This document shows positions 1 through 64,000 of a stretch of 64,000 bases of DNA, piece by piece; within the stretch, counting starts at the first letter, position 1, and each line of letters begins with the position of its first letter. The position numbers and the translations under genes were made by a program. The notes under the pieces were generated by a model. That model was given only the letters and a program-made list of their open reading frames with translations. It had not been told where the DNA came from and made no database searches. The DNA is taken from positions 124,001 through 188,000 of the forward strand of contig CACWYV010000003.1 in the NCBI GenBank assembly GCA_902765225.1, read 5' to 3'. Source of the DNA: Candidatus Avelusimicrobium intestinale. GTDB taxonomy: Bacteria; Elusimicrobiota; Elusimicrobia; Elusimicrobiales; Elusimicrobiaceae.

Positions 1-1
1 G

Positions 2-250
2 TTGCCGATTTGTGAATTTTACACGCCGTACCGTGTGTTTAACTCTCACGGATGTAATGGTTGTTGGGATGACATAAACTGTAACTTTGACCATTACGAT
101 TATTTCTGGTGTCCGAAGTTCAAAGATACCGACCGCCAATATGAGTGTACCCGTTTGATTACGGGCAAGCAAGTGATTGGCCACATTAGGCAACTGATGA
201 AAGATTATAAATTAACCGCGCCCAAAGACGCAAAAACACAGGAGAAATAA
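2..250 (+). CDS. Hypothetical cysteine-rich protein, 5' end probably cut off
   Basis: The frame is open from the window edge, so the true start may lie upstream; the only in-window start is a TTG at base 2 with no room for a ribosome site. The visible 82 residues are rich in Cys, Tyr and Trp in the first half (for example CNGCWDD) and basic and Lys-rich at the end. The spaced cysteines could bind metal or form disulfides. I do not recognise a family. The stop is two bases before the autotransporter start, so the two are probably co-transcribed. Confidence 0.45.
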   Translation: MPICEFYTPYRVFNSHGCNGCWDDINCNFDHYDYFWCPKFKDTDRQYECTRLITGKQVIGHIRQLMKDYKLTAPKDAKTQEK

Positions 251-251
251 C

Positions 252-2852
252 ATGTCAAAACCCCGTCAAGAAGAAAACATCTATTCCAGTGCATGTATTC
301 AGGCATTGGAGCAAGAATATTGTTCCAGCTGTAGCGCTGCCGTAGTATCCAGCCGAGGGCTGGGGGCACGGGTGGTGTCCCGCATTTATAACGGTGGGCG
401 GCAAGCGTTATATACGGCTACCGTGGGGGCCATGCTGATGAACAATATGGCTGCTCCTGCATGGGGAACCACCACTAATGTGGCGGCCGGGCACACCTCT
501 ACCGGACTTGTAGCCAATAGCGGCGATTTGATTAACGTATATGGTACAACCCGCAGTAGCATTATCAATAATAACGGAAGGGAGATCCTTTTCAACGCTG
601 GAGAAACCCGTAGTACCACCGTCAATTCCGGCGGAGATCAACTTGTGTCCGGCGGAACAGCTAGGGGTACAATCATCAAAAATGGCGGAACGCAACATGT
701 GGCTTCCGTAGGCGGAGCGAGAGCCATATCTGCCGTTATATCCGCTGGTGGTGTACAATTTGTGCGCGGAATCGCGGAGGATACAGAAATCCAGGGAGGG
801 ATACAGATAGTTTCAAACGGGGCAAGTGCGTACGACACCACCATATATCAAGGGGGGCAATCTGTGGAATCCGGTGGGCGAGCAGGCCGTACCACCATAT
901 CTTCCGGTGGGCAAACCATTGGTTCAGGCGGAGCAGCTGTTTGGACTAATATACAAAACGGGAGTCAAACTATTCTTTCGGGCGGACGTGCCACTGTGAC
1001 TTCCATTTATGCAGGCGGGAGACAATATATACAGGGGGGAGGAAGCGCTAATGATACCACCCTTTATGGGGGAACGCAAATTGTCTCTAACGGTGGGATT
1101 GTTACCAGTACTACTTTAAACGGTGGGGACTTAACAGTTTCTGTGGGTGGCAGTGCGGTTAGGGTAAGCCAAATTGTCGGAAATGTGAATGCAGATGTGG
1201 TTGGGGGACTTACAAGCAATACGTATATTTCCGGTACCAACCAATATGGTTCCTCTTTCACATTGGAAAGCGGCGTAGCCAGTAATTTTGTTTTAAATGA
1301 AAATGGCCGTCAAGTTGTTTCCTCCGGTGGAGTAGCCAATCATACGATTCTTAATGGTGGCACACAGCATATATTAGCCGGGGGCTCCGCTATAGGAATT
1401 ACCAATACGGCTGGAACCGTGACATTATCTTCCGGAGGGACGATAAGCAATTACAGCGGAAATGGAGATTTATATGTACGTGGCACCAATGTGTTAAGGG
1501 GGACTGCTAATTTGGGCAATGGTCAATTGGTTGTTGATAACAGCACTCCGGCGGATGTATCTGTACATCATTTGTCGGCGAATAATGCCGTCATTTCTAT
1601 GGGAGTCAACTTACAGGAGCAGACGGCCGATAAGTTGATAGTTACTAGCAGTTACAATGGAGATGCTCACCTGAAATTGAGAAATATGGCCCCTGTAGCT
1701 GGCGCAACTCCCGAAGACGGCATCAAATTAATTGACTTTAACGATAGTGCTACCGTAAACGGTACGTTTGACCTTGTAGGTGGGCAGTGGGATGAAGGTG
1801 GTTTCGTCTATCAATTAGCGCAAAACGAGGGTGATAACGATTACTACCTCAAGTCCACGGGACAGTTAACCGATACGTTTAAAACGATGCTCAATATCCC
1901 CATAATGAACGTGATCGTTGCTCAAACGGGTATGAACTCGTTGCAACGGCGGTTAGGTGATTTGCGTGGTATGAATAACACGCAAGCCAAACAAGGTATT
2001 TGGGTGCGCAGTTATTACAAGGATATGACTGTTAAAGACTTGGCCAAAACAGATATGAGTCTGTTTGGTGCCGAGGCCGGATATGATTGGCTATTTAATG
2101 CCGAGGAACCTACTAAATTGTATGCAGGGGTGTTGGTTGGTTTTGTATCGGCGGGTAGCATCAAGACGGAGAAAAATGATGGTATGTATGAAAAAGGGGA
2201 CGGTCAAGCCCCCACGGTAGGTGTATATGCTACACTTGTCAACGAAAACGGTTGGTTCGTGGACATTGCCGCGCGTAATTTTTGGACGAAGCTGGATATG
2301 AAGAACCATACCAGTGACGGTACGGAACTTGCCTATAAACCCGAACGCAATGTATTAGCGGCGAGTGTAGAAGTAGGTAAGAGTTTTGATACGGAATTAT
2401 CCCGCGGTAGTTTTATTCGTATAGAACCCAAAGTAGAAGTGAGCTATATGAATGCGGCCAGTGATGAAGCTAAAGTGTCCAATGGTAATAAACTCACATA
2501 TGATGCGGCTAATTATGTGGATGCCAAAGCGGGCGTTTTGTTCGCGTATGAGGCCGTGCGCAGCAACGGGTTGTTGATTGAACCGTTGTTGGAATTGGCG
2601 TATCGGTATAACTTTAGCGGGAAAGACCCCATTTCTTATGCCGGAGCGACTGCCGATAGTGATTTAAAAGGTGGTACGGCCGAGGTTAACGCCGGGTTAA
2701 ATATGCAACTGACCGATAATTTGTACTGGTATAGTTTGGGAAGTTATGAAGCCAGCGACAAAGTAAAAGGTTGGGGTGTACACGCCGGTATCCGCTATGC
2801 GTTTGGGGAGCCAGATATCAGGCCCTACAAAAAATCTGGTAAGCGAAAATAG
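252..2852 (+). CDS. AIDA-repeat autotransporter (type V secretion)
   Basis: Predicted self-secreting surface protein. Residues about 75-430 are degenerate repeats of roughly 20 residues with the pattern SGG..x(T/S)xI..GG typical of AIDA-type passengers, which fold as a beta-helix. A linker follows, and from about residue 580 (GIWVRSYYKDM) to the end is an autotransporter beta-barrel. The hydrophobic secretion segment is not at the extreme N terminus but near residues 51-71, after a 50-residue lead containing three cysteines, like an extended signal region. The barrel normally ends in an aromatic residue; here the last strand (GIRYAF) is followed by about 15 extra residues with a basic end. 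It may be an adhesin; the ligand is unknown. A strong terminator follows. Confidence 0.85.
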   Translation: MSKPRQEENIYSSACIQALEQEYCSSCSAAVVSSRGLGARVVSRIYNGGRQALYTATVGAMLMNNMAAPAWGTTTNVAAGHTSTGLVANSGDLINVYGTTRSSIINNNGREILFNAGETRSTTVNSGGDQLVSGGTARGTIIKNGGTQHVASVGGARAISAVISAGGVQFVRGIAEDTEIQGGIQIVSNGASAYDTTIYQGGQSVESGGRAGRTTISSGGQTIGSGGAAVWTNIQNGSQTILSGGRATVTSIYAGGRQYIQGGGSANDTTLYGGTQIVSNGGIVTSTTLNGGDLTVSVGGSAVRVSQIVGNVNADVVGGLTSNTYISGTNQYGSSFTLESGVASNFVLNENGRQVVSSGGVANHTILNGGTQHILAGGSAIGITNTAGTVTLSSGGTISNYSGNGDLYVRGTNVLRGTANLGNGQLVVDNSTPADVSVHHLSANNAVISMGVNLQEQTADKLIVTSSYNGDAHLKLRNMAPVAGATPEDGIKLIDFNDSATVNGTFDLVGGQWDEGGFVYQLAQNEGDNDYYLKSTGQLTDTFKTMLNIPIMNVIVAQTGMNSLQRRLGDLRGMNNTQAKQGIWVRSYYKDMTVKDLAKTDMSLFGAEAGYDWLFNAEEPTKLYAGVLVGFVSAGSIKTEKNDGMYEKGDGQAPTVGVYATLVNENGWFVDIAARNFWTKLDMKNHTSDGTELAYKPERNVLAASVEVGKSFDTELSRGSFIRIEPKVEVSYMNAASDEAKVSNGNKLTYDAANYVDAKAGVLFAYEAVRSNGLLIEPLLELAYRYNFSGKDPISYAGATADSDLKGGTAEVNAGLNMQLTDNLYWYSLGSYEASDKVKGWGVHAGIRYAFGEPDIRPYKKSGKRK

Positions 2853-2865
2853 TATCTGAGCGTAT

Positions 2866-2897
2866 AAAAATCCCCGTCTATGCGACGGGGATTTTTT
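2866..2897 (+). terminator. Rho-independent terminator after the autotransporter
   Basis: Perfect 9-bp stem (2870-2878 with 2884-2892), loop TATGC, then a T run. It lies 13 bases past the autotransporter stop. Confidence 0.9.
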
Positions 2898-2960
2898 AAA
2901 CATGGGGCAGAAATTTTTGATGGGTCGTCGGTTCTTAGAACGCCGGGTGGCAATGCGCAA

Positions 2961-3118
2961 TTCCCTGTTTAACAGGCAATTAACAGGCAAAAACAGGCAT
3001 TTGAAAAGTTTACCCGTTGGATTCTAAAGCATTGTTGGGATTGCATCCCTCTTCAGAGAAGTATCCGCCAAAAACACTCCCAATTCCCTACTCAGAGTAA
3101 CAGGGAAGATGCAGGGAA
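2961..3118. repeat. Clustered short repeats AACAGGCA / CAGGGAA
   Basis: AACAGGCA occurs three times close together (2971-2978, 2982-2989, 2992-2999). CAGGGAA occurs at 3101-3107 and 3112-3118, with an inverted copy (TTCCCTG) at 2961-2967. The 370-base gap 2853-3222 otherwise holds only the terminator and an inverted repeat close to the next gene. The cluster sits where core-like sequence gives way to the A+T-rich island, so it may be recombinase binding sites or an element end. That role is inference. Confidence 0.4.
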
Positions 3119-3159
3119 AATTGTTATGAATAAATAGTCCCAAACAACATTAATGTGAT

Positions 3160-3211
3160 ATTAGTGAATATACGATGAATTATAACTATTTTATATGATA
3201 AAATCACTAAT
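3160..3211 (+). promoter_or_regulatory. Inverted repeat bracketing the presumed promoter of the HerA-like gene
   Basis: ATTAGTGA (3160-3167) is perfectly inverted as TCACTAAT (3204-3211). Between them lies a possible -10 (TATGAT, 3194-3199); I see no good -35. The position just upstream of the start at 3223 suggests an operator. Confidence 0.35.
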
Positions 3212-3222
3212 GAGAGGGGATT

Positions 3223-5283
3223 ATGAAAAAAATAATTTTTTTAGCAAAGAGCAAAATTGGAGTTTTTTTAATTTTTTTAATTGTGTATATACTTGTAAAT
3301 TGGTTTTTCGGTACACAAATAATTCCTAGCGCGGAAAACTCAGGGTTATGGTTTTATTCTGGGTTATTCATGCTATATTTTTCTATTCTGTTTATTGAAC
3401 CGTATTATACATCGCCTAAAAATGTTATTTCTAATGTTATTCCAATTTTATTATTGTTATTGCCAATAAAAAAATCTTTTGGGTATCCTTCAGTATGGTG
3501 GTTCTTCTTAATTTTTTGTGGTATTCTTTTGCTTATTTCTCTTTTGGCTATGTATTGTGAAAACCCAACAAAAAGTCCAAATGTTTGGCAAAACAGACTA
3601 TCTGTTCAATTAGTTAAAGTTGTAAATATTTTTGGTCGAGCAAGAGTTGTATATTCTCTATGTTTTTTGGTATTTTTGTGTCTATTTGGTACTTTGTCGA
3701 TTCAGCAACAGTTGGCAATGTTTGTGCTTTGGTTTGTCGTAATTTCGCTAGATCCATCGAAGTTACATAATCAACTGTTTCCTCAAGAATCACAAAAACA
3801 AGAGCAACAGATAGGGACTATTTTCGGTGTTCAATCCAGAAAAGTATTTCTGGTTAAGTTATTTGAGGATAGAAAAGCGATCAAAAAGTTTGATGTTGTA
3901 CAGTTTAAGTATAAAATGGCAGAGCAACCAGAGCGAACATTTATCGGGATAGTATTTGATACTTATCTGTTGAATCAAGAAAAATGGGCTAAAATTCTTG
4001 CGTTAAAACAAAAAAATATTGAGACCAATACTTTGATTGATAATGTGGTATATTTGTCAACAGAGTCAACGGCAGATTTGAATCTAGAGAATTTTGTTGG
4101 GATAGTAGATTCCGGGTCCGATATAGGAAAGTTGAAATTTGAGTATTCAAAGAAAAATGATGACTTACAAGAAGGTGATTTATTATTTATAGAGATTGGT
4201 AAACGGAAAATATATTATCAGGTATTAAATGGTTTGGTTACAATTGAATCTTTGGAAGCTCGCAATGAAATTGGATATATTGAGGGAGAGGCTATACAAG
4301 TGGGAGAATGGAATCCATCTGCTCTTTCTTTTCAAAAATATGGATGGGTTCCTCCTGTTAATACGCCTGTATTTCGTACTTCTCCACATAAAAATAGTCA
4401 AACATTTGAGTATCCAGAACTACAGCTTGGGAATATTCCTGGAACCAATTTTCCAGCTGTGATTAATATTAAAGACATGATCTCTCATCATATTGCTATA
4501 TTGGGTGTGACGGGATCTGGCAAAACCTTTATTTCTCATAAATTAATTAAAGAAACGATAAAGGAAAATAAAGTGATATGCATTGATTTCACGGGAGAGT
4601 ATTTCTCAAAATTAAAGGACCTTAATCCTTTGGCGATTATTCAAAATCCTGCGGGTCTAAAAAATAAGGAAAAAGAATTTCGTGCCAAAATGAATAAAGA
4701 GGAACAGAATAAATTTAAAGAGAATATATCGAAACTTTTACGAGAATATGTAAATAAATTTATGCTCGATTCGAATCCGTTGGGTATATTAGAATTACCC
4801 GACTTGTCGAATACTAGTTTTTTATTAGAATTTACGCAATTATTTATTGATATGGTTTTTTCGTATGCTAAAGAGCAATATCAAAATAATAAACCATTTA
4901 AACCTATTTTAATTGTTTTTGAAGAGGCTCATACTCTAATTCCAGAAACCACATCATTGGGGGATTTGGGGGACTATGGCGTGAATAAGGCATTAGTAAA
5001 TAAAATCGGACAAATTGCTTTACAAGGACGAAAATATGGAGTTGGATTTATGATTATTGCCCAACGTACGGCAAATGTATCTAAAACAGTATTAACGCAA
5101 TGTAATACGGTTATATGTTTTCAGGCATTTGATGAAACAAGTTTTGCTTTTTTGGGAAATTATTTAGGTAAAGATTTAGCTCATACATTGCCACACTTGA
5201 AACAATACCATGCAGTATTAGCTGGTAAAGCCATGAAGTCAGCAGTCCCGATGATTGTGGACCTAACCCAGAATGATAACTAA
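3223..5283 (+). CDS. Membrane-anchored HerA/FtsK-like ATPase (DUF87-type)
   Basis: The first about 190 residues contain several hydrophobic segments (near 12-30, 42-58, 66-83, 90-108, 140-180), so the protein is probably an inner-membrane protein with a cytosolic motor. A middle region (about 190-400) may be a HerA-barrel-like domain. The ATPase follows: Walker A GVTGSGKT at 428-435, Walker B ILIVFEEAH at 562-570 and an arginine-rich stretch (QGRKYGVGFMIIAQR), all typical of HerA hexameric DNA translocases. HerA proteins usually pair with NurA or another nuclease, or with SIR2-type effectors in phage defence; none is adjacent here. RBS AGAGG lies 6 bases upstream. The gene is markedly A+T-rich, which suggests horizontal transfer. 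Family assignment is firm; a defence role is inference. Confidence 0.75.
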   Translation: MKKIIFLAKSKIGVFLIFLIVYILVNWFFGTQIIPSAENSGLWFYSGLFMLYFSILFIEPYYTSPKNVISNVIPILLLLLPIKKSFGYPSVWWFFLIFCGILLLISLLAMYCENPTKSPNVWQNRLSVQLVKVVNIFGRARVVYSLCFLVFLCLFGTLSIQQQLAMFVLWFVVISLDPSKLHNQLFPQESQKQEQQIGTIFGVQSRKVFLVKLFEDRKAIKKFDVVQFKYKMAEQPERTFIGIVFDTYLLNQEKWAKILALKQKNIETNTLIDNVVYLSTESTADLNLENFVGIVDSGSDIGKLKFEYSKKNDDLQEGDLLFIEIGKRKIYYQVLNGLVTIESLEARNEIGYIEGEAIQVGEWNPSALSFQKYGWVPPVNTPVFRTSPHKNSQTFEYPELQLGNIPGTNFPAVINIKDMISHHIAILGVTGSGKTFISHKLIKETIKENKVICIDFTGEYFSKLKDLNPLAIIQNPAGLKNKEKEFRAKMNKEEQNKFKENISKLLREYVNKFMLDSNPLGILELPDLSNTSFLLEFTQLFIDMVFSYAKEQYQNNKPFKPILIVFEEAHTLIPETTSLGDLGDYGVNKALVNKIGQIALQGRKYGVGFMIIAQRTANVSKTVLTQCNTVICFQAFDETSFAFLGNYLGKDLAHTLPHLKQYHAVLAGKAMKSAVPMIVDLTQNDN

Positions 5284-5313
5284 AATTTTAATTTACCACA
5301 TTGTTCTTTTTAT

Positions 5314-5381
5314 TTATCGGCAAAATATAGTTATTTATTTGTAATATATTGCTTGATTTTTTGCCGATAATTCATTATACT
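5314..5381 (+). promoter_or_regulatory. Fic-1 promoter with overlapping inverted-repeat operator
   Basis: -35 TTGATT (5353-5358), 17-bp spacer, -10 TATACT (5376-5381). A perfect 12-bp inverted repeat, TTATCGGCAAAA (5314-5325) and TTTTGCCGATAA (5359-5370), spans 57 bp. Its right arm lies entirely inside the spacer, an ideal position for repression. The same arrangement precedes the second Fic gene. Confidence 0.8.
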
Positions 5382-5400
5382 ACTAGTATAGGGAGAATTT

Positions 5401-6291
5401 ATGAAATATATATCTGTGGCGGAGGCGGCGAAAAAGTGGAAGATTTCGGAGCGGAGCGTGCGCAACTATTGCGCGCAGGGCCGTATCGCGGATGCTGTAC
5501 TGACGGGCAAGACATGGAACATTCCGGCAGATGCCTCTAAACCTACCCGCAAGCCAAAACAGAGTAAAAAGCCTCGTACTCTGTTGGATATCTTGCAGGA
5601 AGAGCAATCTTCCAAGCAACACGGCGGCATTTACCACAAAATACAGATAGATTTAACCTATAACTCCAACCACATAGAGGGCAGCCAACTCACGCACGAT
5701 CAGACTCGTTATATTTTTGAAACAAACACGATTGGCATGGAAGATAAAAGCGCCAAAGTGGATGATATCGTGGAAACCGCTAACCATTTCAAATGTATTG
5801 ATAGAATCATTGAAAATGCGAATTATAAAGTTAGCGAGCGGTTTATCAAAGAATTGCATTCTCTTCTTAAAAACGGTACCTCGGACAGCCGCAAGGCCTG
5901 GTTCGCGGTAGGGGATTATAAGCGGCAGTCCAATGAAGTTGGGGGACACGCCACCGCTAGTCCGGAACAGGTTGCGGCTAAAATGAAAACCCTGCTGGCC
6001 AAATACAATCGCAAAGCTAGACACACCTTCGAAGAACTGCTAGATTTTCATTATCAGTTTGAAGCCATCCATCCGTTTCAAGATGGAAACGGACGTATTG
6101 GGCGGCTGATACTCTTTAAGGAATGTCTGCGTAATAATATCGTTCCGTTTATCATTACGGACAAGATAAAGATGTTTTATTACAAAGGGCTTAATGAGTG
6201 GCCGAAAAATCACGAACGCTTAACCGATACTTGTTTGGCAGCCCAAGACCAAATGAAAGCTGTATTGGATTATTTCAAGATTTCTTACTGA
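5401..6291 (+). CDS. HTH-Fic protein (copy 1), predicted AMP-transferase with DNA-binding domain
   Basis: Residues about 4-45 (VAEAAKKWKISERSVRNY) form a MerR/excisionase-like helix-turn-helix. The catalytic Fic motif HPFQDGNGRIGR is complete at 224-235, so it should transfer AMP, or another nucleotide phosphate, to a target protein. SNHIEG at 89-94 fits the inhibitory motif (S/T)xxxE(G/N) of class II Fic proteins, which blocks the active site until relieved. RBS GGGAGA is well placed. The WYL regulator starts 15 bases downstream. By hand count the protein differs from the copy at 19263 at about 34 of 296 positions with no indels. The HTH suggests that it represses its own promoter. The target is unknown. 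Confidence 0.9.
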   Translation: MKYISVAEAAKKWKISERSVRNYCAQGRIADAVLTGKTWNIPADASKPTRKPKQSKKPRTLLDILQEEQSSKQHGGIYHKIQIDLTYNSNHIEGSQLTHDQTRYIFETNTIGMEDKSAKVDDIVETANHFKCIDRIIENANYKVSERFIKELHSLLKNGTSDSRKAWFAVGDYKRQSNEVGGHATASPEQVAAKMKTLLAKYNRKARHTFEELLDFHYQFEAIHPFQDGNGRIGRLILFKECLRNNIVPFIITDKIKMFYYKGLNEWPKNHERLTDTCLAAQDQMKAVLDYFKISY

Positions 6292-6306
6292 TTCTAGGAT
6301 AAATTT

Positions 6307-7233
6307 ATGCAATCTAAAAACATTAAAAAATTAAATCGGTTGTTGTATCTCTTAAACCAGTTGGACGGTGGAGAGGTGCGAGTTCTGCGCGAATCCGAAG
6401 AAATGGATGTTACTGAGCGCACGATTCAGCGCGATTTAAAAGATATTGAAATGGGTGGCTTTCCCGTCTACAAAGCCGCACCAGGGGTATATAAGTTTAT
6501 TGAGGGATTTTCGCTTAAGAAAATGGATTTAACCGATAAAGAAGCCTCTTTGCTGCTTATGATGCAAGAATTGATCGCGCCGTTCGGAAAGCGATTTCAG
6601 GAGCCGTTTGAGCGGTTGCGTCAAAAGGTGTTGCGCGTGCCGGACGAATCACCGTTTTATATCAAAATGCCGAAGGGAAGCCAATACAAAGAAACAAAAA
6701 TCACGCGTGTGCTGGAAAAAGGTATTTTAGAGCACACGGAAGTGCGTATGTCGCTGGTGGCTGATACCTCGCGCAAACTAACTTACGAATTAAAGCCGCT
6801 TAAAATTATGAATTATGACGGTTTTTGGTATCTGCTGGGTATCAATGCTTATAAACAGGTGCGAAAATTCCGCCTAGACCGCATTTTGGACGCTATCAAT
6901 ACCGATAAACCGTTCAAGATCACTAAAAATATCCAAAAAATGCTGTCGGAAAGCCATAATATTTGGTTTGGGGAAAAACGGGATAAAATTGTGTCGTTTA
7001 TTGTACCTGCTCAATTTGCACCGTATTTTAAGCAGAAAGATTATTTCCCTATGCAAAAAATCCGCAAAACGCAGAAAAACGGGGATATTTTGGTGGAAAC
7101 AAGAGTGTCTAACTACCGTGAAATTATCCCAACGGTGCTGAGTTGGCTGGAACATATCACGCTAGTCAGCCCGGCTGATTTTAAGCAACTGATTTGCCAA
7201 ATTATACGTCAAGCCGATAAACGGATGAAATAA
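6307..7233 (+). CDS. WYL-domain transcriptional regulator (YafY-like)
   Basis: An N-terminal winged HTH of the DeoR/HTH_11 type (about residues 8-55, VTERTIQRDLKDIEMGGFPV) is followed by a WYL domain around residues 130-235 (DGFWYLLGINAYKQVRKFRLDR) and a C-terminal WCX-like domain. WYL regulators sense ligands, often nucleic acids, and commonly control phage-defence islands such as CRISPR-Cas, BREX and CBASS. It is 15 bases behind Fic-1 and should be co-transcribed. A bidirectional terminator overlaps the stop codon. The second Fic gene lacks this partner. Family is confident; regulation of the island is inference. Confidence 0.88.
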   Translation: MQSKNIKKLNRLLYLLNQLDGGEVRVLRESEEMDVTERTIQRDLKDIEMGGFPVYKAAPGVYKFIEGFSLKKMDLTDKEASLLLMMQELIAPFGKRFQEPFERLRQKVLRVPDESPFYIKMPKGSQYKETKITRVLEKGILEHTEVRMSLVADTSRKLTYELKPLKIMNYDGFWYLLGINAYKQVRKFRLDRILDAINTDKPFKITKNIQKMLSESHNIWFGEKRDKIVSFIVPAQFAPYFKQKDYFPMQKIRKTQKNGDILVETRVSNYREIIPTVLSWLEHITLVSPADFKQLICQIIRQADKRMK

Positions 7234-7259
7234 AAAGCGGGGCAAATACCCCGCTTTTT
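7232..7259. terminator. Bidirectional terminator between WYL and nuclease-like genes
   Basis: Perfect 11-bp stem (7232-7242 with 7249-7259), A run on the left and T run on the right, between converging genes whose stops are only 28 bases apart. Confidence 0.9.
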
Positions 7260-7261
7260 GA

Positions 7262-7771
7262 TTATTTTAGTAGCAATTCCCACTTATCTTTATATTCTTC
7301 CAGCCAGTTAGAAGATATATCTGGTGACTCTTTGTATGACGGTTTAATGCGTCGCATGGTTGTATCTTGATGCGGTTGTCCCTTTTGCCCTGGCGTATTG
7401 AGCCAATCTTGGTGGGTTTTTTTGAGAATTTGCGCTACTTTTTCAGCAGGCATGATGTATGTTTTTGGCTGACACTCATCGGTCCATTTTTCAGGTAAAG
7501 TTACAAAAACATAAAACAAATCTTTGTCGCAGATTTCCTCATGTTTTTTGCTCATCATCCAACCATTATCAGCCGATTTCCCTTCAGTGCGAGTTTTTAC
7601 CTGAATGCGGATAGGGCACTCGTAGGAAGGGTGAATTGCCAGAATGTCTATGTCTTTTGTGTTCTCCGGTGCTAATCCCGCGGGAATTGCCAATTCTTTG
7701 GCAATGCGCGCGAGGACGTAATGCTCTCCCGCAGACCGGATAAATGCTTTATCATTTTCTTGCTTGCTCAT
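7262..7771 (-). CDS. PD-(D/E)XK-like small protein, second gene of a pair
   Basis: 169 residues with the layout of a PD-(D/E)XK nuclease core: an N-terminal helix with E16 (GEHYV), D42 on a strand (DIDILAI) and Q57-V-K59 on the next strand (IRIQVKT). The Q variant of the E-x-K motif is common in this superfamily. The C-terminal third is charged and unlike anything I recognise. It begins 9 bases after the stop of another protein with the same core layout, so the two are one transcription unit. DNA cleavage is inferred from three short motifs only; a non-catalytic member is possible. Confidence 0.55.
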   Translation of the reverse strand: MSKQENDKAFIRSAGEHYVLARIAKELAIPAGLAPENTKDIDILAIHPSYECPIRIQVKTRTEGKSADNGWMMSKKHEEICDKDLFYVFVTLPEKWTDECQPKTYIMPAEKVAQILKKTHQDWLNTPGQKGQPHQDTTMRRIKPSYKESPDISSNWLEEYKDKWELLLK

Positions 7772-7780
7772 AACCTCTCC

Positions 7781-8245
7781 TTACTTGAATTTTTTACTAA
7801 ATTCTTCTTGTTTAATTTCGTATTTTTGATATTTGGGGCGTGGTTTTCCGCCGGGGGAAAGTAAAACAAGGGATGTTTTATCTATATTCTTACCGCTTTT
7901 ATGCCGCGAACATTCTTTCAAATATTCTTTTGCTGACAAACACCACATCGTGTTAAGTTGTTCAACGATAAAAATATAGTAATAATTAGGGCGATCTACA
8001 GGATTTTTGACTTGAAATCTCCCACTACCCATTGTGCAAAATCCCGGCTCATTTTCTTTTAATTTGCGGGCTTTGACTTGTAATTCAATAAAACGCCCTG
8101 ACGAGGTTTTAGCCACAAAATCTGTTCCATTGTCATCAACGGCTGGTATGAAACACTCAAAACCTTCCGCCATAAATCGGCTGATAATTAGTAACTCCAT
8201 TCGTCGTGCATAACAAGCACTTGATTCTATCCAGGGTGGTATCAT
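7781..8245 (-). CDS. PD-(D/E)XK-like small protein, first gene of a pair
   Basis: 154 residues. E17 in an early helix, D42 in NGTDFVA, and Q56-V-K58 in FIELQVKAR give the PD-(D/E)XK spacing, nearly identical to that of its downstream neighbour, so an ancient duplication or a paired heterodimer is plausible. AAGGAGGAAT is a strong ribosome site for the ATG at 8245. A modest promoter (TTGATG, 17 bp, CTAAAT on the minus strand, 8294-8266) lies just upstream, and a structured RNA candidate lies beyond it. Possible roles are a restriction subunit or a defence effector; function is not established. Confidence 0.55.
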   Translation of the reverse strand: MIPPWIESSACYARRMELLIISRFMAEGFECFIPAVDDNGTDFVAKTSSGRFIELQVKARKLKENEPGFCTMGSGRFQVKNPVDRPNYYYIFIVEQLNTMWCLSAKEYLKECSRHKSGKNIDKTSLVLLSPGGKPRPKYQKYEIKQEEFSKKFK

Positions 8246-8265
8246 GTAAATTCCTCCTTGTGTGT

Positions 8266-8294
8266 ATTTAGCCTTACTTTGGCCTAAACATCAA
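8266..8294 (-). promoter_or_regulatory. Possible promoter of the paired nuclease-like genes
   Basis: Minus strand TTGATG (8294-8289), 17-bp spacer, CTAAAT (8271-8266), about 20 bases before the start codon. The quasi-palindrome CGACAAACGTTCGTCG (one mismatched pair, about 8317-8332) lies just upstream and could be an operator. Confidence 0.35.
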
Positions 8295-8346
8295 GTAAAT
8301 TGTAGGACATAGTTCCGACAAACGTTCGTCGCTTTTTACTATTAGA

Positions 8347-8528
8347 ATAAAAAAGGCGGCAACCTTTTCGAATAGCTGAGAACCGATCCGAAACGCTGCC
8401 GCCTGCCCACCCCGTAAAGGGTGTGCAAAAGACGACTTCGTTTTCGTTTCTCAGCTCGCCGGATACCGGCGGGGCTATGCCAGACGCATAACGCCAAAAA
8501 CAAGTCCAAAAGCAAATTGTGTACAACT
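8347..8528 (-). ncRNA. Candidate structured non-coding RNA with possible pseudoknot
   Basis: On the minus strand a TATAAT (8540-8535) precedes about 180 bases dense in complementary segments, ending in a six-T run (8354-8349). Visible stems: CGCCGG/CCGGCG closed by three bases; TATGC/GCATA; CACCC/GGGTG around TTTACG; AGCTGAGAA with TTCTCAGCT; and AGGCGGCA with TGCCGCCT. The last two pairings interleave, so they form a pseudoknot or two alternative folds, the second running into the T tract like a terminator. Any reading frame through it gives an unconvincing protein. It could be a free RNA, an attenuator leader for the nuclease-like pair, or an antitoxin RNA. No known family is recognised. 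Confidence 0.5.
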
Positions 8529-8614
8529 GCCTATATTATAACTTTTTGCACAGGATAAGGGGGAGGTTGATAAGAAGGTTTAGTTTTTGTATAGAGAGAA
8601 TATAGGAGAATTTT

Positions 8615-9475
8615 ATGAAAAATCTTAAAAAGCCGTTAAAAATAGGGATTTTGATTTCCTGTTGCCGTTCCTACAAACATCCCCAAAATGAATTTGAAGA
8701 AATGGGGTATGTGGAGCGAAAGATTGTATATTCTTGGGAAGATATACCAAAAAACATCCAAAAACGCTTATCGAAAGAGGAATGTTTGTTATTTCAATCC
8801 CTTGTTTATAATTCTACTTTGGCAGAAGCAATTGTACAGTTTCGTAAAAAATTTGGCTTGCCGGAGGAAGGGGTTCCATTTAAGAAATATGAAAAGTTAA
8901 TCTGCCGCATCGGCAAAGGCCCGCTATACAGATTTGATACTATTCCGGAAATGCAGCATGGGAACGAGGCAAAGGCCCGGCGGTTTTTACGATGTTTCGC
9001 AAAGGAAAATACAATAGCAGATCCGCTTAAAATTCATTTAGAAACAATTTTTTATGCCGGATTTGTAGATCCTAAGCCATATAAATATGGCCCTCTTTCC
9101 ATTCATATTCCTTCCATCCCGGATGATACAACCGGGAAAATCGAACAATACCGTCCTCCGGTGATGATAGCAATCAATTCTGATGATGTATCGCCAAGTG
9201 AAATCCAAAAATATATTCGTACGTATTGGGGCGATATTAAACGGTATTTTCATAAGCATCACTTTGTGTCAGATGTGCGTATTCCTACTGAATGCCTGCA
9301 TAGTTTGGTACTCAAAACAAAAGGAAAGACATCCAAGCAAATTTTAGAACTGTTAGATGCTCAAAATATCAAACAAGGTAAGGATGTTATTAATAAGGGA
9401 GAAGAAGCTATCCGGCAGGAGATTAAACGGACGAAAAATAAAATACAAAAGCTCATTTTTCCTTGTAAGAAATAA
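8615..9475 (+). CDS. Hypothetical island protein
   Basis: 286 residues, no recognised domain, no signal peptide or membrane segment. It is rich in Lys and Ile; the C-terminal 60 residues are strongly basic (IRQEIKRTKNKIQKL), which could contact nucleic acid. A central segment (SEIQKYIRTYWGDIKRYF) looks helical and amphipathic. RBS GGAGAA lies just upstream of the ATG. It sits between the structured RNA candidate and a phage-type methyltransferase, so it may belong to the packaging module as an early phage gene, but nothing in the sequence proves that. Confidence 0.6.
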   Translation: MKNLKKPLKIGILISCCRSYKHPQNEFEEMGYVERKIVYSWEDIPKNIQKRLSKEECLLFQSLVYNSTLAEAIVQFRKKFGLPEEGVPFKKYEKLICRIGKGPLYRFDTIPEMQHGNEAKARRFLRCFAKENTIADPLKIHLETIFYAGFVDPKPYKYGPLSIHIPSIPDDTTGKIEQYRPPVMIAINSDDVSPSEIQKYIRTYWGDIKRYFHKHHFVSDVRIPTECLHSLVLKTKGKTSKQILELLDAQNIKQGKDVINKGEEAIRQEIKRTKNKIQKLIFPCKK

Positions 9476-9477
9476 GC

Positions 9478-9504
9478 GTGACAAAATTTTTCATTTTGTG
9501 TCAC
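9478..9504 (+). promoter_or_regulatory. Inverted repeat upstream of the methyltransferase
   Basis: GTGACAAAAT and ATTTTGTGTCAC form an inverted repeat with one extra base in the right arm, spanning 27 bp. It could be an operator or a small hairpin ahead of the methyltransferase at 9574. Confidence 0.35.
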
Positions 9505-9573
9505 GGTGGAAATACTTCAGTCTTACTATACTTTACTCTGTGCCTATCACTAATTACAGGCACGGAGTTTTTT

Positions 9574-10845
9574 ATGCAAACCATAAAAATCAACAAACTT
9601 AAACCGCATCCGCACAATGCACGGACGCATAGCAAAAAGCAACTGCGCCAAATCGCCCAAAGTATTGAGGCGTTTGGCTTTACAAACCCTGTTCTTATAG
9701 ACGGGAAAGATAATATCCTCGCCGGGCATGGGCGCGTAGAGGCCGCAAAACTAGTCGGCCTTACCGAAGTGCCTTGCGTGCGGATTACGCACCTCACACC
9801 CGCTCAAAAAAGGGCGTATATTTTGGCCGATAACCGTTTGGCCGAATTATCCGGCTGGGACGAGGAATTGCTCAAAGTGGAACTAGCCGAAATCAATCAG
9901 TTGGACTGTGATTTTGACCTTACCTTAACGGGTTTTGAAACGCCGGAGATAGACAATCTCTTGCAACCAGATACGGCGCCTTCCCCGGAGAAGGCCGATT
10001 TTCTGTCGGTCGATATTCCGCCTCGCGTTCAACCCGGTGATTTGTGGCAATTAGGCCCGCATAAACTTTTTTGTGGGGATGCCACAAAGCCGCAATCATA
10101 CGCTATTTTATTGGAGAGTGAAAAGGCTCATATCATTGTGACGGACGCACCGTATAACGTCAACATTGTGGGCCACGTACGCAGTAGTAAAAAATACCGC
10201 GAGTTTGCTATGGCCTCGGGTGAAATGAGCCAAAGCGAATTTACGCAATTTTTGTACGGCGTATTCACATTATTAACCCAATACACTACGCCGGGGAGTT
10301 TGCATTACGCTTTTATGGATTGGCGGCACGTGGGGGAAATTTTACAAGCTGGGCGGGTATATAGCGAACTAAAAAATATCTGTGTGTGGAATAAATTGAG
10401 CGGCGGTATGGGCAGTTTGTATCGCAGCCAGCACGAACTGGTTTTCGTATTCAAAAACGGGAGTAGCCCGCACACCAACAACATTGAACTTGGGGTACAC
10501 GGCCGTTACCGTACCAATGTGTGGGACTATCCCGGTATCTATCTAAACGGCAAGGCCAACCGCGCGAATATTCACTTGCATCCGACGGTAAAGCCGGTGG
10601 GATTACTTTCGGATATTTTGCTGGATGCGAGCCGTCGCAATGAGATTGTGTTGGACCCGTTTGGGGGGAGTGGAAGTACCTTGCTGGCCGCTGATCGTAC
10701 GGGACGCCGCGCGCGGCTAATGGAAATTGACCCGCACTATTGCGACGTGATTTTGTACCGCTACGAACAGTTGGGCGGCAAAGAAGTGAAACTTTTACGT
10801 AGAGAGGTAAATGATGAAAATACCAAGAAAACAAGTAGAAAATGA
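9574..10845 (+). CDS. ParB-domain site-specific DNA methyltransferase (N4/N6 type)
   Basis: The first about 110 residues are a ParB/sulfiredoxin-like domain (HPHNARTHS, AGHGRVEAAK). The catalytic part has motif IV as DAPYNV (usually DPPY or NPPY) followed much later by motif I, LDPFGGSGSTLLAA, which is the beta-class order. It should methylate adenine N6 or cytosine N4. The ATG at 9574 with GGAG upstream is preferred over a GTG at 9478 that would pass through an inverted repeat. Such ParB-methyltransferase fusions are common just before phage terminase genes, as here, where they probably protect phage DNA. The DUF5681 gene overlaps its end by 32 bases. No cognate restriction enzyme is adjacent. 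Confidence 0.85.
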   Translation: MQTIKINKLKPHPHNARTHSKKQLRQIAQSIEAFGFTNPVLIDGKDNILAGHGRVEAAKLVGLTEVPCVRITHLTPAQKRAYILADNRLAELSGWDEELLKVELAEINQLDCDFDLTLTGFETPEIDNLLQPDTAPSPEKADFLSVDIPPRVQPGDLWQLGPHKLFCGDATKPQSYAILLESEKAHIIVTDAPYNVNIVGHVRSSKKYREFAMASGEMSQSEFTQFLYGVFTLLTQYTTPGSLHYAFMDWRHVGEILQAGRVYSELKNICVWNKLSGGMGSLYRSQHELVFVFKNGSSPHTNNIELGVHGRYRTNVWDYPGIYLNGKANRANIHLHPTVKPVGLLSDILLDASRRNEIVLDPFGGSGSTLLAADRTGRRARLMEIDPHYCDVILYRYEQLGGKEVKLLRREVNDENTKKTSRK

Positions 10846-11218
10846 GGATGCTGGTTATACCATCGGCTATTGTAAGCCGCCTGTTCATACACGGTTCCAA
10901 CCCGGTCAGTCGGGTAACCCGAGAGGGCGTAAAAAGGGACATAAAAACCTTAACACGTTGCTACGTCAAGGACTGAATCAGTCCATAACGGTATCGGTGG
11001 GTGGGAAAAAGCGTTCCATGCCCAAATATGCGGTAATCATTACCACGCTTATTAACAAGGCCGTGCAGGGGGAGGCAAAGGCCGTTCAAATCCTTCTGCC
11101 CTACATCCTCAAAATGGAGCAAGCAGAGGCAAAATTAGCCCAAGGAATACAGGCGTTATCTGCTAACGATAAGGAGATCTTAAAAGAATATGTCAGTAGA
11201 AATAATAAACAATCGTGA
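10814..11218 (+). CDS. DUF5681 protein, phage packaging-associated
   Basis: The N terminus has the DUF5681 signature (HTRFQPGQSGNPRGRKKG), a basic motif seen in small proteins encoded beside phage terminases. The rest is mostly helical. The second of two adjacent ATGs is chosen because AGAGAGG ends six bases before it. It overlaps the methyltransferase upstream and terL downstream (by 29 bases), so the three genes look translationally coupled. It may act as a small terminase or DNA-recognition subunit; that is inference from position. Two smaller proteins with related motifs lie further downstream. Confidence 0.75.
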   Translation: MKIPRKQVENEDAGYTIGYCKPPVHTRFQPGQSGNPRGRKKGHKNLNTLLRQGLNQSITVSVGGKKRSMPKYAVIITTLINKAVQGEAKAVQILLPYILKMEQAEAKLAQGIQALSANDKEILKEYVSRNNKQS

Positions 11219-12674
11219 AAAAGAAATTTTAAAGGCCTTGTTGCGGGTAGACTTTAAATCATTTTGTATCAAGGTTTTTTATGAGGTGGCTGGCGAGGCT
11301 GCCTATTTGGATAATTGGCACGTGGACGTTATTTGCCAAGCGGTGGAAGATATGCGCCTTGGGAAGAATACCCGGCTTATTATCAACGTACCGCCAAGGT
11401 ATATGAAATCTATTATTTGCTCGGTGGCGTTGCCTGCTTTTTTGCTGGGACATAACCCCAAAGAGCGCATTTTGTGCGTCAGTTATTCCGACGAACTTTC
11501 TGCCAAAATGGCGTCTGACCAACGTAAAGTAATGGAGAGTGAGTGGTATCAAGCATTGTTCCCTTTTACGCGCTTATCTCGCCGCGGGATAATGGACTTG
11601 GAGACAACGCCCGGTGGTGGGCGGTTTTCTACATCCGTAGGTGGTACGATTACCGGGCGCGGAGGAAATTGGATTATCATTGACGACCCGATAAAACCCG
11701 CTGATGCAAGTTCCGACACAATTCGCAACAAAGTGAACGATTGGTACGGTAATACGCTCCTTTCCCGGTTGGACGATAAGCGCAACGGAAAAATACTGGC
11801 TATTATGCAGCGTACGCACCTAAACGATTTAACGGGCCACTTGCTGGAAACTGACCCTTCGTTTCAGTTGATAAAAATGCCGGCTCTTGCTTCGGAAGAT
11901 GAAACATGGTCTATTGCCACACCGTTTGGGGTGCCGCGCATTGTTAAACGCCCAATTGGAGCGGCGTTACACCCTGAACGGGAAAGTGTGGACGAATTGA
12001 GACGTATCAAATCCACCGCAGGTAGTTATACGTTTGCCAGCCAATATCAACAAGCGCCGGAATGTTTAGGGGGGAATATTATTCGCCGGGAATGGTTGCA
12101 TACATACAGCGCGCCTGAATTGTATGAGCAAGTGCGCACCAGAAGATTGAATTTAGGGCTAGGCCAAAGTTGGGATACAGCGAGTAAAGCCGGAGAAGAT
12201 AACGATTATTCTGTCTGCATTACCTATGCGCACGATTATTGCAAGAGAGTGTGGGTGCTGGATGTATTTAGGGCTAAACTGGAATTCCCTGCCCTATTGA
12301 TGACGGCGGAACGGTTGATAGAGGAGTGTGCCCAGAAGTACAAATTATTAAACCCTTATTTGCCGGACGTGTTGATTGAAGAAATGAATAGTGGTGTGGG
12401 AATGGGGCAAACGCTTCAAATTAAGTTTGGGGAACAAATCAAATTTGTTAAACCCGTGCAAGATAAAGCTACGCGGCTTAAATCCGTGTCACACTTGCTT
12501 GAAAATGGGACGTGTTTGTTCCCGGATGACAATCCCGCGTGGTGGCCGGATTTTGAGCGGGAATTATTACAGTTTCCAAACGGCCGGCACGACGACCAAT
12601 GTGATGCTCTTTCCCAGTTATTGATGTATGAGCAGAACGAACGCAAAGACATCTCGTGGCTTGAACATGTGTAA
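11190..12674 (+). CDS. terL: Phage terminase large subunit
   Basis: 494 residues, a normal length. The ATPase half has the variant Walker A found in this group (NVPPRYMKS, residues about 67-75) and Walker B WIIIDDPI, with the coupling region after it. The nuclease half contains SWDTASKAGEDNDYS, VLIEEMNSG and a terminal RHDDQCDALSQ, the acidic residues of an RNase H-like nuclease. It would cut and pump phage DNA into procapsids. No portal, capsid or tail gene follows; the next gene runs in the opposite direction, so this is an isolated packaging module. Confidence 0.92.
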   Translation: MSVEIINNREKEILKALLRVDFKSFCIKVFYEVAGEAAYLDNWHVDVICQAVEDMRLGKNTRLIINVPPRYMKSIICSVALPAFLLGHNPKERILCVSYSDELSAKMASDQRKVMESEWYQALFPFTRLSRRGIMDLETTPGGGRFSTSVGGTITGRGGNWIIIDDPIKPADASSDTIRNKVNDWYGNTLLSRLDDKRNGKILAIMQRTHLNDLTGHLLETDPSFQLIKMPALASEDETWSIATPFGVPRIVKRPIGAALHPERESVDELRRIKSTAGSYTFASQYQQAPECLGGNIIRREWLHTYSAPELYEQVRTRRLNLGLGQSWDTASKAGEDNDYSVCITYAHDYCKRVWVLDVFRAKLEFPALLMTAERLIEECAQKYKLLNPYLPDVLIEEMNSGVGMGQTLQIKFGEQIKFVKPVQDKATRLKSVSHLLENGTCLFPDDNPAWWPDFERELLQFPNGRHDDQCDALSQLLMYEQNERKDISWLEHV

Positions 12675-12746
12675 GGAACAATAACGGAAGTGACCAAGGC
12701 CTATTGTTTCTCTTTTGTATCATAGGTCCAAAAATAAGTTAGATAA

Positions 12747-13310
12747 TTATTTGCTAATTTTCCAAAAATGTGGTCCGCTAATATTTTTGGAGCCCGTGAT
12801 CTTTCTGGTAACGGCGGTTAAAGAAGGATATGTTTTTCTATTATAGACAATTTTACCGTTCTTCTTTATAATAACCCGATATTGTTTTCCTTTATAGATC
12901 CGAGTGATTGTCTTTGCGGAATTTAATACGTCTGGGAATAATTCGCTGAGATGTTGTTTTTGTAATTGTTGAATTTCTCTAGCTAATTCTTTCTTGTATC
13001 GCATTTCATTTTTAAATAGCGTAGAGTTTCCAGAGGGTTTTAACAAGGTAACAAGAAGTCTCTCTAAACTATCCAAAAACCGATTGTCATTTACAACATA
13101 TAGAGAAAAGGCATCCCAATGGTTACTGTGTTTGTCTGAAAAATGCTGTTTAATTCGTTGGCGTAACTTGGTAGCTTTGCCAACATAATAAATTTTCTTG
13201 CCGCGATGGAGTATATAAATCCCGCCTTTATCACCAATTTTGTTGGCTAGGACGGAATCATATTCCTGTAATATTTCAATAGGAGCTTGATAGAGTTGAT
13301 AGATAATCAT
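12747..13310 (-). CDS. GIY-YIG nuclease fused to a DUF2924-like domain
   Basis: Residues about 27-90 are a GIY-YIG domain: GIYIL, then YYVGKATKLRQRIKQH with the catalytic arginine region. The C-terminal 55 residues (TITRIYKGKQYRVIIKK ... SLTAVTRKITGS ... GPHFWKI) match the pattern of DUF2924, which also ends the two small proteins encoded at 13415 and 13920. The fusion suggests a nuclease tethered through the same module. TATAAT occurs on its strand shortly before the start, and the intergenic region is shared with the divergent gene at 13415. It may be a homing or resolvase-like nuclease of the element. Confidence 0.75.
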   Translation of the reverse strand: MIIYQLYQAPIEILQEYDSVLANKIGDKGGIYILHRGKKIYYVGKATKLRQRIKQHFSDKHSNHWDAFSLYVVNDNRFLDSLERLLVTLLKPSGNSTLFKNEMRYKKELAREIQQLQKQHLSELFPDVLNSAKTITRIYKGKQYRVIIKKNGKIVYNRKTYPSLTAVTRKITGSKNISGPHFWKISK

Positions 13311-13344
13311 GTTTCCATTATATCAGTTTTTTTATAAAAAATAC

Positions 13345-13413
13345 TTGACTTATCTCCCGATAGTAAGCGTGAATGTAGTACGAAGTAAAAATCGCTTATT
13401 TAAGGAGATAAGT
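13345..13413 (+). promoter_or_regulatory. Divergent control region with repeated element and inverted repeat
   Basis: TTGACT (13345-13350) starts an element, ACTTGACTTATCTCCC then RATAGTAAGCGTGAATGT, that recurs at 15079 with one substitution. In this copy ACTTATCTCC (13348-13357) is perfectly inverted as GGAGATAAGT (13404-13413), which also contains the ribosome site of the gene at 13415. I see no good -10 at the right distance. Confidence 0.45.
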
Positions 13414-13414
13414 T

Positions 13415-13723
13415 ATGAAGAAAAACACTAAAAAATCACTAACAAAAACTAAACCCGCGCAACCTGCTGTTTTACGGGTCGTGAGTCCTATTATTACCAA
13501 AGAAACACCGCTTGAAAACTTGCCTATCCGGCCACGCGATAACCGCTTGCCTGCACCGGGTAGCATCATCACTAAAATCTACCGAGGCAAAACCATAGAA
13601 GTAAAAGTGCTGGGAAACGGCTTTGAATACGAAGGGAAAGTATTCAAAAGCATCTCACGTGTGGCAATGACGATCGTCAAACGCCAAATCAGCGGTTATG
13701 TATTCTTTGGGCTTTCCAAATGA
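13415..13723 (+). CDS. DUF2924-like small protein (first of the operon)
   Basis: 102 residues. A basic, low-complexity N terminus (KKNTKKSLTKTKP) precedes a C-terminal DUF2924-like domain: GSIITKIYRGKTIEVKVL, EYEGKVFKSISRVAMTI, ISGYVFFGL. DUF2924 proteins are typically encoded next to phage-type serine recombinases, as here. It overlaps the following gene by four bases, so expression is coupled. Its ribosome site AAGGAGATAAG is one arm of an inverted repeat with the upstream element. Molecular function is unknown. Confidence 0.75.
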   Translation: MKKNTKKSLTKTKPAQPAVLRVVSPIITKETPLENLPIRPRDNRLPAPGSIITKIYRGKTIEVKVLGNGFEYEGKVFKSISRVAMTIVKRQISGYVFFGLSK

Positions 13724-13923
13724 CACCGCGCCATTTACCACCCACTTCAGGGCGATTTGTAAAGGGCCGCTCGGGCAATCCATTGGGGCGGCCTCCCCAA
13801 AATTTACCCGAACGGGAAATCCTTTTAATAATTGCTAAATTTTTGGAAACTTTGGCCAAGGCCTATTGTAATCAAAGCCGTTCGGTGGAAAAAATCCGTC
13901 AGATTAAAGATATTTTATCATGA
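13720..13923 (+). CDS. Short DUF5681-like protein
   Basis: 67 residues whose N terminus, SGRFVKGRSGNPLGRPP, is the DUF5681-type motif also found in the terminase-associated protein at 10814. The rest is one or two helices. It overlaps both neighbours by four bases (ATGA junctions), making a three-gene coupled operon. It may be a truncated form keeping only the DNA- or protein-binding motif. Confidence 0.65.
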   Translation: MTPRHLPPTSGRFVKGRSGNPLGRPPQNLPEREILLIIAKFLETLAKAYCNQSRSVEKIRQIKDILS

Positions 13924-14351
13924 GAAGAAAGTGCTATTTGCCCAAAAGTTATGAAGAATTAAAAGGCCTATCCCCCAAAGAACTGCGGTTTTATTGGAAT
14001 GCTTTTTATACCTGCCCTTTGAGAGGTGTTAAGGCCAAGTTGCGCCCTTTGTGGTATGCCATCCAATGTGAGCTAGGGCGTTGTAAATTACAAGAAAAAT
14101 ACATCACGCGGCTTGACCGGTATGCGAGCAATCCCGACAAGTATATTGAGCATGCGCATAAAAAGCGTTATGCACTTGCCGCCGGAACGATACTGACTAA
14201 AACCTATAAAGGGCGGACGTATCAAGTGACCGTAAAAGGGGAAAACGCTTACGAGTGGGAAGGTAAAATATATCCTAATTTAACAGCATTAGCCGAGAAA
14301 ATAGTGCGTGCCCACGTTAGCGGCCCCAAATTTTTCGGATTAACTAGATAG
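13920..14351 (+). CDS. DUF2924-like protein
   Basis: 143 residues. The N-terminal about 85 residues are basic and helical (LSPKELRFYWNAFYTCPL), as in full-length DUF2924 proteins. The C-terminal domain is GTILTKTYKGRTYQVTVKG ... YPNLTALAEKIV ... SGPKFFGL. It is the last gene of the coupled operon and the best match to the DUF2924 protein that usually precedes a serine recombinase. Here a gene on the other strand separates them and overlaps this one by eight bases at the 3' end. Confidence 0.75.
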   Translation: MRRKCYLPKSYEELKGLSPKELRFYWNAFYTCPLRGVKAKLRPLWYAIQCELGRCKLQEKYITRLDRYASNPDKYIEHAHKKRYALAAGTILTKTYKGRTYQVTVKGENAYEWEGKIYPNLTALAEKIVRAHVSGPKFFGLTR

Positions 14352-15078
14352 AATTAGTACGAATAAGGGGTATAAGTATTTGTTCTACCTTTTTAATGAT
14401 GTCATCGATTGGAGTTGGGCTTGCATAAAGATCCCAAAGTTGTCTGCTATATGGTTTATTATCTTTATTTATTTGACTGACTCCTTCCAGTAAGGTGGAT
14501 ATTTTGAGCCATATGTCATTGGATAAAAATGATGAGGTTTCTTCAAAACATTTTTCTAAATTTTCTCCAAAATAGATGCGTGCTTTAATTTTCAATGACA
14601 TGAGATGATTAATATTTTCTAATTCATTATTCCAGCGGTGTAAAAACACAAGACCTCTTTTAATGATACGTGGATTTTGATCCGAAAGGTTTGAATTCTT
14701 CATTATTTCTTTCAAAATGTCTTCCGCTTTTTGTTCTTCCTCTCCTGTGCTTAATGGACTGCAAATTCTTTTAATAGATTGATTGACTTTATGAAAAGCT
14801 TCTGTAATTTCTGCAGCAAGTTCAAGTTTTTTCTCTTCTAATCTCTCAATAGCCTTATTATGAATATCTTTAATTTCTTCGTTTTGTTTATTTCCCCATG
14901 ATGTAATGCTATGGGTGCTCAAAATAACCCCTAAGAAAGCAGTTATTGCTGCCAAACAGCCGGAATAACTGTCTAATTTGATGTGATAATTTTTGTACAA
15001 CACGATTTCGAACACAACCAGTAAGATTATTAACGCAATTATATCCAATGATTGACGATTTTCCTTTAAGAATTTCAT
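14344..15078 (-). CDS. Hypothetical membrane protein with coiled-coil
   Basis: Start taken as the ATG at 15078 (MKFLKENRQ), because GGGAGAT sits 9 bases upstream; an ATG at 15096 would add six residues but lacks a site. Two N-terminal hydrophobic segments (IIALIILLVVFEIVLY and a second near residues 42-58) anchor it. Then comes a charged helix rich in Glu and Lys (KAIERLEEKKLELAAEI), probably coiled-coil, and a helical soluble domain. It is A+T-rich and inserted between the DUF2924 operon and the recombinase, so it looks like cargo. No function is recognised; small TM-plus-coiled-coil proteins can be phage-defence effectors, but that is speculation. Confidence 0.6.
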   Translation of the reverse strand: MKFLKENRQSLDIIALIILLVVFEIVLYKNYHIKLDSYSGCLAAITAFLGVILSTHSITSWGNKQNEEIKDIHNKAIERLEEKKLELAAEITEAFHKVNQSIKRICSPLSTGEEEQKAEDILKEIMKNSNLSDQNPRIIKRGLVFLHRWNNELENINHLMSLKIKARIYFGENLEKCFEETSSFLSNDIWLKISTLLEGVSQINKDNKPYSRQLWDLYASPTPIDDIIKKVEQILIPLIRTNSI

Positions 15079-15112
15079 ACTTGACTTATCTCCCAATAGT
15101 AAGCGTGAATGT
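15079..15112. repeat. Second copy of the 33-bp control element
   Basis: ACTTGACTTATCTCCC at 15079-15094 continues with AATAGTAAGCGTGAATGT, matching the element at 13343 except for one base. It lies between divergent genes in both places, here the membrane protein gene and the recombinase. CTTATC and GATA-GTAAG inside it form an imperfect palindrome, suggesting a shared regulator. Confidence 0.55.
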
Positions 15113-15132
15113 GTATAGGAGAATTATACTAA

Positions 15133-16761
15133 ATGGCAAAAATTAATTGTGCGATATATACTCGTAAATCTACGGAGCGCGGCTTGGAAATGGAGTTTAA
15201 CTCGCTCCAAAACCAAGAAGAAGCGTGCAAAGCTTATATTCTCTCACAAGCGTTTAACGGGTGGGAGTATTATAAAACCTTTGAGGATGGTGGAATTAGC
15301 GGCGGCACGATGGAGCGCCCCGGCTTGCAGGCGCTTTTGGAAGAAATTCGCGAGCGCAATATACAGGTGGTCGTCGTTTATAAAGTGGACCGTCTTTCGC
15401 GTTCTATATTTGATTTCCATAAAATGATGCAGGAGTTTGCCAAATATGAGTGCAACTTCGTATCTATAACCCAATCGTTTGATACGAGCAATTCTATGGG
15501 GAAACTCACGCTCAATATGCTTTTATCCTTTGCCCAGTTTGAACGCGAGGTATCTGCCGAGCGCGTGCGCGATAAAATCGCTGCCAGTAAGGCCAAAGGG
15601 CTGTGGATGGGCGGTACTCCACCGATTGGGTATGATGCCAATGAACGGCAGCTTATCGTAAACGATGGTGAGGCACAATTAGTGCGGCTGATTTTTCAAA
15701 AATATATTGAAACCGAGAATATGTTTGCGGTGGCTGATTATCTTAACGCACAGGGTATTTGTACGAAGAAATGGGTGGCACGGCGAAGTAAGCGCGAACA
15801 TGGTGGCGGACAGTTTTACAAAAGCAATATTCAACGCATTTTGACAAATCCGCTTTATATTGGGAAAATTGCACACTACGCCCAAAACAAAATATACGAT
15901 GGCAAACACGAAGGAATTATATCGCGTGATTTGTGGGATAAAGTTCAAGAACTTATTCGCCGTCGTATTAACGATCCAAATGCTTTTCTGCACTATAAAT
16001 GCCATAAAACAGTTTTGGCAGGTAAATTATACGACGAAAAGGGGCAGAATTTTCGGTTCACTTCGTCAAAAAAGCAAGGCAAAAAGTTCCTGTATTACTA
16101 CAACGGCGTGGGCGGGCATTATCTATCCGTGGAGCAGTTGGACAGATTTGTACTAAATATGCTCAAAACGGCAGATTTTGACGAGATAGAGCCATTGGCG
16201 GATATGAGTGCCATTACTGATACTCAATTGAGCGCGTGGATTACCAAAGCTACCTGCCAAACGGTAGGCAAGAAACATTATTTAACGGTGTTTTTGGATG
16301 AAAAACAGATAAAGACCGATTTGGGAAATTGTCCCAAAATGTCAGGGCAGGTGGATGCCAAGCCACTTAAAATAGAACGCATAGAAGATACAATTTATCT
16401 GCGGAATAGTTTTATGGTGGATAATATTTCATCTGTGCGGCTACGGAATGGGAGGGCCCGAAATATTTTAACCGTAAGGCAACTCAATGAGAGTTTAGTG
16501 CGTGCCTTGGCGCGTGGTTGGCAACTTAAAAAGAGGATGGAGCAAGGAGTCATTATCCGGGAGTTAGAAAAAGAAATGCACATGACCAAACGTACGATTA
16601 CGCGGTATATTAACTTATGTTACTTATCCCCACATATTGTGGGGGATATCTTGGAATATAAGAATCCGGACAATTTAACATTGCGGGAGCTTATGAATTT
16701 GGCAGAAGGCCAAGTGGATTTTGAGAGGCAAGAAAAGGTATGGCACAAGCAGCGTATATGA
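15133..16761 (+). CDS. Large serine recombinase (element integrase)
   Basis: The N-terminal resolvase domain has the nucleophile S13 in YTRKSTERG and the conserved arginines in YKVDRLSRS and FEREVSAERVRDKI. A recombinase domain follows (GGTPPIGYD to about residue 270). The usual zinc-ribbon cysteines are missing: LAGKLYDEKGQNFRF replaces the C-x2-C pattern, a subtype often found with DUF2924 partners. The C-terminal part contains HTH-like segments (REL.KEMHMTKRTITRYI). It should integrate and excise the element through short att sites. RBS AGGAGAA is well placed. Confidence 0.92.
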   Translation: MAKINCAIYTRKSTERGLEMEFNSLQNQEEACKAYILSQAFNGWEYYKTFEDGGISGGTMERPGLQALLEEIRERNIQVVVVYKVDRLSRSIFDFHKMMQEFAKYECNFVSITQSFDTSNSMGKLTLNMLLSFAQFEREVSAERVRDKIAASKAKGLWMGGTPPIGYDANERQLIVNDGEAQLVRLIFQKYIETENMFAVADYLNAQGICTKKWVARRSKREHGGGQFYKSNIQRILTNPLYIGKIAHYAQNKIYDGKHEGIISRDLWDKVQELIRRRINDPNAFLHYKCHKTVLAGKLYDEKGQNFRFTSSKKQGKKFLYYYNGVGGHYLSVEQLDRFVLNMLKTADFDEIEPLADMSAITDTQLSAWITKATCQTVGKKHYLTVFLDEKQIKTDLGNCPKMSGQVDAKPLKIERIEDTIYLRNSFMVDNISSVRLRNGRARNILTVRQLNESLVRALARGWQLKKRMEQGVIIRELEKEMHMTKRTITRYINLCYLSPHIVGDILEYKNPDNLTLRELMNLAEGQVDFERQEKVWHKQRI

Positions 16762-16773
16762 CATAGTAATATA

Positions 16774-16809
16774 GAAAAAATCGATTTTTTCCACTCGAAA
16801 TGTTATACT
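16774..16809 (+). promoter_or_regulatory. 18-bp palindrome overlapping a promoter, possible leaderless start
   Basis: GAAAAAATCGATTTTTTC (16774-16791) is a perfect palindrome. TCGATT within it (16781-16786) is 17 bp from TATACT (16804-16809), and the ATG follows at 16817 with no ribosome site, so the transcript could be leaderless. The palindrome could be an operator, or a weak terminator for the recombinase. Confidence 0.45.
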
Positions 16810-16816
16810 AAAAGAT

Positions 16817-18784
16817 ATGATAGCCAATGTTCAAAGAGTAATCAAAAATTTGAAAGAAATTTCTTTCATGCAGCCCATTTATGAAGCTGTAAATAATGCG
16901 TTGGAAGCTTCAGCTAGTGAAATAAAAGTCCATTTTCATACCACAACAACGATGTTTTCAGAGAAAGAAGTAAAAAAATATGTCATTGGTGTTACTGTCG
17001 AAGATAATGGGGAAGGATTTAGCAAAGATAATATCATTTCTTTCTGTGAATATTTAACTGATAAAAAAGCTGCATTGGGGTGTAAGGGGATAGGGCGTTT
17101 TACTTGGTTAAAAGTATTTCAATATGCTCTTATATCAAGTGAAATTAAAGAACCCCAAGGGCATTCTTCTATCCAATTTAAATTTGATGCTAATTTTACG
17201 GATATATTGCCTAGTCAATTAGAAAAGAAGAGAGTTTTTGATGATAAGCCTTTAACCGAAAATAAAACTCTGATCCAATTGGAAAATATATCAAAGAAGT
17301 ATTTTGATGTAAGTAGAAAAGAGCAATGTGTTCCAGAAGCTAATTTATTTGAATTAACAGAACACATTCGTTTGCATTTACTTCCTAATCTCATTTTGCG
17401 CAAGCAAGCGGGGAAGAAATTTACTATAGTCCTCACAATGGATGATAGTGACGATAGCCAAATTATTAGTAATACGTCGATTGTGGAATTGCAGAAAAAA
17501 GAATTTCTAGTAGATGTTGAAATCGGCGATAGCAAGGAACAAGTGCCATTCAATTTGTTTATGAGTATTACCAAAGATGGGAAAGGGCGTTCTGATAATT
17601 ATTTCTGTGCCCACAATAGAACGGTTACAAAATTTGAGGATGAAGGCATTAAGATAACTGTTCCCAATCAGGATTCCTCTGTTTTTTTATTGACTTCAAC
17701 TTATTTAGATGATCGGGTAAATCAAGAACGAAACGGTTTTGATAATATTAAACCTAGATCTTCTGATTTGGCTAGTCCGTTATCTTGGGAAGGAATTAAA
17801 CGGCCTTTAATCACTAATATTGCTGATGAAATTGATAAGTTATATCCTGATATGAAGAAATGGAATGCAACCACTCTAGAACATTTAGTCCAGGAACATC
17901 CTCACTTAGCAAAATATTTACGTAATGAAGAGAAAAATCTTGGAGTTTTGAATACTGAAGAAATTTTAAAACGATCGAAAAAACATTATGAGGATGATAA
18001 GGACAGAATCGAAAAAAATTTTTTACAAGCATTGGAGCGTAATAAAGTGGATAGCGCTTCGTTTAAAGAAGCTATCTCTGATATACAAGAGATGTCAACG
18101 TTTGAATTGGCCCGTTATGTCATGTATAGACAAAATATTATCAAAGCACTAAAAAAGATATCCGAAGAAACTGAGGGAAAGGAAGAGAAGTTGCACTCTC
18201 TATTTATGCAGATGATAAAATCTGCTAAGAGTGGCAATTACTTGGATTCCAATTTGTGGTTGTTTGACGATAAATATATGACATATGACTATGTTGCTAG
18301 CGACTGTAGTATTAAGCGGATTTTCGAGGAAATGAAACAAGAATCCCCTAGATCGTTTGGAGGAAGAGAACCGGATTTAGTTATTTTTTACTCGACTTCT
18401 CAAGAGAAAGAAAGGAAAGATTTGGTCGTAGTGGAATTTAAAAAACCGCAAGCAACCCGACAAGAAAAAGATATTTCTATTACTGAAATTACGAATAACG
18501 TTGCTATTTTTAAACGGCATATACCTAATTTGGGACAAGTTTGGAATTATATTGTAACTACAATAGACGATTCTTTTATGGAAACCCTACGCAATCAGGA
18601 TTTCCAACCCTTATTTGCTCCGGGTAAAGATAAGGAAAGAATATTTTATAAATATTACAGAAATCTTGAAGCTCACTGTTATGCTGTTTCCATCGAAGCG
18701 ATTATTCATAATTCAAATCTTCGCAACAAGACATTTTTAAATATTTTAACAGGAAAAGAGCTCGGTCATAATGAAAAAATTTAA
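16817..18784 (+). CDS. GHKL (MORC-like) ATPase with C-terminal nuclease-like domain
   Basis: 655 residues. The N terminus is a GHKL/HSP90-type ATPase: N box EAVNNALEASAS (E23, N27), DNGEGF with D63, and the lid glycines in GCKGIGRFTWL near residues 92-104. A helical, charged middle (about 330-480) resembles a linker or stalk. Near residues 510-560, REPDLVIF followed by DLVVVEFKKP fits the D-xn-E-x-K core of a PD-(D/E)XK nuclease. ATP-gated clamp plus nuclease is a layout seen in several prokaryotic defence systems. It is A+T-rich, single, and directly downstream of an integrase. Motifs are clear in the ATPase, tentative in the nuclease. Confidence 0.7.
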   Translation: MIANVQRVIKNLKEISFMQPIYEAVNNALEASASEIKVHFHTTTTMFSEKEVKKYVIGVTVEDNGEGFSKDNIISFCEYLTDKKAALGCKGIGRFTWLKVFQYALISSEIKEPQGHSSIQFKFDANFTDILPSQLEKKRVFDDKPLTENKTLIQLENISKKYFDVSRKEQCVPEANLFELTEHIRLHLLPNLILRKQAGKKFTIVLTMDDSDDSQIISNTSIVELQKKEFLVDVEIGDSKEQVPFNLFMSITKDGKGRSDNYFCAHNRTVTKFEDEGIKITVPNQDSSVFLLTSTYLDDRVNQERNGFDNIKPRSSDLASPLSWEGIKRPLITNIADEIDKLYPDMKKWNATTLEHLVQEHPHLAKYLRNEEKNLGVLNTEEILKRSKKHYEDDKDRIEKNFLQALERNKVDSASFKEAISDIQEMSTFELARYVMYRQNIIKALKKISEETEGKEEKLHSLFMQMIKSAKSGNYLDSNLWLFDDKYMTYDYVASDCSIKRIFEEMKQESPRSFGGREPDLVIFYSTSQEKERKDLVVVEFKKPQATRQEKDISITEITNNVAIFKRHIPNLGQVWNYIVTTIDDSFMETLRNQDFQPLFAPGKDKERIFYKYYRNLEAHCYAVSIEAIIHNSNLRNKTFLNILTGKELGHNEKI

Positions 18785-18814
18785 ATTTGGATCCTGAAAA
18801 ATTTGCAGTTAGAG

Positions 18815-18839
18815 AAAAAGGCCCAAAATAGGCCTTTTT
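18815..18839. terminator. Terminator after the GHKL gene
   Basis: Stem AAAAAGGCC (18815-18823) with GGCCTTTTT (18831-18839), loop CAAAATA; works in both directions. Confidence 0.85.
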
Positions 18840-18923
18840 TGCGCCCATCTAAAAGCACTCTAGGACCTGCATGGATAAAAACAGCTATATTTTCCCGACG
18901 AGCGTAGGAGAAATAGGCCAACA

Positions 18924-18953
18924 AAAAAGGCACCTTCTGCAAGGTGCCTTTTT
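18924..18953 (-). terminator. Terminator downstream of a tRNA remnant
   Basis: Perfect 13-bp stem (18924-18936 with 18941-18953), loop of four. On the minus strand it follows immediately after a tRNA 3' end with CCA, as expected for the original tRNA's terminator. Confidence 0.85.
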
Positions 18954-18956
18954 AAA

Positions 18957-18998
18957 TGGTGGTCCGCGTGAGACTTGAACCTGTGACCTTCTGGATTT
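18957..18998 (-). pseudogene. tRNA 3'-end fragment (attachment-site scar)
   Basis: Minus strand reads into GGTCACAGGTTCAAGTCTC, then GCGGACC and ACCA: variable loop, T arm, acceptor 3' strand, discriminator and CCA of a tRNA. No matching 5' half (GGTCCGC) occurs upstream on that strand. The 21 bp at 18972-18992 recur exactly at 20174-20194. tRNA 3' ends are classic integration sites, so this is probably one boundary of an element. Confidence 0.7.
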
Positions 18999-19174
18999 TT
19001 CTCTCGTGTGAGGGATGTTGTGGGGGCAAATTCGCCTAACGTGGGCTTTATAGAGCCGGGTAGGTATAGGTACCCGCAGAAAAACCCACAGAGACAAATG
19101 TTAAGAATAACCTATTAATTCCCCGAAGATAAATTGTTGCCATGTTAAGATTAAATGTGGAGCAACTTTTTCCG

Positions 19175-19242
19175 TTATCGGCAAAATATAATTGTTTATT
19201 TATAAAATATTACTTGATTTATTGCCGATAATCGGTTATACT
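19175..19242 (+). promoter_or_regulatory. Fic-2 promoter with overlapping inverted-repeat operator
   Basis: -35 TTGATT (19214-19219), 17-bp spacer, -10 TATACT (19237-19242). TTATCGGCAA (19175-19184) and TTGCCGATAA (19222-19231) span 57 bp, exactly as at the first Fic gene, with the right arm in the spacer. Confidence 0.8.
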
Positions 19243-19262
19243 AGTAGTAACAGGAGAGGGTT

Positions 19263-20153
19263 ATGGAATATATCTCGGCAGTACAAGCAGCTAAAAAGTG
19301 GAAAATTTCGGAGCGGAGCGTGCGTAATTATTGTGCGCATGGCCGTATTGCGGGGGCTTTTTTAACCGGCAAGACATGGAATATCCCGTCGGAGGCCTCT
19401 AAACCTATGCGTAAGCCCAAACAAAGCAAGCACGCTAATACCTTACTTAATATATTAAAAGCCGAGCAATCTTCCAAACAACATGGCGGTATTTATCATA
19501 AGATACAAATTGACCTTACTTATAATTCCAACCATATAGAAGGCAGCCAACTTACCCATGACCAAACTCGTTATATTTTTGAAACAAACACGATTGGAGT
19601 GGAAGATAATACCGTAAAGGTAGATGATATTGTAGAAACCGCTAACCACTTTAAATGTATTGATATGATTATTGATAACGCCAACTATAAACCCAGTGAA
19701 CATTTTCTAAAAGAATTACACGGTGTGCTTAAAAACGGGACTTCGGATAGTCGCAAGGCCTGGTTTGCGGTAGGGGATTATAAACGCAAACCCAATGAAG
19801 TAGGGGGACACGCCACTGTCAGTCCGGAACAGGTAGCGGCTAAAATGAAGACCTTGCTAGCCAAGTACAACCGCAAAAATAAACATACGTTTGAGGAACT
19901 ATTAGATTTCCATTACCAGTTTGAAGCCATTCACCCTTTTCAAGATGGAAACGGACGTATCGGTCGGCTGATACTGTTTAAGGAGTGTTTGCGTAATAAT
20001 ATCGTTCCATTTATCATTACGGACAAGATAAAGATGTTCTATTATAAAGGACTTAATGAGTGGCCGAAAAATCACGAACGCTTAATTGATACCTGTTTGG
20101 CCGCACAAGACCAGATGAAAGCTGTGCTGGATTATTTTAAGATTACCTATTAA
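19263..20153 (+). CDS. HTH-Fic protein (copy 2)
   Basis: Same architecture and length as the protein at 5401: HTH at about 4-45, inhibitory motif SNHIEG at 89-94, catalytic HPFQDGNGRIGR at 224-235, all intact. Differences cluster in the first 70 residues and in positions 113-155; the last 75 residues are almost unchanged, suggesting selection on the catalytic half and perhaps drift of partner contacts. RBS CAGGAGAGGG is strong. There is no WYL gene behind it; a tRNA 3'-end repeat lies on each side. It could cross-regulate the first copy, because both operators share the same arms. Confidence 0.9.
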   Translation: MEYISAVQAAKKWKISERSVRNYCAHGRIAGAFLTGKTWNIPSEASKPMRKPKQSKHANTLLNILKAEQSSKQHGGIYHKIQIDLTYNSNHIEGSQLTHDQTRYIFETNTIGVEDNTVKVDDIVETANHFKCIDMIIDNANYKPSEHFLKELHGVLKNGTSDSRKAWFAVGDYKRKPNEVGGHATVSPEQVAAKMKTLLAKYNRKNKHTFEELLDFHYQFEAIHPFQDGNGRIGRLILFKECLRNNIVPFIITDKIKMFYYKGLNEWPKNHERLIDTCLAAQDQMKAVLDYFKITY

Positions 20154-20173
20154 AACAGTTTAATACCGCGCAG

Positions 20174-20194
20174 GACTTGAACCTGTGACCTTCT
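20174..20194 (-). repeat. Right copy of the 21-bp tRNA 3'-end direct repeat
   Basis: Identical to 18972-18992 over 21 bp (core ACTTGAACCTGTGACCTT), with flanks that diverge at once on both sides. It lies 20 bases after the Fic-2 stop and marks the probable right end of the Fic cassette. Confidence 0.7.
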
Positions 20195-20367
20195 ATGTGT
20201 TGCTAAAAAAAGTAAATTTTGAAAAGTGGATCTTGCGGTTTTTGCCGTTAGAGAACTGGGGCTGAATTATCCGTATTTTTCACAAGGGATAAAGTACTCT
20301 AAGACGGAGAAGGATAGAAAGTTAAAACTTTCCTCGTCGGAAAAAGATACAAACAAACACAAAAAAA

Positions 20368-20388
20368 TCCCCGTTCTATCGACGGGGA
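20368..20388 (-). terminator. Terminator of tRNA-Val
   Basis: Stem TCCCCGT (20368-20374) with ACGGGGA (20382-20388); on the minus strand it ends in a T run. The rest of the gap between Fic-2 and 20524 (about 20195-20365) shows no gene. Confidence 0.8.
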
Positions 20389-20397
20389 AAATCAATT

Positions 20398-20470
20398 TGG
20401 ACCGGAAGGGACTCGAACCCCTGACCTCCTGCGTGTAAAGCAGGCGCTCTACCAACTAAGCTACCGATCC
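20398..20470 (-). tRNA. tRNA-Val (anticodon TAC)
   Basis: Cloverleaf readable by eye on the minus strand: acceptor GGATCGG/CCGGTCC with one wobble, D arm with GGTAGAGC, anticodon stem CCTGC/GCAGG around loop TTTACAC (anticodon TAC, reads GUA/GUG), T loop TTCGAGT, discriminator A. CCA is not encoded. It closes the accessory island on the right. Confidence 0.95.
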
Positions 20471-20523
20471 GTAAATATACTTTATTATATCAAATTCTGA
20501 TTAGCTACTTCAACCGGCTGTCA

Positions 20524-21048
20524 CTACTTTTGTTTGTGTTCCAAGCTCGGTCCGCAGGTGCACTCTGCAGGCACTTCAGGCGTAGTACGGGCCCATTCCT
20601 CTTCTTCGGCTCCCCATTTGGCGCGCACCTCTTCCGGTAGTTTATAAAGCAAACTAACGCACTTGGCCGATACGGTTCCGTCCGGTAAAATGATTTCTCC
20701 TTCTACTTGCGCACGTGACCCGCTGTTACGTATCACCCGTCCTACTGCACGCAACGGTGTGTGCGTAGGAGTGTTGTGTTTGTAGGTTACTTCCATCTTC
20801 AAGGTAACCATTAAGTTGTTAAAATCGTTACTGAGCAAAATTGCCCGACCGGAGGTTTCATCTAAAATGGTCGCCACAATCCCACCGTGCACGGTGCCCG
20901 GGTAAGAAGCATAATCGTCCCCTAGTGTAAAGGATGTTTCCACTTGTTTGTTTTCATAGTCATTGAACCACTCCAAGTGCAGCCCGAACGGATTGTTTTT
21001 CCCACAGGCAAAACAATTAAGCGAAGTAGGTTGGCGTAATTTCTTCAT
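20524..21048 (-). CDS. PaaI-like hotdog-fold thioesterase
   Basis: 174 residues with a 4HBT hotdog domain from about 45 to 130. GTVHGGIVATILDETSG carries the HGG active-site loop and the following long helix, as in acyl-CoA thioesterases of the PaaI/YiiD type. The N-terminal CFACGKNNPFGLHL is the common leader of this subgroup. A Cys pair near the C-terminal end (CTCG) is unusual. It stands alone, divergent from the CYTH gene with a 43-base gap. Substrate cannot be told from sequence. Confidence 0.8.
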   Translation of the reverse strand: MKKLRQPTSLNCFACGKNNPFGLHLEWFNDYENKQVETSFTLGDDYASYPGTVHGGIVATILDETSGRAILLSNDFNNLMVTLKMEVTYKHNTPTHTPLRAVGRVIRNSGSRAQVEGEIILPDGTVSAKCVSLLYKLPEEVRAKWGAEEEEWARTTPEVPAECTCGPSLEHKQK

Positions 21049-21091
21049 AAATCCTCCTACCTATATTATACTTTTTTGCTAAACTTAATTT

Positions 21092-21721
21092 ATGAAGCAT
21101 ACTGAGATTGAATTTAAATGGGATGCCAATTCCCTGCGGGCGTTTGGTAAGATGAACCGGGCTTTGCACGCCACCGGAGCTTCGGTTGGGAGTGCCCAAC
21201 TGTGGCGCATTACGGATACTTATTTGGATACACCCACGCGTGATTTTGAAAAACAACACATTGCTTTTCGGGTACGATGCGTACGGGATAGTTGGGAAGC
21301 TACCTTCAAAACCCGTACGGAAATCAAACGCGGGAAGGCCGTCCGGCGGGAGGAAACGTGTCAACTGACTGAGGCGCATAATTTGGCCCAGGCCTTGCAG
21401 ATTCTCCGTCGGAAAAAAACGTGGAAAAACCTTCCGGTAGCCAATTTAACTCCTTTGTTTACGCTTAAAAATAGCCGTCGGACATGGACCGTGACGGAGG
21501 GAAAACTGCGGGCCGAGTTGGCATTTGATACGTGCGAGATTAGCGTGTGCGGCCGCCGTGTTTTTTTTAAAGAAATTGAATTGGAACTCCAGCACGGATC
21601 TGTTGCCACTTTTGAAGAATTGACTGCCCGATTGACAGAAAAAAGCGGACTGGAACCGGCGCGGATTTCAAAAGTAAAAACAGCATTATTATTGCGCAAA
21701 CTGTGGAGGGGAAAGAAATGA
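21092..21721 (+). CDS. CYTH-domain protein (triphosphate tunnel enzyme)
   Basis: It begins MKHTEIEFKW, with the E-x-E-x-K signature that coordinates metal and triphosphate in the tunnel. Alternating charged strands follow (FRVRCVRDSWEATFKTR, EIKRGKAVRREE, FFKEIELELQHG). CYTH members are inorganic triphosphatases, thiamine-triphosphatases or class IV adenylate cyclases; length (209) and the absence of a CHAD domain favour a small triphosphatase. It overlaps the downstream membrane-protein gene by four bases. Confidence 0.8.
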   Translation: MKHTEIEFKWDANSLRAFGKMNRALHATGASVGSAQLWRITDTYLDTPTRDFEKQHIAFRVRCVRDSWEATFKTRTEIKRGKAVRREETCQLTEAHNLAQALQILRRKKTWKNLPVANLTPLFTLKNSRRTWTVTEGKLRAELAFDTCEISVCGRRVFFKEIELELQHGSVATFEELTARLTEKSGLEPARISKVKTALLLRKLWRGKK

Positions 21722-22134
21722 CAGCGGTGGCCGCATTGCTGGCAAGTTTAATCGCTCCCGGGGTAGGACATGCCTTGACGGGGAATTACGTCCAGGCCGC
21801 GGTGTTGGGCGGGCTGTTTGCTTTGGGAAAAAATGCGTTACTGCCGCTTAGTTTGCGCGTGTTTCGGGTGGAGTCTTTGCGTAACACATTGAAGTTTTTT
21901 TATGCATGCAACTGGTGTTATATTGCACTTATTTTTTATGCGGCTATCAGTGCATTTTGGCAAGGGTTGCATGCAAACGCATGGCATGTTTGGAGTGCAT
22001 TGTTGTATGCGGTGGCGATAATCTCTGTGTACAAAAAGACAAAGAGTAAAATTATTTTTACTTTTCTTTGCGGGCGCAGCGGCGTGTATGAGTGGCTGCA
22101 GAAAATGCATCAATCTGCGACGGAGAGAAAATAA
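21718..22134 (+). CDS. Small hypothetical membrane protein
   Basis: 138 residues. The ATG at 21718 is preferred over the GTG at 21703 because GGAGGGGA lies between them as its ribosome site. Three to four hydrophobic segments (AALLASLIAPGVGHAL, AAVLGGLFALG, WCYIALIFYAAISAFW, ALLYAVAIISVY). The first contains a glycine-rich GVGHALTGNY motif like those of small DUF-type inner membrane proteins. Coupled to the CYTH gene by an ATGA overlap. Function unknown. Confidence 0.6.
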   Translation: MTAVAALLASLIAPGVGHALTGNYVQAAVLGGLFALGKNALLPLSLRVFRVESLRNTLKFFYACNWCYIALIFYAAISAFWQGLHANAWHVWSALLYAVAIISVYKKTKSKIIFTFLCGRSGVYEWLQKMHQSATERK

Positions 22135-22206
22135 TTTTGGAGTGATAGGACGGTAGGAAAACGGACTTGATTTTGAACACAAAATTTTTTTATGACGAGA
22201 AAATAG

Positions 22207-22235
22207 TTGATTTTTTAAAATATTTGTGCTATTAT
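22207..22235 (+). promoter_or_regulatory. Strong promoter of the H1-like gene
   Basis: TTGATT (22207-22212), 17-bp spacer, TATTAT (22230-22235), in an A+T-rich stretch, followed by TTAGGAGAAC as ribosome site. Confidence 0.65.
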
Positions 22236-22273
22236 TTTTATGAGGTTAAAACTAATTGTCTTAGGAGAACAAC

Positions 22274-22489
22274 ATGGCTGTTAAAAAAACCGTGAAAAAA
22301 GTAACCAAAAAAGTAGCCGCTAAAAAACCGGCTAAAAAAGCCTGCGCTAAAAAAACTTGCAAAAAGGCTTGCGCTAAAAAAGTAACCGTCAAGAAAGCAG
22401 CTGTTAAGAAAACGGCGAAAAAAGTAGCTAAGAAACCGGCAAAAAAAGTAGCTAAAAAACCGGCGAAAAAAGTAGCAAAAAAGAAATAA
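22274..22489 (+). CDS. Histone H1-like lysine/alanine-rich DNA-binding protein
   Basis: 71 residues, almost entirely Lys, Ala, Val, Pro and Thr in repeats of the type KKVAKKPA, like the C-terminal tail of eukaryotic H1 and bacterial Hc1/AlgP-type proteins. It should bind DNA non-specifically and compact the nucleoid. Three cysteines in the first half (KKACAKKTCKKACAKK) are unusual and could allow disulfide cross-linking or metal binding. Strong own promoter and terminator imply abundant, independent expression. The tail of ribosomal protein S2 in this window is built the same way. Confidence 0.8.
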   Translation: MAVKKTVKKVTKKVAAKKPAKKACAKKTCKKACAKKVTVKKAAVKKTAKKVAKKPAKKVAKKPAKKVAKKK

Positions 22490-22505
22490 TTTAGTGCCGA
22501 AACAA

Positions 22506-22540
22506 AAATCCCGTCCGTTAAAAAACGGACGGGATTTTTT
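22506..22540 (+). terminator. Terminator of the H1-like gene
   Basis: Perfect 14-bp stem (22506-22519 with 22524-22537), AAAA loop, T run. The opposite strand also ends in T residues. Confidence 0.92.
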
Positions 22541-22630
22541 TCTCCTGGAGGGGTATGAGGCCCATAGTCCAACGGAACTATTGGGAAAACTGTTCCGCGG
22601 TTTACCGAAAATGATATACTATTATAGACT

Positions 22631-23302
22631 ATGTTAGTATTACTCGTTATCCCTATTTTATTTTTTATTATCCCGGTAATAGTAAAAAAAGGTACGCGCG
22701 GTGAATATAAAGCGCACTATTTGGGGTTAGGTTGGTTTTTGTTCCTATCGGCGGTGATGATTGTATTGGAATACAAATGGTTAGCCGAAGGGGTCCCTTT
22801 GTCTTCCTTTTTCCCGCGTTATCCGGTGATCAGTTTATTGGTTTTGATTGGCCTTTGGTTACTTTCGGCGTTTACGTTTACGACAAAAACCGATGTAAAA
22901 ATTTGCAATGAAATTGATGATTTATATGAACAGGCCTTCTTCCAAAATGACGATGATGCCTTGTGGAAGCTAGTTTGCCGGTATAAGGAAGGCAAGGAAA
23001 ATGCCTTTTTTAAAAATCATAAAAATCAAGCCTACGAAGTTTTTAAAGGGCACCAGCGTTGGTTACAACTGGCCGAATTGGAAGGGAAAGATTCGGAATA
23101 TGGTCCTGTACTGGAAGATTATTATTGGTTGGGCCGTATGTATGAGGAAGGATTTGTAGGCGATCCGGATTTTGCACAAGCCAAATCATACTATGAAAAA
23201 GCCCTGGATACTACCACCTGTAATTGTGGCCGGCGGCGTCATTATTGGGCGTTGTGCCAGGAAATTAAAAGACGTTTGGACTATTTGGAAAAATTAAGTT
23301 AA
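22631..23302 (+). CDS. Membrane protein with Sel1/TPR-like C-terminal repeat
   Basis: Three hydrophobic segments lie in the first 90 residues (LVLLVIPILFFIIPVIV, LGWFLFLSAVMIVLEY, VISLLVLIGLWLLSAF). The soluble part then contains one clear Sel1-like unit (YWLGRMYEEGFVGDPDFAQAKSYYEKALD), suggesting a short helical repeat scaffold on the cytosolic face. It has its own terminator. No enzyme motif is visible; a protein-interaction role is likely. Confidence 0.65.
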   Translation: MLVLLVIPILFFIIPVIVKKGTRGEYKAHYLGLGWFLFLSAVMIVLEYKWLAEGVPLSSFFPRYPVISLLVLIGLWLLSAFTFTTKTDVKICNEIDDLYEQAFFQNDDDALWKLVCRYKEGKENAFFKNHKNQAYEVFKGHQRWLQLAELEGKDSEYGPVLEDYYWLGRMYEEGFVGDPDFAQAKSYYEKALDTTTCNCGRRRHYWALCQEIKRRLDYLEKLS

Positions 23303-23318
23303 TGTTTGTTCAATGAAA

Positions 23319-23345
23319 AAGCCCCCTGCGAAGGGGGCTTTTTTG
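23319..23345 (+). terminator. Terminator after the Sel1-like gene
   Basis: Stem AAGCCCCCT (23319-23327) with AGGGGGCTT (23332-23340), then T run. Confidence 0.9.
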
Positions 23346-23374
23346 ATGTGGGTTTAAAATAAGAGTGGGCGGAA

Positions 23375-24568
23375 CTACTCCGTTAACGGAATAATTAACG
23401 AAGACCCATCAATGCCATTTTCCCACGGCACCAGCCAATCCTGCACCTTTTCAAAGGGAATAAACTCATAAGGAGAATTATGCCAAAAATCCAGGACGGA
23501 CAATTCGGGTCGGCGCATTCTTTGGCGTACAAAATCTCGGATGACTTCGCGTTGGAACGAGTCGTAAGGGTTTTTATATCGGGTCCATGATTGGTTAAAA
23601 GATTTCAAATAGCGGACTAGCGTTTCATAGGAAATATCGTGGTGTTGGGGAGAGTTCCTATAAAATTGTTTGGCTGTAATAAAAGGATCTGCCAATTTAG
23701 CCGCTCTAAAGTCTGCTACCACCAGCACACGTTTGGCAGGGTCGGTCTGGAGGTGTTCGGTAATTATGCCGGCTGCACGAAGTTCACGGGAAACGGTAAG
23801 AGAAGGGATATCCCAGTATCCGTATGTTTCACGGAATTTACTGACGGAAATGGGGCCTTCTTCGCGCGCTCTTTTAAAATCGGCAATCATCTGTTGCAAA
23901 CGTTTGGGGGAAATTGTAGAGGGCGATATATTGTCTACCGGCGTCAGTATTCCGGGGGTAACTCTTCCGGTCGGGACTCGCACCGATGGGGACGTCACTT
24001 CTTCTTCCGGCAGATAGACAGAATTCGGGCGGTTGGCTTCTCCCGGTGTGCGTGTGGGTAACGGCAATTCCAATGCCAGTTGCATGGCCCGGTCACTCAA
24101 ATCGCCCACGCGGATTTGGGCTACCTGCAATTCCAAATCTTCCCGCGGAAGACCTCTTTGCAATCCTTCTAATAACGTTAAAAAAGCATCGGTGTCCCGG
24201 GCATAACGTTTGGCATCTATGGAAGTTTCTACGGATCTATAGGCGGTTATGCACTTACTCCACGCACGGTCCAACAACTCTTGCAATTCAGGTACCTCTT
24301 CTCTGGGATACAAGGAGGAAAAAGTTTTTCCGTTTAAAGGATTGGTAAAACGGGTGTAGGAAGTCCGTTTACGGGGAGTATTAATAAGGGCTCGTTGGGC
24401 GGCTCTTGTAATCGCTTGTGTTAAATTGGTCCCGGTTGTACCGGCGATTAACTCTGTGACCGTTGTGACCGCGTTGGATCCACTTGGGGGCATAAGTTGT
24501 GCGTGGGAATCTGTCATTCCAACCAGCATCAAACCAGTCACATAACTTAAGAACATCCATTTCTTCAT
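23375..24568 (-). CDS. Secreted protein of unknown function
   Basis: Start set at the ATG at 24568, giving a clean signal peptide (MKKWMFLSYVTGLMLVGM, cut after SHA or AQ) and a ribosome site GGGAGG; an upstream ATG at 24634 would bury it. Mature part: Ala/Arg-rich helical region, then a Pro/Thr-rich linker (about 200-235), then a C-terminal region that repeats a pattern of helix plus short loop (KRLQQMIADFKRAR, VSKFRETYGYWDIPSLTVSREL, VADFRAAKLADPFITAKQFY, VIRDFVRQRMRRPELSVLDF). The repeats look like degenerate winged-helix or HTH units, odd for an exported protein. No family recognised. Confidence 0.6.
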   Translation of the reverse strand: MKKWMFLSYVTGLMLVGMTDSHAQLMPPSGSNAVTTVTELIAGTTGTNLTQAITRAAQRALINTPRKRTSYTRFTNPLNGKTFSSLYPREEVPELQELLDRAWSKCITAYRSVETSIDAKRYARDTDAFLTLLEGLQRGLPREDLELQVAQIRVGDLSDRAMQLALELPLPTRTPGEANRPNSVYLPEEEVTSPSVRVPTGRVTPGILTPVDNISPSTISPKRLQQMIADFKRAREEGPISVSKFRETYGYWDIPSLTVSRELRAAGIITEHLQTDPAKRVLVVADFRAAKLADPFITAKQFYRNSPQHHDISYETLVRYLKSFNQSWTRYKNPYDSFQREVIRDFVRQRMRRPELSVLDFWHNSPYEFIPFEKVQDWLVPWENGIDGSSLIIPLTE

Positions 24569-24663
24569 ACAAACAACCTCCCGGAAAGCTTTTATATATT
24601 TTATGAAAAATACGTTTAGCTTCGCGAGTAGCAAAAGACCTAGACGCTTCTAGGTCTTTAGAC

Positions 24664-25320
24664 CTATTTTCGGAGGGGGGAACGACGGGCGTTTTCTTCT
24701 TGATAGACAAGCAAAAAGCCGCTGGTCAGGGATACGGTGAACCGTTTGGCGGTGGCCTGGTTACTCAAACTACGGGTGGTACCAAGCGGTAAATACGCAT
24801 TTTGAAGCGGGAACTGAAGTCCACGCAACGTAACGCCGCGGCAGTTTTTAAGTGGCAGTAAACTTACTCGGGCCCCGGGTTGAGCGGTAAACAATCGGTG
24901 ACGAAAAACAGGGTAGATGCGCCACCCATTACCGGCTAGGCATATATCTAATTTTTTGGCATAGGGATATATGGCCAATAAATTGCCGAACGAAAAATCG
25001 ATTCGTCCGCCGGTAAATCCGGCTAAAGTGACGCGCCGGCAGTGATGTTTTACTAAAAAATCCAATGCTTTTTGTAAATCGGTTCTATGAGGATCGGGAA
25101 GATGTTCCCAAGCTGTTGCGGCAAATGTGCGGCGGGTGGTTAAAGAGACGGAATCCAAGTCTCCGATAATCAAATCCGGCGTAAGTCCGGCGGCGCGGGC
25201 TTGTTCGGCCCCTCCGTCCGCCGCTAAAATAAAATCAGCTGTTCGGGCCCACGCACGTAACAAACGGGATGAAACAGGTTCTCCGTTACCGATCAACAAT
25301 GTGTGATTCAATGCTTGCAC
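24664..25320 (-). CDS. thiN: Thiamine diphosphokinase
   Basis: Converts thiamine to thiamine diphosphate with ATP. Diagnostic motifs: LAADGGAEQA, DLIIGDLDS and the shortened HRTDLQKALDFL (usually Q-x-x-T-D). The C-terminal beta-sandwich (GARVSLLPL, GTTRSLSNQ) is present, and 218 residues is the normal length. GTG start at 25320 is supported by AGGAG five bases upstream. The gene starts inside the 3' end of the transporter gene (35-base overlap), so the two are coupled, which hints that the transporter moves a thiamine-related substrate. Confidence 0.88.
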   Translation of the reverse strand: MQALNHTLLIGNGEPVSSRLLRAWARTADFILAADGGAEQARAAGLTPDLIIGDLDSVSLTTRRTFAATAWEHLPDPHRTDLQKALDFLVKHHCRRVTLAGFTGGRIDFSFGNLLAIYPYAKKLDICLAGNGWRIYPVFRHRLFTAQPGARVSLLPLKNCRGVTLRGLQFPLQNAYLPLGTTRSLSNQATAKRFTVSLTSGFLLVYQEENARRSPLRK

Positions 25321-26722
25321 GGTGGCTCCTGAACAATAATAGAATCAGTAAACTGACACATACACCGATATAAAACGGGTCGCCCCAATCCAGCCATATC
25401 GGGGGAACGCAAAAACGCCACACAGTCATCGCGATAGCACTTAATACCGAGGAAGCTACAAACAATTTGTCGCTGATTCGACCGGGATAAACATAACCCA
25501 TTAAAATTGGCACCAGTAAACAGGCCGAAAAATACGAACCAAACACGAGCCAAATGGTTTTAAAACTTCCCTTAAAGCATAAGGCCAATGCAATGGACAG
25601 GGTTCCAACGGCAAAAATAGCAATCCGGTTGGATAAGATAATGTTGGGGAAACGTTTGCGCAGTAAGTCAAAACTGAGCGTATTAGAGGCGATGAATAAA
25701 AAGGAATTGAGGGTGGAGAGGATAATAGACAAAATACCCGCTACAAAAAATCCTCGTAAGCCGGCCGGGAGCAGCTGGATCGCATAGAAGAAATAGGCCT
25801 GACGGGGTTCAGCGTACGGCAACAAAGCACGGGCATAAAGAGCCCCTAGCGTGGTGCATAAATCAAAACAAAACCAGATAAATGTGGAGATTACAATTCC
25901 CGTTTTGACGACCCGGGGACTTTTGGCTGCAAAACACCGTTGGTAAAAGCTGGGGTCAATCAACGTGGACAGGGCAATGAATCCCCACACCAGTGTATTG
26001 AGCCAGGAGTTACCGCCCGTGATCGTAAAATGGGACGCAGGCAAATGGGCTTTTAAAAACGGGATTCCTCCGAATACCGATACTGAAAACACTACCACCA
26101 TTAGCACGGCACTGCACATGACAAAAAATTGGACTAGGTCGGAGAACACAACGGAACGAAATCCGCCCCAGGCAGTATACAGACAGGTGAACAAAGTACC
26201 ATAAATCATTCCCATCAGCACGCTGGTTCCAAACATCATATGCAAAAACAGTCCTAAACTGAGTACATAAACCACCGGCATAATGTAGAACAGGGTGAGC
26301 ACGGCAGAAACTTTGGCGGATTTGGGGCCAAACATACGTTCGGTTAAGTCAGGTAGCGTCATGGAATGGTAACGTGCAATTTTCCCGGCTAAAAAGAACG
26401 CAAAAATCAAATAGGCCACATACCAGAATAATCCCTGCGTTACAAAATTATAAATGCCATAGTTGAATGTAATCTCGCTGATACCAAAGATACCTCCGTA
26501 CCAGGTAGCCACTAGCGTGGCCACAAATAGCGGCAATGTCAACTGTCGGCCCATCAGCAAGTAATCTAACAGCCGCCGGGAATAAAGGCCCGTGATAGAG
26601 GCCTGCTTGGTTAAACGCAAGTGCCCGTAGGCAGCGGCCAAAGCCGTAGCCAGTAGAATGGCTGAAAATACTAGCCAGTCCTGCCATTGAAAATAAGCCA
26701 GGGTGTTGATTTCAGGTAACAT
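25286..26722 (-). CDS. Sodium:solute symporter (SSS family)
   Basis: 478 residues with about 13 hydrophobic helices and SSS landmarks: WYGGIFGISEITF in the third helix region, and GRIARYHSMTLPDL-like text after it (AGKIARYHSMTLPDLTE). It imports a solute with sodium; the substrate (sugar, vitamin, amino acid, sialate) cannot be read directly. The overlap with thiamine diphosphokinase raises thiamine or its precursor as a candidate, which is inference only. Its transcription start lies past a terminator belonging to the next gene upstream. Confidence 0.85.
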   Translation of the reverse strand: MLPEINTLAYFQWQDWLVFSAILLATALAAAYGHLRLTKQASITGLYSRRLLDYLLMGRQLTLPLFVATLVATWYGGIFGISEITFNYGIYNFVTQGLFWYVAYLIFAFFLAGKIARYHSMTLPDLTERMFGPKSAKVSAVLTLFYIMPVVYVLSLGLFLHMMFGTSVLMGMIYGTLFTCLYTAWGGFRSVVFSDLVQFFVMCSAVLMVVVFSVSVFGGIPFLKAHLPASHFTITGGNSWLNTLVWGFIALSTLIDPSFYQRCFAAKSPRVVKTGIVISTFIWFCFDLCTTLGALYARALLPYAEPRQAYFFYAIQLLPAGLRGFFVAGILSIILSTLNSFLFIASNTLSFDLLRKRFPNIILSNRIAIFAVGTLSIALALCFKGSFKTIWLVFGSYFSACLLVPILMGYVYPGRISDKLFVASSVLSAIAMTVWRFCVPPIWLDWGDPFYIGVCVSLLILLLFRSHRASIESHIVDR

Positions 26723-26728
26723 AACATA

Positions 26729-26755
26729 CAGCCCTTTGGAACGACAAGGGCTGTA
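26729..26755 (-). terminator. Terminator after the YfcC-type carrier
   Basis: Stem ACAGCCCTT (26729-26737) with AAGGGCTGT (26747-26755), between the carrier gene and the symporter gene, both on the minus strand. The T tract is weak. Confidence 0.7.
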
Positions 26756-26796
26756 TTTATTTTACTAAATAATGATGCTTTCGGCAGCTGAAAGGA

Positions 26797-28266
26797 TTAT
26801 TGCCATTGCATAAAATAAGGCGGAATCAGCAGCAGGAAGGAAAGCAAATACATGACTACCAGTAGCGGCAACATCCACTTGAGCCATTTGGGGTAAGCGA
26901 TGCGCGCAAAGCCGATGGCCGCGATAGTGACGGGGTCAGTAGGAATAACCATATTCATCCAACTGCCTCCCAACTGAAAGGCCAATACCATCGTTTGGCG
27001 CGTAATGCCCAAGAGGTCGGCTAACGGTGCCAGAATCGGCATGGTCAGTACGGCCTTGCTGGAGCCGGACGGGATGAAGAAATCAATGACTGTTTGTAAC
27101 ATCATCGCCGCCCACGAGGCACAAATCGGGTGCAGGTGTTTAATGACGCCGGACATGGCCTCCAATAACGTATCCAAAATATGTCCGTTATTGGCTACGA
27201 TCACAATGGCTTGGGCAAAGCACAACAGCATAGCGATTTCCGCCATGCTACGTACCCCGTCAAAAAAGGCGTCGCTAAATTGTTGCATTTTCATTTTGCC
27301 TAAAATCCCGCACAAAAATCCAATGCCCAAAAACCAGGCGGCAATTTCGGTGATGTACCAACCGGAATTTTCCAGTTTCAGCCACGTCATCAAATCTAGG
27401 CCCCAGGTTTGGTGAATAAACGCACAAATCTGCGGTTTTAATACGCCGATAATTAAGCCAGCCATTCCCAGGCCGAAAGCTGTCAGTACCCATTTTTGAC
27501 GCCGGGTGATGTGGGTATCTGTTTTGTTCAATTTAAGTTCTTTGCGTTTCTCAATATCAAATTCGTACGTGATACTGCGGGTAGGGTCCTTTTGTACCCG
27601 CCGGGCATAGATAGAAAACCAGACAATGATGACCGTAGTACAAATGGCCCAAATAAGTAGGCGGTATCCCAAACCGGAATAAAGCGGTACCTGGGCGATC
27701 CCCTGAGCAATACCGACGGTAAACGGATTGGTAAATGCGGCCGCAAATCCAACGCCGGCTCCCACAAACGGAATTGCCGTACCCAGGGCGGAGTCATAGC
27801 CCAGAGAGAGAGCCAGCGGAATAAAGATAGGTACAAAAATAAGGGCTTCTTCGCACATACCGAAGGTGGCCCCGCATAGCGAAAAAACAATTACCCCCAA
27901 TGGAATAAACAAAAAGCGCAGTTTGGGGTTACGTTGGAAAAATCCGCTAGCGGCTTGAATACCGGCAGCAATGGAACCGGTTTTTTCAATGATGTTAAGG
28001 ACCCCGCCAATCAACAACAAAAATACAATGACTTCAGCCGTCTTGGAAAATCCTTGTACGGGGGCTTTTAACAAATCAAACAATCCTTGGGGGGCGGCTT
28101 CCACCCGGTGGTAAGTGCCGGCTACCACTACTTGCCGACCGTCGGCATCCGTGCTCCTTTCATAAGCGCCGGACGGAACAATCCACGTCAGGGCGGCTAC
28201 AATCGCCAAAATGGATAGAATAATGGCGAAGGTGTTTAACTTAATTTTAGACAGTACTCTGGACAT
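26797..28266 (-). CDS. YfcC/DcuC-type carrier (amino acid or dicarboxylate)
   Basis: About 489 residues, 11-13 hydrophobic segments. YfcC-family features: N-terminal WIVPSGAYER, GGVLNIIEKTGSI, FSLCGATFGMCEEALIFVPI and the C-terminal FFIPSGSSKAVLTMPILAPLADLLG. Members exchange arginine/ornithine, basic amino acids or C4-dicarboxylates. Start placed at 28266 (MSRVLSKIKLNTF) with AAAGGAA upstream; the 20 residues before it look like leader. A fermentative energy or nitrogen role is plausible; the substrate is not determined. Confidence 0.8.
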   Translation of the reverse strand: MSRVLSKIKLNTFAIILSILAIVAALTWIVPSGAYERSTDADGRQVVVAGTYHRVEAAPQGLFDLLKAPVQGFSKTAEVIVFLLLIGGVLNIIEKTGSIAAGIQAASGFFQRNPKLRFLFIPLGVIVFSLCGATFGMCEEALIFVPIFIPLALSLGYDSALGTAIPFVGAGVGFAAAFTNPFTVGIAQGIAQVPLYSGLGYRLLIWAICTTVIIVWFSIYARRVQKDPTRSITYEFDIEKRKELKLNKTDTHITRRQKWVLTAFGLGMAGLIIGVLKPQICAFIHQTWGLDLMTWLKLENSGWYITEIAAWFLGIGFLCGILGKMKMQQFSDAFFDGVRSMAEIAMLLCFAQAIVIVANNGHILDTLLEAMSGVIKHLHPICASWAAMMLQTVIDFFIPSGSSKAVLTMPILAPLADLLGITRQTMVLAFQLGGSWMNMVIPTDPVTIAAIGFARIAYPKWLKWMLPLLVVMYLLSFLLLIPPYFMQWQ

Positions 28267-28395
28267 TTCCTTTTGAGTTTCCTCCTTATAATTACATACA
28301 AAAAACGCTAAGTTCTTATTATACAAAATCCGTCACATAAAAAAAGATTTATTTTTACCGTATCCGTCCACGTCATTATTTTATATACTCTATCT

Positions 28396-29106
28396 ATGCT
28401 TTATATCGTTCCTACCCCCATTGGGAATTTGCAGGACATAACGTTGCGCGCGTTGGATATATTGAAAAGCGCGGACGTGATTTTTTGCGAAGATACACGC
28501 CGCACACAGGGGCTATTGTCTCATTTCGTTTTGTCTAAACCCACCCTTCGCTACAACGAAAATGATGACCGTTCCGTTTCCCGTTGCGTAGAAATTTTAC
28601 AACAGGGGAAAACGGCCGCGTTGGTGTCCGATTGCGGCACGCCGTGTATTTCGGATCCGGGGTGGAAGTTAGTCCGGCAGGCCCTCAAAGCAGGGGTCAA
28701 AGTTTCCTCGCTCCCCGGGCCGAGCGCAGTGGCGTGTGCGCTGGCCGGGGCGGGCATTACCGGCGGGGCATTCACTTTTTTGGGGTTTTTGCCGCGTAAA
28801 CCCGGTAAGGCCGCTAAATTGATTTCCCAGGCCTATGCATTGGGGGTGCCCGTTGTGTTGTATGAATCCCCCTACCGCGTAGTAAAAATGTTGGGGTTGA
28901 TTTCACAAACATTGGGGGAAGGTACCCCGGTCATTGTAGCGCGGGAACTTTCCAAGGTGTACGAAGAATGGTTGCGTGGCTCGGCAGACGAAGTGGGCCG
29001 GACGTTGGCAGCGCGGGCTAAAGTACAAGGGGAATTTGTGCTGATTATTGATCGGCCGGGTACGGAACAGAAAGAGGAGAATTTGAATGAAGACCCGCAT
29101 TTTTGA
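28396..29106 (+). CDS. rsmI: 16S rRNA C1402 2'-O-methyltransferase
   Basis: SAM-dependent tetrapyrrole-methylase-fold enzyme that methylates the ribose of C1402 in the decoding centre. It starts LYIVPTPIGNLQDITLRALD and has FCEDTRRTQGLLSH, ALVSDCGTPCISDPGW and FLPRKPGKAAKL, all diagnostic of RsmI. At 236 residues it lacks the C-terminal small domain of the roughly 280-residue relatives. It overlaps the TsaC gene by 20 bases. Confidence 0.95.
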   Translation: MLYIVPTPIGNLQDITLRALDILKSADVIFCEDTRRTQGLLSHFVLSKPTLRYNENDDRSVSRCVEILQQGKTAALVSDCGTPCISDPGWKLVRQALKAGVKVSSLPGPSAVACALAGAGITGGAFTFLGFLPRKPGKAAKLISQAYALGVPVVLYESPYRVVKMLGLISQTLGEGTPVIVARELSKVYEEWLRGSADEVGRTLAARAKVQGEFVLIIDRPGTEQKEENLNEDPHF

Positions 29107-29719
29107 AGCCGCCCAAATGACACGGCAAGATAAAGAAGAATTAAGCCGGGCGTTATCAGCCGGGGCGGTAGCTGTGTTACCGACGGATACGGTGTACGGT
29201 TTGGGAACAGGGGGAAACCGGGAACGCGGTATACAAACAATTTACCGGCTGAAAAATCGTCCTGCTACCAGTCCACTTCCTTTGTTAAGCGGCGGTACGG
29301 AACAGGTGCATCCGTGGGCGCAGTTTTCGCCGCAAGCGGAACGCTTGGCCGCTCGGTTTTGGCCCGGGGCCCTTACACTCATTTTGCCGCCGACGGAGGA
29401 CGGGCTTGTGTTGGCGCGCGGATTTACCGGTTTGGGATTTCGTGTTCCGGGGTATGCTTTTTTGGTAGAATTACTGCAGGGGATGTCCGTACCGATGGCG
29501 TGTACCAGTGCTAATTTGCATGGGCAACCTGTTATTACGGACGAACACATTTTGGTGGAAACCTTTAACGGTCAAGTAGATTATATTGTACGGGCGGGTA
29601 CGCTCAGCCCGGTGGCTTCCAGTGTGGTAGATTTGACGGCGCAGCCGCGGCTCTTGCGGGAGGGCGCTTTGACACGGACAGTTCTGGAGAACGTGCTGGA
29701 TTGTCCGTTTGCAAATTGA
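29087..29719 (+). CDS. tsaC: L-threonylcarbamoyladenylate synthase (TsaC/YrdC)
   Basis: Makes threonylcarbamoyl-AMP from threonine, bicarbonate and ATP, the first step of tRNA t6A37. The YrdC fold shows in AVAVLPTDTVYGLGTGG, IYRLKNRPATSPLPLL, FWPGALTLILP, LGFRVPGYAF and CTSANLHGQP. The normally KR-containing motif reads LKNRPATSP, a mild variant. 210 residues. Good ribosome site GAGGAGAA inside the rsmI end. TsaE and TsaB for the same pathway lie at the far end of the window. Confidence 0.93.
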   Translation: MKTRIFEAAQMTRQDKEELSRALSAGAVAVLPTDTVYGLGTGGNRERGIQTIYRLKNRPATSPLPLLSGGTEQVHPWAQFSPQAERLAARFWPGALTLILPPTEDGLVLARGFTGLGFRVPGYAFLVELLQGMSVPMACTSANLHGQPVITDEHILVETFNGQVDYIVRAGTLSPVASSVVDLTAQPRLLREGALTRTVLENVLDCPFAN

Positions 29720-29729
29720 GGAGGGATTT

Positions 29730-30701
29730 ATGCCTTGGCAGGAAGTGGTCGTATACAGTATTATCGCGGCGACATCTATGGCGTTGATAGCGTCGCTTAT
29801 CACACGGAAATTTGTGTTGCGCCGCATGAACCGCACCATCATGAAAGCGGAGCACAACTATCAACAGCAAATTGCCACGTTGCAGATGCAATTATCCGGT
29901 AAAGTAACGGTGTTGGAGAGTATTGTCAACAAGTTGCGTTTGTCCAACCAAGAGTTAACCCGCTTAAATGAAATTCGTTCCAAGTTTATGTCTATTGTAG
30001 CGCACGATTTACGCCAACCGCTGACGTCTATCCAAGGGTTTGCATCCGTTCTGATGATGGATAATCCGCAAGGGGATGGAGCCAACGACCAAATTGCACT
30101 CAATAACATTTTAAAAGCCACCGATAACATGAATATGTTGATGGCCGACTTGATGGATATTTCTATGATTGAGTCCGGCCGTTTTAAAATGGAAGCACAA
30201 GCTTTTAATTTTAACACCTTAATCAATGATGTGGTTACTTTGCAGGCCGTCAATGCCCAAAAGCGCGGGATTTTCCTACAGAAATATGATTACCCTACCG
30301 AAGTTACCGTGGTGGCGGACCGATTCCGTATTTCGCAAGTATTGAGTAACCTTATCGGTAATGCCGTCAAATTTGCTCCGCAAGGGGGCCGGGTGGAGGT
30401 GGGATTTTACGAGGAGCCGGACCAGATTGTTTGCCGCGTGTCCGACAATGGGCCGGGTATTTTACACACGGAAAAAGAAAAAATCTTTCAAAAATTTCAC
30501 CAATCCGAAAACGACCGCAACCTGCGTAAACAGGGGTGGGGATTAGGACTCTCTATCGCGCAGGAAATTGTTCACGCGCACGGGGGTACTATGAGCGTGG
30601 AAAGCGCCGGATTGGGGCAAGGGGCTGTGTTTTGGTTTACACTTCCCAAAAATCCGGTTCCCGGTGCCATAGCCCGGGTAACGGTGGAAGATAAAAAATA
30701 G
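29730..30701 (+). CDS. Sensor histidine kinase
   Basis: Start at 29730 (MPWQEVVVYS), with AGGAGGGATTT directly before it. One transmembrane helix (residues about 6-28), a coiled-coil (about 38-90), the HisKA box SIVAHDLRQPLTSIQGF with the phospho-accepting His, then HATPase motifs NLIGNAVKFAPQGG, VSDNGPGI and GWGLGLSIAQEIV. There is no sensory domain outside the membrane stub, so it probably reads a cytosolic or protein signal. No response regulator is adjacent; the single-domain receiver at 43201 is a possible partner. Confidence 0.9.
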   Translation: MPWQEVVVYSIIAATSMALIASLITRKFVLRRMNRTIMKAEHNYQQQIATLQMQLSGKVTVLESIVNKLRLSNQELTRLNEIRSKFMSIVAHDLRQPLTSIQGFASVLMMDNPQGDGANDQIALNNILKATDNMNMLMADLMDISMIESGRFKMEAQAFNFNTLINDVVTLQAVNAQKRGIFLQKYDYPTEVTVVADRFRISQVLSNLIGNAVKFAPQGGRVEVGFYEEPDQIVCRVSDNGPGILHTEKEKIFQKFHQSENDRNLRKQGWGLGLSIAQEIVHAHGGTMSVESAGLGQGAVFWFTLPKNPVPGAIARVTVEDKK

Positions 30702-30811
30702 AAATGGGATGGCTGCCGGTATTCGTGTTTTTTCCACGGTTTTTTGATATTCCGGTAGGCAGTTGTCATCAGGATATCGCTCGTCAAATTGCGACGTATT
30801 TCTATCAGGGT

Positions 30812-30837
30812 AAACCCTACAGTCCGCTGTGGGGTTT
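30812..30837. terminator. Terminator between the kinase and dacB
   Basis: AAACCCTACAG (30812-30822) pairs with CTGTGGGGTTT (30827-30837) with one wobble. It serves converging genes. Confidence 0.65.
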
Positions 30838-30864
30838 TCTGATTTTATCCCGTTGCGGTAAAAA

Positions 30865-32325
30865 TTATTTTACTTGGAGCAATTCCTTCAAAATATCTTC
30901 GTGGATGCGGAATAAAGATTCGTCTTTGCCGGCCAAATTGTTTGCCATAAATACGAAAGCAATCAACTGACCGTTTTCTGCCCGCACATAGCCGGCGGCG
31001 GCTTTGACACTGTCAATGGTTCCGCCTTTGACGCGCACATCATTGATCTTCTTTTTGGGCTTTAGATAGCGTCGCAAGACTAACAAATCCCCGCGGTCAT
31101 CGGGAGTCGCCAGCGAGTTATAATAATACTCAAAGTTGGGACTGCGCGCCATAAACAGGAGTGTATTTAATAAGACCCGCGGAGTAACCAAATTGTCTCG
31201 GGAAAGGCCGCTTCCGTCGTGCAGAACTACTTCATTCGGGGCGGCAATTCCGTGAGTGACTAAGAATTTTCTCAGTTGCGCTACGCCGTTTTCTACGCTG
31301 CCTTTTTGTCCCGCCTGTACGGCCAAGTGCCGCAGTAACATGTCGGCATACAAATTAAAACTGCGTTTGTTGACAATCCACACAATGTCTTTTAATTCAG
31401 GCGATTGATACGTGTGCAGCAATTGTAAGGAATTATAATCGGGTGCCCGAGAGAGTGTTTCCCAGGTGCCGGTTACAGCAATGTTTTGCTCGGCCAATGC
31501 CTGGCGTAAAGCCTCCAGGGCAAAAAGCGCCGGATCGGGTAACGCACCTTTAATAGTAAATCCTGTCAAACTGGTGGGAATGGTTCCGAAAATTTTTAAA
31601 TCATACTGGCCGGGTGCTGCATAGACATATGCATTGTCTTGCTTGGTTTTTCCGTCAGTCGTTACAAAAGATTCTAACCGGATTTGTGGCAAATCCGGTA
31701 CAATATGGCTGACCGGAGCAGGTTGGTTGCCGCGCAATTGAGGTTTGAAATGAATTTCAAACGAATTATCATTGAAACACAACGGACTGGCCGGTGCCGC
31801 AAAATAATTGCCCATGTTTTCCCAGTTCACCTTGGGAGCTATGGAAGGACCTTCAAACAAAGATACATCCGCGTATAAGTTGCCTTCTATTTTTTTAATC
31901 CCGGCCTCTTTAACGGCTTTGGCCCAACGGCGGGCCACGATTTCCCATTTTTCCGCACCGGTTACACGCGTGGAACCCAAAGTCATATCCCCGCCGCCTT
32001 GCAAATAAAGTGCTCCGTGTAATACCCCCTGCGCATCGGGGGTGCCTTGCGCATACAACCGGGTCTGAAAACGGTGGTGCGGGCCAAATACTTCCAGGGC
32101 GGCGGCGGTCGTTAGTAATTTAAGGGTGCTGGCCGGAGTCAGGCGGGTGTGTTCCTGCACGGAAAAAAGAGTCTGGGAACCGCCTTGCGCCATACTGGCC
32201 GCACCACCCCACAACGCCCCCTGTAAAAAGGGGTGCTGGAGTTTATTTTCTACAAAAGTTTGCAGCGGTTGGGCAGAAATTGCCAGGGCTGCCGTGCTCA
32301 TCAAAATAGATAATATCAAACGCAT
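30865..32325 (-). CDS. dacB: D-alanyl-D-alanine carboxypeptidase/endopeptidase (PBP4 type)
   Basis: Periplasmic peptidoglycan hydrolase. Start at 32325 gives the signal peptide MRLILSILMSTAALAISAQ with GGAGAAAC upstream. Catalytic S-x-x-K is PASTLKLLT, the second motif region is around HDGSGLSRDNLVTP, and the K-G-G triad is VKGGTIDSVKAAAGYV. The large insertion domain of class C type 5 PBPs (about residues 80-250) is present. 486 residues, typical. It should trim or cut peptide stems in the sacculus. Confidence 0.92.
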   Translation of the reverse strand: MRLILSILMSTAALAISAQPLQTFVENKLQHPFLQGALWGGAASMAQGGSQTLFSVQEHTRLTPASTLKLLTTAAALEVFGPHHRFQTRLYAQGTPDAQGVLHGALYLQGGGDMTLGSTRVTGAEKWEIVARRWAKAVKEAGIKKIEGNLYADVSLFEGPSIAPKVNWENMGNYFAAPASPLCFNDNSFEIHFKPQLRGNQPAPVSHIVPDLPQIRLESFVTTDGKTKQDNAYVYAAPGQYDLKIFGTIPTSLTGFTIKGALPDPALFALEALRQALAEQNIAVTGTWETLSRAPDYNSLQLLHTYQSPELKDIVWIVNKRSFNLYADMLLRHLAVQAGQKGSVENGVAQLRKFLVTHGIAAPNEVVLHDGSGLSRDNLVTPRVLLNTLLFMARSPNFEYYYNSLATPDDRGDLLVLRRYLKPKKKINDVRVKGGTIDSVKAAAGYVRAENGQLIAFVFMANNLAGKDESLFRIHEDILKELLQVK

Positions 32326-32378
32326 ATATAGTTTCTCCGATTTGTATGCCGTCAAGTCACCGCATTTCACCTATAAAT

Positions 32379-33971
32379 TCAACAGAACCACGGATACCAT
32401 TTGTCCCGGTCCCGGACGTTAATTAACAGGGAAAGTACTAACATATCCCGGGCGGAAATGGCCTGCGGTTTATCCAGTTGGCATGTGGAACAATTAAAGA
32501 ATGCGTGGTCGTTAAGCAATACGCCGGTGCTGTCCATTGGTCCGCGGATGGTATAATCGGCGCGGAAAAAACCCCACAAATGGCCGAATAAATGGCGCAG
32601 GAAAGAGCGTTTGCCGTGACGTTCTTGTACATCCGCCAGAATATGTCCTTGGGCGTTACGCAGTTGCCAGGTATGGTATCGGGTAAAACGTTGGCGGGTA
32701 GCGGTGAGTACTTCGCGGGAGCGGGAAAAATAAATATCATAGCGCTCCTGTTGGAAACCGGCCCGTATTTGTAAGATACAAGCGGCCTCTTGTCCTTTAT
32801 TGTCAAACAGGACAATTTCCCGCAGGGTCACTTGCGACCAAATTGCCCCGCCGATCAGTACTACGACTCCCAACGGCAAAAAGAAGGAGCCGGCTCCGTA
32901 CATAATCGTGTATAACCAACCGGGCAAGCGGATGGCTTGGGAATTGTCCAACAGCCCCGTCAGCGCTAAAAGAAAACAAGTCCCGGTAATAATTACAATA
33001 CCCGCACTGAATAGGATACTATCCCAGCGGTCTGCCAAAGACGTTAAAATGTGTCCTTGGTTATCTTTGGCACGGAAAATGACGGATGGAGTTCCGTAGA
33101 GCCGGGAGATACGAATGGGATAGAGCGAGTGGGGATTGGCCGGCGGTAAGTTAGGTTTACCGTGTACAAAACCCCGGATAACCAACGCGCCGCACACAAA
33201 GAGAAGAAACAAAAGCCCCAATACAACAAACGTATCAAACCATCGACCCAGCCAACGAATGTAACGCGGCATACGCGGGGAAACAAGGGTGTTGGAGGAG
33301 GGGGTTGTTAAGTTATTCTCCTCTTCTTCCAACACGCTGGGTTCGCCGATTTCTTCCGTAGGCGTCGGAGCAACGGGGGCCTCAATGGTTACTTGGGCTA
33401 CGTCGGGCAATGCATCAATCTCGTAAGCGCGTGAATCTGCTAAATTCAGTTCCATGGCTTGTGGGTGGGAGGGAGGTTCTTCGTTGCTGGCGGGTAAGAG
33501 GAAAGAGAAAATCAATTCTGTTTCCGCGTCGGTCAAATCTTGGGAAGTGATGTGATAGGCCTTATTTTGGATTAAAAAATACCCGGAACTGGAGTCCACG
33601 TTGTTGTCCGTAAAACTGAGATACAACAAGGTGGCCCCTCCTTCCAAAGAAAGGCGTTTTACATTCTCATCACCGTAAGTACCGCTGGGAGTTTGCAGGT
33701 GTTTGCGTTCTAACTCTTTTAGTTCTTTGTTAATTTGCTTTTCTATGCAGGATTTATTGCTACAGGAAAACGGTTTTACGTCCAGCCGGGCCGGCGGTTT
33801 TTCTAACGATAGCACGCTGCGCGCTAACGGACGGGACGCCGGGCGCCAACCGGCCGGCATATCCAGCGTGAACATATTGTCGGAAGAGGAAAAAACAGCA
33901 GCCCGCCCTACCGGCACGGCCATCATGCATACGGCCAATCCTATTAAAAAGTATCCAATCCTGCGTCCCAT
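32379..33971 (-). CDS. Hypothetical membrane protein with exported N-terminal domain
   Basis: 530 residues. Signal peptide (IGYFLIGLAVCMMAVPVGRA), a soluble domain of about 150 residues beginning SSSDNMFTLDMPAGW, a pattern seen in PsbP-like or DUF1795 lipid-binding domains, then an acidic Pro-rich stretch (about 180-225) and three hydrophobic segments (LGLLFLLFVCGALVI, ILFSAGIVIITGTCFLLAL, FFLPLGVVVLIGGAIW). The last 130 residues are cytosolic, beta-rich, and resemble a phospholipid-scramblase/LURP-like fold only in outline. No firm family; probably lineage-specific envelope protein. Confidence 0.55.
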   Translation of the reverse strand: MGRRIGYFLIGLAVCMMAVPVGRAAVFSSSDNMFTLDMPAGWRPASRPLARSVLSLEKPPARLDVKPFSCSNKSCIEKQINKELKELERKHLQTPSGTYGDENVKRLSLEGGATLLYLSFTDNNVDSSSGYFLIQNKAYHITSQDLTDAETELIFSFLLPASNEEPPSHPQAMELNLADSRAYEIDALPDVAQVTIEAPVAPTPTEEIGEPSVLEEEENNLTTPSSNTLVSPRMPRYIRWLGRWFDTFVVLGLLFLLFVCGALVIRGFVHGKPNLPPANPHSLYPIRISRLYGTPSVIFRAKDNQGHILTSLADRWDSILFSAGIVIITGTCFLLALTGLLDNSQAIRLPGWLYTIMYGAGSFFLPLGVVVLIGGAIWSQVTLREIVLFDNKGQEAACILQIRAGFQQERYDIYFSRSREVLTATRQRFTRYHTWQLRNAQGHILADVQERHGKRSFLRHLFGHLWGFFRADYTIRGPMDSTGVLLNDHAFFNCSTCQLDKPQAISARDMLVLSLLINVRDRDKWYPWFC

Positions 33972-34109
33972 ATTTCTTCATTATAGTAAATTCTAACTTC
34001 TTGTGTTGGGCTTTACGCGTGGGGGTAGAGAGGAGAAGAATTTAGGGTGGCACACCACGGGGAAAAAGTGTTATCATATATAAAAGGTTTTTCAGGGGAG
34101 AATATTGCT

Positions 34110-35171
34110 ATGGCTTTTGAACAAATTAGACACAACCGCCTCCAGGCCGTGCGCCGTTTGCTTCGGAATTATCATGTATCTTCGTTGATAGTGACGCACC
34201 ACATAGACCAGTTTTACGTGTCCGGTTTTTCTTTCTATCCGCAGGAGTCTGTTTTTGTTATTTCTCCCAAATCCATGGCGTGTTTTACCCGGGCGCTTTA
34301 CCAAGAGCCGTTCGGCCGCTTCGCTCCGGAAGTAGAAGTGTTTCCGTGCGATGAAGGCCAACTGGAGGCGGCCCTGGCATATGTACGTCAAAGGAAACTT
34401 TCCTCCGTCGGTTTTGATGCCGCTAAGGAAGGATACCTGTCCGGCAAAAAAATGCGCGAAGCCGGCTGTGTGGAATTGCCCAGTTTGATTTCTTCTTTGC
34501 GCGAAACGAAGGATGCGGATGAGCTGAAGAAAATACGGGAGGCTTGCCGCATTGCCTACAACGCCTACGAGTACGTCAAACCGCGTGTCAAAACAGGCAT
34601 GATGGAGTGTGAAGTAGCGGCGATGTTGGAAGGCTTTATGCAAACGCGGGGATCTATGGGTACGCCTTTTCCAACCATTGTTGCTTTTGGCGAGAACGGA
34701 GCCAACCCGCACTACAAAACCGGCACGCGCGTGCTGAAAAAAGAGGATGCTATCTTGTTAGATTTTGGTTGTATTTACAAAGGATACACATCGGATATTT
34801 CACGTTGTTGGTGGCATGGACGGCGTGAACCCGGTGAATATACGAAAATTTGGAAAATTGTAGATAACGCCCGCCGCACGGGTGTGAAGACGGCTCGCAT
34901 CGGAACGCCGACTAAACAAGTGGATGCCGCCGCCCGCGGAGTGATTGAAAAAGCCGGTTACGGGGTTTATTTTACCCACCGCACAGGGCACGGCATTGGT
35001 ATTGAAAACCACGAGGAGCCGTGTAACAGCCCGCAGTCCAAAGCCGTTTTAGTGGCAGGAAATGTGTTTTCGGTAGAGCCGGGGATTTACCTTCCCGGAA
35101 AGTTTGGGGTACGGTTAGAAGACACGGTAGTGGCTACTAAAACCGGGCCTAAAATTTACACAAAGAAATGA
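34110..35171 (+). CDS. M24 aminopeptidase (Xaa-Pro peptidase family), copy A
   Basis: 353 residues from the ATG at 34110, which has AGGGGAGA in place; an upstream GTG at 34047 is unsupported. Creatinase-like N domain (about 1-125), then the pita-bread domain with all five metal ligands: LLDFGCIYKGYTSDISR (two Asp), TGHGIGIENHE (His), VEPGIYLP (Glu), RLEDTVV (Glu). Releases N-terminal residues, often before proline. The stop overlaps the start of a paralogue by four bases, a tandem duplication. Confidence 0.9.
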   Translation: MAFEQIRHNRLQAVRRLLRNYHVSSLIVTHHIDQFYVSGFSFYPQESVFVISPKSMACFTRALYQEPFGRFAPEVEVFPCDEGQLEAALAYVRQRKLSSVGFDAAKEGYLSGKKMREAGCVELPSLISSLRETKDADELKKIREACRIAYNAYEYVKPRVKTGMMECEVAAMLEGFMQTRGSMGTPFPTIVAFGENGANPHYKTGTRVLKKEDAILLDFGCIYKGYTSDISRCWWHGRREPGEYTKIWKIVDNARRTGVKTARIGTPTKQVDAAARGVIEKAGYGVYFTHRTGHGIGIENHEEPCNSPQSKAVLVAGNVFSVEPGIYLPGKFGVRLEDTVVATKTGPKIYTKK

Positions 35172-36247
35172 GCGAAATTTGTATGAATAATAGTAACTTA
35201 TCGGCTAAACGTATGCGGGATTTCCGCCGGGTACTCCGGGATGCGGGAATAGAGGGGTATATCACTGTTTCGGCGGTGGAACAGCGGTATTTGTCCGGCA
35301 TTGAGTTATCAGGGGGTGAAGCCGTTTTTCTCATTACGCCTACGAAAGCTTACTGTATTACCAAAAAGTTGATTGTCAGTAAAATGGTTCCCGCCCGTGC
35401 CTTTCTGAAGACGGAAGATGTACCGTTTGGAACGATGTTAGACGGGGCTTTAAAAAAGATTAAACAACTGGGTTTAAAACGGGTTGCTTTTGATCCGGCC
35501 CAAGTAGATTTTTTAACCGGGCAAGCATTGGTGCGTGCCGGACTTTCGCGTGCGGAAGGACTGTTGGGGGAAATGCGTAAAAGCAAATATCCCGACGAAC
35601 TGGCCAAATTGCGTAAGGCCTGTAAAATTGCGTGGGAAGCGTTTGTTGAAGTGAAACCGAAAATCAAAACCGGTATCACGGAAGAGGCGGTGCGGATTTT
35701 AATGGCCGAGGCCATGATTCACCGCGGGGCGGATAGCGTGCCTTTCAATATTGTTTGTTTCGGGGAAAATACAGCGGACGCGCATCATATGCCTGCCAAA
35801 ACGCGCAAATTGAAAGCCAACGAAGCGGTCTTAATGGATTTTGGATGCTTTTATGAGGGATATACTTCCGATATGACCCGCAGTTGGTGGCACGGTAACC
35901 AAGAGCCGGCGTTGTATTCGCAGATTTGGAAATTAGTAGATAGAGCCCGTCAGGCCGGAGTAAAAACCTTGCACGCGGGCGTTACAGCCGGAGCCGTGGA
36001 TAAAGCTGCCCGCGATGTAATTGAAGCAGCCGGATACGGGAAAGAGTTTTTCCATACGACCGGGCATGGCATTGGGTTAGTGGTACATGATGCGCCGATT
36101 CTGCGTAGCGGTTCGCCGATTACCCTGCCGGAAAATGCCGTGGTTACGGTAGAACCGGGCGTTTATTTTTCCGGGAAATGGGGAATCCGGTTGGAAGATA
36201 GTTTTTGGGTTACTAAAACAGGTTCCAAAAAATTGACACAAAAATAA
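35168..36247 (+). CDS. M24 aminopeptidase (Xaa-Pro peptidase family), copy B
   Basis: 359 residues; paralogue of the preceding gene with the same domain order. Metal ligands are conserved: LMDFGCFYEGYTSDMTR, TGHGIGLVVHD, VEPGVYFSGKW, RLEDSFWV. Start at 35168 overlaps the previous stop; a second ATG at 35183 is possible. Divergence is strongest in the N-terminal domain, which shapes specificity, so the pair may split substrates or form a heterodimer. Followed 31 bases later by the gene for EF-P, a common neighbour of Xaa-Pro peptidases and consistent with a proline theme. Confidence 0.9.
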   Translation: MSEICMNNSNLSAKRMRDFRRVLRDAGIEGYITVSAVEQRYLSGIELSGGEAVFLITPTKAYCITKKLIVSKMVPARAFLKTEDVPFGTMLDGALKKIKQLGLKRVAFDPAQVDFLTGQALVRAGLSRAEGLLGEMRKSKYPDELAKLRKACKIAWEAFVEVKPKIKTGITEEAVRILMAEAMIHRGADSVPFNIVCFGENTADAHHMPAKTRKLKANEAVLMDFGCFYEGYTSDMTRSWWHGNQEPALYSQIWKLVDRARQAGVKTLHAGVTAGAVDKAARDVIEAAGYGKEFFHTTGHGIGLVVHDAPILRSGSPITLPENAVVTVEPGVYFSGKWGIRLEDSFWVTKTGSKKLTQK

Positions 36248-36278
36248 TTTCGGGCCCAGCCCGCAAAAGGAGTAAGTT

Positions 36279-36845
36279 ATGTTAAGCACGAACGAATTTA
36301 GAGAAGGACTCATTTTTGAGGACGAGAACGGCCAGTTGGTGGAAATCATTGAATTTCAACATCACCGCAAAAGCCAAGCCCGCGCCGTGGTGCGCGTAAA
36401 ACTGCGCAACATCAATACGGGTTCTGTCATTGAAACGTCCTACCGCCCCGAAGATAAATTTAAAGAAGTGGAAGTGGATAAACGTCCGTTTACCTATTTG
36501 TACACCTCGGGCGATATGGCTACGTTTATGAACGCGGACACGTACGACCAAGTAGAAGTTCCGGTTAGCAAATTGGGCGATTTGACCAAGTATTTAAAAG
36601 ACAATATGGATGCCACCGGTATCTATATTAACGACAAATTGTTCAATGTGGAATTGCCGATTAAAGTGCCGCTTAAAATTGCTTCTACCGTGCCGGGAGT
36701 GAAAGGGGATACGGTAGCCAATACGACGAAGGAAGCAACGTTGGAAACGGGGGCCGTTATCAAAGTGCCGCTTTTTATTAACGAGGGCGATACGGTACTG
36801 GTGGACACCCGCACCGGTAACTATGTGGAACGTGTGGCTGCCTAA
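36279..36845 (+). CDS. efp: Elongation factor P
   Basis: Relieves ribosome stalling at polyproline. 188 residues, three beta-barrel domains. The KOW-like N domain begins STNEFREGLIFED, and the C domain contains LETGAVIKVPLFINEGDTV. The tip loop of domain I reads QHHRKSQARAVVR instead of the usual HVKPGKGQAFVR, so by length-preserving alignment Gln33 occupies the place of the modified Lys. An unmodified or unusually modified EF-P is possible. RBS AAGGAG. The next gene starts within its last 23 bases. Confidence 0.95.
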   Translation: MLSTNEFREGLIFEDENGQLVEIIEFQHHRKSQARAVVRVKLRNINTGSVIETSYRPEDKFKEVEVDKRPFTYLYTSGDMATFMNADTYDQVEVPVSKLGDLTKYLKDNMDATGIYINDKLFNVELPIKVPLKIASTVPGVKGDTVANTTKEATLETGAVIKVPLFINEGDTVLVDTRTGNYVERVAA

Positions 36846-37311
36846 ATTTGATTGGATCAAACGAGCGGCGCTAGGATGTGCGTTGTTGTGTTTCGCAGCC
36901 ACGGGGCTGTGCGCGTTTGATTTGCAGTACGGAGATTTCTTTCGTGTGTCCGGTATTACGTTGGAGGGCGATCGCCCGGTTATGCCGGTCACACGTGGGC
37001 AGTATGTGAATGCCCGTGTGTTGGATGCCGCTACGTTTGAATTTTTAAAGACGTGCCCTTCCGAATGCCGGCAAGACGGCGTGGGTGAAGTGCATTTGTC
37101 GTCCATACGCCAGGCGTTGACTCGGCCGGGCATGTGGATTGCCGGAGTAGCGGTTGACCAAAAATGGTTGCTCACATTTTTGGTATTTGAGAACGAGCAT
37201 GGCATCGGCGTGGTGGTTCCTGAGCCGATAACCGTGCTCAGCAACGATTGGTCTTTACGGGTGGAACGCTTATTGGAAGCGGGCGTGCAAGAAGCCAAAC
37301 AGGGGAAGTAA
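36823..37311 (+). CDS. Small exported protein of unknown function
   Basis: 162 residues. N-terminal signal peptide with an Ala/Cys-rich core (AALGCALLCFAATGLCA), cleaved before FDLQYG. The mature domain of about 130 residues has mixed beta pattern and two cysteines (KTCPSECR) that could form a disulfide in the periplasm. The ATG at 36823 lies inside the efp end; a GTG at 36832 is an alternative. Coupled upstream to efp and, 2 bases downstream, to the DUF192 gene. No family recognised. Confidence 0.6.
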   Translation: MWNVWLPKFDWIKRAALGCALLCFAATGLCAFDLQYGDFFRVSGITLEGDRPVMPVTRGQYVNARVLDAATFEFLKTCPSECRQDGVGEVHLSSIRQALTRPGMWIAGVAVDQKWLLTFLVFENEHGIGVVVPEPITVLSNDWSLRVERLLEAGVQEAKQGK

Positions 37312-37313
37312 GT

Positions 37314-37688
37314 ATGCAATGTGTGGTACAACGCAGTGGGGTGGAATTAGCTAATCAGGTAGAAAAAGCGAATACATTTTTTACTCGGTTAACAGGGCTG
37401 ATGTTCCGCCGTCAGTTAGCACCGGGGTGTGGGCTATTGTTATGGCCTTGTCCGCAAATTCATACGTGGTTTATGCGTTTTGCCATTGATGCTGTTTTTT
37501 GTGATAAGGAAGGAACGGTTTTGTTCGTGCAGGAAAATATGAAACCGTGGCGGTGGGGACGGTTTGTGCGGGGGAGTTATTACACGCTTGAACTGCCCGG
37601 AGGAAGTTTGAAGGGAAATGTGCAAAAAGGGGATACGCTTCTTTTTGCGGAGAATTTAAAACCAGGTTGTACAGGGGAGAAAAAATGA
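37314..37688 (+). CDS. DUF192 family protein
   Basis: 124 residues from ATG 37314 (GGGGAAGTAAG upstream). It matches DUF192: FFTRLTGLMFRRQL, then GLLLWPCPQIHTWFMRFAID with the typical MRF-x-ID core, DAVFCDKEGTVLFVQENMKPW and VLELPGG-like text (TLELPGGSLKGN). DUF192 proteins are small beta-structures of unknown biochemical role, sometimes exported; this one has no signal peptide. Overlaps the next gene by four bases. Confidence 0.85.
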   Translation: MQCVVQRSGVELANQVEKANTFFTRLTGLMFRRQLAPGCGLLLWPCPQIHTWFMRFAIDAVFCDKEGTVLFVQENMKPWRWGRFVRGSYYTLELPGGSLKGNVQKGDTLLFAENLKPGCTGEKK

Positions 37689-38452
37689 ACATCAAGCGAG
37701 TGCTAATGGGGGTATTGGTTGGGGTTTTGTGGACGGTGCCGGCGGCGGCGCACGGCCATTGGGATGATTTTGGGGACTATGTTTCCCAAAACAATATGCG
37801 TGCTTTTACCAAAGATTTGGGAGGCATGATCGGTTCGGGTACTTATACCACCGGTCGTATTTTGGGATGGGGTGGCTTTCAAATCGGTCCGCGTGCGGGA
37901 ATGTTGTTTAAGATGAGTCAAGCCCAGGGAAACACAGAGGCCGAGCGCAACCAAACAGCGTTGGGCGACCGTGATGAAGTGGGGGCCATGTTTAATCCGT
38001 GGATACAGGCCGATATCGGGATGCCGTTTCGCATTGACGGTTTTATCCGGGCGAGTAGTTTCCAAGGATTGACGATTGCCGGCGGTGGTTTGCGTTGGGG
38101 CATTACACGCCCCAGTGAGGAGTTGGGTTCCTTACAGCCAATGTTGGTGTTGGCCGCGCATAGTGCCAGCGCGCAGGATTTTTCCGCTTCCCATTATAAT
38201 GCCAGCTTGGTGCTTTCCATGAAATTCAAATATTTTGTGCCGTATATCGGTGGGGGAGTAGATTATACAACGCTGACGGCCGGAAATGGAGTGGCCGATG
38301 TGACCGTGCGCAACGAGCGCGAACATGCAGCCACGGCCCGGGCCACGGCGGGGTTTAATTTCAAATTGCCGTCTTATATGGACTTAAGTTTGGCGGCTAA
38401 CTATGCCCACTACGGCATGGGCGCGGAAGCGTCTTTGTCGCTACGCTTCTAA
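37685..38452 (+). CDS. Predicted outer-membrane beta-barrel protein
   Basis: 255 residues from the ATG at 37685, with AGGGGAGAA upstream. Signal peptide ends at AAAHGHW. The mature part consists of alternating amphipathic strands (RIDGFIRASSFQGLTIAGGG, ASLVLSMKFKYFVPYIGGGV) and the last strand ends in Phe (EASLSLRF), the signature recognised by the BAM machinery. Size suggests an 8-10 strand barrel. Function could be porin-like or structural. It closes the efp operon; tRNA-Asn follows. Confidence 0.75.
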   Translation: MNIKRVLMGVLVGVLWTVPAAAHGHWDDFGDYVSQNNMRAFTKDLGGMIGSGTYTTGRILGWGGFQIGPRAGMLFKMSQAQGNTEAERNQTALGDRDEVGAMFNPWIQADIGMPFRIDGFIRASSFQGLTIAGGGLRWGITRPSEELGSLQPMLVLAAHSASAQDFSASHYNASLVLSMKFKYFVPYIGGGVDYTTLTAGNGVADVTVRNEREHAATARATAGFNFKLPSYMDLSLAANYAHYGMGAEASLSLRF

Positions 38453-38518
38453 CGGGATATATATTTACAAACGCAGTAAGATTTATTATAATAATAGTGT
38501 AGTCGTACAACGATTTAT

Positions 38519-38593
38519 TCCCCGATAGCTCAATGGTGGAGCGACCGGCTGTTAACCGGTAGGTTGTAGGTTCGAGTCCTACTCGGGGAGCCA
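38519..38593 (+). tRNA. tRNA-Asn (anticodon GTT), CCA encoded
   Basis: Acceptor TCCCCGA/TCGGGGA, anticodon stem ACCGG/CCGGT around CTGTTAA (anticodon GTT), T loop TTCGAGT, discriminator G, then CCA at 38591-38593. All arms pair by eye. It has its own terminator just after. Confidence 0.96.
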
Positions 38594-38600
38594 TATAAGA

Positions 38601-38632
38601 AACTCCCTCAACTTTCGTTGAGGGAGTTTTTA
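38601..38632 (+). terminator. Terminator of tRNA-Asn
   Basis: Perfect 12-bp stem (38601-38612 with 38617-38628), loop TTTC, then T run. Confidence 0.92.
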
Positions 38633-38664
38633 TATGCACAAGAGCGGGCCCACAAAAAAAACCG

Positions 38665-41541
38665 TTACGATTTTTCCGGGTGGGTTTTTAGATATGTTTG
38701 TACGGCATCCAGTTCCGGTTTTAAATATTTACCGGTGTACGATTTAGCACACTTGGCCACGTCGGCCGGAGTCCCTTCGCAAACGATTTGCCCGCCTTTG
38801 TCGCCACCTTCCGGTCCTAAATCAATGATCCAATCGGCCGTTTTAATTACGTCCAAATTGTGTTCAATGATGAGGACCGTGTTCCCACGGTCGGCTAAGT
38901 CGTGCAGAACGTGTAAGAGTTTATCAATATCGGCAAAGTGTAATCCGGTGGTCGGTTCGTCCAAAATATAGAGCGTATTGCCGGTGCCTTTGCGGGAAAG
39001 TTCATCGGCCAGTTTAACGCGTTGTGCTTCACCGCCGGATAAGGTGGTGGCGGCTTGGCCCAGTTTGATATATCCAAGGCCTACGTCGTGGAGCGTTTGC
39101 AAGTAGCGTTTGATTTTAGGGATGGCATCAAAAAATTCCAACGCTTGCGATACACTTAAGTTCAAAACATCCGCAATACTTTTCCCCTTAAATTTTACTT
39201 GCAAGGTGTCTTCGTTGAACCGTTGTCCGTTACATTCTTCGCACTTTACGTAAATATCGGGTAAGAATTGCATTTGAATTTTTAAAATACCGTCTCCTTG
39301 GCATTTTTCGCACCGCCCGCCTTTGACGTTAAACGAAAACCGCCCCGGTTTATATCCGCGCCGTTTGGCTTCCGGCATTTGCGCAAACAATTCGCGGATG
39401 TGCGAGAATACACCTGTATATGTAGCGGGGTTACTGCGCGGGGTTTTGCCAATAGGGCTTTGATCTACGATAATTACTTTATCAATGTTGTCTAACCCTT
39501 TAATAGCTTTATGCGTGCCGGGTACATCCTTGCCGTCGTAGAATTTACGTGCCAGGGCTTTGTATAAAATTTGATGAACCAGCGTACTCTTGCCGGAACC
39601 GGATACACCGGTAATACACACCAGTTTGCCCAGCGGAATTTTGACATCTATATTTTTTAAGTTAAATTGGCGTGCTCCCTGAATGGTTAAAAATTTACCG
39701 TTTCCTTTGCGTAGGGCGGGGCGTGGCAAAATCAGGTTGCTTCCGTTAAGATACGATGCCGTGAGCGAGGTTTTGTTTTTCAGGAAATCTTTTGTGCTCT
39801 GTTGCGCCATGATTTGCCCGCCGTTTTCTCCGGCGGCTGGGCCGAGTTCTACCACATAATCAGATGCTAAGATAGTATCTTTGTCGTGTTCTACGATAAT
39901 CAGCGTGTTATCCAAATCACGTAAATCTTTTAAGGTGGTAATTAAGCGGTCGTTATCGCGCGGGTGTAAACCGATAGTCGGTTCGTCCAACACGTACAAT
40001 ACGCCCGTCAAGCCCGAGCCGATTTGGGTGGCCAGGTGAATGCGTTGGGCCTCGCCGCCGGAAAGGGTTTGACTCTTGCGGTTGAGGGTTAAATAAGAAA
40101 GCCCGACGCTGTTTAAAAAGTCCAGCCGCGCGCGGATTTCTTTTAATACATCTTTGGCAATAATTGTGTCTTTTTCGGACAAGTGAATTTTGTCAAAAAA
40201 CGCTTTGGCCGCAGATACTTGCATAGAGGTTACTTCATCTATGTTTTTGCCGTCCACTTTCACGGCCAGTGCTTCGGGTTTGAGACGTTTCCCCTGACAA
40301 ACGGGGCACTCAATTTCGCGCATAAAACGTTGGGTGACTTCCTCTTTTACAAAGTCGCTTTCACTCTCGGCCACGCGGCGTTTTAAGTTCGTAATCACCC
40401 CTTCAAATTCTTGTTCTCCGCCGGAGATGATAGACGTATAAGTCGCTCCGCCCGTACCGTACAAAATTAAATCGCGCTGGGCTTTGGAAAGTTTTTTCCA
40501 CGGCGTGGTCATGGAAATATGTTGTTGGCGGCAGACTTGTTTTAACATATCGTAATAGTAACCGCTCCAGGAGTTTTTCCAACGGTGTGTGCGGGTGGTA
40601 ACAGGGTTTTCCCACGCTTCAATGGCGCCTTCGTTTAACGATAATTCCGGATCAGGCACTACCAAGGCTTCATCTACTTCTATTTTCACACCCAGTCCGT
40701 TACATTCCGGGCAAGCGCCGTAAGGCGAATTGAACGAAAACAGCCTCGGCTCTAATTCGCTAAATCCGATGCCGCAATGGGCGCAGGCATTACTTTCGCT
40801 ATAAGTAAAATCTACAGGTTGTTTGCCGGAAGTTTCCAAAATATGGACGAGTCCTTGCGCATATTTAAGCGCGCTTTCCAAACTCTCTATTAAGCGTTCA
40901 CGGTCAAACTCATCTACATAAAATTCATCCACCACCAGTTCAATGGTGTGTTTCTTGTAACGTTCCAGCGTAGGTACGTGGTCTAAAGTGATAACCTCGC
41001 CGTTTACGCGTGCTTTGACGTACCCTTCCTTTTTGAATTTGGCAAACAATTCTTCGTACGTGCCGGCTCGCCCACGTACAACCGGGGATAAGATGTACAA
41101 AGTTTTATCGGCAAATTTATTTAAAATATCCTGGGCGATACCTTGCACGCTCCAAGTTTCCACGGGGCGGCCGCAATGCGGGCAATAACGCTTGCCCACC
41201 CGGGCAAACAATAAACGCAAATAGTCATAAATTTCTGTGACGGTGGAAACGGTAGAACGCGGATTTTTGGAAGGGTTTCTTTGTTCAATGGAAATGGCAG
41301 GGGAAAGACCTTCTATGTGTTCTACGTCGGGCTTTTCCATCAGTTCTAAAAATTGCCGGGCATAGGCGGACATACTTTCCACGTAGCGCCGTTGGCCTTC
41401 TGCATAAATCGTATCAAACGCCAGCGAACTCTTGCCGGAGCCGGATAAACCGGTTACGACCGTCATCTTATCTTTCGGAATTGTTACGGTGATATTTTTG
41501 AGATTATGGCCTTTGGCACCGATTACTTTGATGTATTTCAT
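38665..41541 (-). CDS. uvrA: Excinuclease ABC subunit A
   Basis: DNA damage sensor of nucleotide excision repair. 958 residues, full length. Two ABC modules: Walker A GLSGSGKSSLAFDT near residue 31 and GVSGSGKSTLVHQ near residue 640; signature LSGGEAQRIHLA and LSGGEAQRVKLA; Walker B VLDEPTIGLHP and ILDEPTTGLH. Zinc motifs CPHCGRP, CAHCGIG and CEKCQGDG...CEECNG are present. Monocistronic; no SOS box stood out upstream, though I could not search systematically. Confidence 0.97.
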   Translation of the reverse strand: MKYIKVIGAKGHNLKNITVTIPKDKMTVVTGLSGSGKSSLAFDTIYAEGQRRYVESMSAYARQFLELMEKPDVEHIEGLSPAISIEQRNPSKNPRSTVSTVTEIYDYLRLLFARVGKRYCPHCGRPVETWSVQGIAQDILNKFADKTLYILSPVVRGRAGTYEELFAKFKKEGYVKARVNGEVITLDHVPTLERYKKHTIELVVDEFYVDEFDRERLIESLESALKYAQGLVHILETSGKQPVDFTYSESNACAHCGIGFSELEPRLFSFNSPYGACPECNGLGVKIEVDEALVVPDPELSLNEGAIEAWENPVTTRTHRWKNSWSGYYYDMLKQVCRQQHISMTTPWKKLSKAQRDLILYGTGGATYTSIISGGEQEFEGVITNLKRRVAESESDFVKEEVTQRFMREIECPVCQGKRLKPEALAVKVDGKNIDEVTSMQVSAAKAFFDKIHLSEKDTIIAKDVLKEIRARLDFLNSVGLSYLTLNRKSQTLSGGEAQRIHLATQIGSGLTGVLYVLDEPTIGLHPRDNDRLITTLKDLRDLDNTLIIVEHDKDTILASDYVVELGPAAGENGGQIMAQQSTKDFLKNKTSLTASYLNGSNLILPRPALRKGNGKFLTIQGARQFNLKNIDVKIPLGKLVCITGVSGSGKSTLVHQILYKALARKFYDGKDVPGTHKAIKGLDNIDKVIIVDQSPIGKTPRSNPATYTGVFSHIRELFAQMPEAKRRGYKPGRFSFNVKGGRCEKCQGDGILKIQMQFLPDIYVKCEECNGQRFNEDTLQVKFKGKSIADVLNLSVSQALEFFDAIPKIKRYLQTLHDVGLGYIKLGQAATTLSGGEAQRVKLADELSRKGTGNTLYILDEPTTGLHFADIDKLLHVLHDLADRGNTVLIIEHNLDVIKTADWIIDLGPEGGDKGGQIVCEGTPADVAKCAKSYTGKYLKPELDAVQTYLKTHPEKS

Positions 41542-41652
41542 ACCTGGTTCCCTATTTGTAACGGTTAATGAAGATCTGTCAACGGAGAAAAGTATTCCTT
41601 TTTCTTAAATAAATTATATAATTTATGGGAGTAATTGTTCCAGGAGTTTGCC

Positions 41653-42705
41653 GTGAAAAAACCGTTTAAATATTCGCTTTATACATTGGGGATGTTCTTA
41701 TCGCTGGGATTGCTGGCTGTGTTGATTTACCAGGCCAAAGGAAGTTTTGTTAAAATCTGGCAGACGGTACAGACCAAATACTTAGTGCTTTCCGTTGTCT
41801 CTTCGGCGCTTATTTACATATCCATGGGGATGAGTTTGTACGAAGTGCTGCGCATCATGGGCCGCCGTATCGGGCGGAGTGCGGCTATCGGGATTGCGCT
41901 CGTTTCTACGACGGTAAATTATGCGGTATCATCGTTGGGGGCTAGCGGATTTGCTTTGCGGGCTCATTTACTCAACCGCCGTCGTGTGCCCTTCGGAACG
42001 TGTGTAACGGCCAGTATTGTGATTACGGTGTTGTTGTACTTTGTGCTGGCGGTGATTATTTTGCAAGGATCCATCCTGATGTTGTTCCACTCGTCGGCTA
42101 CGCCGGTGCAGTTGCTAAAAAATTTTGGGATTATCGTGGTGATGTGTGCCGTATGTGCGGTCATCACGGCATTACTTTTTAACAATGAATTGCGTTATAA
42201 ATCCATCCGCAAATTATTTCGTTTATTAAACAAAGTTTTATTTCACGGGTTCGGTGCGCTCATTCGTAAAGGTCATTATGATGATTTTATGGACCAGTTG
42301 GATGAGGGAATTGCGCTTATTCATAAGAAGAAGAAAAAAATGACGTGGACCATTGTGTATGTGTGCGCGGATTGGTTGTTTACGATTTTGGTGTTGTTTT
42401 TTGCCTTCCGGGCGGTGGGCGTACACATTACAGCGGGTGTTTTGGTGGCCGGGTTTGCCATTGGGATGGTGACGACATTAATCCCTATTTTGCCCGGCGG
42501 ATTGGGGGCGATGGAATTGGCGATGACGGCTGTATATGCCCAAATGGGCATTGATTGGGATGCGGCTTTGATGGCAACGCTTATTTACCGGGTCGTGTAT
42601 TATATTTTGCCGGGAATTGTGAGCGTATTTATTTACTGGGGACTCCAGTTATCTGCTACACCGCTCCCCCGAAAAAAAGGAGATTTGCGTGAGAGAAAGT
42701 ATTAA
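41653..42705 (+). CDS. UPF0104/lysylphosphatidylglycerol-synthase-like membrane protein
   Basis: 350 residues from the GTG at 41653, chosen because CAGGAG is six bases upstream. About eight hydrophobic helices; family cues are SSLGASGFALRAHLLNRR, LLYFVLAVII and IPILPGGLGAMELAMTAVYAQMG. Proteins with PF03706 include the flippase half of MprF and many of unknown lipid-related role; there is no synthase domain here. Overlaps the carbonic-anhydrase gene by 17 bases. Confidence 0.8.
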   Translation: MKKPFKYSLYTLGMFLSLGLLAVLIYQAKGSFVKIWQTVQTKYLVLSVVSSALIYISMGMSLYEVLRIMGRRIGRSAAIGIALVSTTVNYAVSSLGASGFALRAHLLNRRRVPFGTCVTASIVITVLLYFVLAVIILQGSILMLFHSSATPVQLLKNFGIIVVMCAVCAVITALLFNNELRYKSIRKLFRLLNKVLFHGFGALIRKGHYDDFMDQLDEGIALIHKKKKKMTWTIVYVCADWLFTILVLFFAFRAVGVHITAGVLVAGFAIGMVTTLIPILPGGLGAMELAMTAVYAQMGIDWDAALMATLIYRVVYYILPGIVSVFIYWGLQLSATPLPRKKGDLRERKY

Positions 42706-43204
42706 AAACCGCGCACCGCGTGTATCGTCCAACTGTTTTATTCATAAAACAGCGGTGGTAACCGGAGACGTAATACTGGGGGAAAATGTGTCCGTTTGGC
42801 CGGGGGCTGTATTGCGGGGGGATATCGCGGCTATTTATGTGGGAGACAATTCCAACGTCCAAGACAATGCTTGCGTACACGTCAATTATGATACGCCGGC
42901 GCGGATCGGAAAAGGAGTAAGTATCGGTCACGGTGCGGTGGTACATGGCAGTGTTATCGGGGATAATTGCTTGATCGGGATGAACGCCGTAGTGATGGAA
43001 AGCGAAATCGGGCCGAATTGCATTATTGGCGCGGGAGCGGTAGTGCCGGCAGGTAAGCAAATTCCGGCGGGGTCGTTGGTGATGGGTGTACCAGCCAAAG
43101 TAGTACGCAAATTGGACGAAGACGAAGTAAATGCTATCTTGAAAAATGCCCAGGAATATGTGCGGGCCATCGGGGTATATCAAACCCAGTGTAAAGAACT
43201 ATGA
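42689..43204 (+). CDS. Gamma-carbonic anhydrase family protein
   Basis: 171 residues of left-handed beta-helix hexapeptide repeats (VILGENVSVWPGAVLRGD, IGHGAVVHGSVIGDNCLIG). The zinc-binding histidines are present at NACVHVNYD and IGHGAVVHG. Members of this YrdA/PaaY group form trimers and may hydrate CO2 or act as chaperone-like acyl proteins. GTG start with GGAGATTTGC upstream. Coupled to the upstream membrane gene and, by ATGA, to the receiver gene. Confidence 0.87.
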   Translation: MRESIKNRAPRVSSNCFIHKTAVVTGDVILGENVSVWPGAVLRGDIAAIYVGDNSNVQDNACVHVNYDTPARIGKGVSIGHGAVVHGSVIGDNCLIGMNAVVMESEIGPNCIIGAGAVVPAGKQIPAGSLVMGVPAKVVRKLDEDEVNAILKNAQEYVRAIGVYQTQCKEL

Positions 43205-43563
43205 AAAAAATTGTACTTATAGAAGATTCCAAAGTGTTAGGAACGGCGCTTGCCGGAGCCCTGAAAGTAGAAGGGATTGACGTGCACTGGGCCAAAAACG
43301 GGGTGGAAGGAGTGTCCGCGGTCAAACAACTCAAGCCGGATTTAGTATTGCTGGATTTGATGCTACCGAAATTAAGTGGCTTTGAAGTGTGTAAACTGTT
43401 GAAGACGGATAACGCAACGTGGCGTATCCCGGTGATTGTCATGTCCACGTTGGCAGATGCCGAATCGCAGGACCGTGCCAAAGAGGCGGGGGCGGACTTT
43501 TTTATTCCCAAACCGTACGATTTGGCGGATACGTTGCAAGAAATCAAGAAACATTTAAAATAG
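43201..43563 (+). CDS. Single-domain response regulator (CheY-like receiver)
   Basis: 120 residues, one receiver domain: acidic pocket IEDSKV, phospho-acceptor Asp in DLVLLDLMLPKLSGFE, Thr/Ser in VIVMSTLAD and the Lys in FFIPKPYDL. There is no output domain, so it must act by protein contact, perhaps with the TPR protein nine bases downstream. The histidine kinase at 29730 has no neighbour regulator and is a candidate donor. Confidence 0.93.
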   Translation: MKKIVLIEDSKVLGTALAGALKVEGIDVHWAKNGVEGVSAVKQLKPDLVLLDLMLPKLSGFEVCKLLKTDNATWRIPVIVMSTLADAESQDRAKEAGADFFIPKPYDLADTLQEIKKHLK

Positions 43564-43572
43564 GAGCGTGCT

Positions 43573-44634
43573 ATGGCAAAACCGGATATAGATTTAATTT
43601 ACGAATTGTTAGAAATGAATGAGCCGGAGCGCGTATTGGCGCTGCTTAAAAATCAACGGCAAAAAGATGCGCTGACATGGTTTCTACAGGCAGAAGCTGA
43701 GCGGCAATTGGGTCATTTTGAAACGGCTCTGCTGACGTATGCCAAGGGGCTTAAATTAGCCGATGTGGCAGAAGAGCGTATGGATATTTTGCTGGCGATG
43801 GCGGCGTGTTACCGTACGTTGGGGCACGCAGCGGCTGCCTACGAACTTTCTGACGAAACGTTGCAAATGGCACGGGAGTTGGAAATGGAAGATTACGAAG
43901 TACGCGCTATGCAGGAAATGGGGATGGCTCTGCGGGCGTGGGGCCGGTTGGAAGAAGCGTTGGAATTATTGGACACCGTGTTGGCTGCCTACACACAAGA
44001 CAAAGATTATGCCGGAATGAGTTTTATTCATTGGGCCAAGGGGGGGATTTTCCGCCTGCAGGGACAGTTTGAAGCGGGCATTGCCCAGTTCAAAAAATCC
44101 ATTGCGCTAGCCAAAAAAACCCACGATAAAATCAGCGAGGCGTACGGGTATTGCGGACTTGCCGGCATCAGTCGGATTTGTGGCAAAGTAGAGGAGTGCG
44201 TCAAAAATTATAAGTTAGCCGAAAAGATTTTCAAACACACGCAAGATGTGTTTGGTAATGCCTATACACATTGCGGAATGGCTAACGGTTTGCGCCAACA
44301 AGGCAAATATGCCGAGGCCTTGCGCCATTATAACGTGGCCGATAAATTGTATTCTTCTATTCACGATACGGTGGATTTGGGATTTGTGAAGTGGGGACGT
44401 GCGGATGTACTGCGCCGCCAGAATAAAATGGAAAAAGCCCTGGCAGATTTGCAAGAGGCCCGGGTTCTTTTTGATAATTCCGACGAGTTGCGCGGTCAGA
44501 TTTTAACGAAACTTTCGCTTGCCCAAGTATGGTATGCCCTGGGCCGGACCGAAGAAGCCGAGCAGCTATACGCCGCCGGTGTTAAACAAGCCCAAGCGGA
44601 AGGATTGCATACATACTTGGAAAGTTATACCTAA
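43573..44634 (+). CDS. TPR-repeat protein
   Basis: 353 residues, about eight tetratricopeptide units from residue 30 to 345 (AAAYELSDETLQMAREL, AGISRICGKVEECVKNYKLA, GLRQQGKYAEALRHYNVA, AQVWYALGRTEEAEQLYAA). No signal peptide, so it is cytosolic. The pattern resembles adaptor TPRs of the Rap/LGN type that read phosphorylated receivers. It is the last gene of a four-gene coupled set and sits right behind the receiver, suggesting a common signalling complex. Confidence 0.85.
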   Translation: MAKPDIDLIYELLEMNEPERVLALLKNQRQKDALTWFLQAEAERQLGHFETALLTYAKGLKLADVAEERMDILLAMAACYRTLGHAAAAYELSDETLQMARELEMEDYEVRAMQEMGMALRAWGRLEEALELLDTVLAAYTQDKDYAGMSFIHWAKGGIFRLQGQFEAGIAQFKKSIALAKKTHDKISEAYGYCGLAGISRICGKVEECVKNYKLAEKIFKHTQDVFGNAYTHCGMANGLRQQGKYAEALRHYNVADKLYSSIHDTVDLGFVKWGRADVLRRQNKMEKALADLQEARVLFDNSDELRGQILTKLSLAQVWYALGRTEEAEQLYAAGVKQAQAEGLHTYLESYT

Positions 44635-44658
44635 TTGTACGGGAACAGGTATTTGCAG

Positions 44659-44691
44659 AAACGGCGCACAAATTTAGTTTGTGCGCCGTTT
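44659..44691. terminator. Bidirectional terminator between the TPR gene and feoB
   Basis: Perfect 14-bp stem (44659-44672 with 44678-44691), loop TTTAG, between converging genes. Confidence 0.88.
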
Positions 44692-44709
44692 GTAATAGAA
44701 CAGGTTGCG

Positions 44710-46644
44710 TTATAATAAAATCAATCGCAGTACAAACCCGGTCGCAAAGGCCAATCCCAAGGTTAATCCGGTTATGCGTAAGGTATCTTTCCAACCGTTT
44801 TCGCGCAGCATTACAAAGAAGGTAGCGATACAAGGTAAGTACATCGTCATAAACACGCAGGCCACTACCAACGCTTGCGCCGATAAATGAAACGGTTCCA
44901 ACAAAGCGATGGCTACGTCTTTACGTAAAAATCCCAGAATAAGTAGCGAGGTGGTTTCGGCCGGCAGTCCCAGTATATATTCTACCGGGTAGCGCGAAAG
45001 CTGGGTGATCCACGCGGTTACACCGGCCATTTGCATTAAATCTACAAACACTACCCCGCACAGGATAAGCGGCAACGCATCACATAAATATTCCTTCATC
45101 CGCAGCCACAATTTACGTGCCAACGGGCGCAAGTGGGGGATTTGCCACGAAGGGATTTCCATAAATAATTCGGGAGTATTTCCCGGCATGAGTCGGTTTA
45201 AAATGGTGCCGGCTATAATGCCGTTTAGCACAAGTATCCCAAACACCGCCAGTACATATTTTAATCCGTGGGGGGATAAAATGGAAATAATCATGGCCGT
45301 TTGGGAAATACACGGCGCCAAGACCAACACGAGGGCCAACGCAATTACACGCTCGCGCCGTGTTTCCAACACGCGCGCCCCCATGACGGCGGGTACCTTG
45401 CACCCAAACCCGAGCATAATCGGTATCGCTCCGTATCCGTGCAGCCCTACTTTATGTAAAATACCGTCCAGTAAAATAGCCAAGCGGGGCAAATAGCCCA
45501 GTTCACCCAGAAAACCAAACAAAGCGTAGAAGGCAAACACGTAGGACATGACGTCCACTAAAGCAATTTTTAATCCGTCGGTCAGAACGCCAAAATAGTT
45601 TAGGCCGCCGTCTCCAACCAGTAATAACCCCAACCAGGAATCCCGCCAGGAACCCAACAACCGTTCCCAAAAAGGAAAGTAATAGGTCTCATACAACGGG
45701 TCTATCAGGTCAATAATACTTTCTCCGGTCCAACGTATCAAAAAGAATGACGCTACCAAAACGACCAGCGCAATCGGTAACCCGGTGAGAGGGGTGGTGG
45801 CCCAGGCCTGTAAATGTTCCCAAACGGAAGGATGTTTGTGTTTAACCTCTTGGACTTGGTGGATGATTTGGCCAATGGCTTGCCATTTTCCTTCGGGAGT
45901 ATCGGGAATAGTTATTTGGGGGCGGGCCGTTTGTAAATTTCCCACGGTGTTGGCAAGTTCTTTGAGCCCTTCGCCGGTGGTAGCAACGGTGGGAATAACG
46001 GGGATGCCGATAAGTTTGGAAAGCCGTTTGACATCAATGATAATTCCCTTACGTTTGGCTTCGTCAAATTTATTGAGTAGTAACACCAACGGTTTACCCA
46101 ACCGCAATAATTCCAACACAAAGTATAAGTTGCGTTCCAAATGGGAAGCATCGGCCACACAGACGATGAAATCATATTCCAGCTCGGCAAACAGGTTATG
46201 TTTTTTCCCTTCCATTTGCCATTCTTCTTCCAACCGGTACAACCCGGGGATATCAATGATCTCGTACGATTCTGCGTTAAACAGGGTGGTGCCGTAGTTT
46301 AGGCCGACGGTTGTTCCGGGGAAATTAGAGGAGATAACGCCGATTCCCGTTAGGCGTGAAAAAACTAAACTCTTGCCCACATTGGGATTGCCGGCCAACA
46401 AAAACGTATTTTTCTTGGAAGCAACAATGATTTTTTTGGCAGTCTCCCTTCCTAAGGCAACTTCGCTGCCCGATACCCGCACAACGACCGGGCTTTTACC
46501 GGGCAGACGTTCTACCCATTGGTCGCGCACCAGCCCCATGGCGGCCAGTTTGTCGGCTGTTTTGGCATCGGTTTGAATTTCTTTAATTTTGGCAGATTGG
46601 CCGATTCTGAGTTGATAAACGGAACGTGAATTTTGTTTTTTCAT
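44710..46644 (-). CDS. feoB: FeoA-FeoB fusion, ferrous iron transporter
   Basis: Imports Fe(II). Start at 46644 (MKKQNSRSVYQLRIG). Residues about 5-75 are a FeoA-type SH3 domain (LAAMGLVRDQWVERLPG). The G domain follows: GNPNVGKS (G1), DIPGLYRLEEEW (G3), LNKFDEAK (G4), with switch I around SSNFPGTTVG. Then come eight or more membrane helices with the two Gate motifs (LGFGCKVPAVMGARVLETRRER). About 644 residues: compact. Divergent from a ferredoxin gene, so both may respond to iron; no Fur box was identified. Confidence 0.93.
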   Translation of the reverse strand: MKKQNSRSVYQLRIGQSAKIKEIQTDAKTADKLAAMGLVRDQWVERLPGKSPVVVRVSGSEVALGRETAKKIIVASKKNTFLLAGNPNVGKSLVFSRLTGIGVISSNFPGTTVGLNYGTTLFNAESYEIIDIPGLYRLEEEWQMEGKKHNLFAELEYDFIVCVADASHLERNLYFVLELLRLGKPLVLLLNKFDEAKRKGIIIDVKRLSKLIGIPVIPTVATTGEGLKELANTVGNLQTARPQITIPDTPEGKWQAIGQIIHQVQEVKHKHPSVWEHLQAWATTPLTGLPIALVVLVASFFLIRWTGESIIDLIDPLYETYYFPFWERLLGSWRDSWLGLLLVGDGGLNYFGVLTDGLKIALVDVMSYVFAFYALFGFLGELGYLPRLAILLDGILHKVGLHGYGAIPIMLGFGCKVPAVMGARVLETRRERVIALALVLVLAPCISQTAMIISILSPHGLKYVLAVFGILVLNGIIAGTILNRLMPGNTPELFMEIPSWQIPHLRPLARKLWLRMKEYLCDALPLILCGVVFVDLMQMAGVTAWITQLSRYPVEYILGLPAETTSLLILGFLRKDVAIALLEPFHLSAQALVVACVFMTMYLPCIATFFVMLRENGWKDTLRITGLTLGLAFATGFVLRLILL

Positions 46645-46739
46645 AAAAGTTAGTTTTTCCTTACTTTTATATTGTATCATTCTAATCCTTTTTCGGCAAG
46701 CGTTTTTGCCTCCTGAAATATACCCAAGGGGTTGATTTT

Positions 46740-46748
46740 TGATATAAT
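46740..46748 (+). promoter_or_regulatory. Extended -10 promoter of the ferredoxin gene
   Basis: TGATATAAT gives TG-n-TATAAT (extended -10). No good -35 is visible, which fits the extended class. On the other strand the feoB promoter region contains TACAAT. Confidence 0.5.
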
Positions 46749-46784
46749 CTAAAAGTAACTTAACATTTGTATAAGGAGATGACT

Positions 46785-46955
46785 ATGGCTTATAAAGTAA
46801 ATCCGGAAGTTTGCATTAACTGCGGTGCTTGCGAATCCGCTTGCCCCGTAACCGCTATCTGCGAGAAAGATGTGAAACGCTGCATTGATGCTTCCAAATG
46901 CATTGAATGCGGTGCTTGCGCCGGCACCTGCCCGGTCAGTGCGATTTCCTTATAA
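46785..46955 (+). CDS. 2[4Fe-4S] ferredoxin
   Basis: 56 residues from the ATG at 46785 (AAGGAG upstream). Two cluster motifs, CINCGACESACP and CIECGACAGTCP, typical of clostridial-type ferredoxins that carry low-potential electrons for pyruvate:ferredoxin oxidoreductase and hydrogenases. It fits an anaerobic lifestyle. Single gene with its own terminator. Confidence 0.95.
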   Translation: MAYKVNPEVCINCGACESACPVTAICEKDVKRCIDASKCIECGACAGTCPVSAISL

Positions 46956-46980
46956 ACCGCCACCTAGTTTAACGCATGAA

Positions 46981-47016
46981 AAAGGCCTGCCCGGCAAATT
47001 CGGGAGGCCTTTTTAG
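46981..47016 (+). terminator. Terminator of the ferredoxin gene
   Basis: AAAGGCCT-CCCG (46981-46992, one bulge) pairs with CGGG-AGGCCTTT (47001-47012), then T run. Confidence 0.8.
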
Positions 47017-47053
47017 TTTCCGTCCGGATCCGGTATCATTTTGGGGGCAACAA

Positions 47054-47084
47054 AAAAGAGTTGGGGGATGTACCCAACTCTTTT
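47054..47084. repeat. Strong intergenic hairpin
   Basis: 12-bp perfect stem (47054-47065 with 47073-47084), loop GGATGTA. It ends in TTTTG, so it could terminate on either strand, but no gene directly precedes it. Confidence 0.6.
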
Positions 47085-47088
47085 GTCA

Positions 47089-47132
47089 GAACCGTTCGGG
47101 GGGTAAATCGAACCGTTCTGGGGGATAAAATC
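47089..47132. repeat. Tandem 21-bp repeat in an intergenic gap
   Basis: GAACCGTTC followed by a G run and TAAATC or ATAAAATC occurs twice, starting at 47089 and 47110. The gap 46956-47284 otherwise holds the ferredoxin terminator, the hairpin just before, and a possible -10 (TATAAT near 47263) for the ankyrin gene. Confidence 0.5.
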
Positions 47133-47284
47133 GGTGCTATACCTATTTATGATACATTGTCCGGTCCAAAAATGCAAGTGTTTGGAGCAAAAATAAATAT
47201 CTATTTTTATATAATTATTTTATATTATTAAAATGAGGGTGTAAATTTTCCCGCGTATTGCTATAATATATCTTAGGAGGCAGT

Positions 47285-48862
47285 ATGAACATTACAAAAC
47301 TACGTGTAGTTTTTGCTTTGTTGTTGGTGGCGGCTTTGCCGGTATGGGTCAACGGGGCACCCCGTCAAACGACCGACTATGTCGCTGCGGATGAAATCGC
47401 GTCCGATGTGAGCGAAGCCCGCTCTGCTACGGACGTCATTGCCGAACAGGTTACACAAACTCCGGGAGATATTTACCGTGGGTCTGTGTTCGGTGTGGAG
47501 AAGAAAACATACCCCGGTGAAGTGTTGGGCAATCGCCCCAGAGCCACCAAGAAATTGGTGTATGATACGTCGCTGATTTTGGCTGTTAAGAAAGGCGATG
47601 CGGACCGTGTGCGGACCTTGTTGTTTGCCCATGTGGACCCGGATGAAAAAAATTACGCCGGTATTACTCCCATGACGATTGCCGGTGAAAAAGGTAACAT
47701 GGAAGTGATCCGTTTGCTAGTGGAACGCGGTAAAGCCGATTTGAACGCGCCGTCCAGTTACGGGGTGACGCCGCTCATCGCAGCCGCAGCTGCCGGTAAA
47801 GCCGAAGCGGTGGCTTATTTGCTCAAACACGGGGCAGATGCTTCTGCGAAAGACGATTTAGGAAAAACCGCTTTGCTGTATGCTTCCGGTCAGAACCAAG
47901 CCAAAATGGTTGCTAACTTGGCTGAAGCTAACCAGCCGGTGGTGAACTTGCCCGATAATACAGGGAATACGCCGTTGTTGTATTCCGCCCAGAAAGGATT
48001 TACCAATAACGTTAAAGCGTTGCTCGCCAACGGTGCCAAGCCCGATTACCGCAACCCGGCTTCGGGGTTAAGTGCCATGGCTACCGCGGCGGCAGAAGGT
48101 CACGTGACCATTATCCGCTTGTTGGCTAAGAATAAGGCGGACGTCAATTTGCCGGATTTAAGCGGTCGCACGCCGATCTTCTACGCGGTAGAAAATAACC
48201 AGTTGCGCGCGTTGCGCACCTTGCTGATTTTAGGAGCTGACCCGAATGTCAAGGATCATAACGGGGTGTCCGTTTTGATGCGTGCGGCGGCCCAAAACCG
48301 CGAAGATTGTTTGGCTTTGCTCTTGCGTCAAAAAACAATTGACGTCAATGCACAAGATAATTTGGGGCGCAGTGTAGTGGCTTATAGTGCCTATGCAGAA
48401 GATATTGCGCCGGCTGAAAAATTAGTTGCTGCCCAAGCGGATATTAATTTGACGGATTATAAAGGGAACACGCCGCTAATGGATGCTATTAAGGCCAAAA
48501 ACGACCGGGTAGCGGTGTACTTAATCCAACAGGGAGCTGATTTGTCCTTGCAAAACAAAGACGGAGAGACGGTATTCTCCTTAACGGATCAGTACTTGCC
48601 GGATTCTTCCACGTCGCGTGTATTAGCCGTCAAGCGGGATATTGTAATCCGACCGGCGGTAGGATATACGCAACGTCCGGAAACCGTACAATTGTTAGAA
48701 GGGCAAGAAGCTCAACAAGCTGCACAGGCGGCATCTGCGGAAAACGTTCCGGTTCAAACCGACTCTGTAACGGAAACGCCCATCCAACCGTTGGAAGAAA
48801 AACCGGTAGCCAAGCCGTTGATGGCTCCTTCCGTTATCGCGGAGGAAGATACCGCACTGTAA
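47285..48862 (+). CDS. Exported ankyrin-repeat protein
   Basis: 525 residues. Signal peptide (VVFALLLVAALPVWVNGA), an 80-residue lead, then about ten ankyrin repeats from residue 95 to 430 (NYAGITPMTIAGEKGNMEVIRLLVE, DLGKTALLYASGQNQ, GNTPLMDAIKAKNDRVAVYLIQ), and a Gln/Ala/Pro/Glu-rich C-terminal tail. RBS TAGGAGG. Periplasmic ankyrins bind partner proteins, sometimes catalase or secreted enzymes. Nothing suggests an effector function. A terminator lies about 80 bases after the stop. Confidence 0.87.
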   Translation: MNITKLRVVFALLLVAALPVWVNGAPRQTTDYVAADEIASDVSEARSATDVIAEQVTQTPGDIYRGSVFGVEKKTYPGEVLGNRPRATKKLVYDTSLILAVKKGDADRVRTLLFAHVDPDEKNYAGITPMTIAGEKGNMEVIRLLVERGKADLNAPSSYGVTPLIAAAAAGKAEAVAYLLKHGADASAKDDLGKTALLYASGQNQAKMVANLAEANQPVVNLPDNTGNTPLLYSAQKGFTNNVKALLANGAKPDYRNPASGLSAMATAAAEGHVTIIRLLAKNKADVNLPDLSGRTPIFYAVENNQLRALRTLLILGADPNVKDHNGVSVLMRAAAQNREDCLALLLRQKTIDVNAQDNLGRSVVAYSAYAEDIAPAEKLVAAQADINLTDYKGNTPLMDAIKAKNDRVAVYLIQQGADLSLQNKDGETVFSLTDQYLPDSSTSRVLAVKRDIVIRPAVGYTQRPETVQLLEGQEAQQAAQAASAENVPVQTDSVTETPIQPLEEKPVAKPLMAPSVIAEEDTAL

Positions 48863-48940
48863 ACGGATGTGTTAGAACAGAAGTGGGTTTGTCCGGCTTC
48901 TGTGAGAAGTAGTATTTGAAGATGTTATATATGCCTTTGG

Positions 48941-48963
48941 GGCCCGGCACGTGTTGCCGGGCC
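48941..48963 (+). terminator. Hairpin after the ankyrin gene
   Basis: Stem GGCCCGGCA (48941-48949) with TGCCGGGCC (48955-48963), loop CGTGT; modest T content after it. Confidence 0.7.
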
Positions 48964-48980
48964 TTGTTGTTGGAAAAATC

Positions 48981-49011
48981 TTGACTCATATATATAATCG
49001 TAGTTTATAAT
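48981..49011 (+). promoter_or_regulatory. Promoter of the small-RNA candidate
   Basis: TTGACT (48981-48986) and TATAAT (49006-49011), spacer 19, or 18 if TTATAA is used. No coding start follows. Confidence 0.55.
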
Positions 49012-49017
49012 AATAAT

Positions 49018-49152
49018 GCCTTAGCCCATAAACTGTGCAGACAGGAAACAACGGCCTCTTCCCCTTGGAAAAGTAATAATTGGTATCGCTACCAATAAGG
49101 TCGTTTTAGTACTTATAAAAAGCCACCCGGTTTTCACCGGGTGGCTTTTTAA
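49018..49152 (+). ncRNA. Candidate small RNA (about 135 nt), possibly 6S-like
   Basis: A promoter with no reading frame behind it, followed by a transcript-sized stretch ending in a strong terminator. Nested stems: AACGGCCT (49050-49057) with AGGTCGTT (49098-49105, one wobble) encloses a perfect TTGGTA/TACCAA hairpin with TCGC loop (49080-49095). A long bulged rod would fit 6S RNA, but the sequence alone does not establish it. It is the only occupant of the 308-base gap 48863-49170 besides the ankyrin terminator. Confidence 0.5.
49117..49150. terminator. Bidirectional terminator (sRNA candidate and aldolase)
   Basis: Perfect 15-bp stem (49117-49131 with 49136-49150), loop TTTC, flanked by A and T runs; it can stop both the small RNA and the aldolase transcript. 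Confidence 0.93.
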
Positions 49153-49170
49153 TAAACCGTAGCAGAAATA

Positions 49171-50148
49171 TTATTTGACTCTGCCGGCAGAGCCGAAAAC
49201 GTTTTCGTTCTTTTCGGCGTACATTTTGATCAATTCTTCGCGGGCCGGGCCCAAGTATTTGCGCGGGTCAAATTCGCTGGGTTTGGTCGCAAAGATTTTG
49301 CGGATGGTGGCGGTCATTACCAAGCGTCCGTCGCTATCTACATTGATTTTGCACACGGCCATTTTAGCGGCCTTGCGCAATTGTTCTTCCGGGATACCGG
49401 CGGTGTTGTCTAATTTTCCGCCATATTCGTTAATTTGTTTGACGGCCCATTGCGGTACGGACGAAGAACCGTGCAGCACAATTGGGAATCCGGGCAGGCG
49501 TTTGGAAACTTCTTCCAAAATATCAAAGCGTAATTCCGGTAATTTTTCACCCGGTTTTACTTTAAACTTATACGCGCCGTGGCTGGTGCCGATGGAAATC
49601 GCCAGCGAATCTACACCGGTGCGTTTAACGAAATCTTCCACTTGGGCCGGGTCCGTATACGTGTGGTGTTCGGCGGAAACTTCATCTTCAATCCCGGCCA
49701 ACACGCCCAGTTCGCCTTCCACGGTTACATCGTGTTGGTGGGCATAATCCACTACTTTTTTGGTCAGGGCGACGTTTTCTTCGTAGGGCAGGCTGGATCC
49801 GTCAATCATCACGGAGGAAAAACCATTATCAATACAATCTTTGCACAACTCAAAACTATCCCCGTGATCCAAATGCAGACATAGCGGTACCGGTTTGCCG
49901 ATTTCGCTCATCATTTCCACAGCTCCGCGGGCCATCCAGCGCAGCAACGTGGAATTGGCATACTGGCGGGCACCTTTGGATACTTGCAAAATAACCGGGG
50001 AACCGGTCTGTACACAAGCCGTAACGATGGCTTGGAGTTGTTCCATATTATTGAAGTTATAAGCCGGGATGGCATAGCCGCCGGCCATAGCGTCTTTGAA
50101 CATTTGGCGGGTATTTACGAGGCCAAGTTCTTTGTAAGAAACTGTCAT
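49171..50148 (-). CDS. fba: Class II fructose-bisphosphate aldolase
   Basis: Zn-dependent cleavage of fructose-1,6-bisphosphate in glycolysis. 325 residues. Motifs: YAIPAYNFNNMEQLQAI, LCLHLDHGDSFELC (metal His and catalytic Asp), GFSSVMIDGSSLPYEENV, VEGELGVLAG (Glu/zinc region), SIGTSHGAYKF, VLHGSSSVP and INVDSD. AGGAGG lies ahead of the start. Single gene, ending at the shared terminator. Confidence 0.95.
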   Translation of the reverse strand: MTVSYKELGLVNTRQMFKDAMAGGYAIPAYNFNNMEQLQAIVTACVQTGSPVILQVSKGARQYANSTLLRWMARGAVEMMSEIGKPVPLCLHLDHGDSFELCKDCIDNGFSSVMIDGSSLPYEENVALTKKVVDYAHQHDVTVEGELGVLAGIEDEVSAEHHTYTDPAQVEDFVKRTGVDSLAISIGTSHGAYKFKVKPGEKLPELRFDILEEVSKRLPGFPIVLHGSSSVPQWAVKQINEYGGKLDNTAGIPEEQLRKAAKMAVCKINVDSDGRLVMTATIRKIFATKPSEFDPRKYLGPAREELIKMYAEKNENVFGSAGRVK

Positions 50149-50322
50149 GTCTTCCTCCTAAAAATAAACTCCTTCCCCCTTATTTTACAATTTTTTCGGC
50201 GGGAGAAACAATTTTTTTTACGAGGATAGATAAACAAAATAATAATTTTATTTTTGCTTGCAAAAAAATAAAATTGGGAGTATAATATAGGAGCTTAAAT
50301 TGCCAAAAAGGAGGATTCTCAG

Positions 50323-51357
50323 ATGAAAATGGATTTTAATACGCTTAAAGATTTGACGAATTTGGCCGGGGTTTCCGGCCGGGAATCCCCGGTGCGGGAC
50401 TATTTAATTAAACTCCTTACCCCGCATGCGGACGAAATCCGTACGGATGTACTTGGCAATTTGATTGTATATAAAAAAGGTTCTTCGGACAAAAATTTAC
50501 TGTTGTGTGCCCACATGGACGAGGTAGGGTTGATGGTCCGTTATGTGGATGACCGCGGATTTCTCTATTTTGTAACTGTCGGCGGTATTGATCCGCGCAC
50601 GTTACTAGCGCAGCGGGTGCGCGTGCAAACGAAAAAAGGCCCGATTCTAGGCGTAATCGGCACAAAACCGGCTCATATCACCACGGAAGCCGATCGTGCC
50701 AAGGCCGTTCCGCTCAGTGACCTTTATATTGATACCGGGCTTCCCGCCGGTAAAGTGCAGGAGTGGGTAGAACCCGGCGATTCGGTGGTATTAGACCGCA
50801 GTTATGAAGAATTTGGTGATGGACGTATTTGTGCCAAGGCATTAGACGACCGGGCGGGTGTGTTTGTGCTCGCGGAATTGGTGCGTACGATCAAAAATCC
50901 GTTCTACAATATATATGCCGTATTTACGGTACAGGAAGAAGTGGGGTTGCGCGGGGCTACTACTGCGGCTTTTGGCATTGAGGCCGATTTGGGTTTTGCC
51001 TTGGATTCCACGGGTGCGGCCGATATTCCCGGTTGTTCTGCCCCCAATTATATTGTCAGTGTCGGTGGCGGAGTGGGTGTGTCAGTTATTGACGGCCGTA
51101 CTATTACTCCCGATTGGTTATTTGAAGGACTTAAAGACATTTGCCGCAAAGAGAAAATCAACTGGCAGGTGCGTTGTGCTCCGCGTGGCGGCAATGATGC
51201 GGGAGTTATCCATTTATCCAAAACGGGCATTCCGGCGTGTGCATTATCGTTGGCGGCGCGCAATATTCACTCGTGTGTGGAAGTCTCTGCCAAGGCAGAT
51301 ATAGAAGCAATGTTCCAACTGGTTTCGTACGTGGCTCAACACGGGATTGTCCATTAG
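50323..51357 (+). CDS. M42 family metalloaminopeptidase
   Basis: 344 residues. Co-catalytic metal site: LLCAHMDEVGLMV (His, Asp), KALDDRAGVFVL (bridging Asp), TVQEEVGLRGA (Glu-Glu), FALDSTGAAD and the terminal NIHSCVEVS (His). Members form tetrahedral dodecamers that degrade peptides released by the proteasome or other proteases. RBS AAGGAGG. The transketolase-like gene starts 18 bases after the stop. Confidence 0.93.
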   Translation: MKMDFNTLKDLTNLAGVSGRESPVRDYLIKLLTPHADEIRTDVLGNLIVYKKGSSDKNLLLCAHMDEVGLMVRYVDDRGFLYFVTVGGIDPRTLLAQRVRVQTKKGPILGVIGTKPAHITTEADRAKAVPLSDLYIDTGLPAGKVQEWVEPGDSVVLDRSYEEFGDGRICAKALDDRAGVFVLAELVRTIKNPFYNIYAVFTVQEEVGLRGATTAAFGIEADLGFALDSTGAADIPGCSAPNYIVSVGGGVGVSVIDGRTITPDWLFEGLKDICRKEKINWQVRCAPRGGNDAGVIHLSKTGIPACALSLAARNIHSCVEVSAKADIEAMFQLVSYVAQHGIVH

Positions 51358-51375
51358 CAAGGAGTTCCTTTACCT

Positions 51376-53727
51376 ATGCGGCAAACGATGTTCGGTAATA
51401 AGCGTGCTATCTATGTGGATGTGACTCACTATGCCCGTCGGGCCCGTTATGCCTTGGGGGGGCGTGAGGCGGCTTTGTTGGAAAAATTGGATGTGGTGTA
51501 TCGGACGTTGGTAGCTTTGCTGTATAATTATGTGCCTACATCCGGGCATCCGGGAGGAAGTATTTCTTGTGGGCGCATTGCGGAGCATTTACTGCTGAAG
51601 GAAATGGCCTATGATTTACGGCATCCGTTAACGGACGAGGCCGATATAATTTCGTATGCGGCCGGACATAAAGCGTTGGGATTGTATGCCCTGTGGGCAC
51701 TTCGTAATGAGTGTGCGCGCATTGCAGCTCCTGCGTTGTTACCGGCGAAAAGGGAACAACAATTGCGTTTGGAAGATTTGCTCGGCTTTCGGCGCAACGC
51801 GGCGCAGGATACGCCGCTGTTTAAGAAATTAGGCGTTAAGCCGCTCGGCGGGCACCCGGAGCCGATTGTTCCGTTTGTCCGTACGTCTACAGGTGCAAGC
51901 GGCGTGGGGGATGGTTCGGCTGTGGGGCTGGCCTTGGCTGCTGCCGACGCCTATGGGGAAAAATGCCCTTTTGTCCACGTGATTGAAGGAGAGGGGGGGC
52001 TGACAGCCGGGCGAGTCAGCGAGGCCGTCTCCGTGGCGGCTACGGCCCAGTTAAAGAATTTGGTGTTCCACTTAGATTGGAACGGGGCTTCTATTGAAAG
52101 CGACCGCGTTACGTCGGATGGTTCCCACCCCGGCGATTATGTACAGTGGAATCCGTGTGAATTTTTCCGCACCCACGATTGTAACGTGTTGTATGTGCCA
52201 AACGGACACAATTTTTTTCAAATCCACATCGCCCAGCAATTGGCGACGGATTTGCCTAATCATCAACCTACTGCCATTGTCTACCGAACGGTGAAAGGGT
52301 GGAAATACGGCATAGAGGGAAAGAAATCTCACGGGGCCGGTCATAAATTCGCTTCCCAAGGGTTTTACGAGTCGTTGGCGGAATTTGAAAAAATTTTTAA
52401 GGTATCGTTTCCGCGTTTTGAGGGGGAACAGACCCCGATCACCGTGGAACGGTATTTCTGGGACAGTTTGTTGGTCATCCGCCAAGCATTAGAAAAAGAA
52501 AAACAAACAGCCAAATTTGTGGCCAATTTGCTGACTGCGCGGCAACGTGCGCTCCGGAAAGCCAAACGAAATTTACGCAAGGGGCTTGGTAATAGCCAAT
52601 CGTTGTATACCAGATTTTCACCGGAAAAAGTGCCGGCGGAATTTGCCTTTAAACCCGGTACTGCTTACACCACCCGCGGCGTATTGGGAGAGGTGTTGGG
52701 GTATTTAAATAAAAAGACGAACGGCACGTTGTTAGTGGGTTCGGCCGATTTGTACGGTTCAACCGGGGCCGCGGCTGTGGCAAAGGATTTCCCGGCAGGG
52801 AACTTTAATGCGGTTACCAATCCGGATTCGCGCCGGATTGCCATGGGTGGAATTTGCGAAGATGGCATGGCGGCGGTTTGCAGCGGGATTTCTTCCTTTG
52901 GCAAACACGTGGCGGTGAGTGCATCCTATGGGGCGTTCGTAGCGTTTGAACATGTGGCTGCACGACTACACGCCATTGGCGTGCAGGCGGCCCGTCAAAT
53001 TGGGCTCAACCCCAATACGCTCGTATTATTTAACGGCCACGCCAGTTTGCCGACGGGAGAGGATGGCCCGACGCACGCCGACCCGCAATCGTTGCAACTT
53101 TTACAGGATAACTTTCCGGCCGGTATGTGCATTACGGCTACGCCGTTGGAAGTGGATGAAATTTGGCCGCTTGTTGTTCACTCTTTTGCACAGCGTCCGG
53201 CGGTGTTCGCTCCGTTTGTTATTCGTCCCGGAGCGGTATTTATGGATCGCAAGGCCTTGGGGATAGAGCCGGCGGCCAACGCGGTAAATGGGCTTTATTA
53301 TTTACACCGTGCGAAGGGACAAGCGGACGGCACGGTGTTCGTGCAAGGGGCCGGTGTAGGGCGTATCGTGGTGGAGCAAGTGTTACCTGTATTGGGAAAA
53401 TATCACCTCAACATCAACGTGGTATATATCACCAGCCGGGAATTATTTGAAGCCTTGCCCGAGGAAAAACAGGAAAAACTATTGCCGCTTGCCTTGCGTC
53501 AAACGGCAATGGGTATTACCGATTTTACACGCCCAACGATGGATGCTTGGCTGCTCAGCCAAGCAGGGCGCAGTCATACGCTTTACCCGCACCGCGGCGG
53601 TGCCTTTTTAGGCAGTGCCCGCGCGGATAAATTGTACGCAGAGGCGGGAATGTCCGGCGCGGATATTTTGGCCGAAGTGCGGGCGTATGTCAACCATTTA
53701 AAACAGAAAAAATCGCATTGGCAGTAA
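51376..53727 (+). CDS. Transketolase-like thiamine-diphosphate enzyme
   Basis: 783 residues, longer than classical transketolase (about 660). N-terminal cues: YVPTSGHPGGSIS, ISYAAGHKALGLYALWAL, RTSTGASGVGDGSAVGLALA. The TPP/Mg motif reads EGEGGLTAGRVSEA ... DWNGASIESD, with GEGG where GDGE/GDGD is normal. The pyrimidine half has ICEDGMAAVCSGISSFG, GEDGPTHADPQS and a C-terminal domain. About 90 extra residues lie between halves (about 330-420), rich in Lys and Arg. Probably transfers two-carbon units in the pentose phosphate pathway, but divergent enough that a special substrate is possible. Confidence 0.8.
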   Translation: MRQTMFGNKRAIYVDVTHYARRARYALGGREAALLEKLDVVYRTLVALLYNYVPTSGHPGGSISCGRIAEHLLLKEMAYDLRHPLTDEADIISYAAGHKALGLYALWALRNECARIAAPALLPAKREQQLRLEDLLGFRRNAAQDTPLFKKLGVKPLGGHPEPIVPFVRTSTGASGVGDGSAVGLALAAADAYGEKCPFVHVIEGEGGLTAGRVSEAVSVAATAQLKNLVFHLDWNGASIESDRVTSDGSHPGDYVQWNPCEFFRTHDCNVLYVPNGHNFFQIHIAQQLATDLPNHQPTAIVYRTVKGWKYGIEGKKSHGAGHKFASQGFYESLAEFEKIFKVSFPRFEGEQTPITVERYFWDSLLVIRQALEKEKQTAKFVANLLTARQRALRKAKRNLRKGLGNSQSLYTRFSPEKVPAEFAFKPGTAYTTRGVLGEVLGYLNKKTNGTLLVGSADLYGSTGAAAVAKDFPAGNFNAVTNPDSRRIAMGGICEDGMAAVCSGISSFGKHVAVSASYGAFVAFEHVAARLHAIGVQAARQIGLNPNTLVLFNGHASLPTGEDGPTHADPQSLQLLQDNFPAGMCITATPLEVDEIWPLVVHSFAQRPAVFAPFVIRPGAVFMDRKALGIEPAANAVNGLYYLHRAKGQADGTVFVQGAGVGRIVVEQVLPVLGKYHLNINVVYITSRELFEALPEEKQEKLLPLALRQTAMGITDFTRPTMDAWLLSQAGRSHTLYPHRGGAFLGSARADKLYAEAGMSGADILAEVRAYVNHLKQKKSHWQ

Positions 53728-53739
53728 GAGGAGGAAAGC

Positions 53740-54168
53740 ATGGCTGAAGAAAAACCTTATTTAACGGGAAGAACATACTTGTTTAAATTACCTAAGGGCA
53801 AGGATCTGTTGGAATCGTTGGCGGATTTCTGCCATGACAATCAAGTTAAATGCGGGATTGTCAGTGCCGTCGGGTCGGTTTCCAATGCCACCTTGGGCTA
53901 CTACGACCAAGCCAAAAAGAAATACGATAAGAAAATTATCAACGAACCGCTGGAGTTATTGAACTTGACGGGAAATATCAGTATTCAGGATAACCGCCCC
54001 ATGGTTCATGCCCACGCTACTTTAGCGGATAAAGAATATCAGGTTATCGGCGGTCATTTAATGCCGGGTACCAAAATTTATATCTGCGAAGCATATGTAC
54101 AAGAAATCGTCGGCGAGCCGAAAGTGCGTCGCAGCGACAAAGTGACAAAATTAGCCCTTTGGGGTTAA
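53740..54168 (+). CDS. DUF296/PPC-domain protein
   Basis: 142 residues; the plants-and-prokaryotes-conserved domain fills the whole protein: KGKDLLESLADFC, CGIVSAVGSVSNATLGYYD, LELLNLTGNIS, MVHAHATLADKEYQVIGGHL. Bacterial members are homotrimeric and of unclear function, some with DNA or metal binding; the two histidines in HAHATL are the likely metal ligands. It starts 12 bases after the transketolase-like stop and ends at a terminator. Confidence 0.88.
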   Translation: MAEEKPYLTGRTYLFKLPKGKDLLESLADFCHDNQVKCGIVSAVGSVSNATLGYYDQAKKKYDKKIINEPLELLNLTGNISIQDNRPMVHAHATLADKEYQVIGGHLMPGTKIYICEAYVQEIVGEPKVRRSDKVTKLALWG

Positions 54169-54203
54169 TGATGGCGGATTTTAAACCGCTTTAATTTACC
54201 AAG

Positions 54204-54228
54204 AATCCCCCGGTGTGCGGGGGATTTT
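54204..54228 (+). terminator. Terminator after the DUF296 gene
   Basis: Stem AATCCCCCG (54204-54212) with CGGGGGATT (54218-54226), loop GTGTG, then a short T run. Confidence 0.85.
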
Positions 54229-54248
54229 CGGTTAGAAGGGGAAACAGA

Positions 54249-55217
54249 ATGACGAATAATTGTGAGATTAACGACCGCAAAGTGGCTATTATTGGTTGCG
54301 GATTTGTGGGAGCGGCTACGGCGTTTGCTCTCATGCAAAGCGGGCTGTTTAGCGAAATGGTACTGCTAGACGCAGACAAAGAGCGGGCCGAGGGGGAAGC
54401 CATGGATATCTCCCACGGTGAGGCCTATGCCCGTCCTATGAAAATTTATGCCGGCACATATGATGATATCGCGGATGCCGCACTGGTGATTATTACGGCG
54501 GGGGCCAACCAAAAACCGGGAGAAACACGTTTGGATTTGGTACAAAAGAACGTAGGTATCTTTAAAACAATTCTTCCGCAACTGAAACAACGTAATTACC
54601 GGGGTATTTTGCTGGTAGTGGCCAATCCGGTAGATATTCTGACGTACACGGCAGTTAAATTAAGCGGTTTGCCGGAAAACCGCGTACTGGGTTCCGGCAC
54701 GGTGTTGGATACGGCGCGTTTTCGCGAAAATTTGGGTAATCATTTGGGGGTGGACAGCCGCAGCGTGCACGCATTTATTATCGGTGAACACGGCGACAGC
54801 GAAATTGCCGTTTGGAGTACCGCTAACGTAGCCGGAGTACCGATACATAAATTTTGCAGTATGCGTGGGTTTCACAACCATGAAGAACAAATGGAGCGCA
54901 TAGCGCGGGAAGTAAAGCAAAGCGCGTACGAAATCATCCGGCGTAAAAAAGCCACGTATTTTGGAATTGCCATGGCGGTTAAACGCATTTGCGAAGCAAT
55001 TGTGCGGGATGAAAAATCGGTATTGCCTGTGTCCAATATGATGCACGGGGCATATGGAATTAGCGACATCACGCTCAGTATGCCCGCTGTAGTGGGCAAG
55101 AACGGAGTGGAAATCCAGGTTCCTGTTTCACTAGACGGAAACGAAGCCTTGGCGCTGAAAGAATCGGCCGATATACTTAAAAAAATTGCGCGCGAAATAA
55201 AAGCGGCGGAGTTATAA
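54249..55217 (+). CDS. ldh: L-lactate dehydrogenase
   Basis: Reduces pyruvate to L-lactate with NADH. 322 residues from ATG 54249 (AAGGGGAAACAG upstream). Rossmann motif VAIIGCGFVGAATAFAL, specificity loop GANQKPGETRLDL with Gln, which marks lactate rather than malate dehydrogenase, substrate Arg in DTARFRENLG and catalytic His in IGEHGDSEIAVWS. Overlaps the convergent mutY by six bases. Regenerates NAD in fermentation. Confidence 0.95.
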   Translation: MTNNCEINDRKVAIIGCGFVGAATAFALMQSGLFSEMVLLDADKERAEGEAMDISHGEAYARPMKIYAGTYDDIADAALVIITAGANQKPGETRLDLVQKNVGIFKTILPQLKQRNYRGILLVVANPVDILTYTAVKLSGLPENRVLGSGTVLDTARFRENLGNHLGVDSRSVHAFIIGEHGDSEIAVWSTANVAGVPIHKFCSMRGFHNHEEQMERIAREVKQSAYEIIRRKKATYFGIAMAVKRICEAIVRDEKSVLPVSNMMHGAYGISDITLSMPAVVGKNGVEIQVPVSLDGNEALALKESADILKKIAREIKAAEL

Positions 55218-56234
55218 AGACTCTTGTTCCAACAGCTTTTGGACTAGGCGCGGTACGGCGTATCTTTCCAGCGCAGACTTTTTGACGCGGATAAATTCCG
55301 TCGGGCATTTGGCGGAGGGGGGAAGTTTCACCGTGTATAATTGCGCCCAAATCACACGGTGGGATAGGACGTGTTTGAGCGGTTTACCCACAGGGTGCAA
55401 CTTTGCGCGACCGCACCAGGCAGGGGATTTTTTTAGCGGATCGTTTGTATCCGTTTCTACCAAGGGTAATTCATAGAGGTTTTGCCAAATATCGCCCGCC
55501 CCGCGCTTGTGCAGCCATACAAAACGGCCTTGTTCTACGTATATGTAATGAAAAAACCGTTCCGTTATTTTTGTCTTTTGTACTTTAACGGGTAATTTCC
55601 CTATGCGGTTTTCCCGTCTGGCCACGCATGTTTTTGCCAGCGGACAATCCTGGCACCGGGGGGCTTGCGGTGTGCAAACCAGGGCTCCAAAATCCATCAG
55701 GGCTTGGTTGTAATCTCCGGGACGTTTTTTATCTAATAATTTTTGGGCCCGGGCGGTAAATTCTTTTTTCCCCGTTGTAGTGTCTATGGGGGTTTCTATC
55801 CCGAACACGCGCGCAAGTACGCGGTACACGTTCCCGTCCACCACGGCGTAAGGCATATTATATGCCATGGAACATATGGCAGCGGCGGTATAGTCGCCCA
55901 CGCCTTTGAGGGCGCGCACGCCGTCGTACGTAGTAGGGAATTGCCCGTTCATACTTTTGGCAGCTGCGTGCAAATTGCGTGCGCGGGAGTAATATCCTAA
56001 TCCCTGCCACAATTTTAATACTTCATCCTCGTCGGCTTGTGCCAGAGCGGCGGGGGTGGGGAAACGGCGGGCAAATTTTTCGTAATAGGCCAGCCCCTGT
56101 GTAATGCGTGTTTGTTGAAAAATAATTTCAGACAGCCAAATTAAATACGCGTTATGTGTATCGCGGAAAGGGAGCGACCGCTTGTGCGTTTGGTACCACG
56201 AGAGTAGCGTGGCGGAGAATGAAAAATTAGCCAT
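55212..56234 (-). CDS. mutY: A/G-specific adenine glycosylase
   Basis: Removes adenine mispaired with 8-oxoguanine. 340 residues. Catalytic Glu in WLSEIIFQQTRIT, helix-hairpin-helix LKGVGDYTAAAICS with catalytic Asp in YAVVDGNVYRVL, [4Fe-4S] cysteines in C-x6-C-x2-C-x5-C (CTPQAPRCQDCPLAKTC) and the MutT-like recognition domain at the C terminus (FVWLHKRGAGDIW). Converges with ldh. Confidence 0.95.
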   Translation of the reverse strand: MANFSFSATLLSWYQTHKRSLPFRDTHNAYLIWLSEIIFQQTRITQGLAYYEKFARRFPTPAALAQADEDEVLKLWQGLGYYSRARNLHAAAKSMNGQFPTTYDGVRALKGVGDYTAAAICSMAYNMPYAVVDGNVYRVLARVFGIETPIDTTTGKKEFTARAQKLLDKKRPGDYNQALMDFGALVCTPQAPRCQDCPLAKTCVARRENRIGKLPVKVQKTKITERFFHYIYVEQGRFVWLHKRGAGDIWQNLYELPLVETDTNDPLKKSPAWCGRAKLHPVGKPLKHVLSHRVIWAQLYTVKLPPSAKCPTEFIRVKKSALERYAVPRLVQKLLEQESL

Positions 56235-56289
56235 GACTCTATTCTACAATTTTACGCAAATTTCCGTCCAAATCTATGCCAAATTGATT

Positions 56290-56853
56290 TTATTGCGGGT
56301 GTTGCTGGCGGTATTGTTGCAGGTATTTGTTGATAATTTGCCAAAGTTTTTCGGGTGAAATCTCTAACTCGTCTGTTGAAATTGTGAAAGAAGTTCCGTT
56401 CCTTGTACAACTTTGAAAAAAATTACGAGAGTTTTCATCTCGTTGCTCATCTAGTGCTTTTCTTGTTTCCCAAAAATCAAGAGATAATGAAAACTTAAAT
56501 ACTCGCAGGTGTTGATAATGCACAATATAATGATGAGTCGGTATGCTTTTAACAGCGTACCATGGAAAAAAGGCATAGACAGAATTTTTCTGTTTAAATA
56601 CATAGATGCCCTTTTCATCTACAGACAATTTCTTATATGGTTTTTGTAAGAGAAGATATAAATAAAAACATGTCATCAACGAGAATGCCAAAAACCCTGT
56701 AAATGCATGACCGAGCTGATATCTAGTATAATCATCCGCATATTGAGAATAATGTAGGAAAAACAGTAAACAGTAAACGGCTAGACCCATGCATATCCAC
56801 AACGGCCACTTAAATTTGTGAGGTTGCGTATAAATAGTAACCGGTGGAAGCAT
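56290..56853 (-). CDS. Hypothetical membrane protein with PH-like domain
   Basis: 187 residues from the ATG at 56853 (MLPPVTIYTQPHKF), eleven bases after pyrH. Two hydrophobic helices (WICMGLAVYCLLFFLHY, AFTGFLAFSLMTCFYLYLLL) are followed by a beta-rich cytosolic domain that could be PH-like (LSVDEKGIYVFKQ, FFPWYAVKSIPTHHYIV). A+T-rich compared with its neighbours. Family not recognised. Confidence 0.6.
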   Translation of the reverse strand: MLPPVTIYTQPHKFKWPLWICMGLAVYCLLFFLHYSQYADDYTRYQLGHAFTGFLAFSLMTCFYLYLLLQKPYKKLSVDEKGIYVFKQKNSVYAFFPWYAVKSIPTHHYIVHYQHLRVFKFSLSLDFWETRKALDEQRDENSRNFFQSCTRNGTSFTISTDELEISPEKLWQIINKYLQQYRQQHPQ

Positions 56854-56864
56854 GGAGTCTATCC

Positions 56865-57584
56865 TTAGTAGATTACCGTACCGATTTCTTCGCCGCACAG
56901 AGCACGCTTGATGTTGCCCTTGATATGTAGATTAAAAACCTGCAGGGGAATTTGCTTTTCCATACACAACGCCAGGGCGGCGGTATCCATAAACCGGAGT
57001 TGCTTGGCAATAGCATCTGCGTAAGAGATTTTTTTAATGAGTTTAGCATCCGGGTTTTTGTGCGGGTCGCTATCGTACACGCCGTCCACCTGCGTGGCTT
57101 TTAGCAAAATATCGGCGTTGATTTCGGAAGCGCGAAGCGCGGCGGCACTGTCTGTGGTGAAGAACGGGTTGCCCGTACCACCCGCAAAAATGACAATGCG
57201 GCCTTTTTCCAAGTGCCGCAGGGCTTTACGGCGCACAAACGGTTCGGCCAATTGGTAAATGTTAATAGACGTCAATACACGCGTCGGAACGCCGGCATCT
57301 TCTATAGCGGATTGTAAGGCAATTGCGTTGATGACGGTGGCCAACATACCCATACTGTCCGAGTTAACGCGGTCAATCACGCCGCCTCCGTCGCGTACCC
57401 CGCGCCAAATGTTTCCGCCGCCGATCACAATGGTTAATTCACAATTGCTGTGTTGGTAAGCGTCGGCAATTTCCACCGCAATTTCTTTCAAAGATTGCGG
57501 ATGAATACCGCGGTGATTTTCTTTCATCAGGGCTTCGCCCGATAATTTCAATAACACGCGTTTTTTAGTGTGGCTGGGGGTCAT
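56865..57584 (-). CDS. pyrH: Uridylate kinase
   Basis: UMP to UDP; amino-acid-kinase fold. 239 residues. Motifs: LLKLSGEALMKENHRG, VIGGGNIWRGVRDGGGVIDRVNSDSMGMLATVINA, VIFAGGTGNPFFTTDSAAALRA and VDGVYDSDPHKNP. Lies in the usual bacterial order downstream of tsf, with a terminator between them. Confidence 0.97.
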   Translation of the reverse strand: MTPSHTKKRVLLKLSGEALMKENHRGIHPQSLKEIAVEIADAYQHSNCELTIVIGGGNIWRGVRDGGGVIDRVNSDSMGMLATVINAIALQSAIEDAGVPTRVLTSINIYQLAEPFVRRKALRHLEKGRIVIFAGGTGNPFFTTDSAAALRASEINADILLKATQVDGVYDSDPHKNPDAKLIKKISYADAIAKQLRFMDTAALALCMEKQIPLQVFNLHIKGNIKRALCGEEIGTVIY

Positions 57585-57667
57585 AATATTCTCCTAAAAG
57601 TATTTCTATTATTGTAGCACAAAATGAGCGGCTTTTCCGGGGTTTCTGTTGGCCGAACCGGGCATAA

Positions 57668-57693
57668 AAAAGCCCCTCTTGCGAGGGGCTTTT
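57668..57693 (-). terminator. Terminator after tsf
   Basis: Stem AAAAGCCCCTC (57668-57678) with GAGGGGCTTTT (57683-57693), loop TTGC. It separates tsf from pyrH. Confidence 0.92.
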
Positions 57694-57696
57694 AAA

Positions 57697-58518
57697 CTAG
57701 AAACGCACAAAGCGTACAACGCTAAGTTCGCAACCAAGTTTTTTAGATTCTTCCTTTAAGTAATCTGCCACGGTTTTTTTGTTATCTTTAATCGTGGGTT
57801 GCTCTAAAAGGCAGTTATCTTTAGCAAACTTTTTAACTTTGCCGGGAAGCATTTTTTCAATGGCTTCGGCCGGTTTGCCTTCGTTCTGCGCTTGGGTGCG
57901 GTAGATATCCAACTCGCGGTCAATGACCTCTTGTGGGATGTCTTTGGCATCTACCCAACCGCTTTGCATTCCGACGGTGTGCATAGCGAGCCCGCGGGCG
58001 ATTTCGGTCGCGGCGGCTTTATCGCAATTGCCTTTGATGGCCAGTTCCAAAATGGAAGCTTTTTTGTTATCCGAGTGAACGTAATATGCCATTACGGATC
58101 CTTCGGCCGGGGCCCAGTTATAGGCACCTTTTAAGGCCGTATTCTCGCCGAATTTCGGCGCGCGTTCGGTGATTTGGCCTTTGATGTGTTCATCGGTCAT
58201 GTAATCTACGCCCGGATGTTTGAGCACATATTCGGCCAGTTCATCGGCTAATTTGATAAAGTCATCTGTTTTGGCCACAAAGTCGGTTTCGCAACCGAGG
58301 TAAGCCATTGCAATGTTTTTGCCGTCCGTTTTGACGCTCACGCGGCCTTCTTTCGTGTCGCGGTCGGCGCGTTTAGCCATGGCGGCCAGGCCTTTTTTGC
58401 GCAGATAAACAACGGCCTGTTCCATGTCGTTGTTGCATTCCATGAGGGCTTTTTTGCAATCCATCATGCCTGCGCCGGTTTTTTCTCTTAAGTTTTTAAT
58501 ATCGTCCATTAAAGACAT
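57697..58518 (-). CDS. tsf: Elongation factor Ts
   Basis: Guanine-nucleotide exchange factor for EF-Tu. 273 residues. UBA-like N domain (IKNLREKTGAGMMDCKKALMECN), the core motif CETDFVAKTDDF that inserts into EF-Tu, and the coiled-coil and C-terminal domain (CDKAAATEIARGLAMHTVGM, LLEQPTIKDNKKTVADYL). Second gene of the rpsB-tsf operon; a strong intercistronic hairpin lies just upstream. Confidence 0.97.
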   Translation of the reverse strand: MSLMDDIKNLREKTGAGMMDCKKALMECNNDMEQAVVYLRKKGLAAMAKRADRDTKEGRVSVKTDGKNIAMAYLGCETDFVAKTDDFIKLADELAEYVLKHPGVDYMTDEHIKGQITERAPKFGENTALKGAYNWAPAEGSVMAYYVHSDNKKASILELAIKGNCDKAAATEIARGLAMHTVGMQSGWVDAKDIPQEVIDRELDIYRTQAQNEGKPAEAIEKMLPGKVKKFAKDNCLLEQPTIKDNKKTVADYLKEESKKLGCELSVVRFVRF

Positions 58519-58545
58519 GTTGTTTCTCCTAATCGGTAAACTGGG

Positions 58546-58573
58546 CGGGAAGTTCCCGCGGGGGAACTTCCCG
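58546..58573 (-). promoter_or_regulatory. Intercistronic hairpin between rpsB and tsf
   Basis: Perfect 12-bp stem (58546-58557 with 58562-58573) closed by four bases, with no T tract after it on the minus strand. Likely an RNA processing, stability or attenuation element rather than a full terminator. Confidence 0.65.
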
Positions 58574-58585
58574 GCGAAGCAAAAA

Positions 58586-59605
58586 CTAGTTGGCTTCTTC
58601 TGCGGTTGCTACTTCGGCAGTTGCTTCGGTTTCTTCTTTTTTGGCTTTCGGCTTAGCGGTTTTTTTGGCGGCCGGTTTTTTAGCGGTCGTCTTTTTGGCC
58701 GTAGTCCGTTTGGCTTTCGGTTTTTCCGCTTTGGCTTCTTCGGTTTCTTCGGCCGGTTGGGCGGATTCTTTTTCTTCCGCTACGGGTTCTTCCGTGATGG
58801 GGGCTTGCGCTTGTTCGGCGGGTTGTTCTTCTTTTTCAGCAGCCAACATGGCGCTTTCAAACGCTTGCGCCATCATCGGGTTTTCGGCAGCCGGAGCATC
58901 TGCTGCGGCTTTGTTGCCTTCGGCTTCGGCGCGGCCTTCCAAAATAGAATCGGCCATGGCTGCACAGAATAATTTAATAGAACGTGCAGCATCGTCGTTA
59001 CCGGGAACGGGCACGCTGATTAAATCCGGGTCGGCATTGGTATCGCAAACGGCCACAACCGGGATACCCAGTGCGTACGATTCGCGCACGGCTCCGGCGG
59101 TGTCTACCGGGTCAATCACAAATACCACATCCGGCAATGTTTTCATTTCGCGAATGCCACCGAGTAATTTTTGCAAGCGCAGCATTTCTTTGGTTAAGCG
59201 GCTGGCTTCTTTTTTGGAAATGGCTTTAAATACGCCGGAAGTTTCCCATTTTTCCAATTCGTTTAACCGTTCTACCGATTTCTTAACGGTTTGAAAGTTG
59301 GTCAGCGTTCCGCCGAGCCATTTTTCATGAATGCAATAGGCTCCGCAGCGGGCCGCTTCGGTTTGAATAGCCTCTTGGGCTTGTTTCTTTGTGCCGACGA
59401 ACAAAAATTTGGCGCCTTTTTTGCTTTCTTCTTTTACAAACGCGCACGCTTTCTTCAGTTCTTTGGCTGTTTTTTGTAAGTCTAAGATATGGACGCCGTT
59501 TCTTTCTCCAAAAATAAAGCGTCCCATTTTCGGATTCCAGCGGGAAGTTTGGTGGCCAAAATGCACGCCGGCTTCCAGCATGGCTTTCATGGATACATTA
59601 CTCAT
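58586..59605 (-). CDS. rpsB: 30S ribosomal protein S2 with long lysine-rich tail
   Basis: Residues 1 to about 240 are canonical S2 ([63 protein letters not shown]). The usual protein stops at about 240-260; this one continues with an acidic Ala/Glu stretch and then a Lys/Ala/Thr-rich tail ([19 protein letters not shown]) to residue 339. The tail resembles the H1-like protein at 22274 and should be disordered on the ribosome surface. First gene of the operon, with a structured leader. Confidence 0.96.
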
Positions 59606-59765
59606 TATTTTATTCTCCTGTGGTTTGCGCCTAAATTAAGGTAGAGGATACCTCGGTGGCGTTTACCTGGGTGATGTCGGAACGGGCTTTGATTTACAAA
59701 CTTTGGGCGCCCTTCCGCTCAAATTCACCCAGATACATTATATATAACTTAAAGCAAACGGACAA
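59606..59765 (-). promoter_or_regulatory. rpsB promoter and structured leader
   Basis: On the minus strand: -35 TTGTCC (59765-59760), 17-bp spacer, -10 TATAAT (59742-59737). Transcription would begin about 59731, so the leader starts with CTGGGTGA (59732-59725), which pairs with TCACCCAG (59674-59667). A 5'-terminal hairpin enclosing some 50 bases is therefore likely, with AGGAGAAT as the ribosome site further on. S2 autoregulation through such a leader is known in other bacteria; here it is inferred. Confidence 0.6.
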
Positions 59766-59787
59766 CTTGTTTTTCGCACGGGAGGGA

Positions 59788-60558
59788 TTAAGCCGCAGCT
59801 AACAGACGGGTTAACTGTACGTATTGGGCGGGGGAAACCTTTTCGGGGCGGATGTCCGGCGGCAAGCGGAGTGCGGCCAAGGCCTCTACGGTAGCCGTTT
59901 TGTCGTACCCGCCCAGGGCTAAGGCATTTAACAGTGTTTTGCGGCGGTGTAAAAAAGCACGGCTTACCAAACGGTGCAACGGGGACCACGGCAAATCCGG
60001 CGGGGAGATCCGTTCAAAGATCAATACGGCACTTTCCACTTTGGGTGGTGGCGTAAAACAGATCCGCCCGACCCGACAAAGCAGGTGTACGCGCGCCCGC
60101 AATTGACTAAAAATACTCATGGGTCCGTAAAAGTCGGTTCCGGGGCGTGCGAGGATTTTTTGGGCGTGTTCTTTTTGAAACATAAATACGGCCGTTTGAA
60201 AATAGGACCAAGCCAACACTTTATCCAAAATCCGGGCTGCGTCCAAGTAGGGCAAATTGCTGATAAACGTGGTAGGTTTAGAAGGTAGCTTCGTTAAATC
60301 TAAGTTCAAAAAATTTTTCTGCAATAAACGGATTTCCGCTTGCGGTGGCAAATGGGTGGATAGATAGTCTGTCATTTGGGGATCTATTTCTACGGCGGTA
60401 AAATGGGTTAACCCGCGGCGTACCAGTTCATGGGTCAACGCGCCTTTTCCCGGGCCGATTTCCACTACTTGGTCACAACGCAACAACAAAGCAGCATCCA
60501 CAATTTGCGTGATGATGTTTCTATCGGTTAAAAAATGTTGTCCGTATTTTTGTCTCAT
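59788..60558 (-). CDS. rsmA: 16S rRNA dimethyladenosine transferase
   Basis: Dimethylates A1518 and A1519 near the 3' end of 16S rRNA. 256 residues. RQKYGQHFLTDRNIITQIV, SAM motif VVEIGPGKGALTHEL, catalytic ISNLPYLDA (N-L-P-Y), FMFQKEHAQKIL and the C-terminal helical domain. The ATG directly follows the stop of the TPR gene, so they form one operon. Confidence 0.95.
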   Translation of the reverse strand: MRQKYGQHFLTDRNIITQIVDAALLLRCDQVVEIGPGKGALTHELVRRGLTHFTAVEIDPQMTDYLSTHLPPQAEIRLLQKNFLNLDLTKLPSKPTTFISNLPYLDAARILDKVLAWSYFQTAVFMFQKEHAQKILARPGTDFYGPMSIFSQLRARVHLLCRVGRICFTPPPKVESAVLIFERISPPDLPWSPLHRLVSRAFLHRRKTLLNALALGGYDKTATVEALAALRLPPDIRPEKVSPAQYVQLTRLLAAA

Positions 60559-62259
60559 TTAATCCGCCAGAATCCGTAGATTGTGTTTGGCTATTTTGTT
60601 TTTTGGATCCACTAAAAGTACCTGCTGGTAAAGCCGGTGGGCTTCTTCGTCATCGCCGGAAATGATAGCTGCCGCCGCCAAACCCAGGGGGGCCAATACG
60701 TCTTGGGGGTTTTGCCGGGCGGCCTGCTGAAAATATGTTTGCGCGGCAGCGCTGTTTCCCCGTGCCAAGGCCGCCAATCCTTTTAGCAGGGAACAGATAT
60801 TGCCGGGCGGACAGGTATATTCTTGCAATTCTTCTTCCGCTTCAGTGACAAATTTGACCCACGTACGTCCCATTACCCATAGGCCCATATCGTTGCCGAC
60901 AATATGCGGGTCATATACGGCTTTGGGCGGTGCACTGCGGTTCTGCGTGACAGCGCCGGGGGCCGTGTAATCGGGCGTGCGGCCTTGCAGCGATAAATTG
61001 ACGCGTAGCCCCGGTTCGGTTTGGGAAACGGCTTGTGTAAGTCCGTTGGTAAAATCGGAAATTTGCGTAGCCCGCTGTTGCGCCGTCGCGGCAGGCAACG
61101 TGAAGATCCGTTTGAACGTACGTTGGACGGTTGCGTTAGTTGCCGTGCCGGATACACCGTCCGCCGAACGCATCTGTTGGTAGGCGCGTTCAAAAGAATG
61201 TCCGGCTTGATTTTTAGAGGTGGCGGGTGTAGCGGGTGGAATATATTCCAGCGAAACTTCCACTTGAATCGGTTTGGCGGGAGAAACTTTGGATAAGTTA
61301 GTCGCAAATTGTTCAATTTGTTTTTCAAAATCTTGAGGAGCCGAACCGGTGGCGCGGTAGACAGCGTTTAAGGCCAGACCGTCTGCGTTAAATTTGGAAA
61401 TAGAGAAGGATTCTTCCAGGATGGTGCGGGCCGTTTGTTCTTGCCCCGTACGCAGTAGCAGAAATGCGTAACGCAAGCGTGCCACGTAATCGCCCGGTTT
61501 TGTTTTAACGGCCTTTTTATAAAATTTAAGGGCTTCCTGTTGGCGTTGCTGTCCTTCATACAGTGCAGCTAAGCTGAGTTGGGAATCTTCGTATGCGGGG
61601 AAAAGATGTAGGGCCTTTTTGAAAGAGTCCTCGGCTTGCAAATCCCGTCCAAGTACTTCGTACAGAGTTCCCAACTGTTGGTGATAGAGCGGTTCGCGCG
61701 GAGCTAATTCGGTGGCGCGGCGAAAGTGTTCCAGCGCTTTTTCCAATTGATTTTGGACGGCGTAGGTAGAGCCTAAGTTCATATGTGTATCGGCTTTGTT
61801 CGGGTCCAACCGGTTGGCAGTCAAGAAGTAATCTTGGGCGGATTGAATATCCCCTTTCCATCCGGCGGCAATACCCAATAATTGATGTGCCAAGGCATTG
61901 TTAGGATCCCGGTGTAGGGCTTCTTTGTATTCGCTGACGGCATCATCCACTTTCCCGGCCCAGTATAAGGAAGCCCCTAATAACAAATATCCCAGCGGGT
62001 CTTTGGCATTTTTGATAACGGCTTTAGCAAAACTGTTAGAAGCTTCCTGGTAGCGGGCTTGGTACATTTCACCCATGCCGCGGCGGATATCCGTGCGGGC
62101 CTGATCTTGCATCATTTGATCCCACACGGTTTGAGAATAATCGGTTTTGATAGACGGCTTACTGAACGAAAACGGAAAACGCGCCTGCGCGGGCAGGCTG
62201 GGTAGTATGACTGCGCAACAAATAGTAACGATTAGAGAAAATAAATATTTCGGGTTCAT
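60559..62259 (-). CDS. Exported TPR-repeat protein
   Basis: 566 residues from the ATG at 62259 (GGAAG upstream), giving the signal peptide NPKYLFSLIVTICCAVILP cut after PAQA. About nine TPR units from residue 60 to 300 (DPLGYLLLGASLYWAGKVDDA, KADTHMNLGSTYAVQNQLEKA), a Pro/Ser/Thr-rich middle domain (300-450) and two more TPRs at the end. Periplasmic scaffold of unknown partner. Coupled to rsmA downstream. Confidence 0.8.
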   Translation of the reverse strand: MNPKYLFSLIVTICCAVILPSLPAQARFPFSFSKPSIKTDYSQTVWDQMMQDQARTDIRRGMGEMYQARYQEASNSFAKAVIKNAKDPLGYLLLGASLYWAGKVDDAVSEYKEALHRDPNNALAHQLLGIAAGWKGDIQSAQDYFLTANRLDPNKADTHMNLGSTYAVQNQLEKALEHFRRATELAPREPLYHQQLGTLYEVLGRDLQAEDSFKKALHLFPAYEDSQLSLAALYEGQQRQQEALKFYKKAVKTKPGDYVARLRYAFLLLRTGQEQTARTILEESFSISKFNADGLALNAVYRATGSAPQDFEKQIEQFATNLSKVSPAKPIQVEVSLEYIPPATPATSKNQAGHSFERAYQQMRSADGVSGTATNATVQRTFKRIFTLPAATAQQRATQISDFTNGLTQAVSQTEPGLRVNLSLQGRTPDYTAPGAVTQNRSAPPKAVYDPHIVGNDMGLWVMGRTWVKFVTEAEEELQEYTCPPGNICSLLKGLAALARGNSAAAQTYFQQAARQNPQDVLAPLGLAAAAIISGDDEEAHRLYQQVLLVDPKNKIAKHNLRILAD

Positions 62260-62363
62260 CTTCCATATGATAGAAAAAAGCATAGGACGCAGGCAAATGG
62301 GAGAATAGGTATACCTCGTTTACGGGGCGGTTAAATTAGTATAATAAGAAAAAGAGGAATATT

Positions 62364-63002
62364 ATGAGTGCACCTGTCGTTGTTTACCGTTTTAAAGACG
62401 GCGTTTACATCAATTTAACAAACCGCTGCCCCAACTTGTGTACCTTTTGCATTAAAACCAAGTGGAAAATGTCGTTTTACGGAAACGACCTTAACTTAGC
62501 CGGAAATGAACCTGCCGCGATGGAGGTGATTGCGGCATTGGAACAGGAATTGAAAAAGGCTCCGTTTCGGGAAGTTGTTTTCTGCGGATATGGAGAGCCG
62601 ACGATGCGGTTAGAGGTGTTGCTATTTGTGGCCCAAACGCTCAAAGGATGGCGGGCGCAATGTAAATATCCTCCGTTTTCTATCCGGCTCAATACCAACG
62701 GGCTGGGTAATTTAATCAATCATAAAAATATTGTTCCTTTACTGGCTCAAGTCATAGATGAGGTAAACGTAAGTTTAAATGCTCCCAATGCGGAACTGTG
62801 GCGCAAACTGGTCCGTCCCGAGCCGGAATACCAGGACGGTTACGAGAGCGTGGTAGAATTTATCCGTTTGTGTACAGAACATAAAATGAAACGGGTTGTG
62901 GCCAGTTGTGTAGATACGACGATTCCTGATTCGCAGGCTGTACGTCGCGTAGCGGAGGAAGCTGGCGCCGAATTTTATTTACGGAGTTTTTTAGATGCCT
63001 AA
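62364..63002 (+). CDS. TatD-associated radical SAM protein
   Basis: 212 residues. N-terminal cluster C-x3-C-x2-C (NRCPNLCTFCIKTKW) and the GYGEPT and NTNGLG motifs place it in the radical SAM superfamily. The compact layout and VYINLTNRCPN opening match the TatD-linked subfamily as I remember it. No TatD gene is visible next to it. Substrate unknown. The next gene starts eight bases before its stop. Confidence 0.8.
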   Translation: MSAPVVVYRFKDGVYINLTNRCPNLCTFCIKTKWKMSFYGNDLNLAGNEPAAMEVIAALEQELKKAPFREVVFCGYGEPTMRLEVLLFVAQTLKGWRAQCKYPPFSIRLNTNGLGNLINHKNIVPLLAQVIDEVNVSLNAPNAELWRKLVRPEPEYQDGYESVVEFIRLCTEHKMKRVVASCVDTTIPDSQAVRRVAEEAGAEFYLRSFLDA

Positions 63003-63450
63003 AACAAACCACCGTCCCGGGGTGCTTTTCCCGTTATTTTTGCTGCTGATAGCCGGTGTCTTTGTTTGGTTTTTGGTGGCGGCGGAAACCTATTATAAGC
63101 ATACGGCGGCTGTTATAGAAAATACGGCTTCCATTGCTCCGCTTAATAAAACCAGTTTGCAAACGCCGGCCCCGGTTTCCTCATACAATGTGGATGTCAA
63201 ATACCGTAAATTTTCGCTCACGGTTCCCGGGGCCAAACAAGTGGAATTGGTGGCCGATTTTAACCGTTGGGGTCGTACGCCGTTAGAACTTACCGGCGGG
63301 AAAAAAGGTTATTTTGAAATTTCCGTTGCGTTGCCACCCGGAGAATATCGTTATTGGTTTGTTGTGGACGGACGGGATATGCCGGACCCTAACAATCAAG
63401 AGTGCCTCACGGAAGACGATCGCCCGGTATGCATCAAAACAGTAAAATAA
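62995..63450 (+). CDS. Membrane-anchored glycogen-binding (CBM48) protein
   Basis: 151 residues. One N-terminal transmembrane helix (VLFPLFLLLIAGVFVWFLVAA), a Ser/Thr/Pro linker, then an AMPK-type CBM48 domain: FSLTVPGAKQVELVADFNRWG, ISVALPPGEYRYWFVVDGR, with the Trp and Lys/Arg of carbohydrate contact. Normally this domain is attached to glycogen enzymes; alone and tethered it may recruit polysaccharide to the membrane. Coupled between the radical SAM gene and tsaE. Confidence 0.78.
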   Translation: MPKTNHRPGVLFPLFLLLIAGVFVWFLVAAETYYKHTAAVIENTASIAPLNKTSLQTPAPVSSYNVDVKYRKFSLTVPGAKQVELVADFNRWGRTPLELTGGKKGYFEISVALPPGEYRYWFVVDGRDMPDPNNQECLTEDDRPVCIKTVK

Positions 63451-63926
63451 TGAAAACAGGTAAACTTCAATCTTCTTCCCGTCAAGAAACATTGGCTCTG
63501 GCCGCCCGGTTTGCGCACGTATTAAAGGGGGGGGAAATCATTTTTTTACGCGGCCCCATTGGCGCGGGTAAGACAGTCTTTGTCAAAGGAATTGCGGCTG
63601 CGTGGGGATTGAAATCTTCTCCGACCAGTGCCAGTTTCAGCTTGATGAAAAAATACGGAAACCGGACACGCCGGTTATTCCATATTGATTTATTTCGTTT
63701 GGAAGAAAATGAAGTGTTTAATTTGGGATTTGAAGAAATGCTGGAAGACGAACAGGCTGTCATCTTGGCCGAATGGCCCGACCCACTGGCCCGGATATTA
63801 CCGTCTGACCGGTTGGAGATGAATTTTATTTTAAAAAACGGCGACAAACGGGAAATAGAATTATCCTCTTTTGGCCGTGTTTCGGATGCTTTATTGGAGC
63901 AAATATGTCAGATATCAAACCGATAA
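63450..63926 (+). CDS. tsaE: tRNA t6A biosynthesis ATPase TsaE
   Basis: Partner of TsaB and TsaD in t6A37 modification. Start at 63450, sharing its A with the previous stop (TAATG); an ATG at 63432 is also open. P-loop RGPIGAGKTVFVKGIA, SPTSASFSLMKKYG (switch) and LFHIDLFRLEENEV, ILAEWPD are the family motifs. 158 residues, normal. tsaB starts inside its 3' end. Confidence 0.92.
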   Translation: MKTGKLQSSSRQETLALAARFAHVLKGGEIIFLRGPIGAGKTVFVKGIAAAWGLKSSPTSASFSLMKKYGNRTRRLFHIDLFRLEENEVFNLGFEEMLEDEQAVILAEWPDPLARILPSDRLEMNFILKNGDKREIELSSFGRVSDALLEQICQISNR

Positions 63927-64000
63927 CTGTAGCATTAGATACGTCGGCTTCTCCGTTATTGGTGGCTGTGCAAGGAAACGGAAAAATAGTTTTTCGCCGT
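63905..64000 (+). CDS. tsaB: TsaB, N-terminal part only (runs off the window)
   Basis: The first 32 residues (ITVALDTSASPLLVAVQ) show the opening D-T-S strand of the ASKHA fold of TsaB, which activates TsaD for tRNA t6A. Its gene order right after tsaE supports the call. No stop is reached before the window end. Confidence 0.8.
   Translation, partial: MSDIKPITVALDTSASPLLVAVQGNGKIVFRR

Follow-up and report, generated by a model that had tools for sequence, protein, structure and literature searches.

We have found that the minus strand of the window (the whole 64,000-nucleotide stretch of Candidatus Avelusimicrobium intestinale DNA that was analysed) encodes, at positions 8349-8528, a structured RNA of about 180 bases that has interleaved stems, is preceded by a TATAAT box and ends in a terminator, and we conclude that this RNA probably belongs to a new family of cis-acting, riboswitch-like transcription-attenuation leaders that is present in many copies in Elusimicrobiota. 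An earlier note, made from the sequence of this stretch, had proposed here a structured RNA with interleaved stems, its own TATAAT and a closing T run, belonging to no known RNA family and lying upstream of, and co-directional with, a pair of genes; all of these features are borne out (Table 1). The RNA, its helices, its alternative pairings, its terminator and its position before genes are established by comparison with related sequences, and we infer termination, switching and the action of a signal on the RNA.

Table 1. Features of the RNA locus and its surroundings, in window coordinates.
Feature	Position	Strand	Basis or remark
-10 box TATAAT	8535..8540	-	invariant in 7/7 aligned close copies; start site expected at ~8528
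Structured leader RNA	8349..8528	-	covariance model match at 8349-8519
Segment A (1), partner A'	8495..8506	-	helix 1: double-sided changes in 10/12 pairs; 94.2% of cells paired
Hairpin hp1	8474..8492	-	helix 2: double changes in 7/7 pairs; 98.4% paired
Hairpin hp2	8457..8471	-	helix 3: double changes in 6/6 pairs; 87.9% paired
Segment B, partner B'	8448..8456	-	pseudoknot helix, outside the search models
Segment A' (2), partner A or C	8434..8446	-	covariation, A'-C test, fold energies
Hairpin hp3, between A' and C	8405..8426	-	helix 4: double changes in 6/6 pairs; 94.6% paired
Segment C (3), terminator 5' arm and alternative partner of A'	~8386..8403	-	helices 5 and 6; A'-C test
Segment B', inside terminator loop	8374..8382	-	B-B' test
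Segment C' (4), terminator 3' arm	8355..8373	-	helix 5: 100% of cells paired; helix 6: 74.2%
U6 run, intrinsic terminator	8349..8354	-	sequence; T-run columns conserved in alignment
Palindrome CGAC(A/G)AACGTTTGTCG (CGACAA..TTGTCG) after terminator	8316..8331	-	possible operator or part of a second promoter
TACAAT, 11 bases after palindrome	8299..8304	-	possible internal promoter for downstream gene (putative function)
First downstream gene, PD-(D/E)XK-like, 154 aa	7781..8245	-	best Pfam match PDDEXK_5, E 0.0033, below cut-off
Second downstream gene, 169 aa	7262..7771	-	relatives lie behind an RNA of this kind in G068 and G293 (L084, L190)
P286, divergent neighbour, 286 aa, outside the RNA's cis unit	8615..9475	+	no Pfam match over cut-off

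We regard covariation across 71 relatives as the decisive evidence against a chance origin of the stems. In the covariance check that the earlier note had proposed, 41 of the 43 modelled pairs change on both sides among the 71 aligned rows (alignment A11); 92.2% of cells are paired, as compared with 67.5% in shuffles and 40-49% when partners are slid, and 763 cells carry double changes as against 224 in shuffles, although this alignment was fitted to the covariance model, which biases the pairing figures toward the model. The helix between B and B' was contained in no model and thus provides what we consider an independent test of the structure. It is a perfect helix of 8-11 bp in 71/71 rows, built from 50 distinct B strands; matched strands score 23.0, mismatched partners 10.8, and none of 10,000 permutations over the 50 distinct B strands equalled the match. 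The second set of 44 rows (A12) has B-B' at a length of at least 8 bp in 40, the helix being short in both copies of L211, in L212 and in L216, which looks false as a family member. Pairing of A' with C, likewise outside the models, scores 21.5 when matched, 17.5 with mismatched partners and 11.7 with shuffled C (0/10,000 permutations). Two crossings result from these helices: A-A' crosses B-B' (order A, B, A', B') and B-B' crosses C-C' (order B, C, B', C'). The minus strand folds with a z-score of -4.1 (1/200 shuffles equally good) and the plus strand with one of -2.6. An 80-aa ORF at 8284-8526 overlaps the RNA; it does not explain the stems because the six close copies that are full have matched lengths (171, 173 and 179 bases) that differ by non-multiples of three, and these length changes, together with the compensatory changes, rule out the decayed coding sequence that the earlier note had raised as an alternative.

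The RNA also appears able to adopt two competing folds. A terminator state (A-A' with C-C') and an antiterminator state (A'-C) compete in all 71 RNAs, the states having been computed by penalising A-A' and C-C', or A'-C and B-B'. The energy difference between them runs from -7.4 to +9.7 kcal/mol, with a median of +1.5, and the overall lowest-energy fold is the terminator in 43 RNAs and the antiterminator in 28; pseudoknots are left out of these energies, whose near equality is partly built in by the resemblance of C to A. For the window RNA, with A, A', C and C' numbered 1 to 4, the calculation gives -70.0 kcal/mol without 2:3 and B-B' and -71.3 kcal/mol without 1:2 and 3:4, so that the antiterminator is favoured by 1.3. 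When C' has not yet been made, A' is calculated to pair with C in 71/71 RNAs. We read the mutually exclusive 1:2 plus 3:4 and 2:3 pairings, as calculated, as the logic of an attenuator, between whose states the RNA would switch. Where the earlier note had offered a pseudoknot or a switch, both descriptions seem to apply, B-B' being the pseudoknot and the two computed folds the predicted switch.

In the mechanism that we propose, transcription would start just upstream of the RNA, which would thus be made first. Formation of A-A' would leave C free and bring transcription to a stop at the C-C' terminator, and A' holding C would act as an antiterminator, lengthened by B-B', allowing readthrough into the gene. 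B-B' would be compatible with both states, being nested in the antiterminator and a loop-loop pseudoknot when transcription is terminated. A signal, whether small molecule, protein or polymerase factor, could act on the domain formed by A, hp1, hp2, B and A' to favour A-A' and so turn the gene off.

The family to which this RNA appears to belong is matched by no entry in Rfam 15. At gathering scores that collection found only two tRNAs in the window; with E up to 10 the RNA region gave only mir-7558 (15 bits against a cut-off of 80), and with E up to 1 five further RNA loci gave one tRNA and a weak Leu_leader match in L123, at 641-699, outside that locus's RNA at 1482-1656. A DNA search of 90 same-family genomes (E up to 0.01) matched 13, namely the window's own, six with close copies (one of which, in G032, is interrupted by a contig end) and six with short matches only (E 1.4e-4 or worse); the short matches, together with a second one in G063, we judged from alignment and ORFs to be due to chance. 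A more distant genome, G089, carries an RNA of different sequence and the same layout. A covariance model built from the six close copies with nested helices only, B-B' being excluded (R1), matched 24 of 149 genomes of the order at E up to 0.1. A second model (R2) was rebuilt from 22 of the 24 aligned R1 matches, leaving aside L085, judged false, and L003, almost identical to the window; at class level (E up to 0.01) R2 matched 65 of 235 genomes with at least 169 matches, up to 11 candidates being scored per genome and two genomes reaching that number; 63 of the 65 genomes belong to the window's own family. At phylum level (E up to 0.001) R2 matched 74 of 340 genomes: 59 from the window's family, 1 from a different family of its order and 14 from one further family (f21). 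Of 30 loci found in a pattern scan of named species genomes, R2 confirmed 21, in Elusimicrobium, Elusimicrobiaceae, Elusimicrobiales, Endomicrobium and one 'uncultured bacterium'; the other nine, all outside Elusimicrobiota (Bacteroidota, Myxococcales, Phycisphaeraceae and Poribacteria), fail R2 and were rejected. A phage RNA was rejected after a search of 50,697 phage records gave no match at the DNA level and two patterns went unmatched in viral contigs.

The RNAs aligned here, 115 rows from 111 loci of our choosing, comprise the 71 rows of A11 and the 44 of A12, which were picked to take in f21 and weaker matches. Two types can be told apart by segment A and the bases flanking B': type I (n=47, 26 with pilins), which conserves GCA before B (36/47) and GC or CT after B' (46/47), and type II (n=24, 3 with pilins), which does not and to which the window RNA belongs. 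We note that tandem pairs occur in L211 (1607-2042), L213 (1133-1670) and L217 (1539-2017), the pair in L211 stopping 21 bases before one gene.

In 99 of the 115 rows a complete ORF (60 aa or longer) on the strand of the RNA starts within 400 bases downstream of it; the 16 rows that have none result partly from cut stretches, and there are Endomicrobium copies that lack a gene within 100 bases. The median distance from RNA to ORF is 41 bases, and 64 of the 99 ORFs start 60 bases or less from the U run, gaps that are too short for a promoter plus ribosome site. Upstream of the RNA, -10-like hexamers are present in 71/115 rows as against 20.5 in shuffles, and AGGAG lies within 80 bases of the RNA model start in 32/115 rows as against 5.8 expected; a conserved leader peptide was not found, with only 12 of 34 AGGAG sites having a start codon 3-11 bases on. 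Forty of the 99 downstream ORFs are pilin-like by motif. Pfam and PADLOC, with which 20 and 10 of the 99 proteins were scanned, respectively, add glycosyltransferase families 8, 9 and 61, LicD, UbiA and methyltransferases, and among defence and DNA functions EcoRI-type and type III DNA methylases, a PglX/type II methylase-like protein, a LeoBC-like dynamin and UzuA-like proteins; lipoproteins, named by sequence alone, also follow the RNA. Pilin-type N-terminal signals (PF07963) number 56 in the 1.41-Mb genome of the window. One pilin-type gene of this genome, at C2:78535, follows an RNA, and none of 40 others checked does (best E 0.02), which rules out a general pilin leader. The variety of genes behind the copies rules out an RNA specific to the nuclease pair, and the many copies before pilin and surface genes a packaging RNA for the nearby terminase-type genes; with downstream genes of so many unrelated kinds, and with P286 next to only some of the type II copies, no dedicated partner protein in the style of retrons, OMEGA systems or type III toxin-antitoxin systems was found.

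Other bacteria control such surface and defence genes by phase variation. It is possible, though we hold the idea only tentatively, that a phylum-specific, near-balanced switch drives genes of the phase-variation type in these bacteria (pilins, LicD and other surface glycosyltransferases, DNA methylases, nucleases, dynamin-like proteins and UzuA-type defence), either as an orphan riboswitch with one signal for surface and defence or as an intrinsically bistable leader that would create on/off variation between cells with the DNA unchanged.

The gaps to the downstream ORFs bear on another reading, in which the RNA is a stand-alone, trans-acting small RNA, complete at its terminator, and the genes that follow use other promoters. 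This seems to us unlikely given how close most of those ORFs lie and given that the variable B is matched to B' in cis, even though the RNA has its own -10 box and a strong terminator and, within the window's close family, keeps 83-100% identity next to differing downstream genes. A palindrome follows the terminator in 14/115 rows (the window and 13 others), and in 6 of these, the window included, TACAAT or TATACT stands 11 bases beyond the palindrome, as the stand-alone reading might lead one to expect. In the window both elements lie in a gap of about 103 bases between RNA and gene, and there the downstream gene may own a promoter and the RNA could also act alone. Less probable still is a constitutive structured terminator or mRNA stabiliser that does not switch, its second fold a by-product of the resemblance of C to A: such an element would have no need of A-A', hp1, hp2 or B-B', yet all are kept by compensatory changes, and A'-C complementarity is specific to each copy in the permutations described above; what fits it is that the base of the terminator is the best-kept part of the RNA (helix 5, 100% paired) and that calculated energies cannot show function. 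A DNA-level element comparable to attC, a recombination or cassette site with hairpins that would act as single-stranded DNA and with an activity that would explain the swapped neighbours, is in keeping with variable accessory genes after a conserved structured site, differing even within the window's close family, but is very improbable given that the upstream -10 box and downstream T run are conserved, that the standard G-U pairs present in most helices suit RNA, and that most copies are single and not arrayed.

The two genes that follow the RNA in the window had been called nuclease-like, a label that the Pfam score of the first supports weakly (Table 1); no relative of its protein was found in a phage and viral search. 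The suggested tie between RNA and gene pair holds in part, in that two other lineages also carry relatives of the second gene behind the RNA, although the RNA precedes many other gene types, and among the close copies themselves the RNA is followed by the nuclease pair, by an added coiled-coil gene or by a UzuA-like GIY-YIG protein. Similarly, the statement that no reverse transcriptase or transposon gene is nearby stands for reverse transcriptases, none being found among the ORFs of positions 1-20000, but a serine-recombinase-like gene (named from sequence) lies at 15133-16761, and phage-type genes also lie a few kb from the RNA. P286, the C-terminus of which resembles a helix-turn-helix, is the RNA's divergent neighbour in the window and in 5 of the 6 other close-copy genomes, and is broken by a stop in G025. 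Its family occurs in 16 of 235 class genomes (L033-L065), and its genes lie near type II RNAs in G089 (66 bases), G048 (2.0 kb) and G083 (2.2 kb), so that part of type II may travel on one kind of mobile element. We note that in L062 P286 directly precedes a ParB/methylase-type gene, as in the window, and that in L065 it follows a terminase-small-subunit-like gene (named from sequence). Window positions 9478-18784 hold ParB-methylase, DUF5681, terminase-like, DUF2924/GIY-YIG, serine-recombinase-like and ATPase-like genes; judging from its gene content, which includes no recognised capsid gene, we take this region to be a mobile element of unassigned kind. Two near-identical Fic-type genes (5401-6291 and 19263-20153) flank the region, the second near a tRNA at 20398-20470.

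As a transcription-attenuation leader, the RNA can be set beside several known systems. Attenuators of the trp type have four segments that pair 1:2, 2:3 and 3:4. The RNA described here shares this logic and an intrinsic terminator before the gene, but differs in the lack of a detectable conserved leader peptide, in two extra hairpins between segments 1 and 2, in a variable B-B' pseudoknot that fits both states and in genes that are not biosynthetic operons. With terminator-platform riboswitches it has in common a complex conserved 5' domain with a pseudoknot, overlapping the terminator, as well as tandem copies (L211) and many unrelated genes; it differs in that few bases are universal outside the helices, the flanks of B and B' being conserved in type I only. 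The c-di-GMP riboswitches (GEMM) are said to precede pilin and surface genes. Such targets resemble those found here, and the genome of the window encodes three GGDEF domains, so c-di-GMP is a possible signal for the RNA; the c-di-GMP-I and c-di-GMP-II families of Rfam, however, gave no covariance match to it, and at about 180 nt it has another architecture. In ANTAR-type and other protein-controlled systems, antiterminator and terminator are mutually exclusive, according to the part of PMC3369931 consulted, and in this respect the RNA described here is alike. A search for ANTAR domains gave no match in this genome, the control genomes being equally silent.

Our literature search, which lay outside subscription journals and preprints, found no regulatory RNA described for Elusimicrobiota. 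The portion of PMC8809381 available to us reports pilin-like genes and expressed competence genes in Endomicrobium, and that portion mentions no such RNA. The present findings add for Elusimicrobiota a large class of structured RNA that is absent from Rfam 15, and its many divergent copies could be taken straight into riboswitch or antitermination assays. In gut and termite symbionts rich in pilin genes and accessory DNA, the RNA is also one candidate for the mechanism that selects which of these are expressed.

What the first reader, a model, noticed from the sequence alone, without database searches (positions are those of the whole stretch)
16774..18784. GHKL ATPase fused to a nuclease-like domain, possibly read from a leaderless mRNA
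MORC-like N, G1 and G2 boxes are intact, and D-x-E-x-K (PDLVIF...VVEFKK) appears near the C terminus. The promoter -10 ends seven bases before the ATG with no ribosome site, and a perfect 18-bp palindrome covers the -35. An ATP-gated clamp with a nuclease, directly behind an integrase, is a good candidate for a single-gene phage-defence system.
Basis: partly seen in the sequence, partly recalled or inferred. Interest (0 to 1): 0.7.

Follow-up and report, generated by a model that had tools for sequence, protein, structure and literature searches.

The report
Mobile paraMORC3/VcSduA-like GHKL-nuclease gene
This is a one-gene protein with an ATP-driven clamp joined to a DNA-cutting domain, carried as swappable cargo behind a DNA recombinase; it belongs to a family (paraMORC3) in which one member is already shown to protect bacteria from viruses, so it is probably a phage-defence gene of a known kind rather than a new one.

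Summary
The ORF (16817-18784, 655 aa) and its motifs are real. GHKL residues E23/N27/D63/G65/G67/G91/G93 and nuclease residues E456/D520/E540/K542 are invariant in all 94 aligned full-length homologues. AlphaFold (pLDDT 90) gives a GHKL plus transducer module matching SMCHD1, MutL, GyrB and MORC3, a helical linker, and a C-terminal domain whose weak best PDB matches are mostly PD-(D/E)XK endonucleases. This architecture is paraMORC3 (Iyer 2008). A published relative, VcSduA ("Shedu type I-D", 2025), blocks phages and needs both the N-box Glu and the ExK Lys. Single-gene phage defence is therefore the best reading, but it is not new. Added here: (i) the gene sits in a cargo slot directly behind a large serine recombinase; one sister genome has the recombinase with no cargo, another a Schlafen/AlbA_2 gene in exactly the same place, and recombinase relatives elsewhere in the genus precede BREX or IetAS genes; (ii) it lies in a compact 10-member sister clade and, with its nearest relative, has lost the conserved Q..Y after ExK; (iii) no member tested hits Pfam SduA_C, and profile similarity to Shedu is moderate (87%); (iv) "leaderless" is possible but unproven; a second 18-bp palindrome lies just after the start codon.

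The parts
16817..18784 (+). GHKL ATPase-nuclease gene (paraMORC3 / VcSduA-like), 655 aa
   Evidence: ORF; full-length homologues at 22-35% identity
16817..17296 (+). GHKL ATP-binding domain, about residues 1-160 (E23, N27, D63, G65, G67, G91, G93)
   Evidence: HATPase_c_3 2e-8; invariant residues; model pLDDT 90.4 and PDB fold matches to SMCHD1, TRAP1, MutL, GyrB, MORC3
17324..17746 (+). S5-like transducer region, about residues 170-310 (invariant R305)
   Evidence: secondary structure of the model; Foldseek alignments of 320-450 columns to GHKL plus transducer modules
17774..18166 (+). long-helix linker, residues about 320-450
   Evidence: model secondary structure H324-342, H346-373, H380-407, H413-450
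18179..18781 (+). C-terminal PD-(D/E)XK-type nuclease domain, residues about 455-655 (E456, D520, E540, K542; conserved Q/Y replaced by E557/N561)
   Evidence: domain model pLDDT 90.7; weak PDB matches dominated by PD-(D/E)XK endonucleases; profile-profile to Shedu SduA prob 87, E 3.7e-6; column counts
16774..16791 (.). perfect 18-bp palindrome GAAAAAATCGATTTTTTC upstream of the gene
16851..16868 (.). second perfect 18-bp palindrome TGAAAGAAATTTCTTTCA within the first codons
16801..16809 (+). extended -10-like TGTTATACT ending 7 nt before the ATG; -35 poor
   Evidence: sequence; not called by the promoter scan
15133..16761 (+). large serine recombinase (Resolvase plus Recombinase), 542 aa, upstream neighbour and likely mobiliser
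   Evidence: matches in 39 of 66 genomes of the genus searched at E<=1e-30
13415..14351 (+). small genes with DUF2924 accompanying the recombinase, also conserved next to it in sister genomes
18785..18841 (+). right junction of the cargo: sequence shared with the sister genome resumes at the stop codon; GGCC...GGCC-T6 terminator-like hairpin at about 18820-18840
   Evidence: hairpin by eye; the scan did not list it
18964..18992 (-). tRNA 3'-end-like remnant, repeated at 20166-20194 (90%)
20398..20470 (-). tRNA-Val marking the end of the island; the same site in sister genomes

Best explanation
A mobile, probably self-sufficient anti-phage nuclease of the paraMORC3 / VcSduA-like kind. Inferred mechanism: the GHKL domain binds ATP and dimerises, the transducer and helical middle close as a clamp around phage DNA (or a phage DNA-protein complex), and clamp closure licenses the C-terminal PD-(D/E)XK domain to cut that DNA, so the phage is restricted while the cell survives. 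The gene travels as a one-gene cassette behind a large serine recombinase. Shown here: both domains and their catalytic residues, the predicted fold, the swappable cargo slot, and defence-type neighbours of homologues and of sister recombinases. Taken from a published distant relative: phage defence that depends on the ATPase and nuclease residues. Inferred: clamp closure, DNA as substrate, and that this copy is active.
For: Invariant ATPase and nuclease residues in 94 homologues. High-confidence model with GHKL-transducer fold matches and a C-terminal domain whose weak matches are mostly nucleases. Profile similarity of the C-terminal domain to Shedu SduA, including D, ExK and the YDxLL region. 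A published relative, VcSduA, has the same architecture; E27A and K557A abolish defence, and cultures survive at all MOIs (PMC12137116). The family member L012 has the equivalent residues at E27 and K556, aligning with E23 and K542 here. Gene-for-gene swap in conserved context: G030 has no cargo (L165) and G018 has a Schlafen/AlbA_2 gene (L169) whose junctions fall at the recombinase end and the cargo stop codon. Related recombinases elsewhere in the genus precede BrxA/BrxC (L213) and IetA/IetS (L214). Homologues adjoin type I specificity subunits, N6-methyltransferases, integrases and phage lysozyme and, on plasmids, CBASS, Shedu, Abi, SIR2 and TIR genes.
Against: Identity to the main family is only about 20-25%, so transfer of function from VcSduA is loose. 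The conserved Q and Y after ExK are E557 and N561 here, shared within its clade only by L019, which could alter or impair the nuclease. No direct Pfam SduA_C hit in the window protein or in the 16 others scanned, and no solved nuclease reached E<0.001 by fold. Only one genome of 61 relatives carries the gene. Gene context cannot show activity.
Confidence: 0.72

Rival explanations
1. The protein is an accessory of restriction-modification or of another multi-gene system, supplying ATP-driven DNA looping rather than acting alone, as first proposed for paraMORCs.
For: Iyer 2008 proposes this for paraMORCs. Its clade mates L020-L022, L024 and L025 lie inside restriction-modification-like clusters; type I specificity subunits are the commonest neighbours.
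Against: No restriction-modification partner is adjacent here. L019 and L099 stand alone behind an integrase and a phage lysozyme. Iyer 2008 notes a standalone subset, and VcSduA acts alone (PMC12137116).
Confidence: 0.12
2. A function serving the mobile element itself: superinfection exclusion against competing elements, or processing of the element's own DNA during movement.
For: Located directly behind the recombinase. The only annotated phage relative also lies beside an integrase, and L099 is in a phage contig.
Against: The recombinase module stands without it in G030 and with unrelated cargo in G018, so it is not needed for the element. Defence and exclusion overlap in practice.
Confidence: 0.1
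3. A degenerate or catalytically altered copy: still an ATP clamp, but with a weakened or re-targeted nuclease.
For: Q557 and Y561 of the family are E and N here and in L019; the stretch after ExK is 31-35 residues instead of 41-51.
Against: E456, D520, E540 and K542 are intact, the ORF is unbroken, and the E/N change is shared with a relative in Clostridia at 33-35% identity, so it is not recent decay.
Confidence: 0.06

Closest known systems
VcSduA, Vibrio cholerae 'Shedu type I-D' (PMC12137116)
   Same: Single gene; N-terminal GHKL ATPase with intact motifs, clamp-like middle, C-terminal PD-(D/E)XK domain; residues E27 and K557 correspond by family alignment to E23 and K542 here; mobile-island setting.
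   Different: Different clade: main family versus a compact 10-member sister clade. About 22% identity to the nearest held Vibrio member L012. Shorter loops after the N box and after ExK, Q/Y replaced. VcSduA itself was not in the collections searched, so it was not aligned directly.
paraMORC3 family (Iyer, Abhiman and Aravind 2008, PMC2292703)
   Same: GHKL plus S5 plus a conserved C-terminal globular domain with E-D-ExK; patchy, laterally mobile distribution; a standalone subset.
   Different: Lies in a divergent sister clade of the sequences gathered here.
Canonical Shedu SduA (PF14082; PDB 8ti8, 8ps4)
   Same: C-terminal core aligns by profile (D, ExK, YDxLL region), prob 87.
   Different: No PF14082 hit, N-terminal half unrelated, Q of the Q..Y motif absent.
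Prokaryotic/eukaryotic MORC and SMCHD1
   Same: GHKL plus transducer fold.
   Different: They lack this C-terminal nuclease (general knowledge); the MORC-specific motif was not tested.

Membership tests
paraMORC3 | N-terminal GHKL domain with intact ATP-binding motifs | tested here: met
   HATPase_c_3 2e-8; N, G1 and G2 residues invariant in 94
paraMORC3 | S5-type domain following the GHKL domain | tested here: met
   Predicted structure and Foldseek alignments to GHKL plus transducer modules of SMCHD1, MutL, GyrB and MORC3; by predicted structure only
paraMORC3 | Additional conserved C-terminal domain with E-D-ExK of the restriction-endonuclease fold | tested here: met
   E456, D520, E540, K542 invariant in 94; weak fold matches are mostly PD-(D/E)XK enzymes
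paraMORC3 | Shares ancestry with the originally described family members | tested here: inconclusive
Shedu (SduA) | SduA_C / DUF4263 domain (PF14082) above its gathering score | tested here: not met
   No PF14082 match at E<=1 in the window protein or among the families reported for the other 16 members scanned; two true SduA controls scored 82-91 bits
Shedu (SduA) | Nuclease core homologous to SduA by a more sensitive comparison | tested here: inconclusive
   hhalign prob 87, E 3.7e-6 for that pair; ExK and D aligned; no Shedu structure among the top 50 Foldseek hits
Shedu type I-D / VcSduA-like | GHKL ATPase fused N-terminally to the nuclease domain in one gene | tested here: met
Shedu type I-D / VcSduA-like | Phage protection dependent on the N-box Glu and the ExK Lys | not testable with these tools
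   residues present (E23, K542); needs phage assays
RecB-like PD-(D/E)XK with Q..Y motif | Q and Y following ExK | tested here: not met
   E557 and N561 in the window protein; Q in 90 and Y in 86 of 94
MORC (sensu stricto) | MORC-family-specific motif | not tested
   paraMORCs are said to lack it; not examined here

The most novel reading that the evidence does not exclude
The compact 10-member sister clade (9 residues instead of 13-22 after the N box, a 31-35 instead of 41-51 residue stretch after ExK with no G-R motif, and in this protein and L019 an E/N instead of the Q/Y pair) is a functionally distinct class of GHKL-gated nuclease. It may recognise a different trigger or substrate than VcSduA, and in this genome it may be expressed from a leaderless transcript controlled by the two palindromes that flank the start codon.
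Probability: 0.15. Interest if true: 0.5.

Novelty: new member of a known kind. Interest (0 to 1): 0.3.

Why it matters
It extends the VcSduA/paraMORC3 defence family to another, small-genome bacterial lineage and to a divergent, compact clade whose active site differs at a normally conserved Q/Y pair. That makes it a useful natural variant for asking which parts of the ATP-gated nuclease are essential. More practically, the sister genomes show a recombinase-linked slot (empty or Schlafen-like here; BREX and IetAS behind related recombinases), which can be used to find further defence genes in this genus.

Tried and rejected
Direct Pfam, PADLOC and NCBIfam identification of the C-terminal domain: nothing significant. 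Single-sequence and profile searches of PDB sequences: only weak GHKL hits, and none for the C-terminal domain. Single-sequence scans of viral and genome contigs found no relatives; the alignment-based scans did. Scan for relatives of the V. fluvialis Shedu in viral contigs: nothing. Gu 2025 (Shedu types) is not held, so its classification is cited only through PMC12137116. The palindrome as a shared regulon site was rejected: it is unique in the genome. The idea that the gene is required by the recombinase element was rejected, because sister elements lack it. Neighbour surveys were run without an ideal background: genes at least 4.5 kb away in the same loci also include defence genes, so only the identity of the commonest neighbours is used.

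Full report
The observation. The window has an uninterrupted 655-aa ORF at 16817-18784 (+), 55 nt behind a 542-aa recombinase. Pfam finds HATPase_c_3 (E 2e-8) and, below its cut-off, a VRR_NUC trace at residues 498-552 (E 0.07). Close relatives are rare: none occurs in 60 related genomes and one short match in the class. Distant relatives are widespread: 55 plasmid records, one phage record, 80 genome loci kept of 520 candidates and 37 viral contigs, at roughly 20-35% identity, mostly over the full length.

Motifs. In an alignment of 94 full-length sequences, E23, N27, D63, G65, G67, G91, G93, R305, R438, E456, N479, W481, D484, S495, D520, E540 and K542 never vary. The family's conserved Q and Y after ExK (90 and 86 of 94) are E557 and N561 in this protein and in its nearest relative L019.

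Structure. The full model (pLDDT 90.4) shows a GHKL domain, a second mixed alpha/beta domain, long helices (about 324-450) and a C-terminal alpha/beta domain. Foldseek against the PDB matches the N-terminal part to SMCHD1, TRAP1, MutL, PMS2, GyrB and MORC3 (E to 9e-11). The C-terminal domain modelled alone (pLDDT 90.7) has no match below E 0.001. Many of its best weak matches are PD-(D/E)XK enzymes: arenavirus cap-snatching endonucleases, EndoMS, XisH, PaqCI, BspD6I, BsoBI and Can2/Card1. A nuclease fold is therefore likely but not statistically proven by fold alone; the invariant E-D-ExK adds independent support.

What family. Iyer et al. 2008 defined paraMORC3 as GHKL plus S5 plus a conserved C-terminal domain with E-D-ExK of the restriction-endonuclease fold, in restriction-modification operons or standalone. 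In 2025 VcSduA of V. cholerae, with the same architecture, was shown to protect against Drexlerviridae in E. coli and vibriophage X29. E27A and K557A abolished it, cultures survived at all MOIs, and it was assigned to Shedu type I-D. VcSduA was not in the collections searched. The V. fluvialis family member L012 has its N-box Glu at 27 and its ExK Lys at 556, so the numbering corresponds. The tree puts the window protein in a fully supported 10-row clade (Clostridia L019, Bacteroidota, Victivallales and phage contig L099), separate from the 100-row group holding L012 and the plasmid members. That clade is more compact: 9 versus 13-22 residues from N27 to the next strand, 31-35 versus 41-51 after K542, and no G-R motif.

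Is it Shedu? None of the 17 members scanned hits SduA_C, although true SduA proteins scored 82-91 bits. Profile-profile comparison of the C-terminal domain with 11 SduA proteins gives probability 87, E 3.7e-6; the full-length profile finds the same region. I therefore say it works like VcSduA and meets the paraMORC3 features tested, and I do not file it as a strict PF14082 Shedu member.

Setting. The gene is cargo in a recombinase-linked slot. In sister genome G030 the recombinase and DUF2924 genes and the downstream Fic/tRNA-Val region are conserved, but no gene stands between recombinase and Fic. In G018 that place holds a 360-aa Schlafen/AlbA_2 gene (PADLOC PDC-S50, 2e-46), and sequence shared with the window resumes at the cargo stop codon. 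Other relatives of the recombinase in the genus are followed by BrxA and BrxC (BREX), IetA/IetS, a DUF2779/Cas4-like protein or HNH proteins; others are followed by ordinary chromosomal genes. The island ends at a tRNA-Val that lies at the same site in the sister genomes compared. Outside the genus, neighbours of homologues are most often type I specificity subunits, integrases, N6-methyltransferases and phage lysozyme. On plasmids they include CBASS (L005), type I restriction-modification plus a separate Shedu (L012), Abi (L016), SIR2 (L018) and a TIR gene (L015). Clade mates L020-L022, L024 and L025 sit in restriction-modification-like clusters (judged from their sequences), L019 behind an integrase and L099 behind a phage lysozyme. 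No conserved housekeeping association appears.

Expression. There is no Shine-Dalgarno site, while 30 of 56 window ORFs have at least a 5-nt match and 46 at least 4. TGTTATACT ends 7 nt before the ATG, but the -35 is poor and the scan does not call a promoter. The palindrome at 16774-16791 is real, unique in the genome and unexpected locally (0.0008 per 55 nt). A second perfect 18-bp palindrome at 16851-16868 lies in the first codons; about 0.5 such palindromes are expected in 64 kb. A leaderless, autoregulated start is possible. Read-through from the recombinase is equally open, and L019 has a ribosome site.

Mechanism and verdict. Most likely (0.72) this is a mobile single-gene anti-phage nuclease in which ATP binding closes a dimeric clamp and licenses PD-(D/E)XK cleavage. 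Domains, residues, predicted fold and cargo-slot position are shown; clamp closure, DNA substrate and activity of this copy are inferred. It is a new, divergent member of a known kind. Interest 0.3.

Noticed in passing
window 5307-6291 and 19168-20153: Two Fic/DOC genes with shared upstream sequence (82% over 90 nt; 76% over the first 300 nt), both strong matches to PADLOC candidate PDC-S04; one at each side of the recombinase element.
   Followed up: partly
window 3223-8245: A candidate defence island: HerA-like ATPase (3223-5283), Fic (5401-6291), WYL regulator (6307-7233), and two adjacent minus-strand genes at 7262-8245; the Fic-WYL block recurs in G019 (L163).
   Followed up: partly
window 9478-16761: Phage-like packaging genes without structural genes: ParB-methyltransferase, a small upstream gene, large terminase, GIY-YIG plus DUF2924, DUF2924 genes and the large serine recombinase. 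A similar set follows the recombinase in G095 (L217). Looks like a remnant or satellite-type element.
   Followed up: no
window 13341-13376 and 15077-15112: A 36-nt direct repeat (97% identical, containing TTGACT) lies upstream of the DUF2924 genes and of the recombinase, and recurs in G018, G024 and G030; a shared promoter, operator or recombination site.
   Followed up: no
L163 13011-13513: About 500 bp 99.4% identical to window 8251-8753, while the adjoining block is only 87% identical: sign of recent transfer between species.
   Followed up: no
L213 (G075:C3): A BREX cluster (BrxA, a second small gene, BrxC) starts about 110 nt behind a 76%-identical recombinase, suggesting that this recombinase family mobilises large defence systems too.
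   Followed up: partly
L169 about 4045-4063: In G018 the recombinase is split between two frames, probably inactive, yet its Schlafen cargo remains open.
   Followed up: no
ON245412.1 40025-42049 (L004 2485-4509): The paraMORC3-type protein of phage vB_RanS_PJN03 is annotated as N-acetylmuramoyl-L-alanine amidase, most likely a mis-annotation.
   Followed up: no
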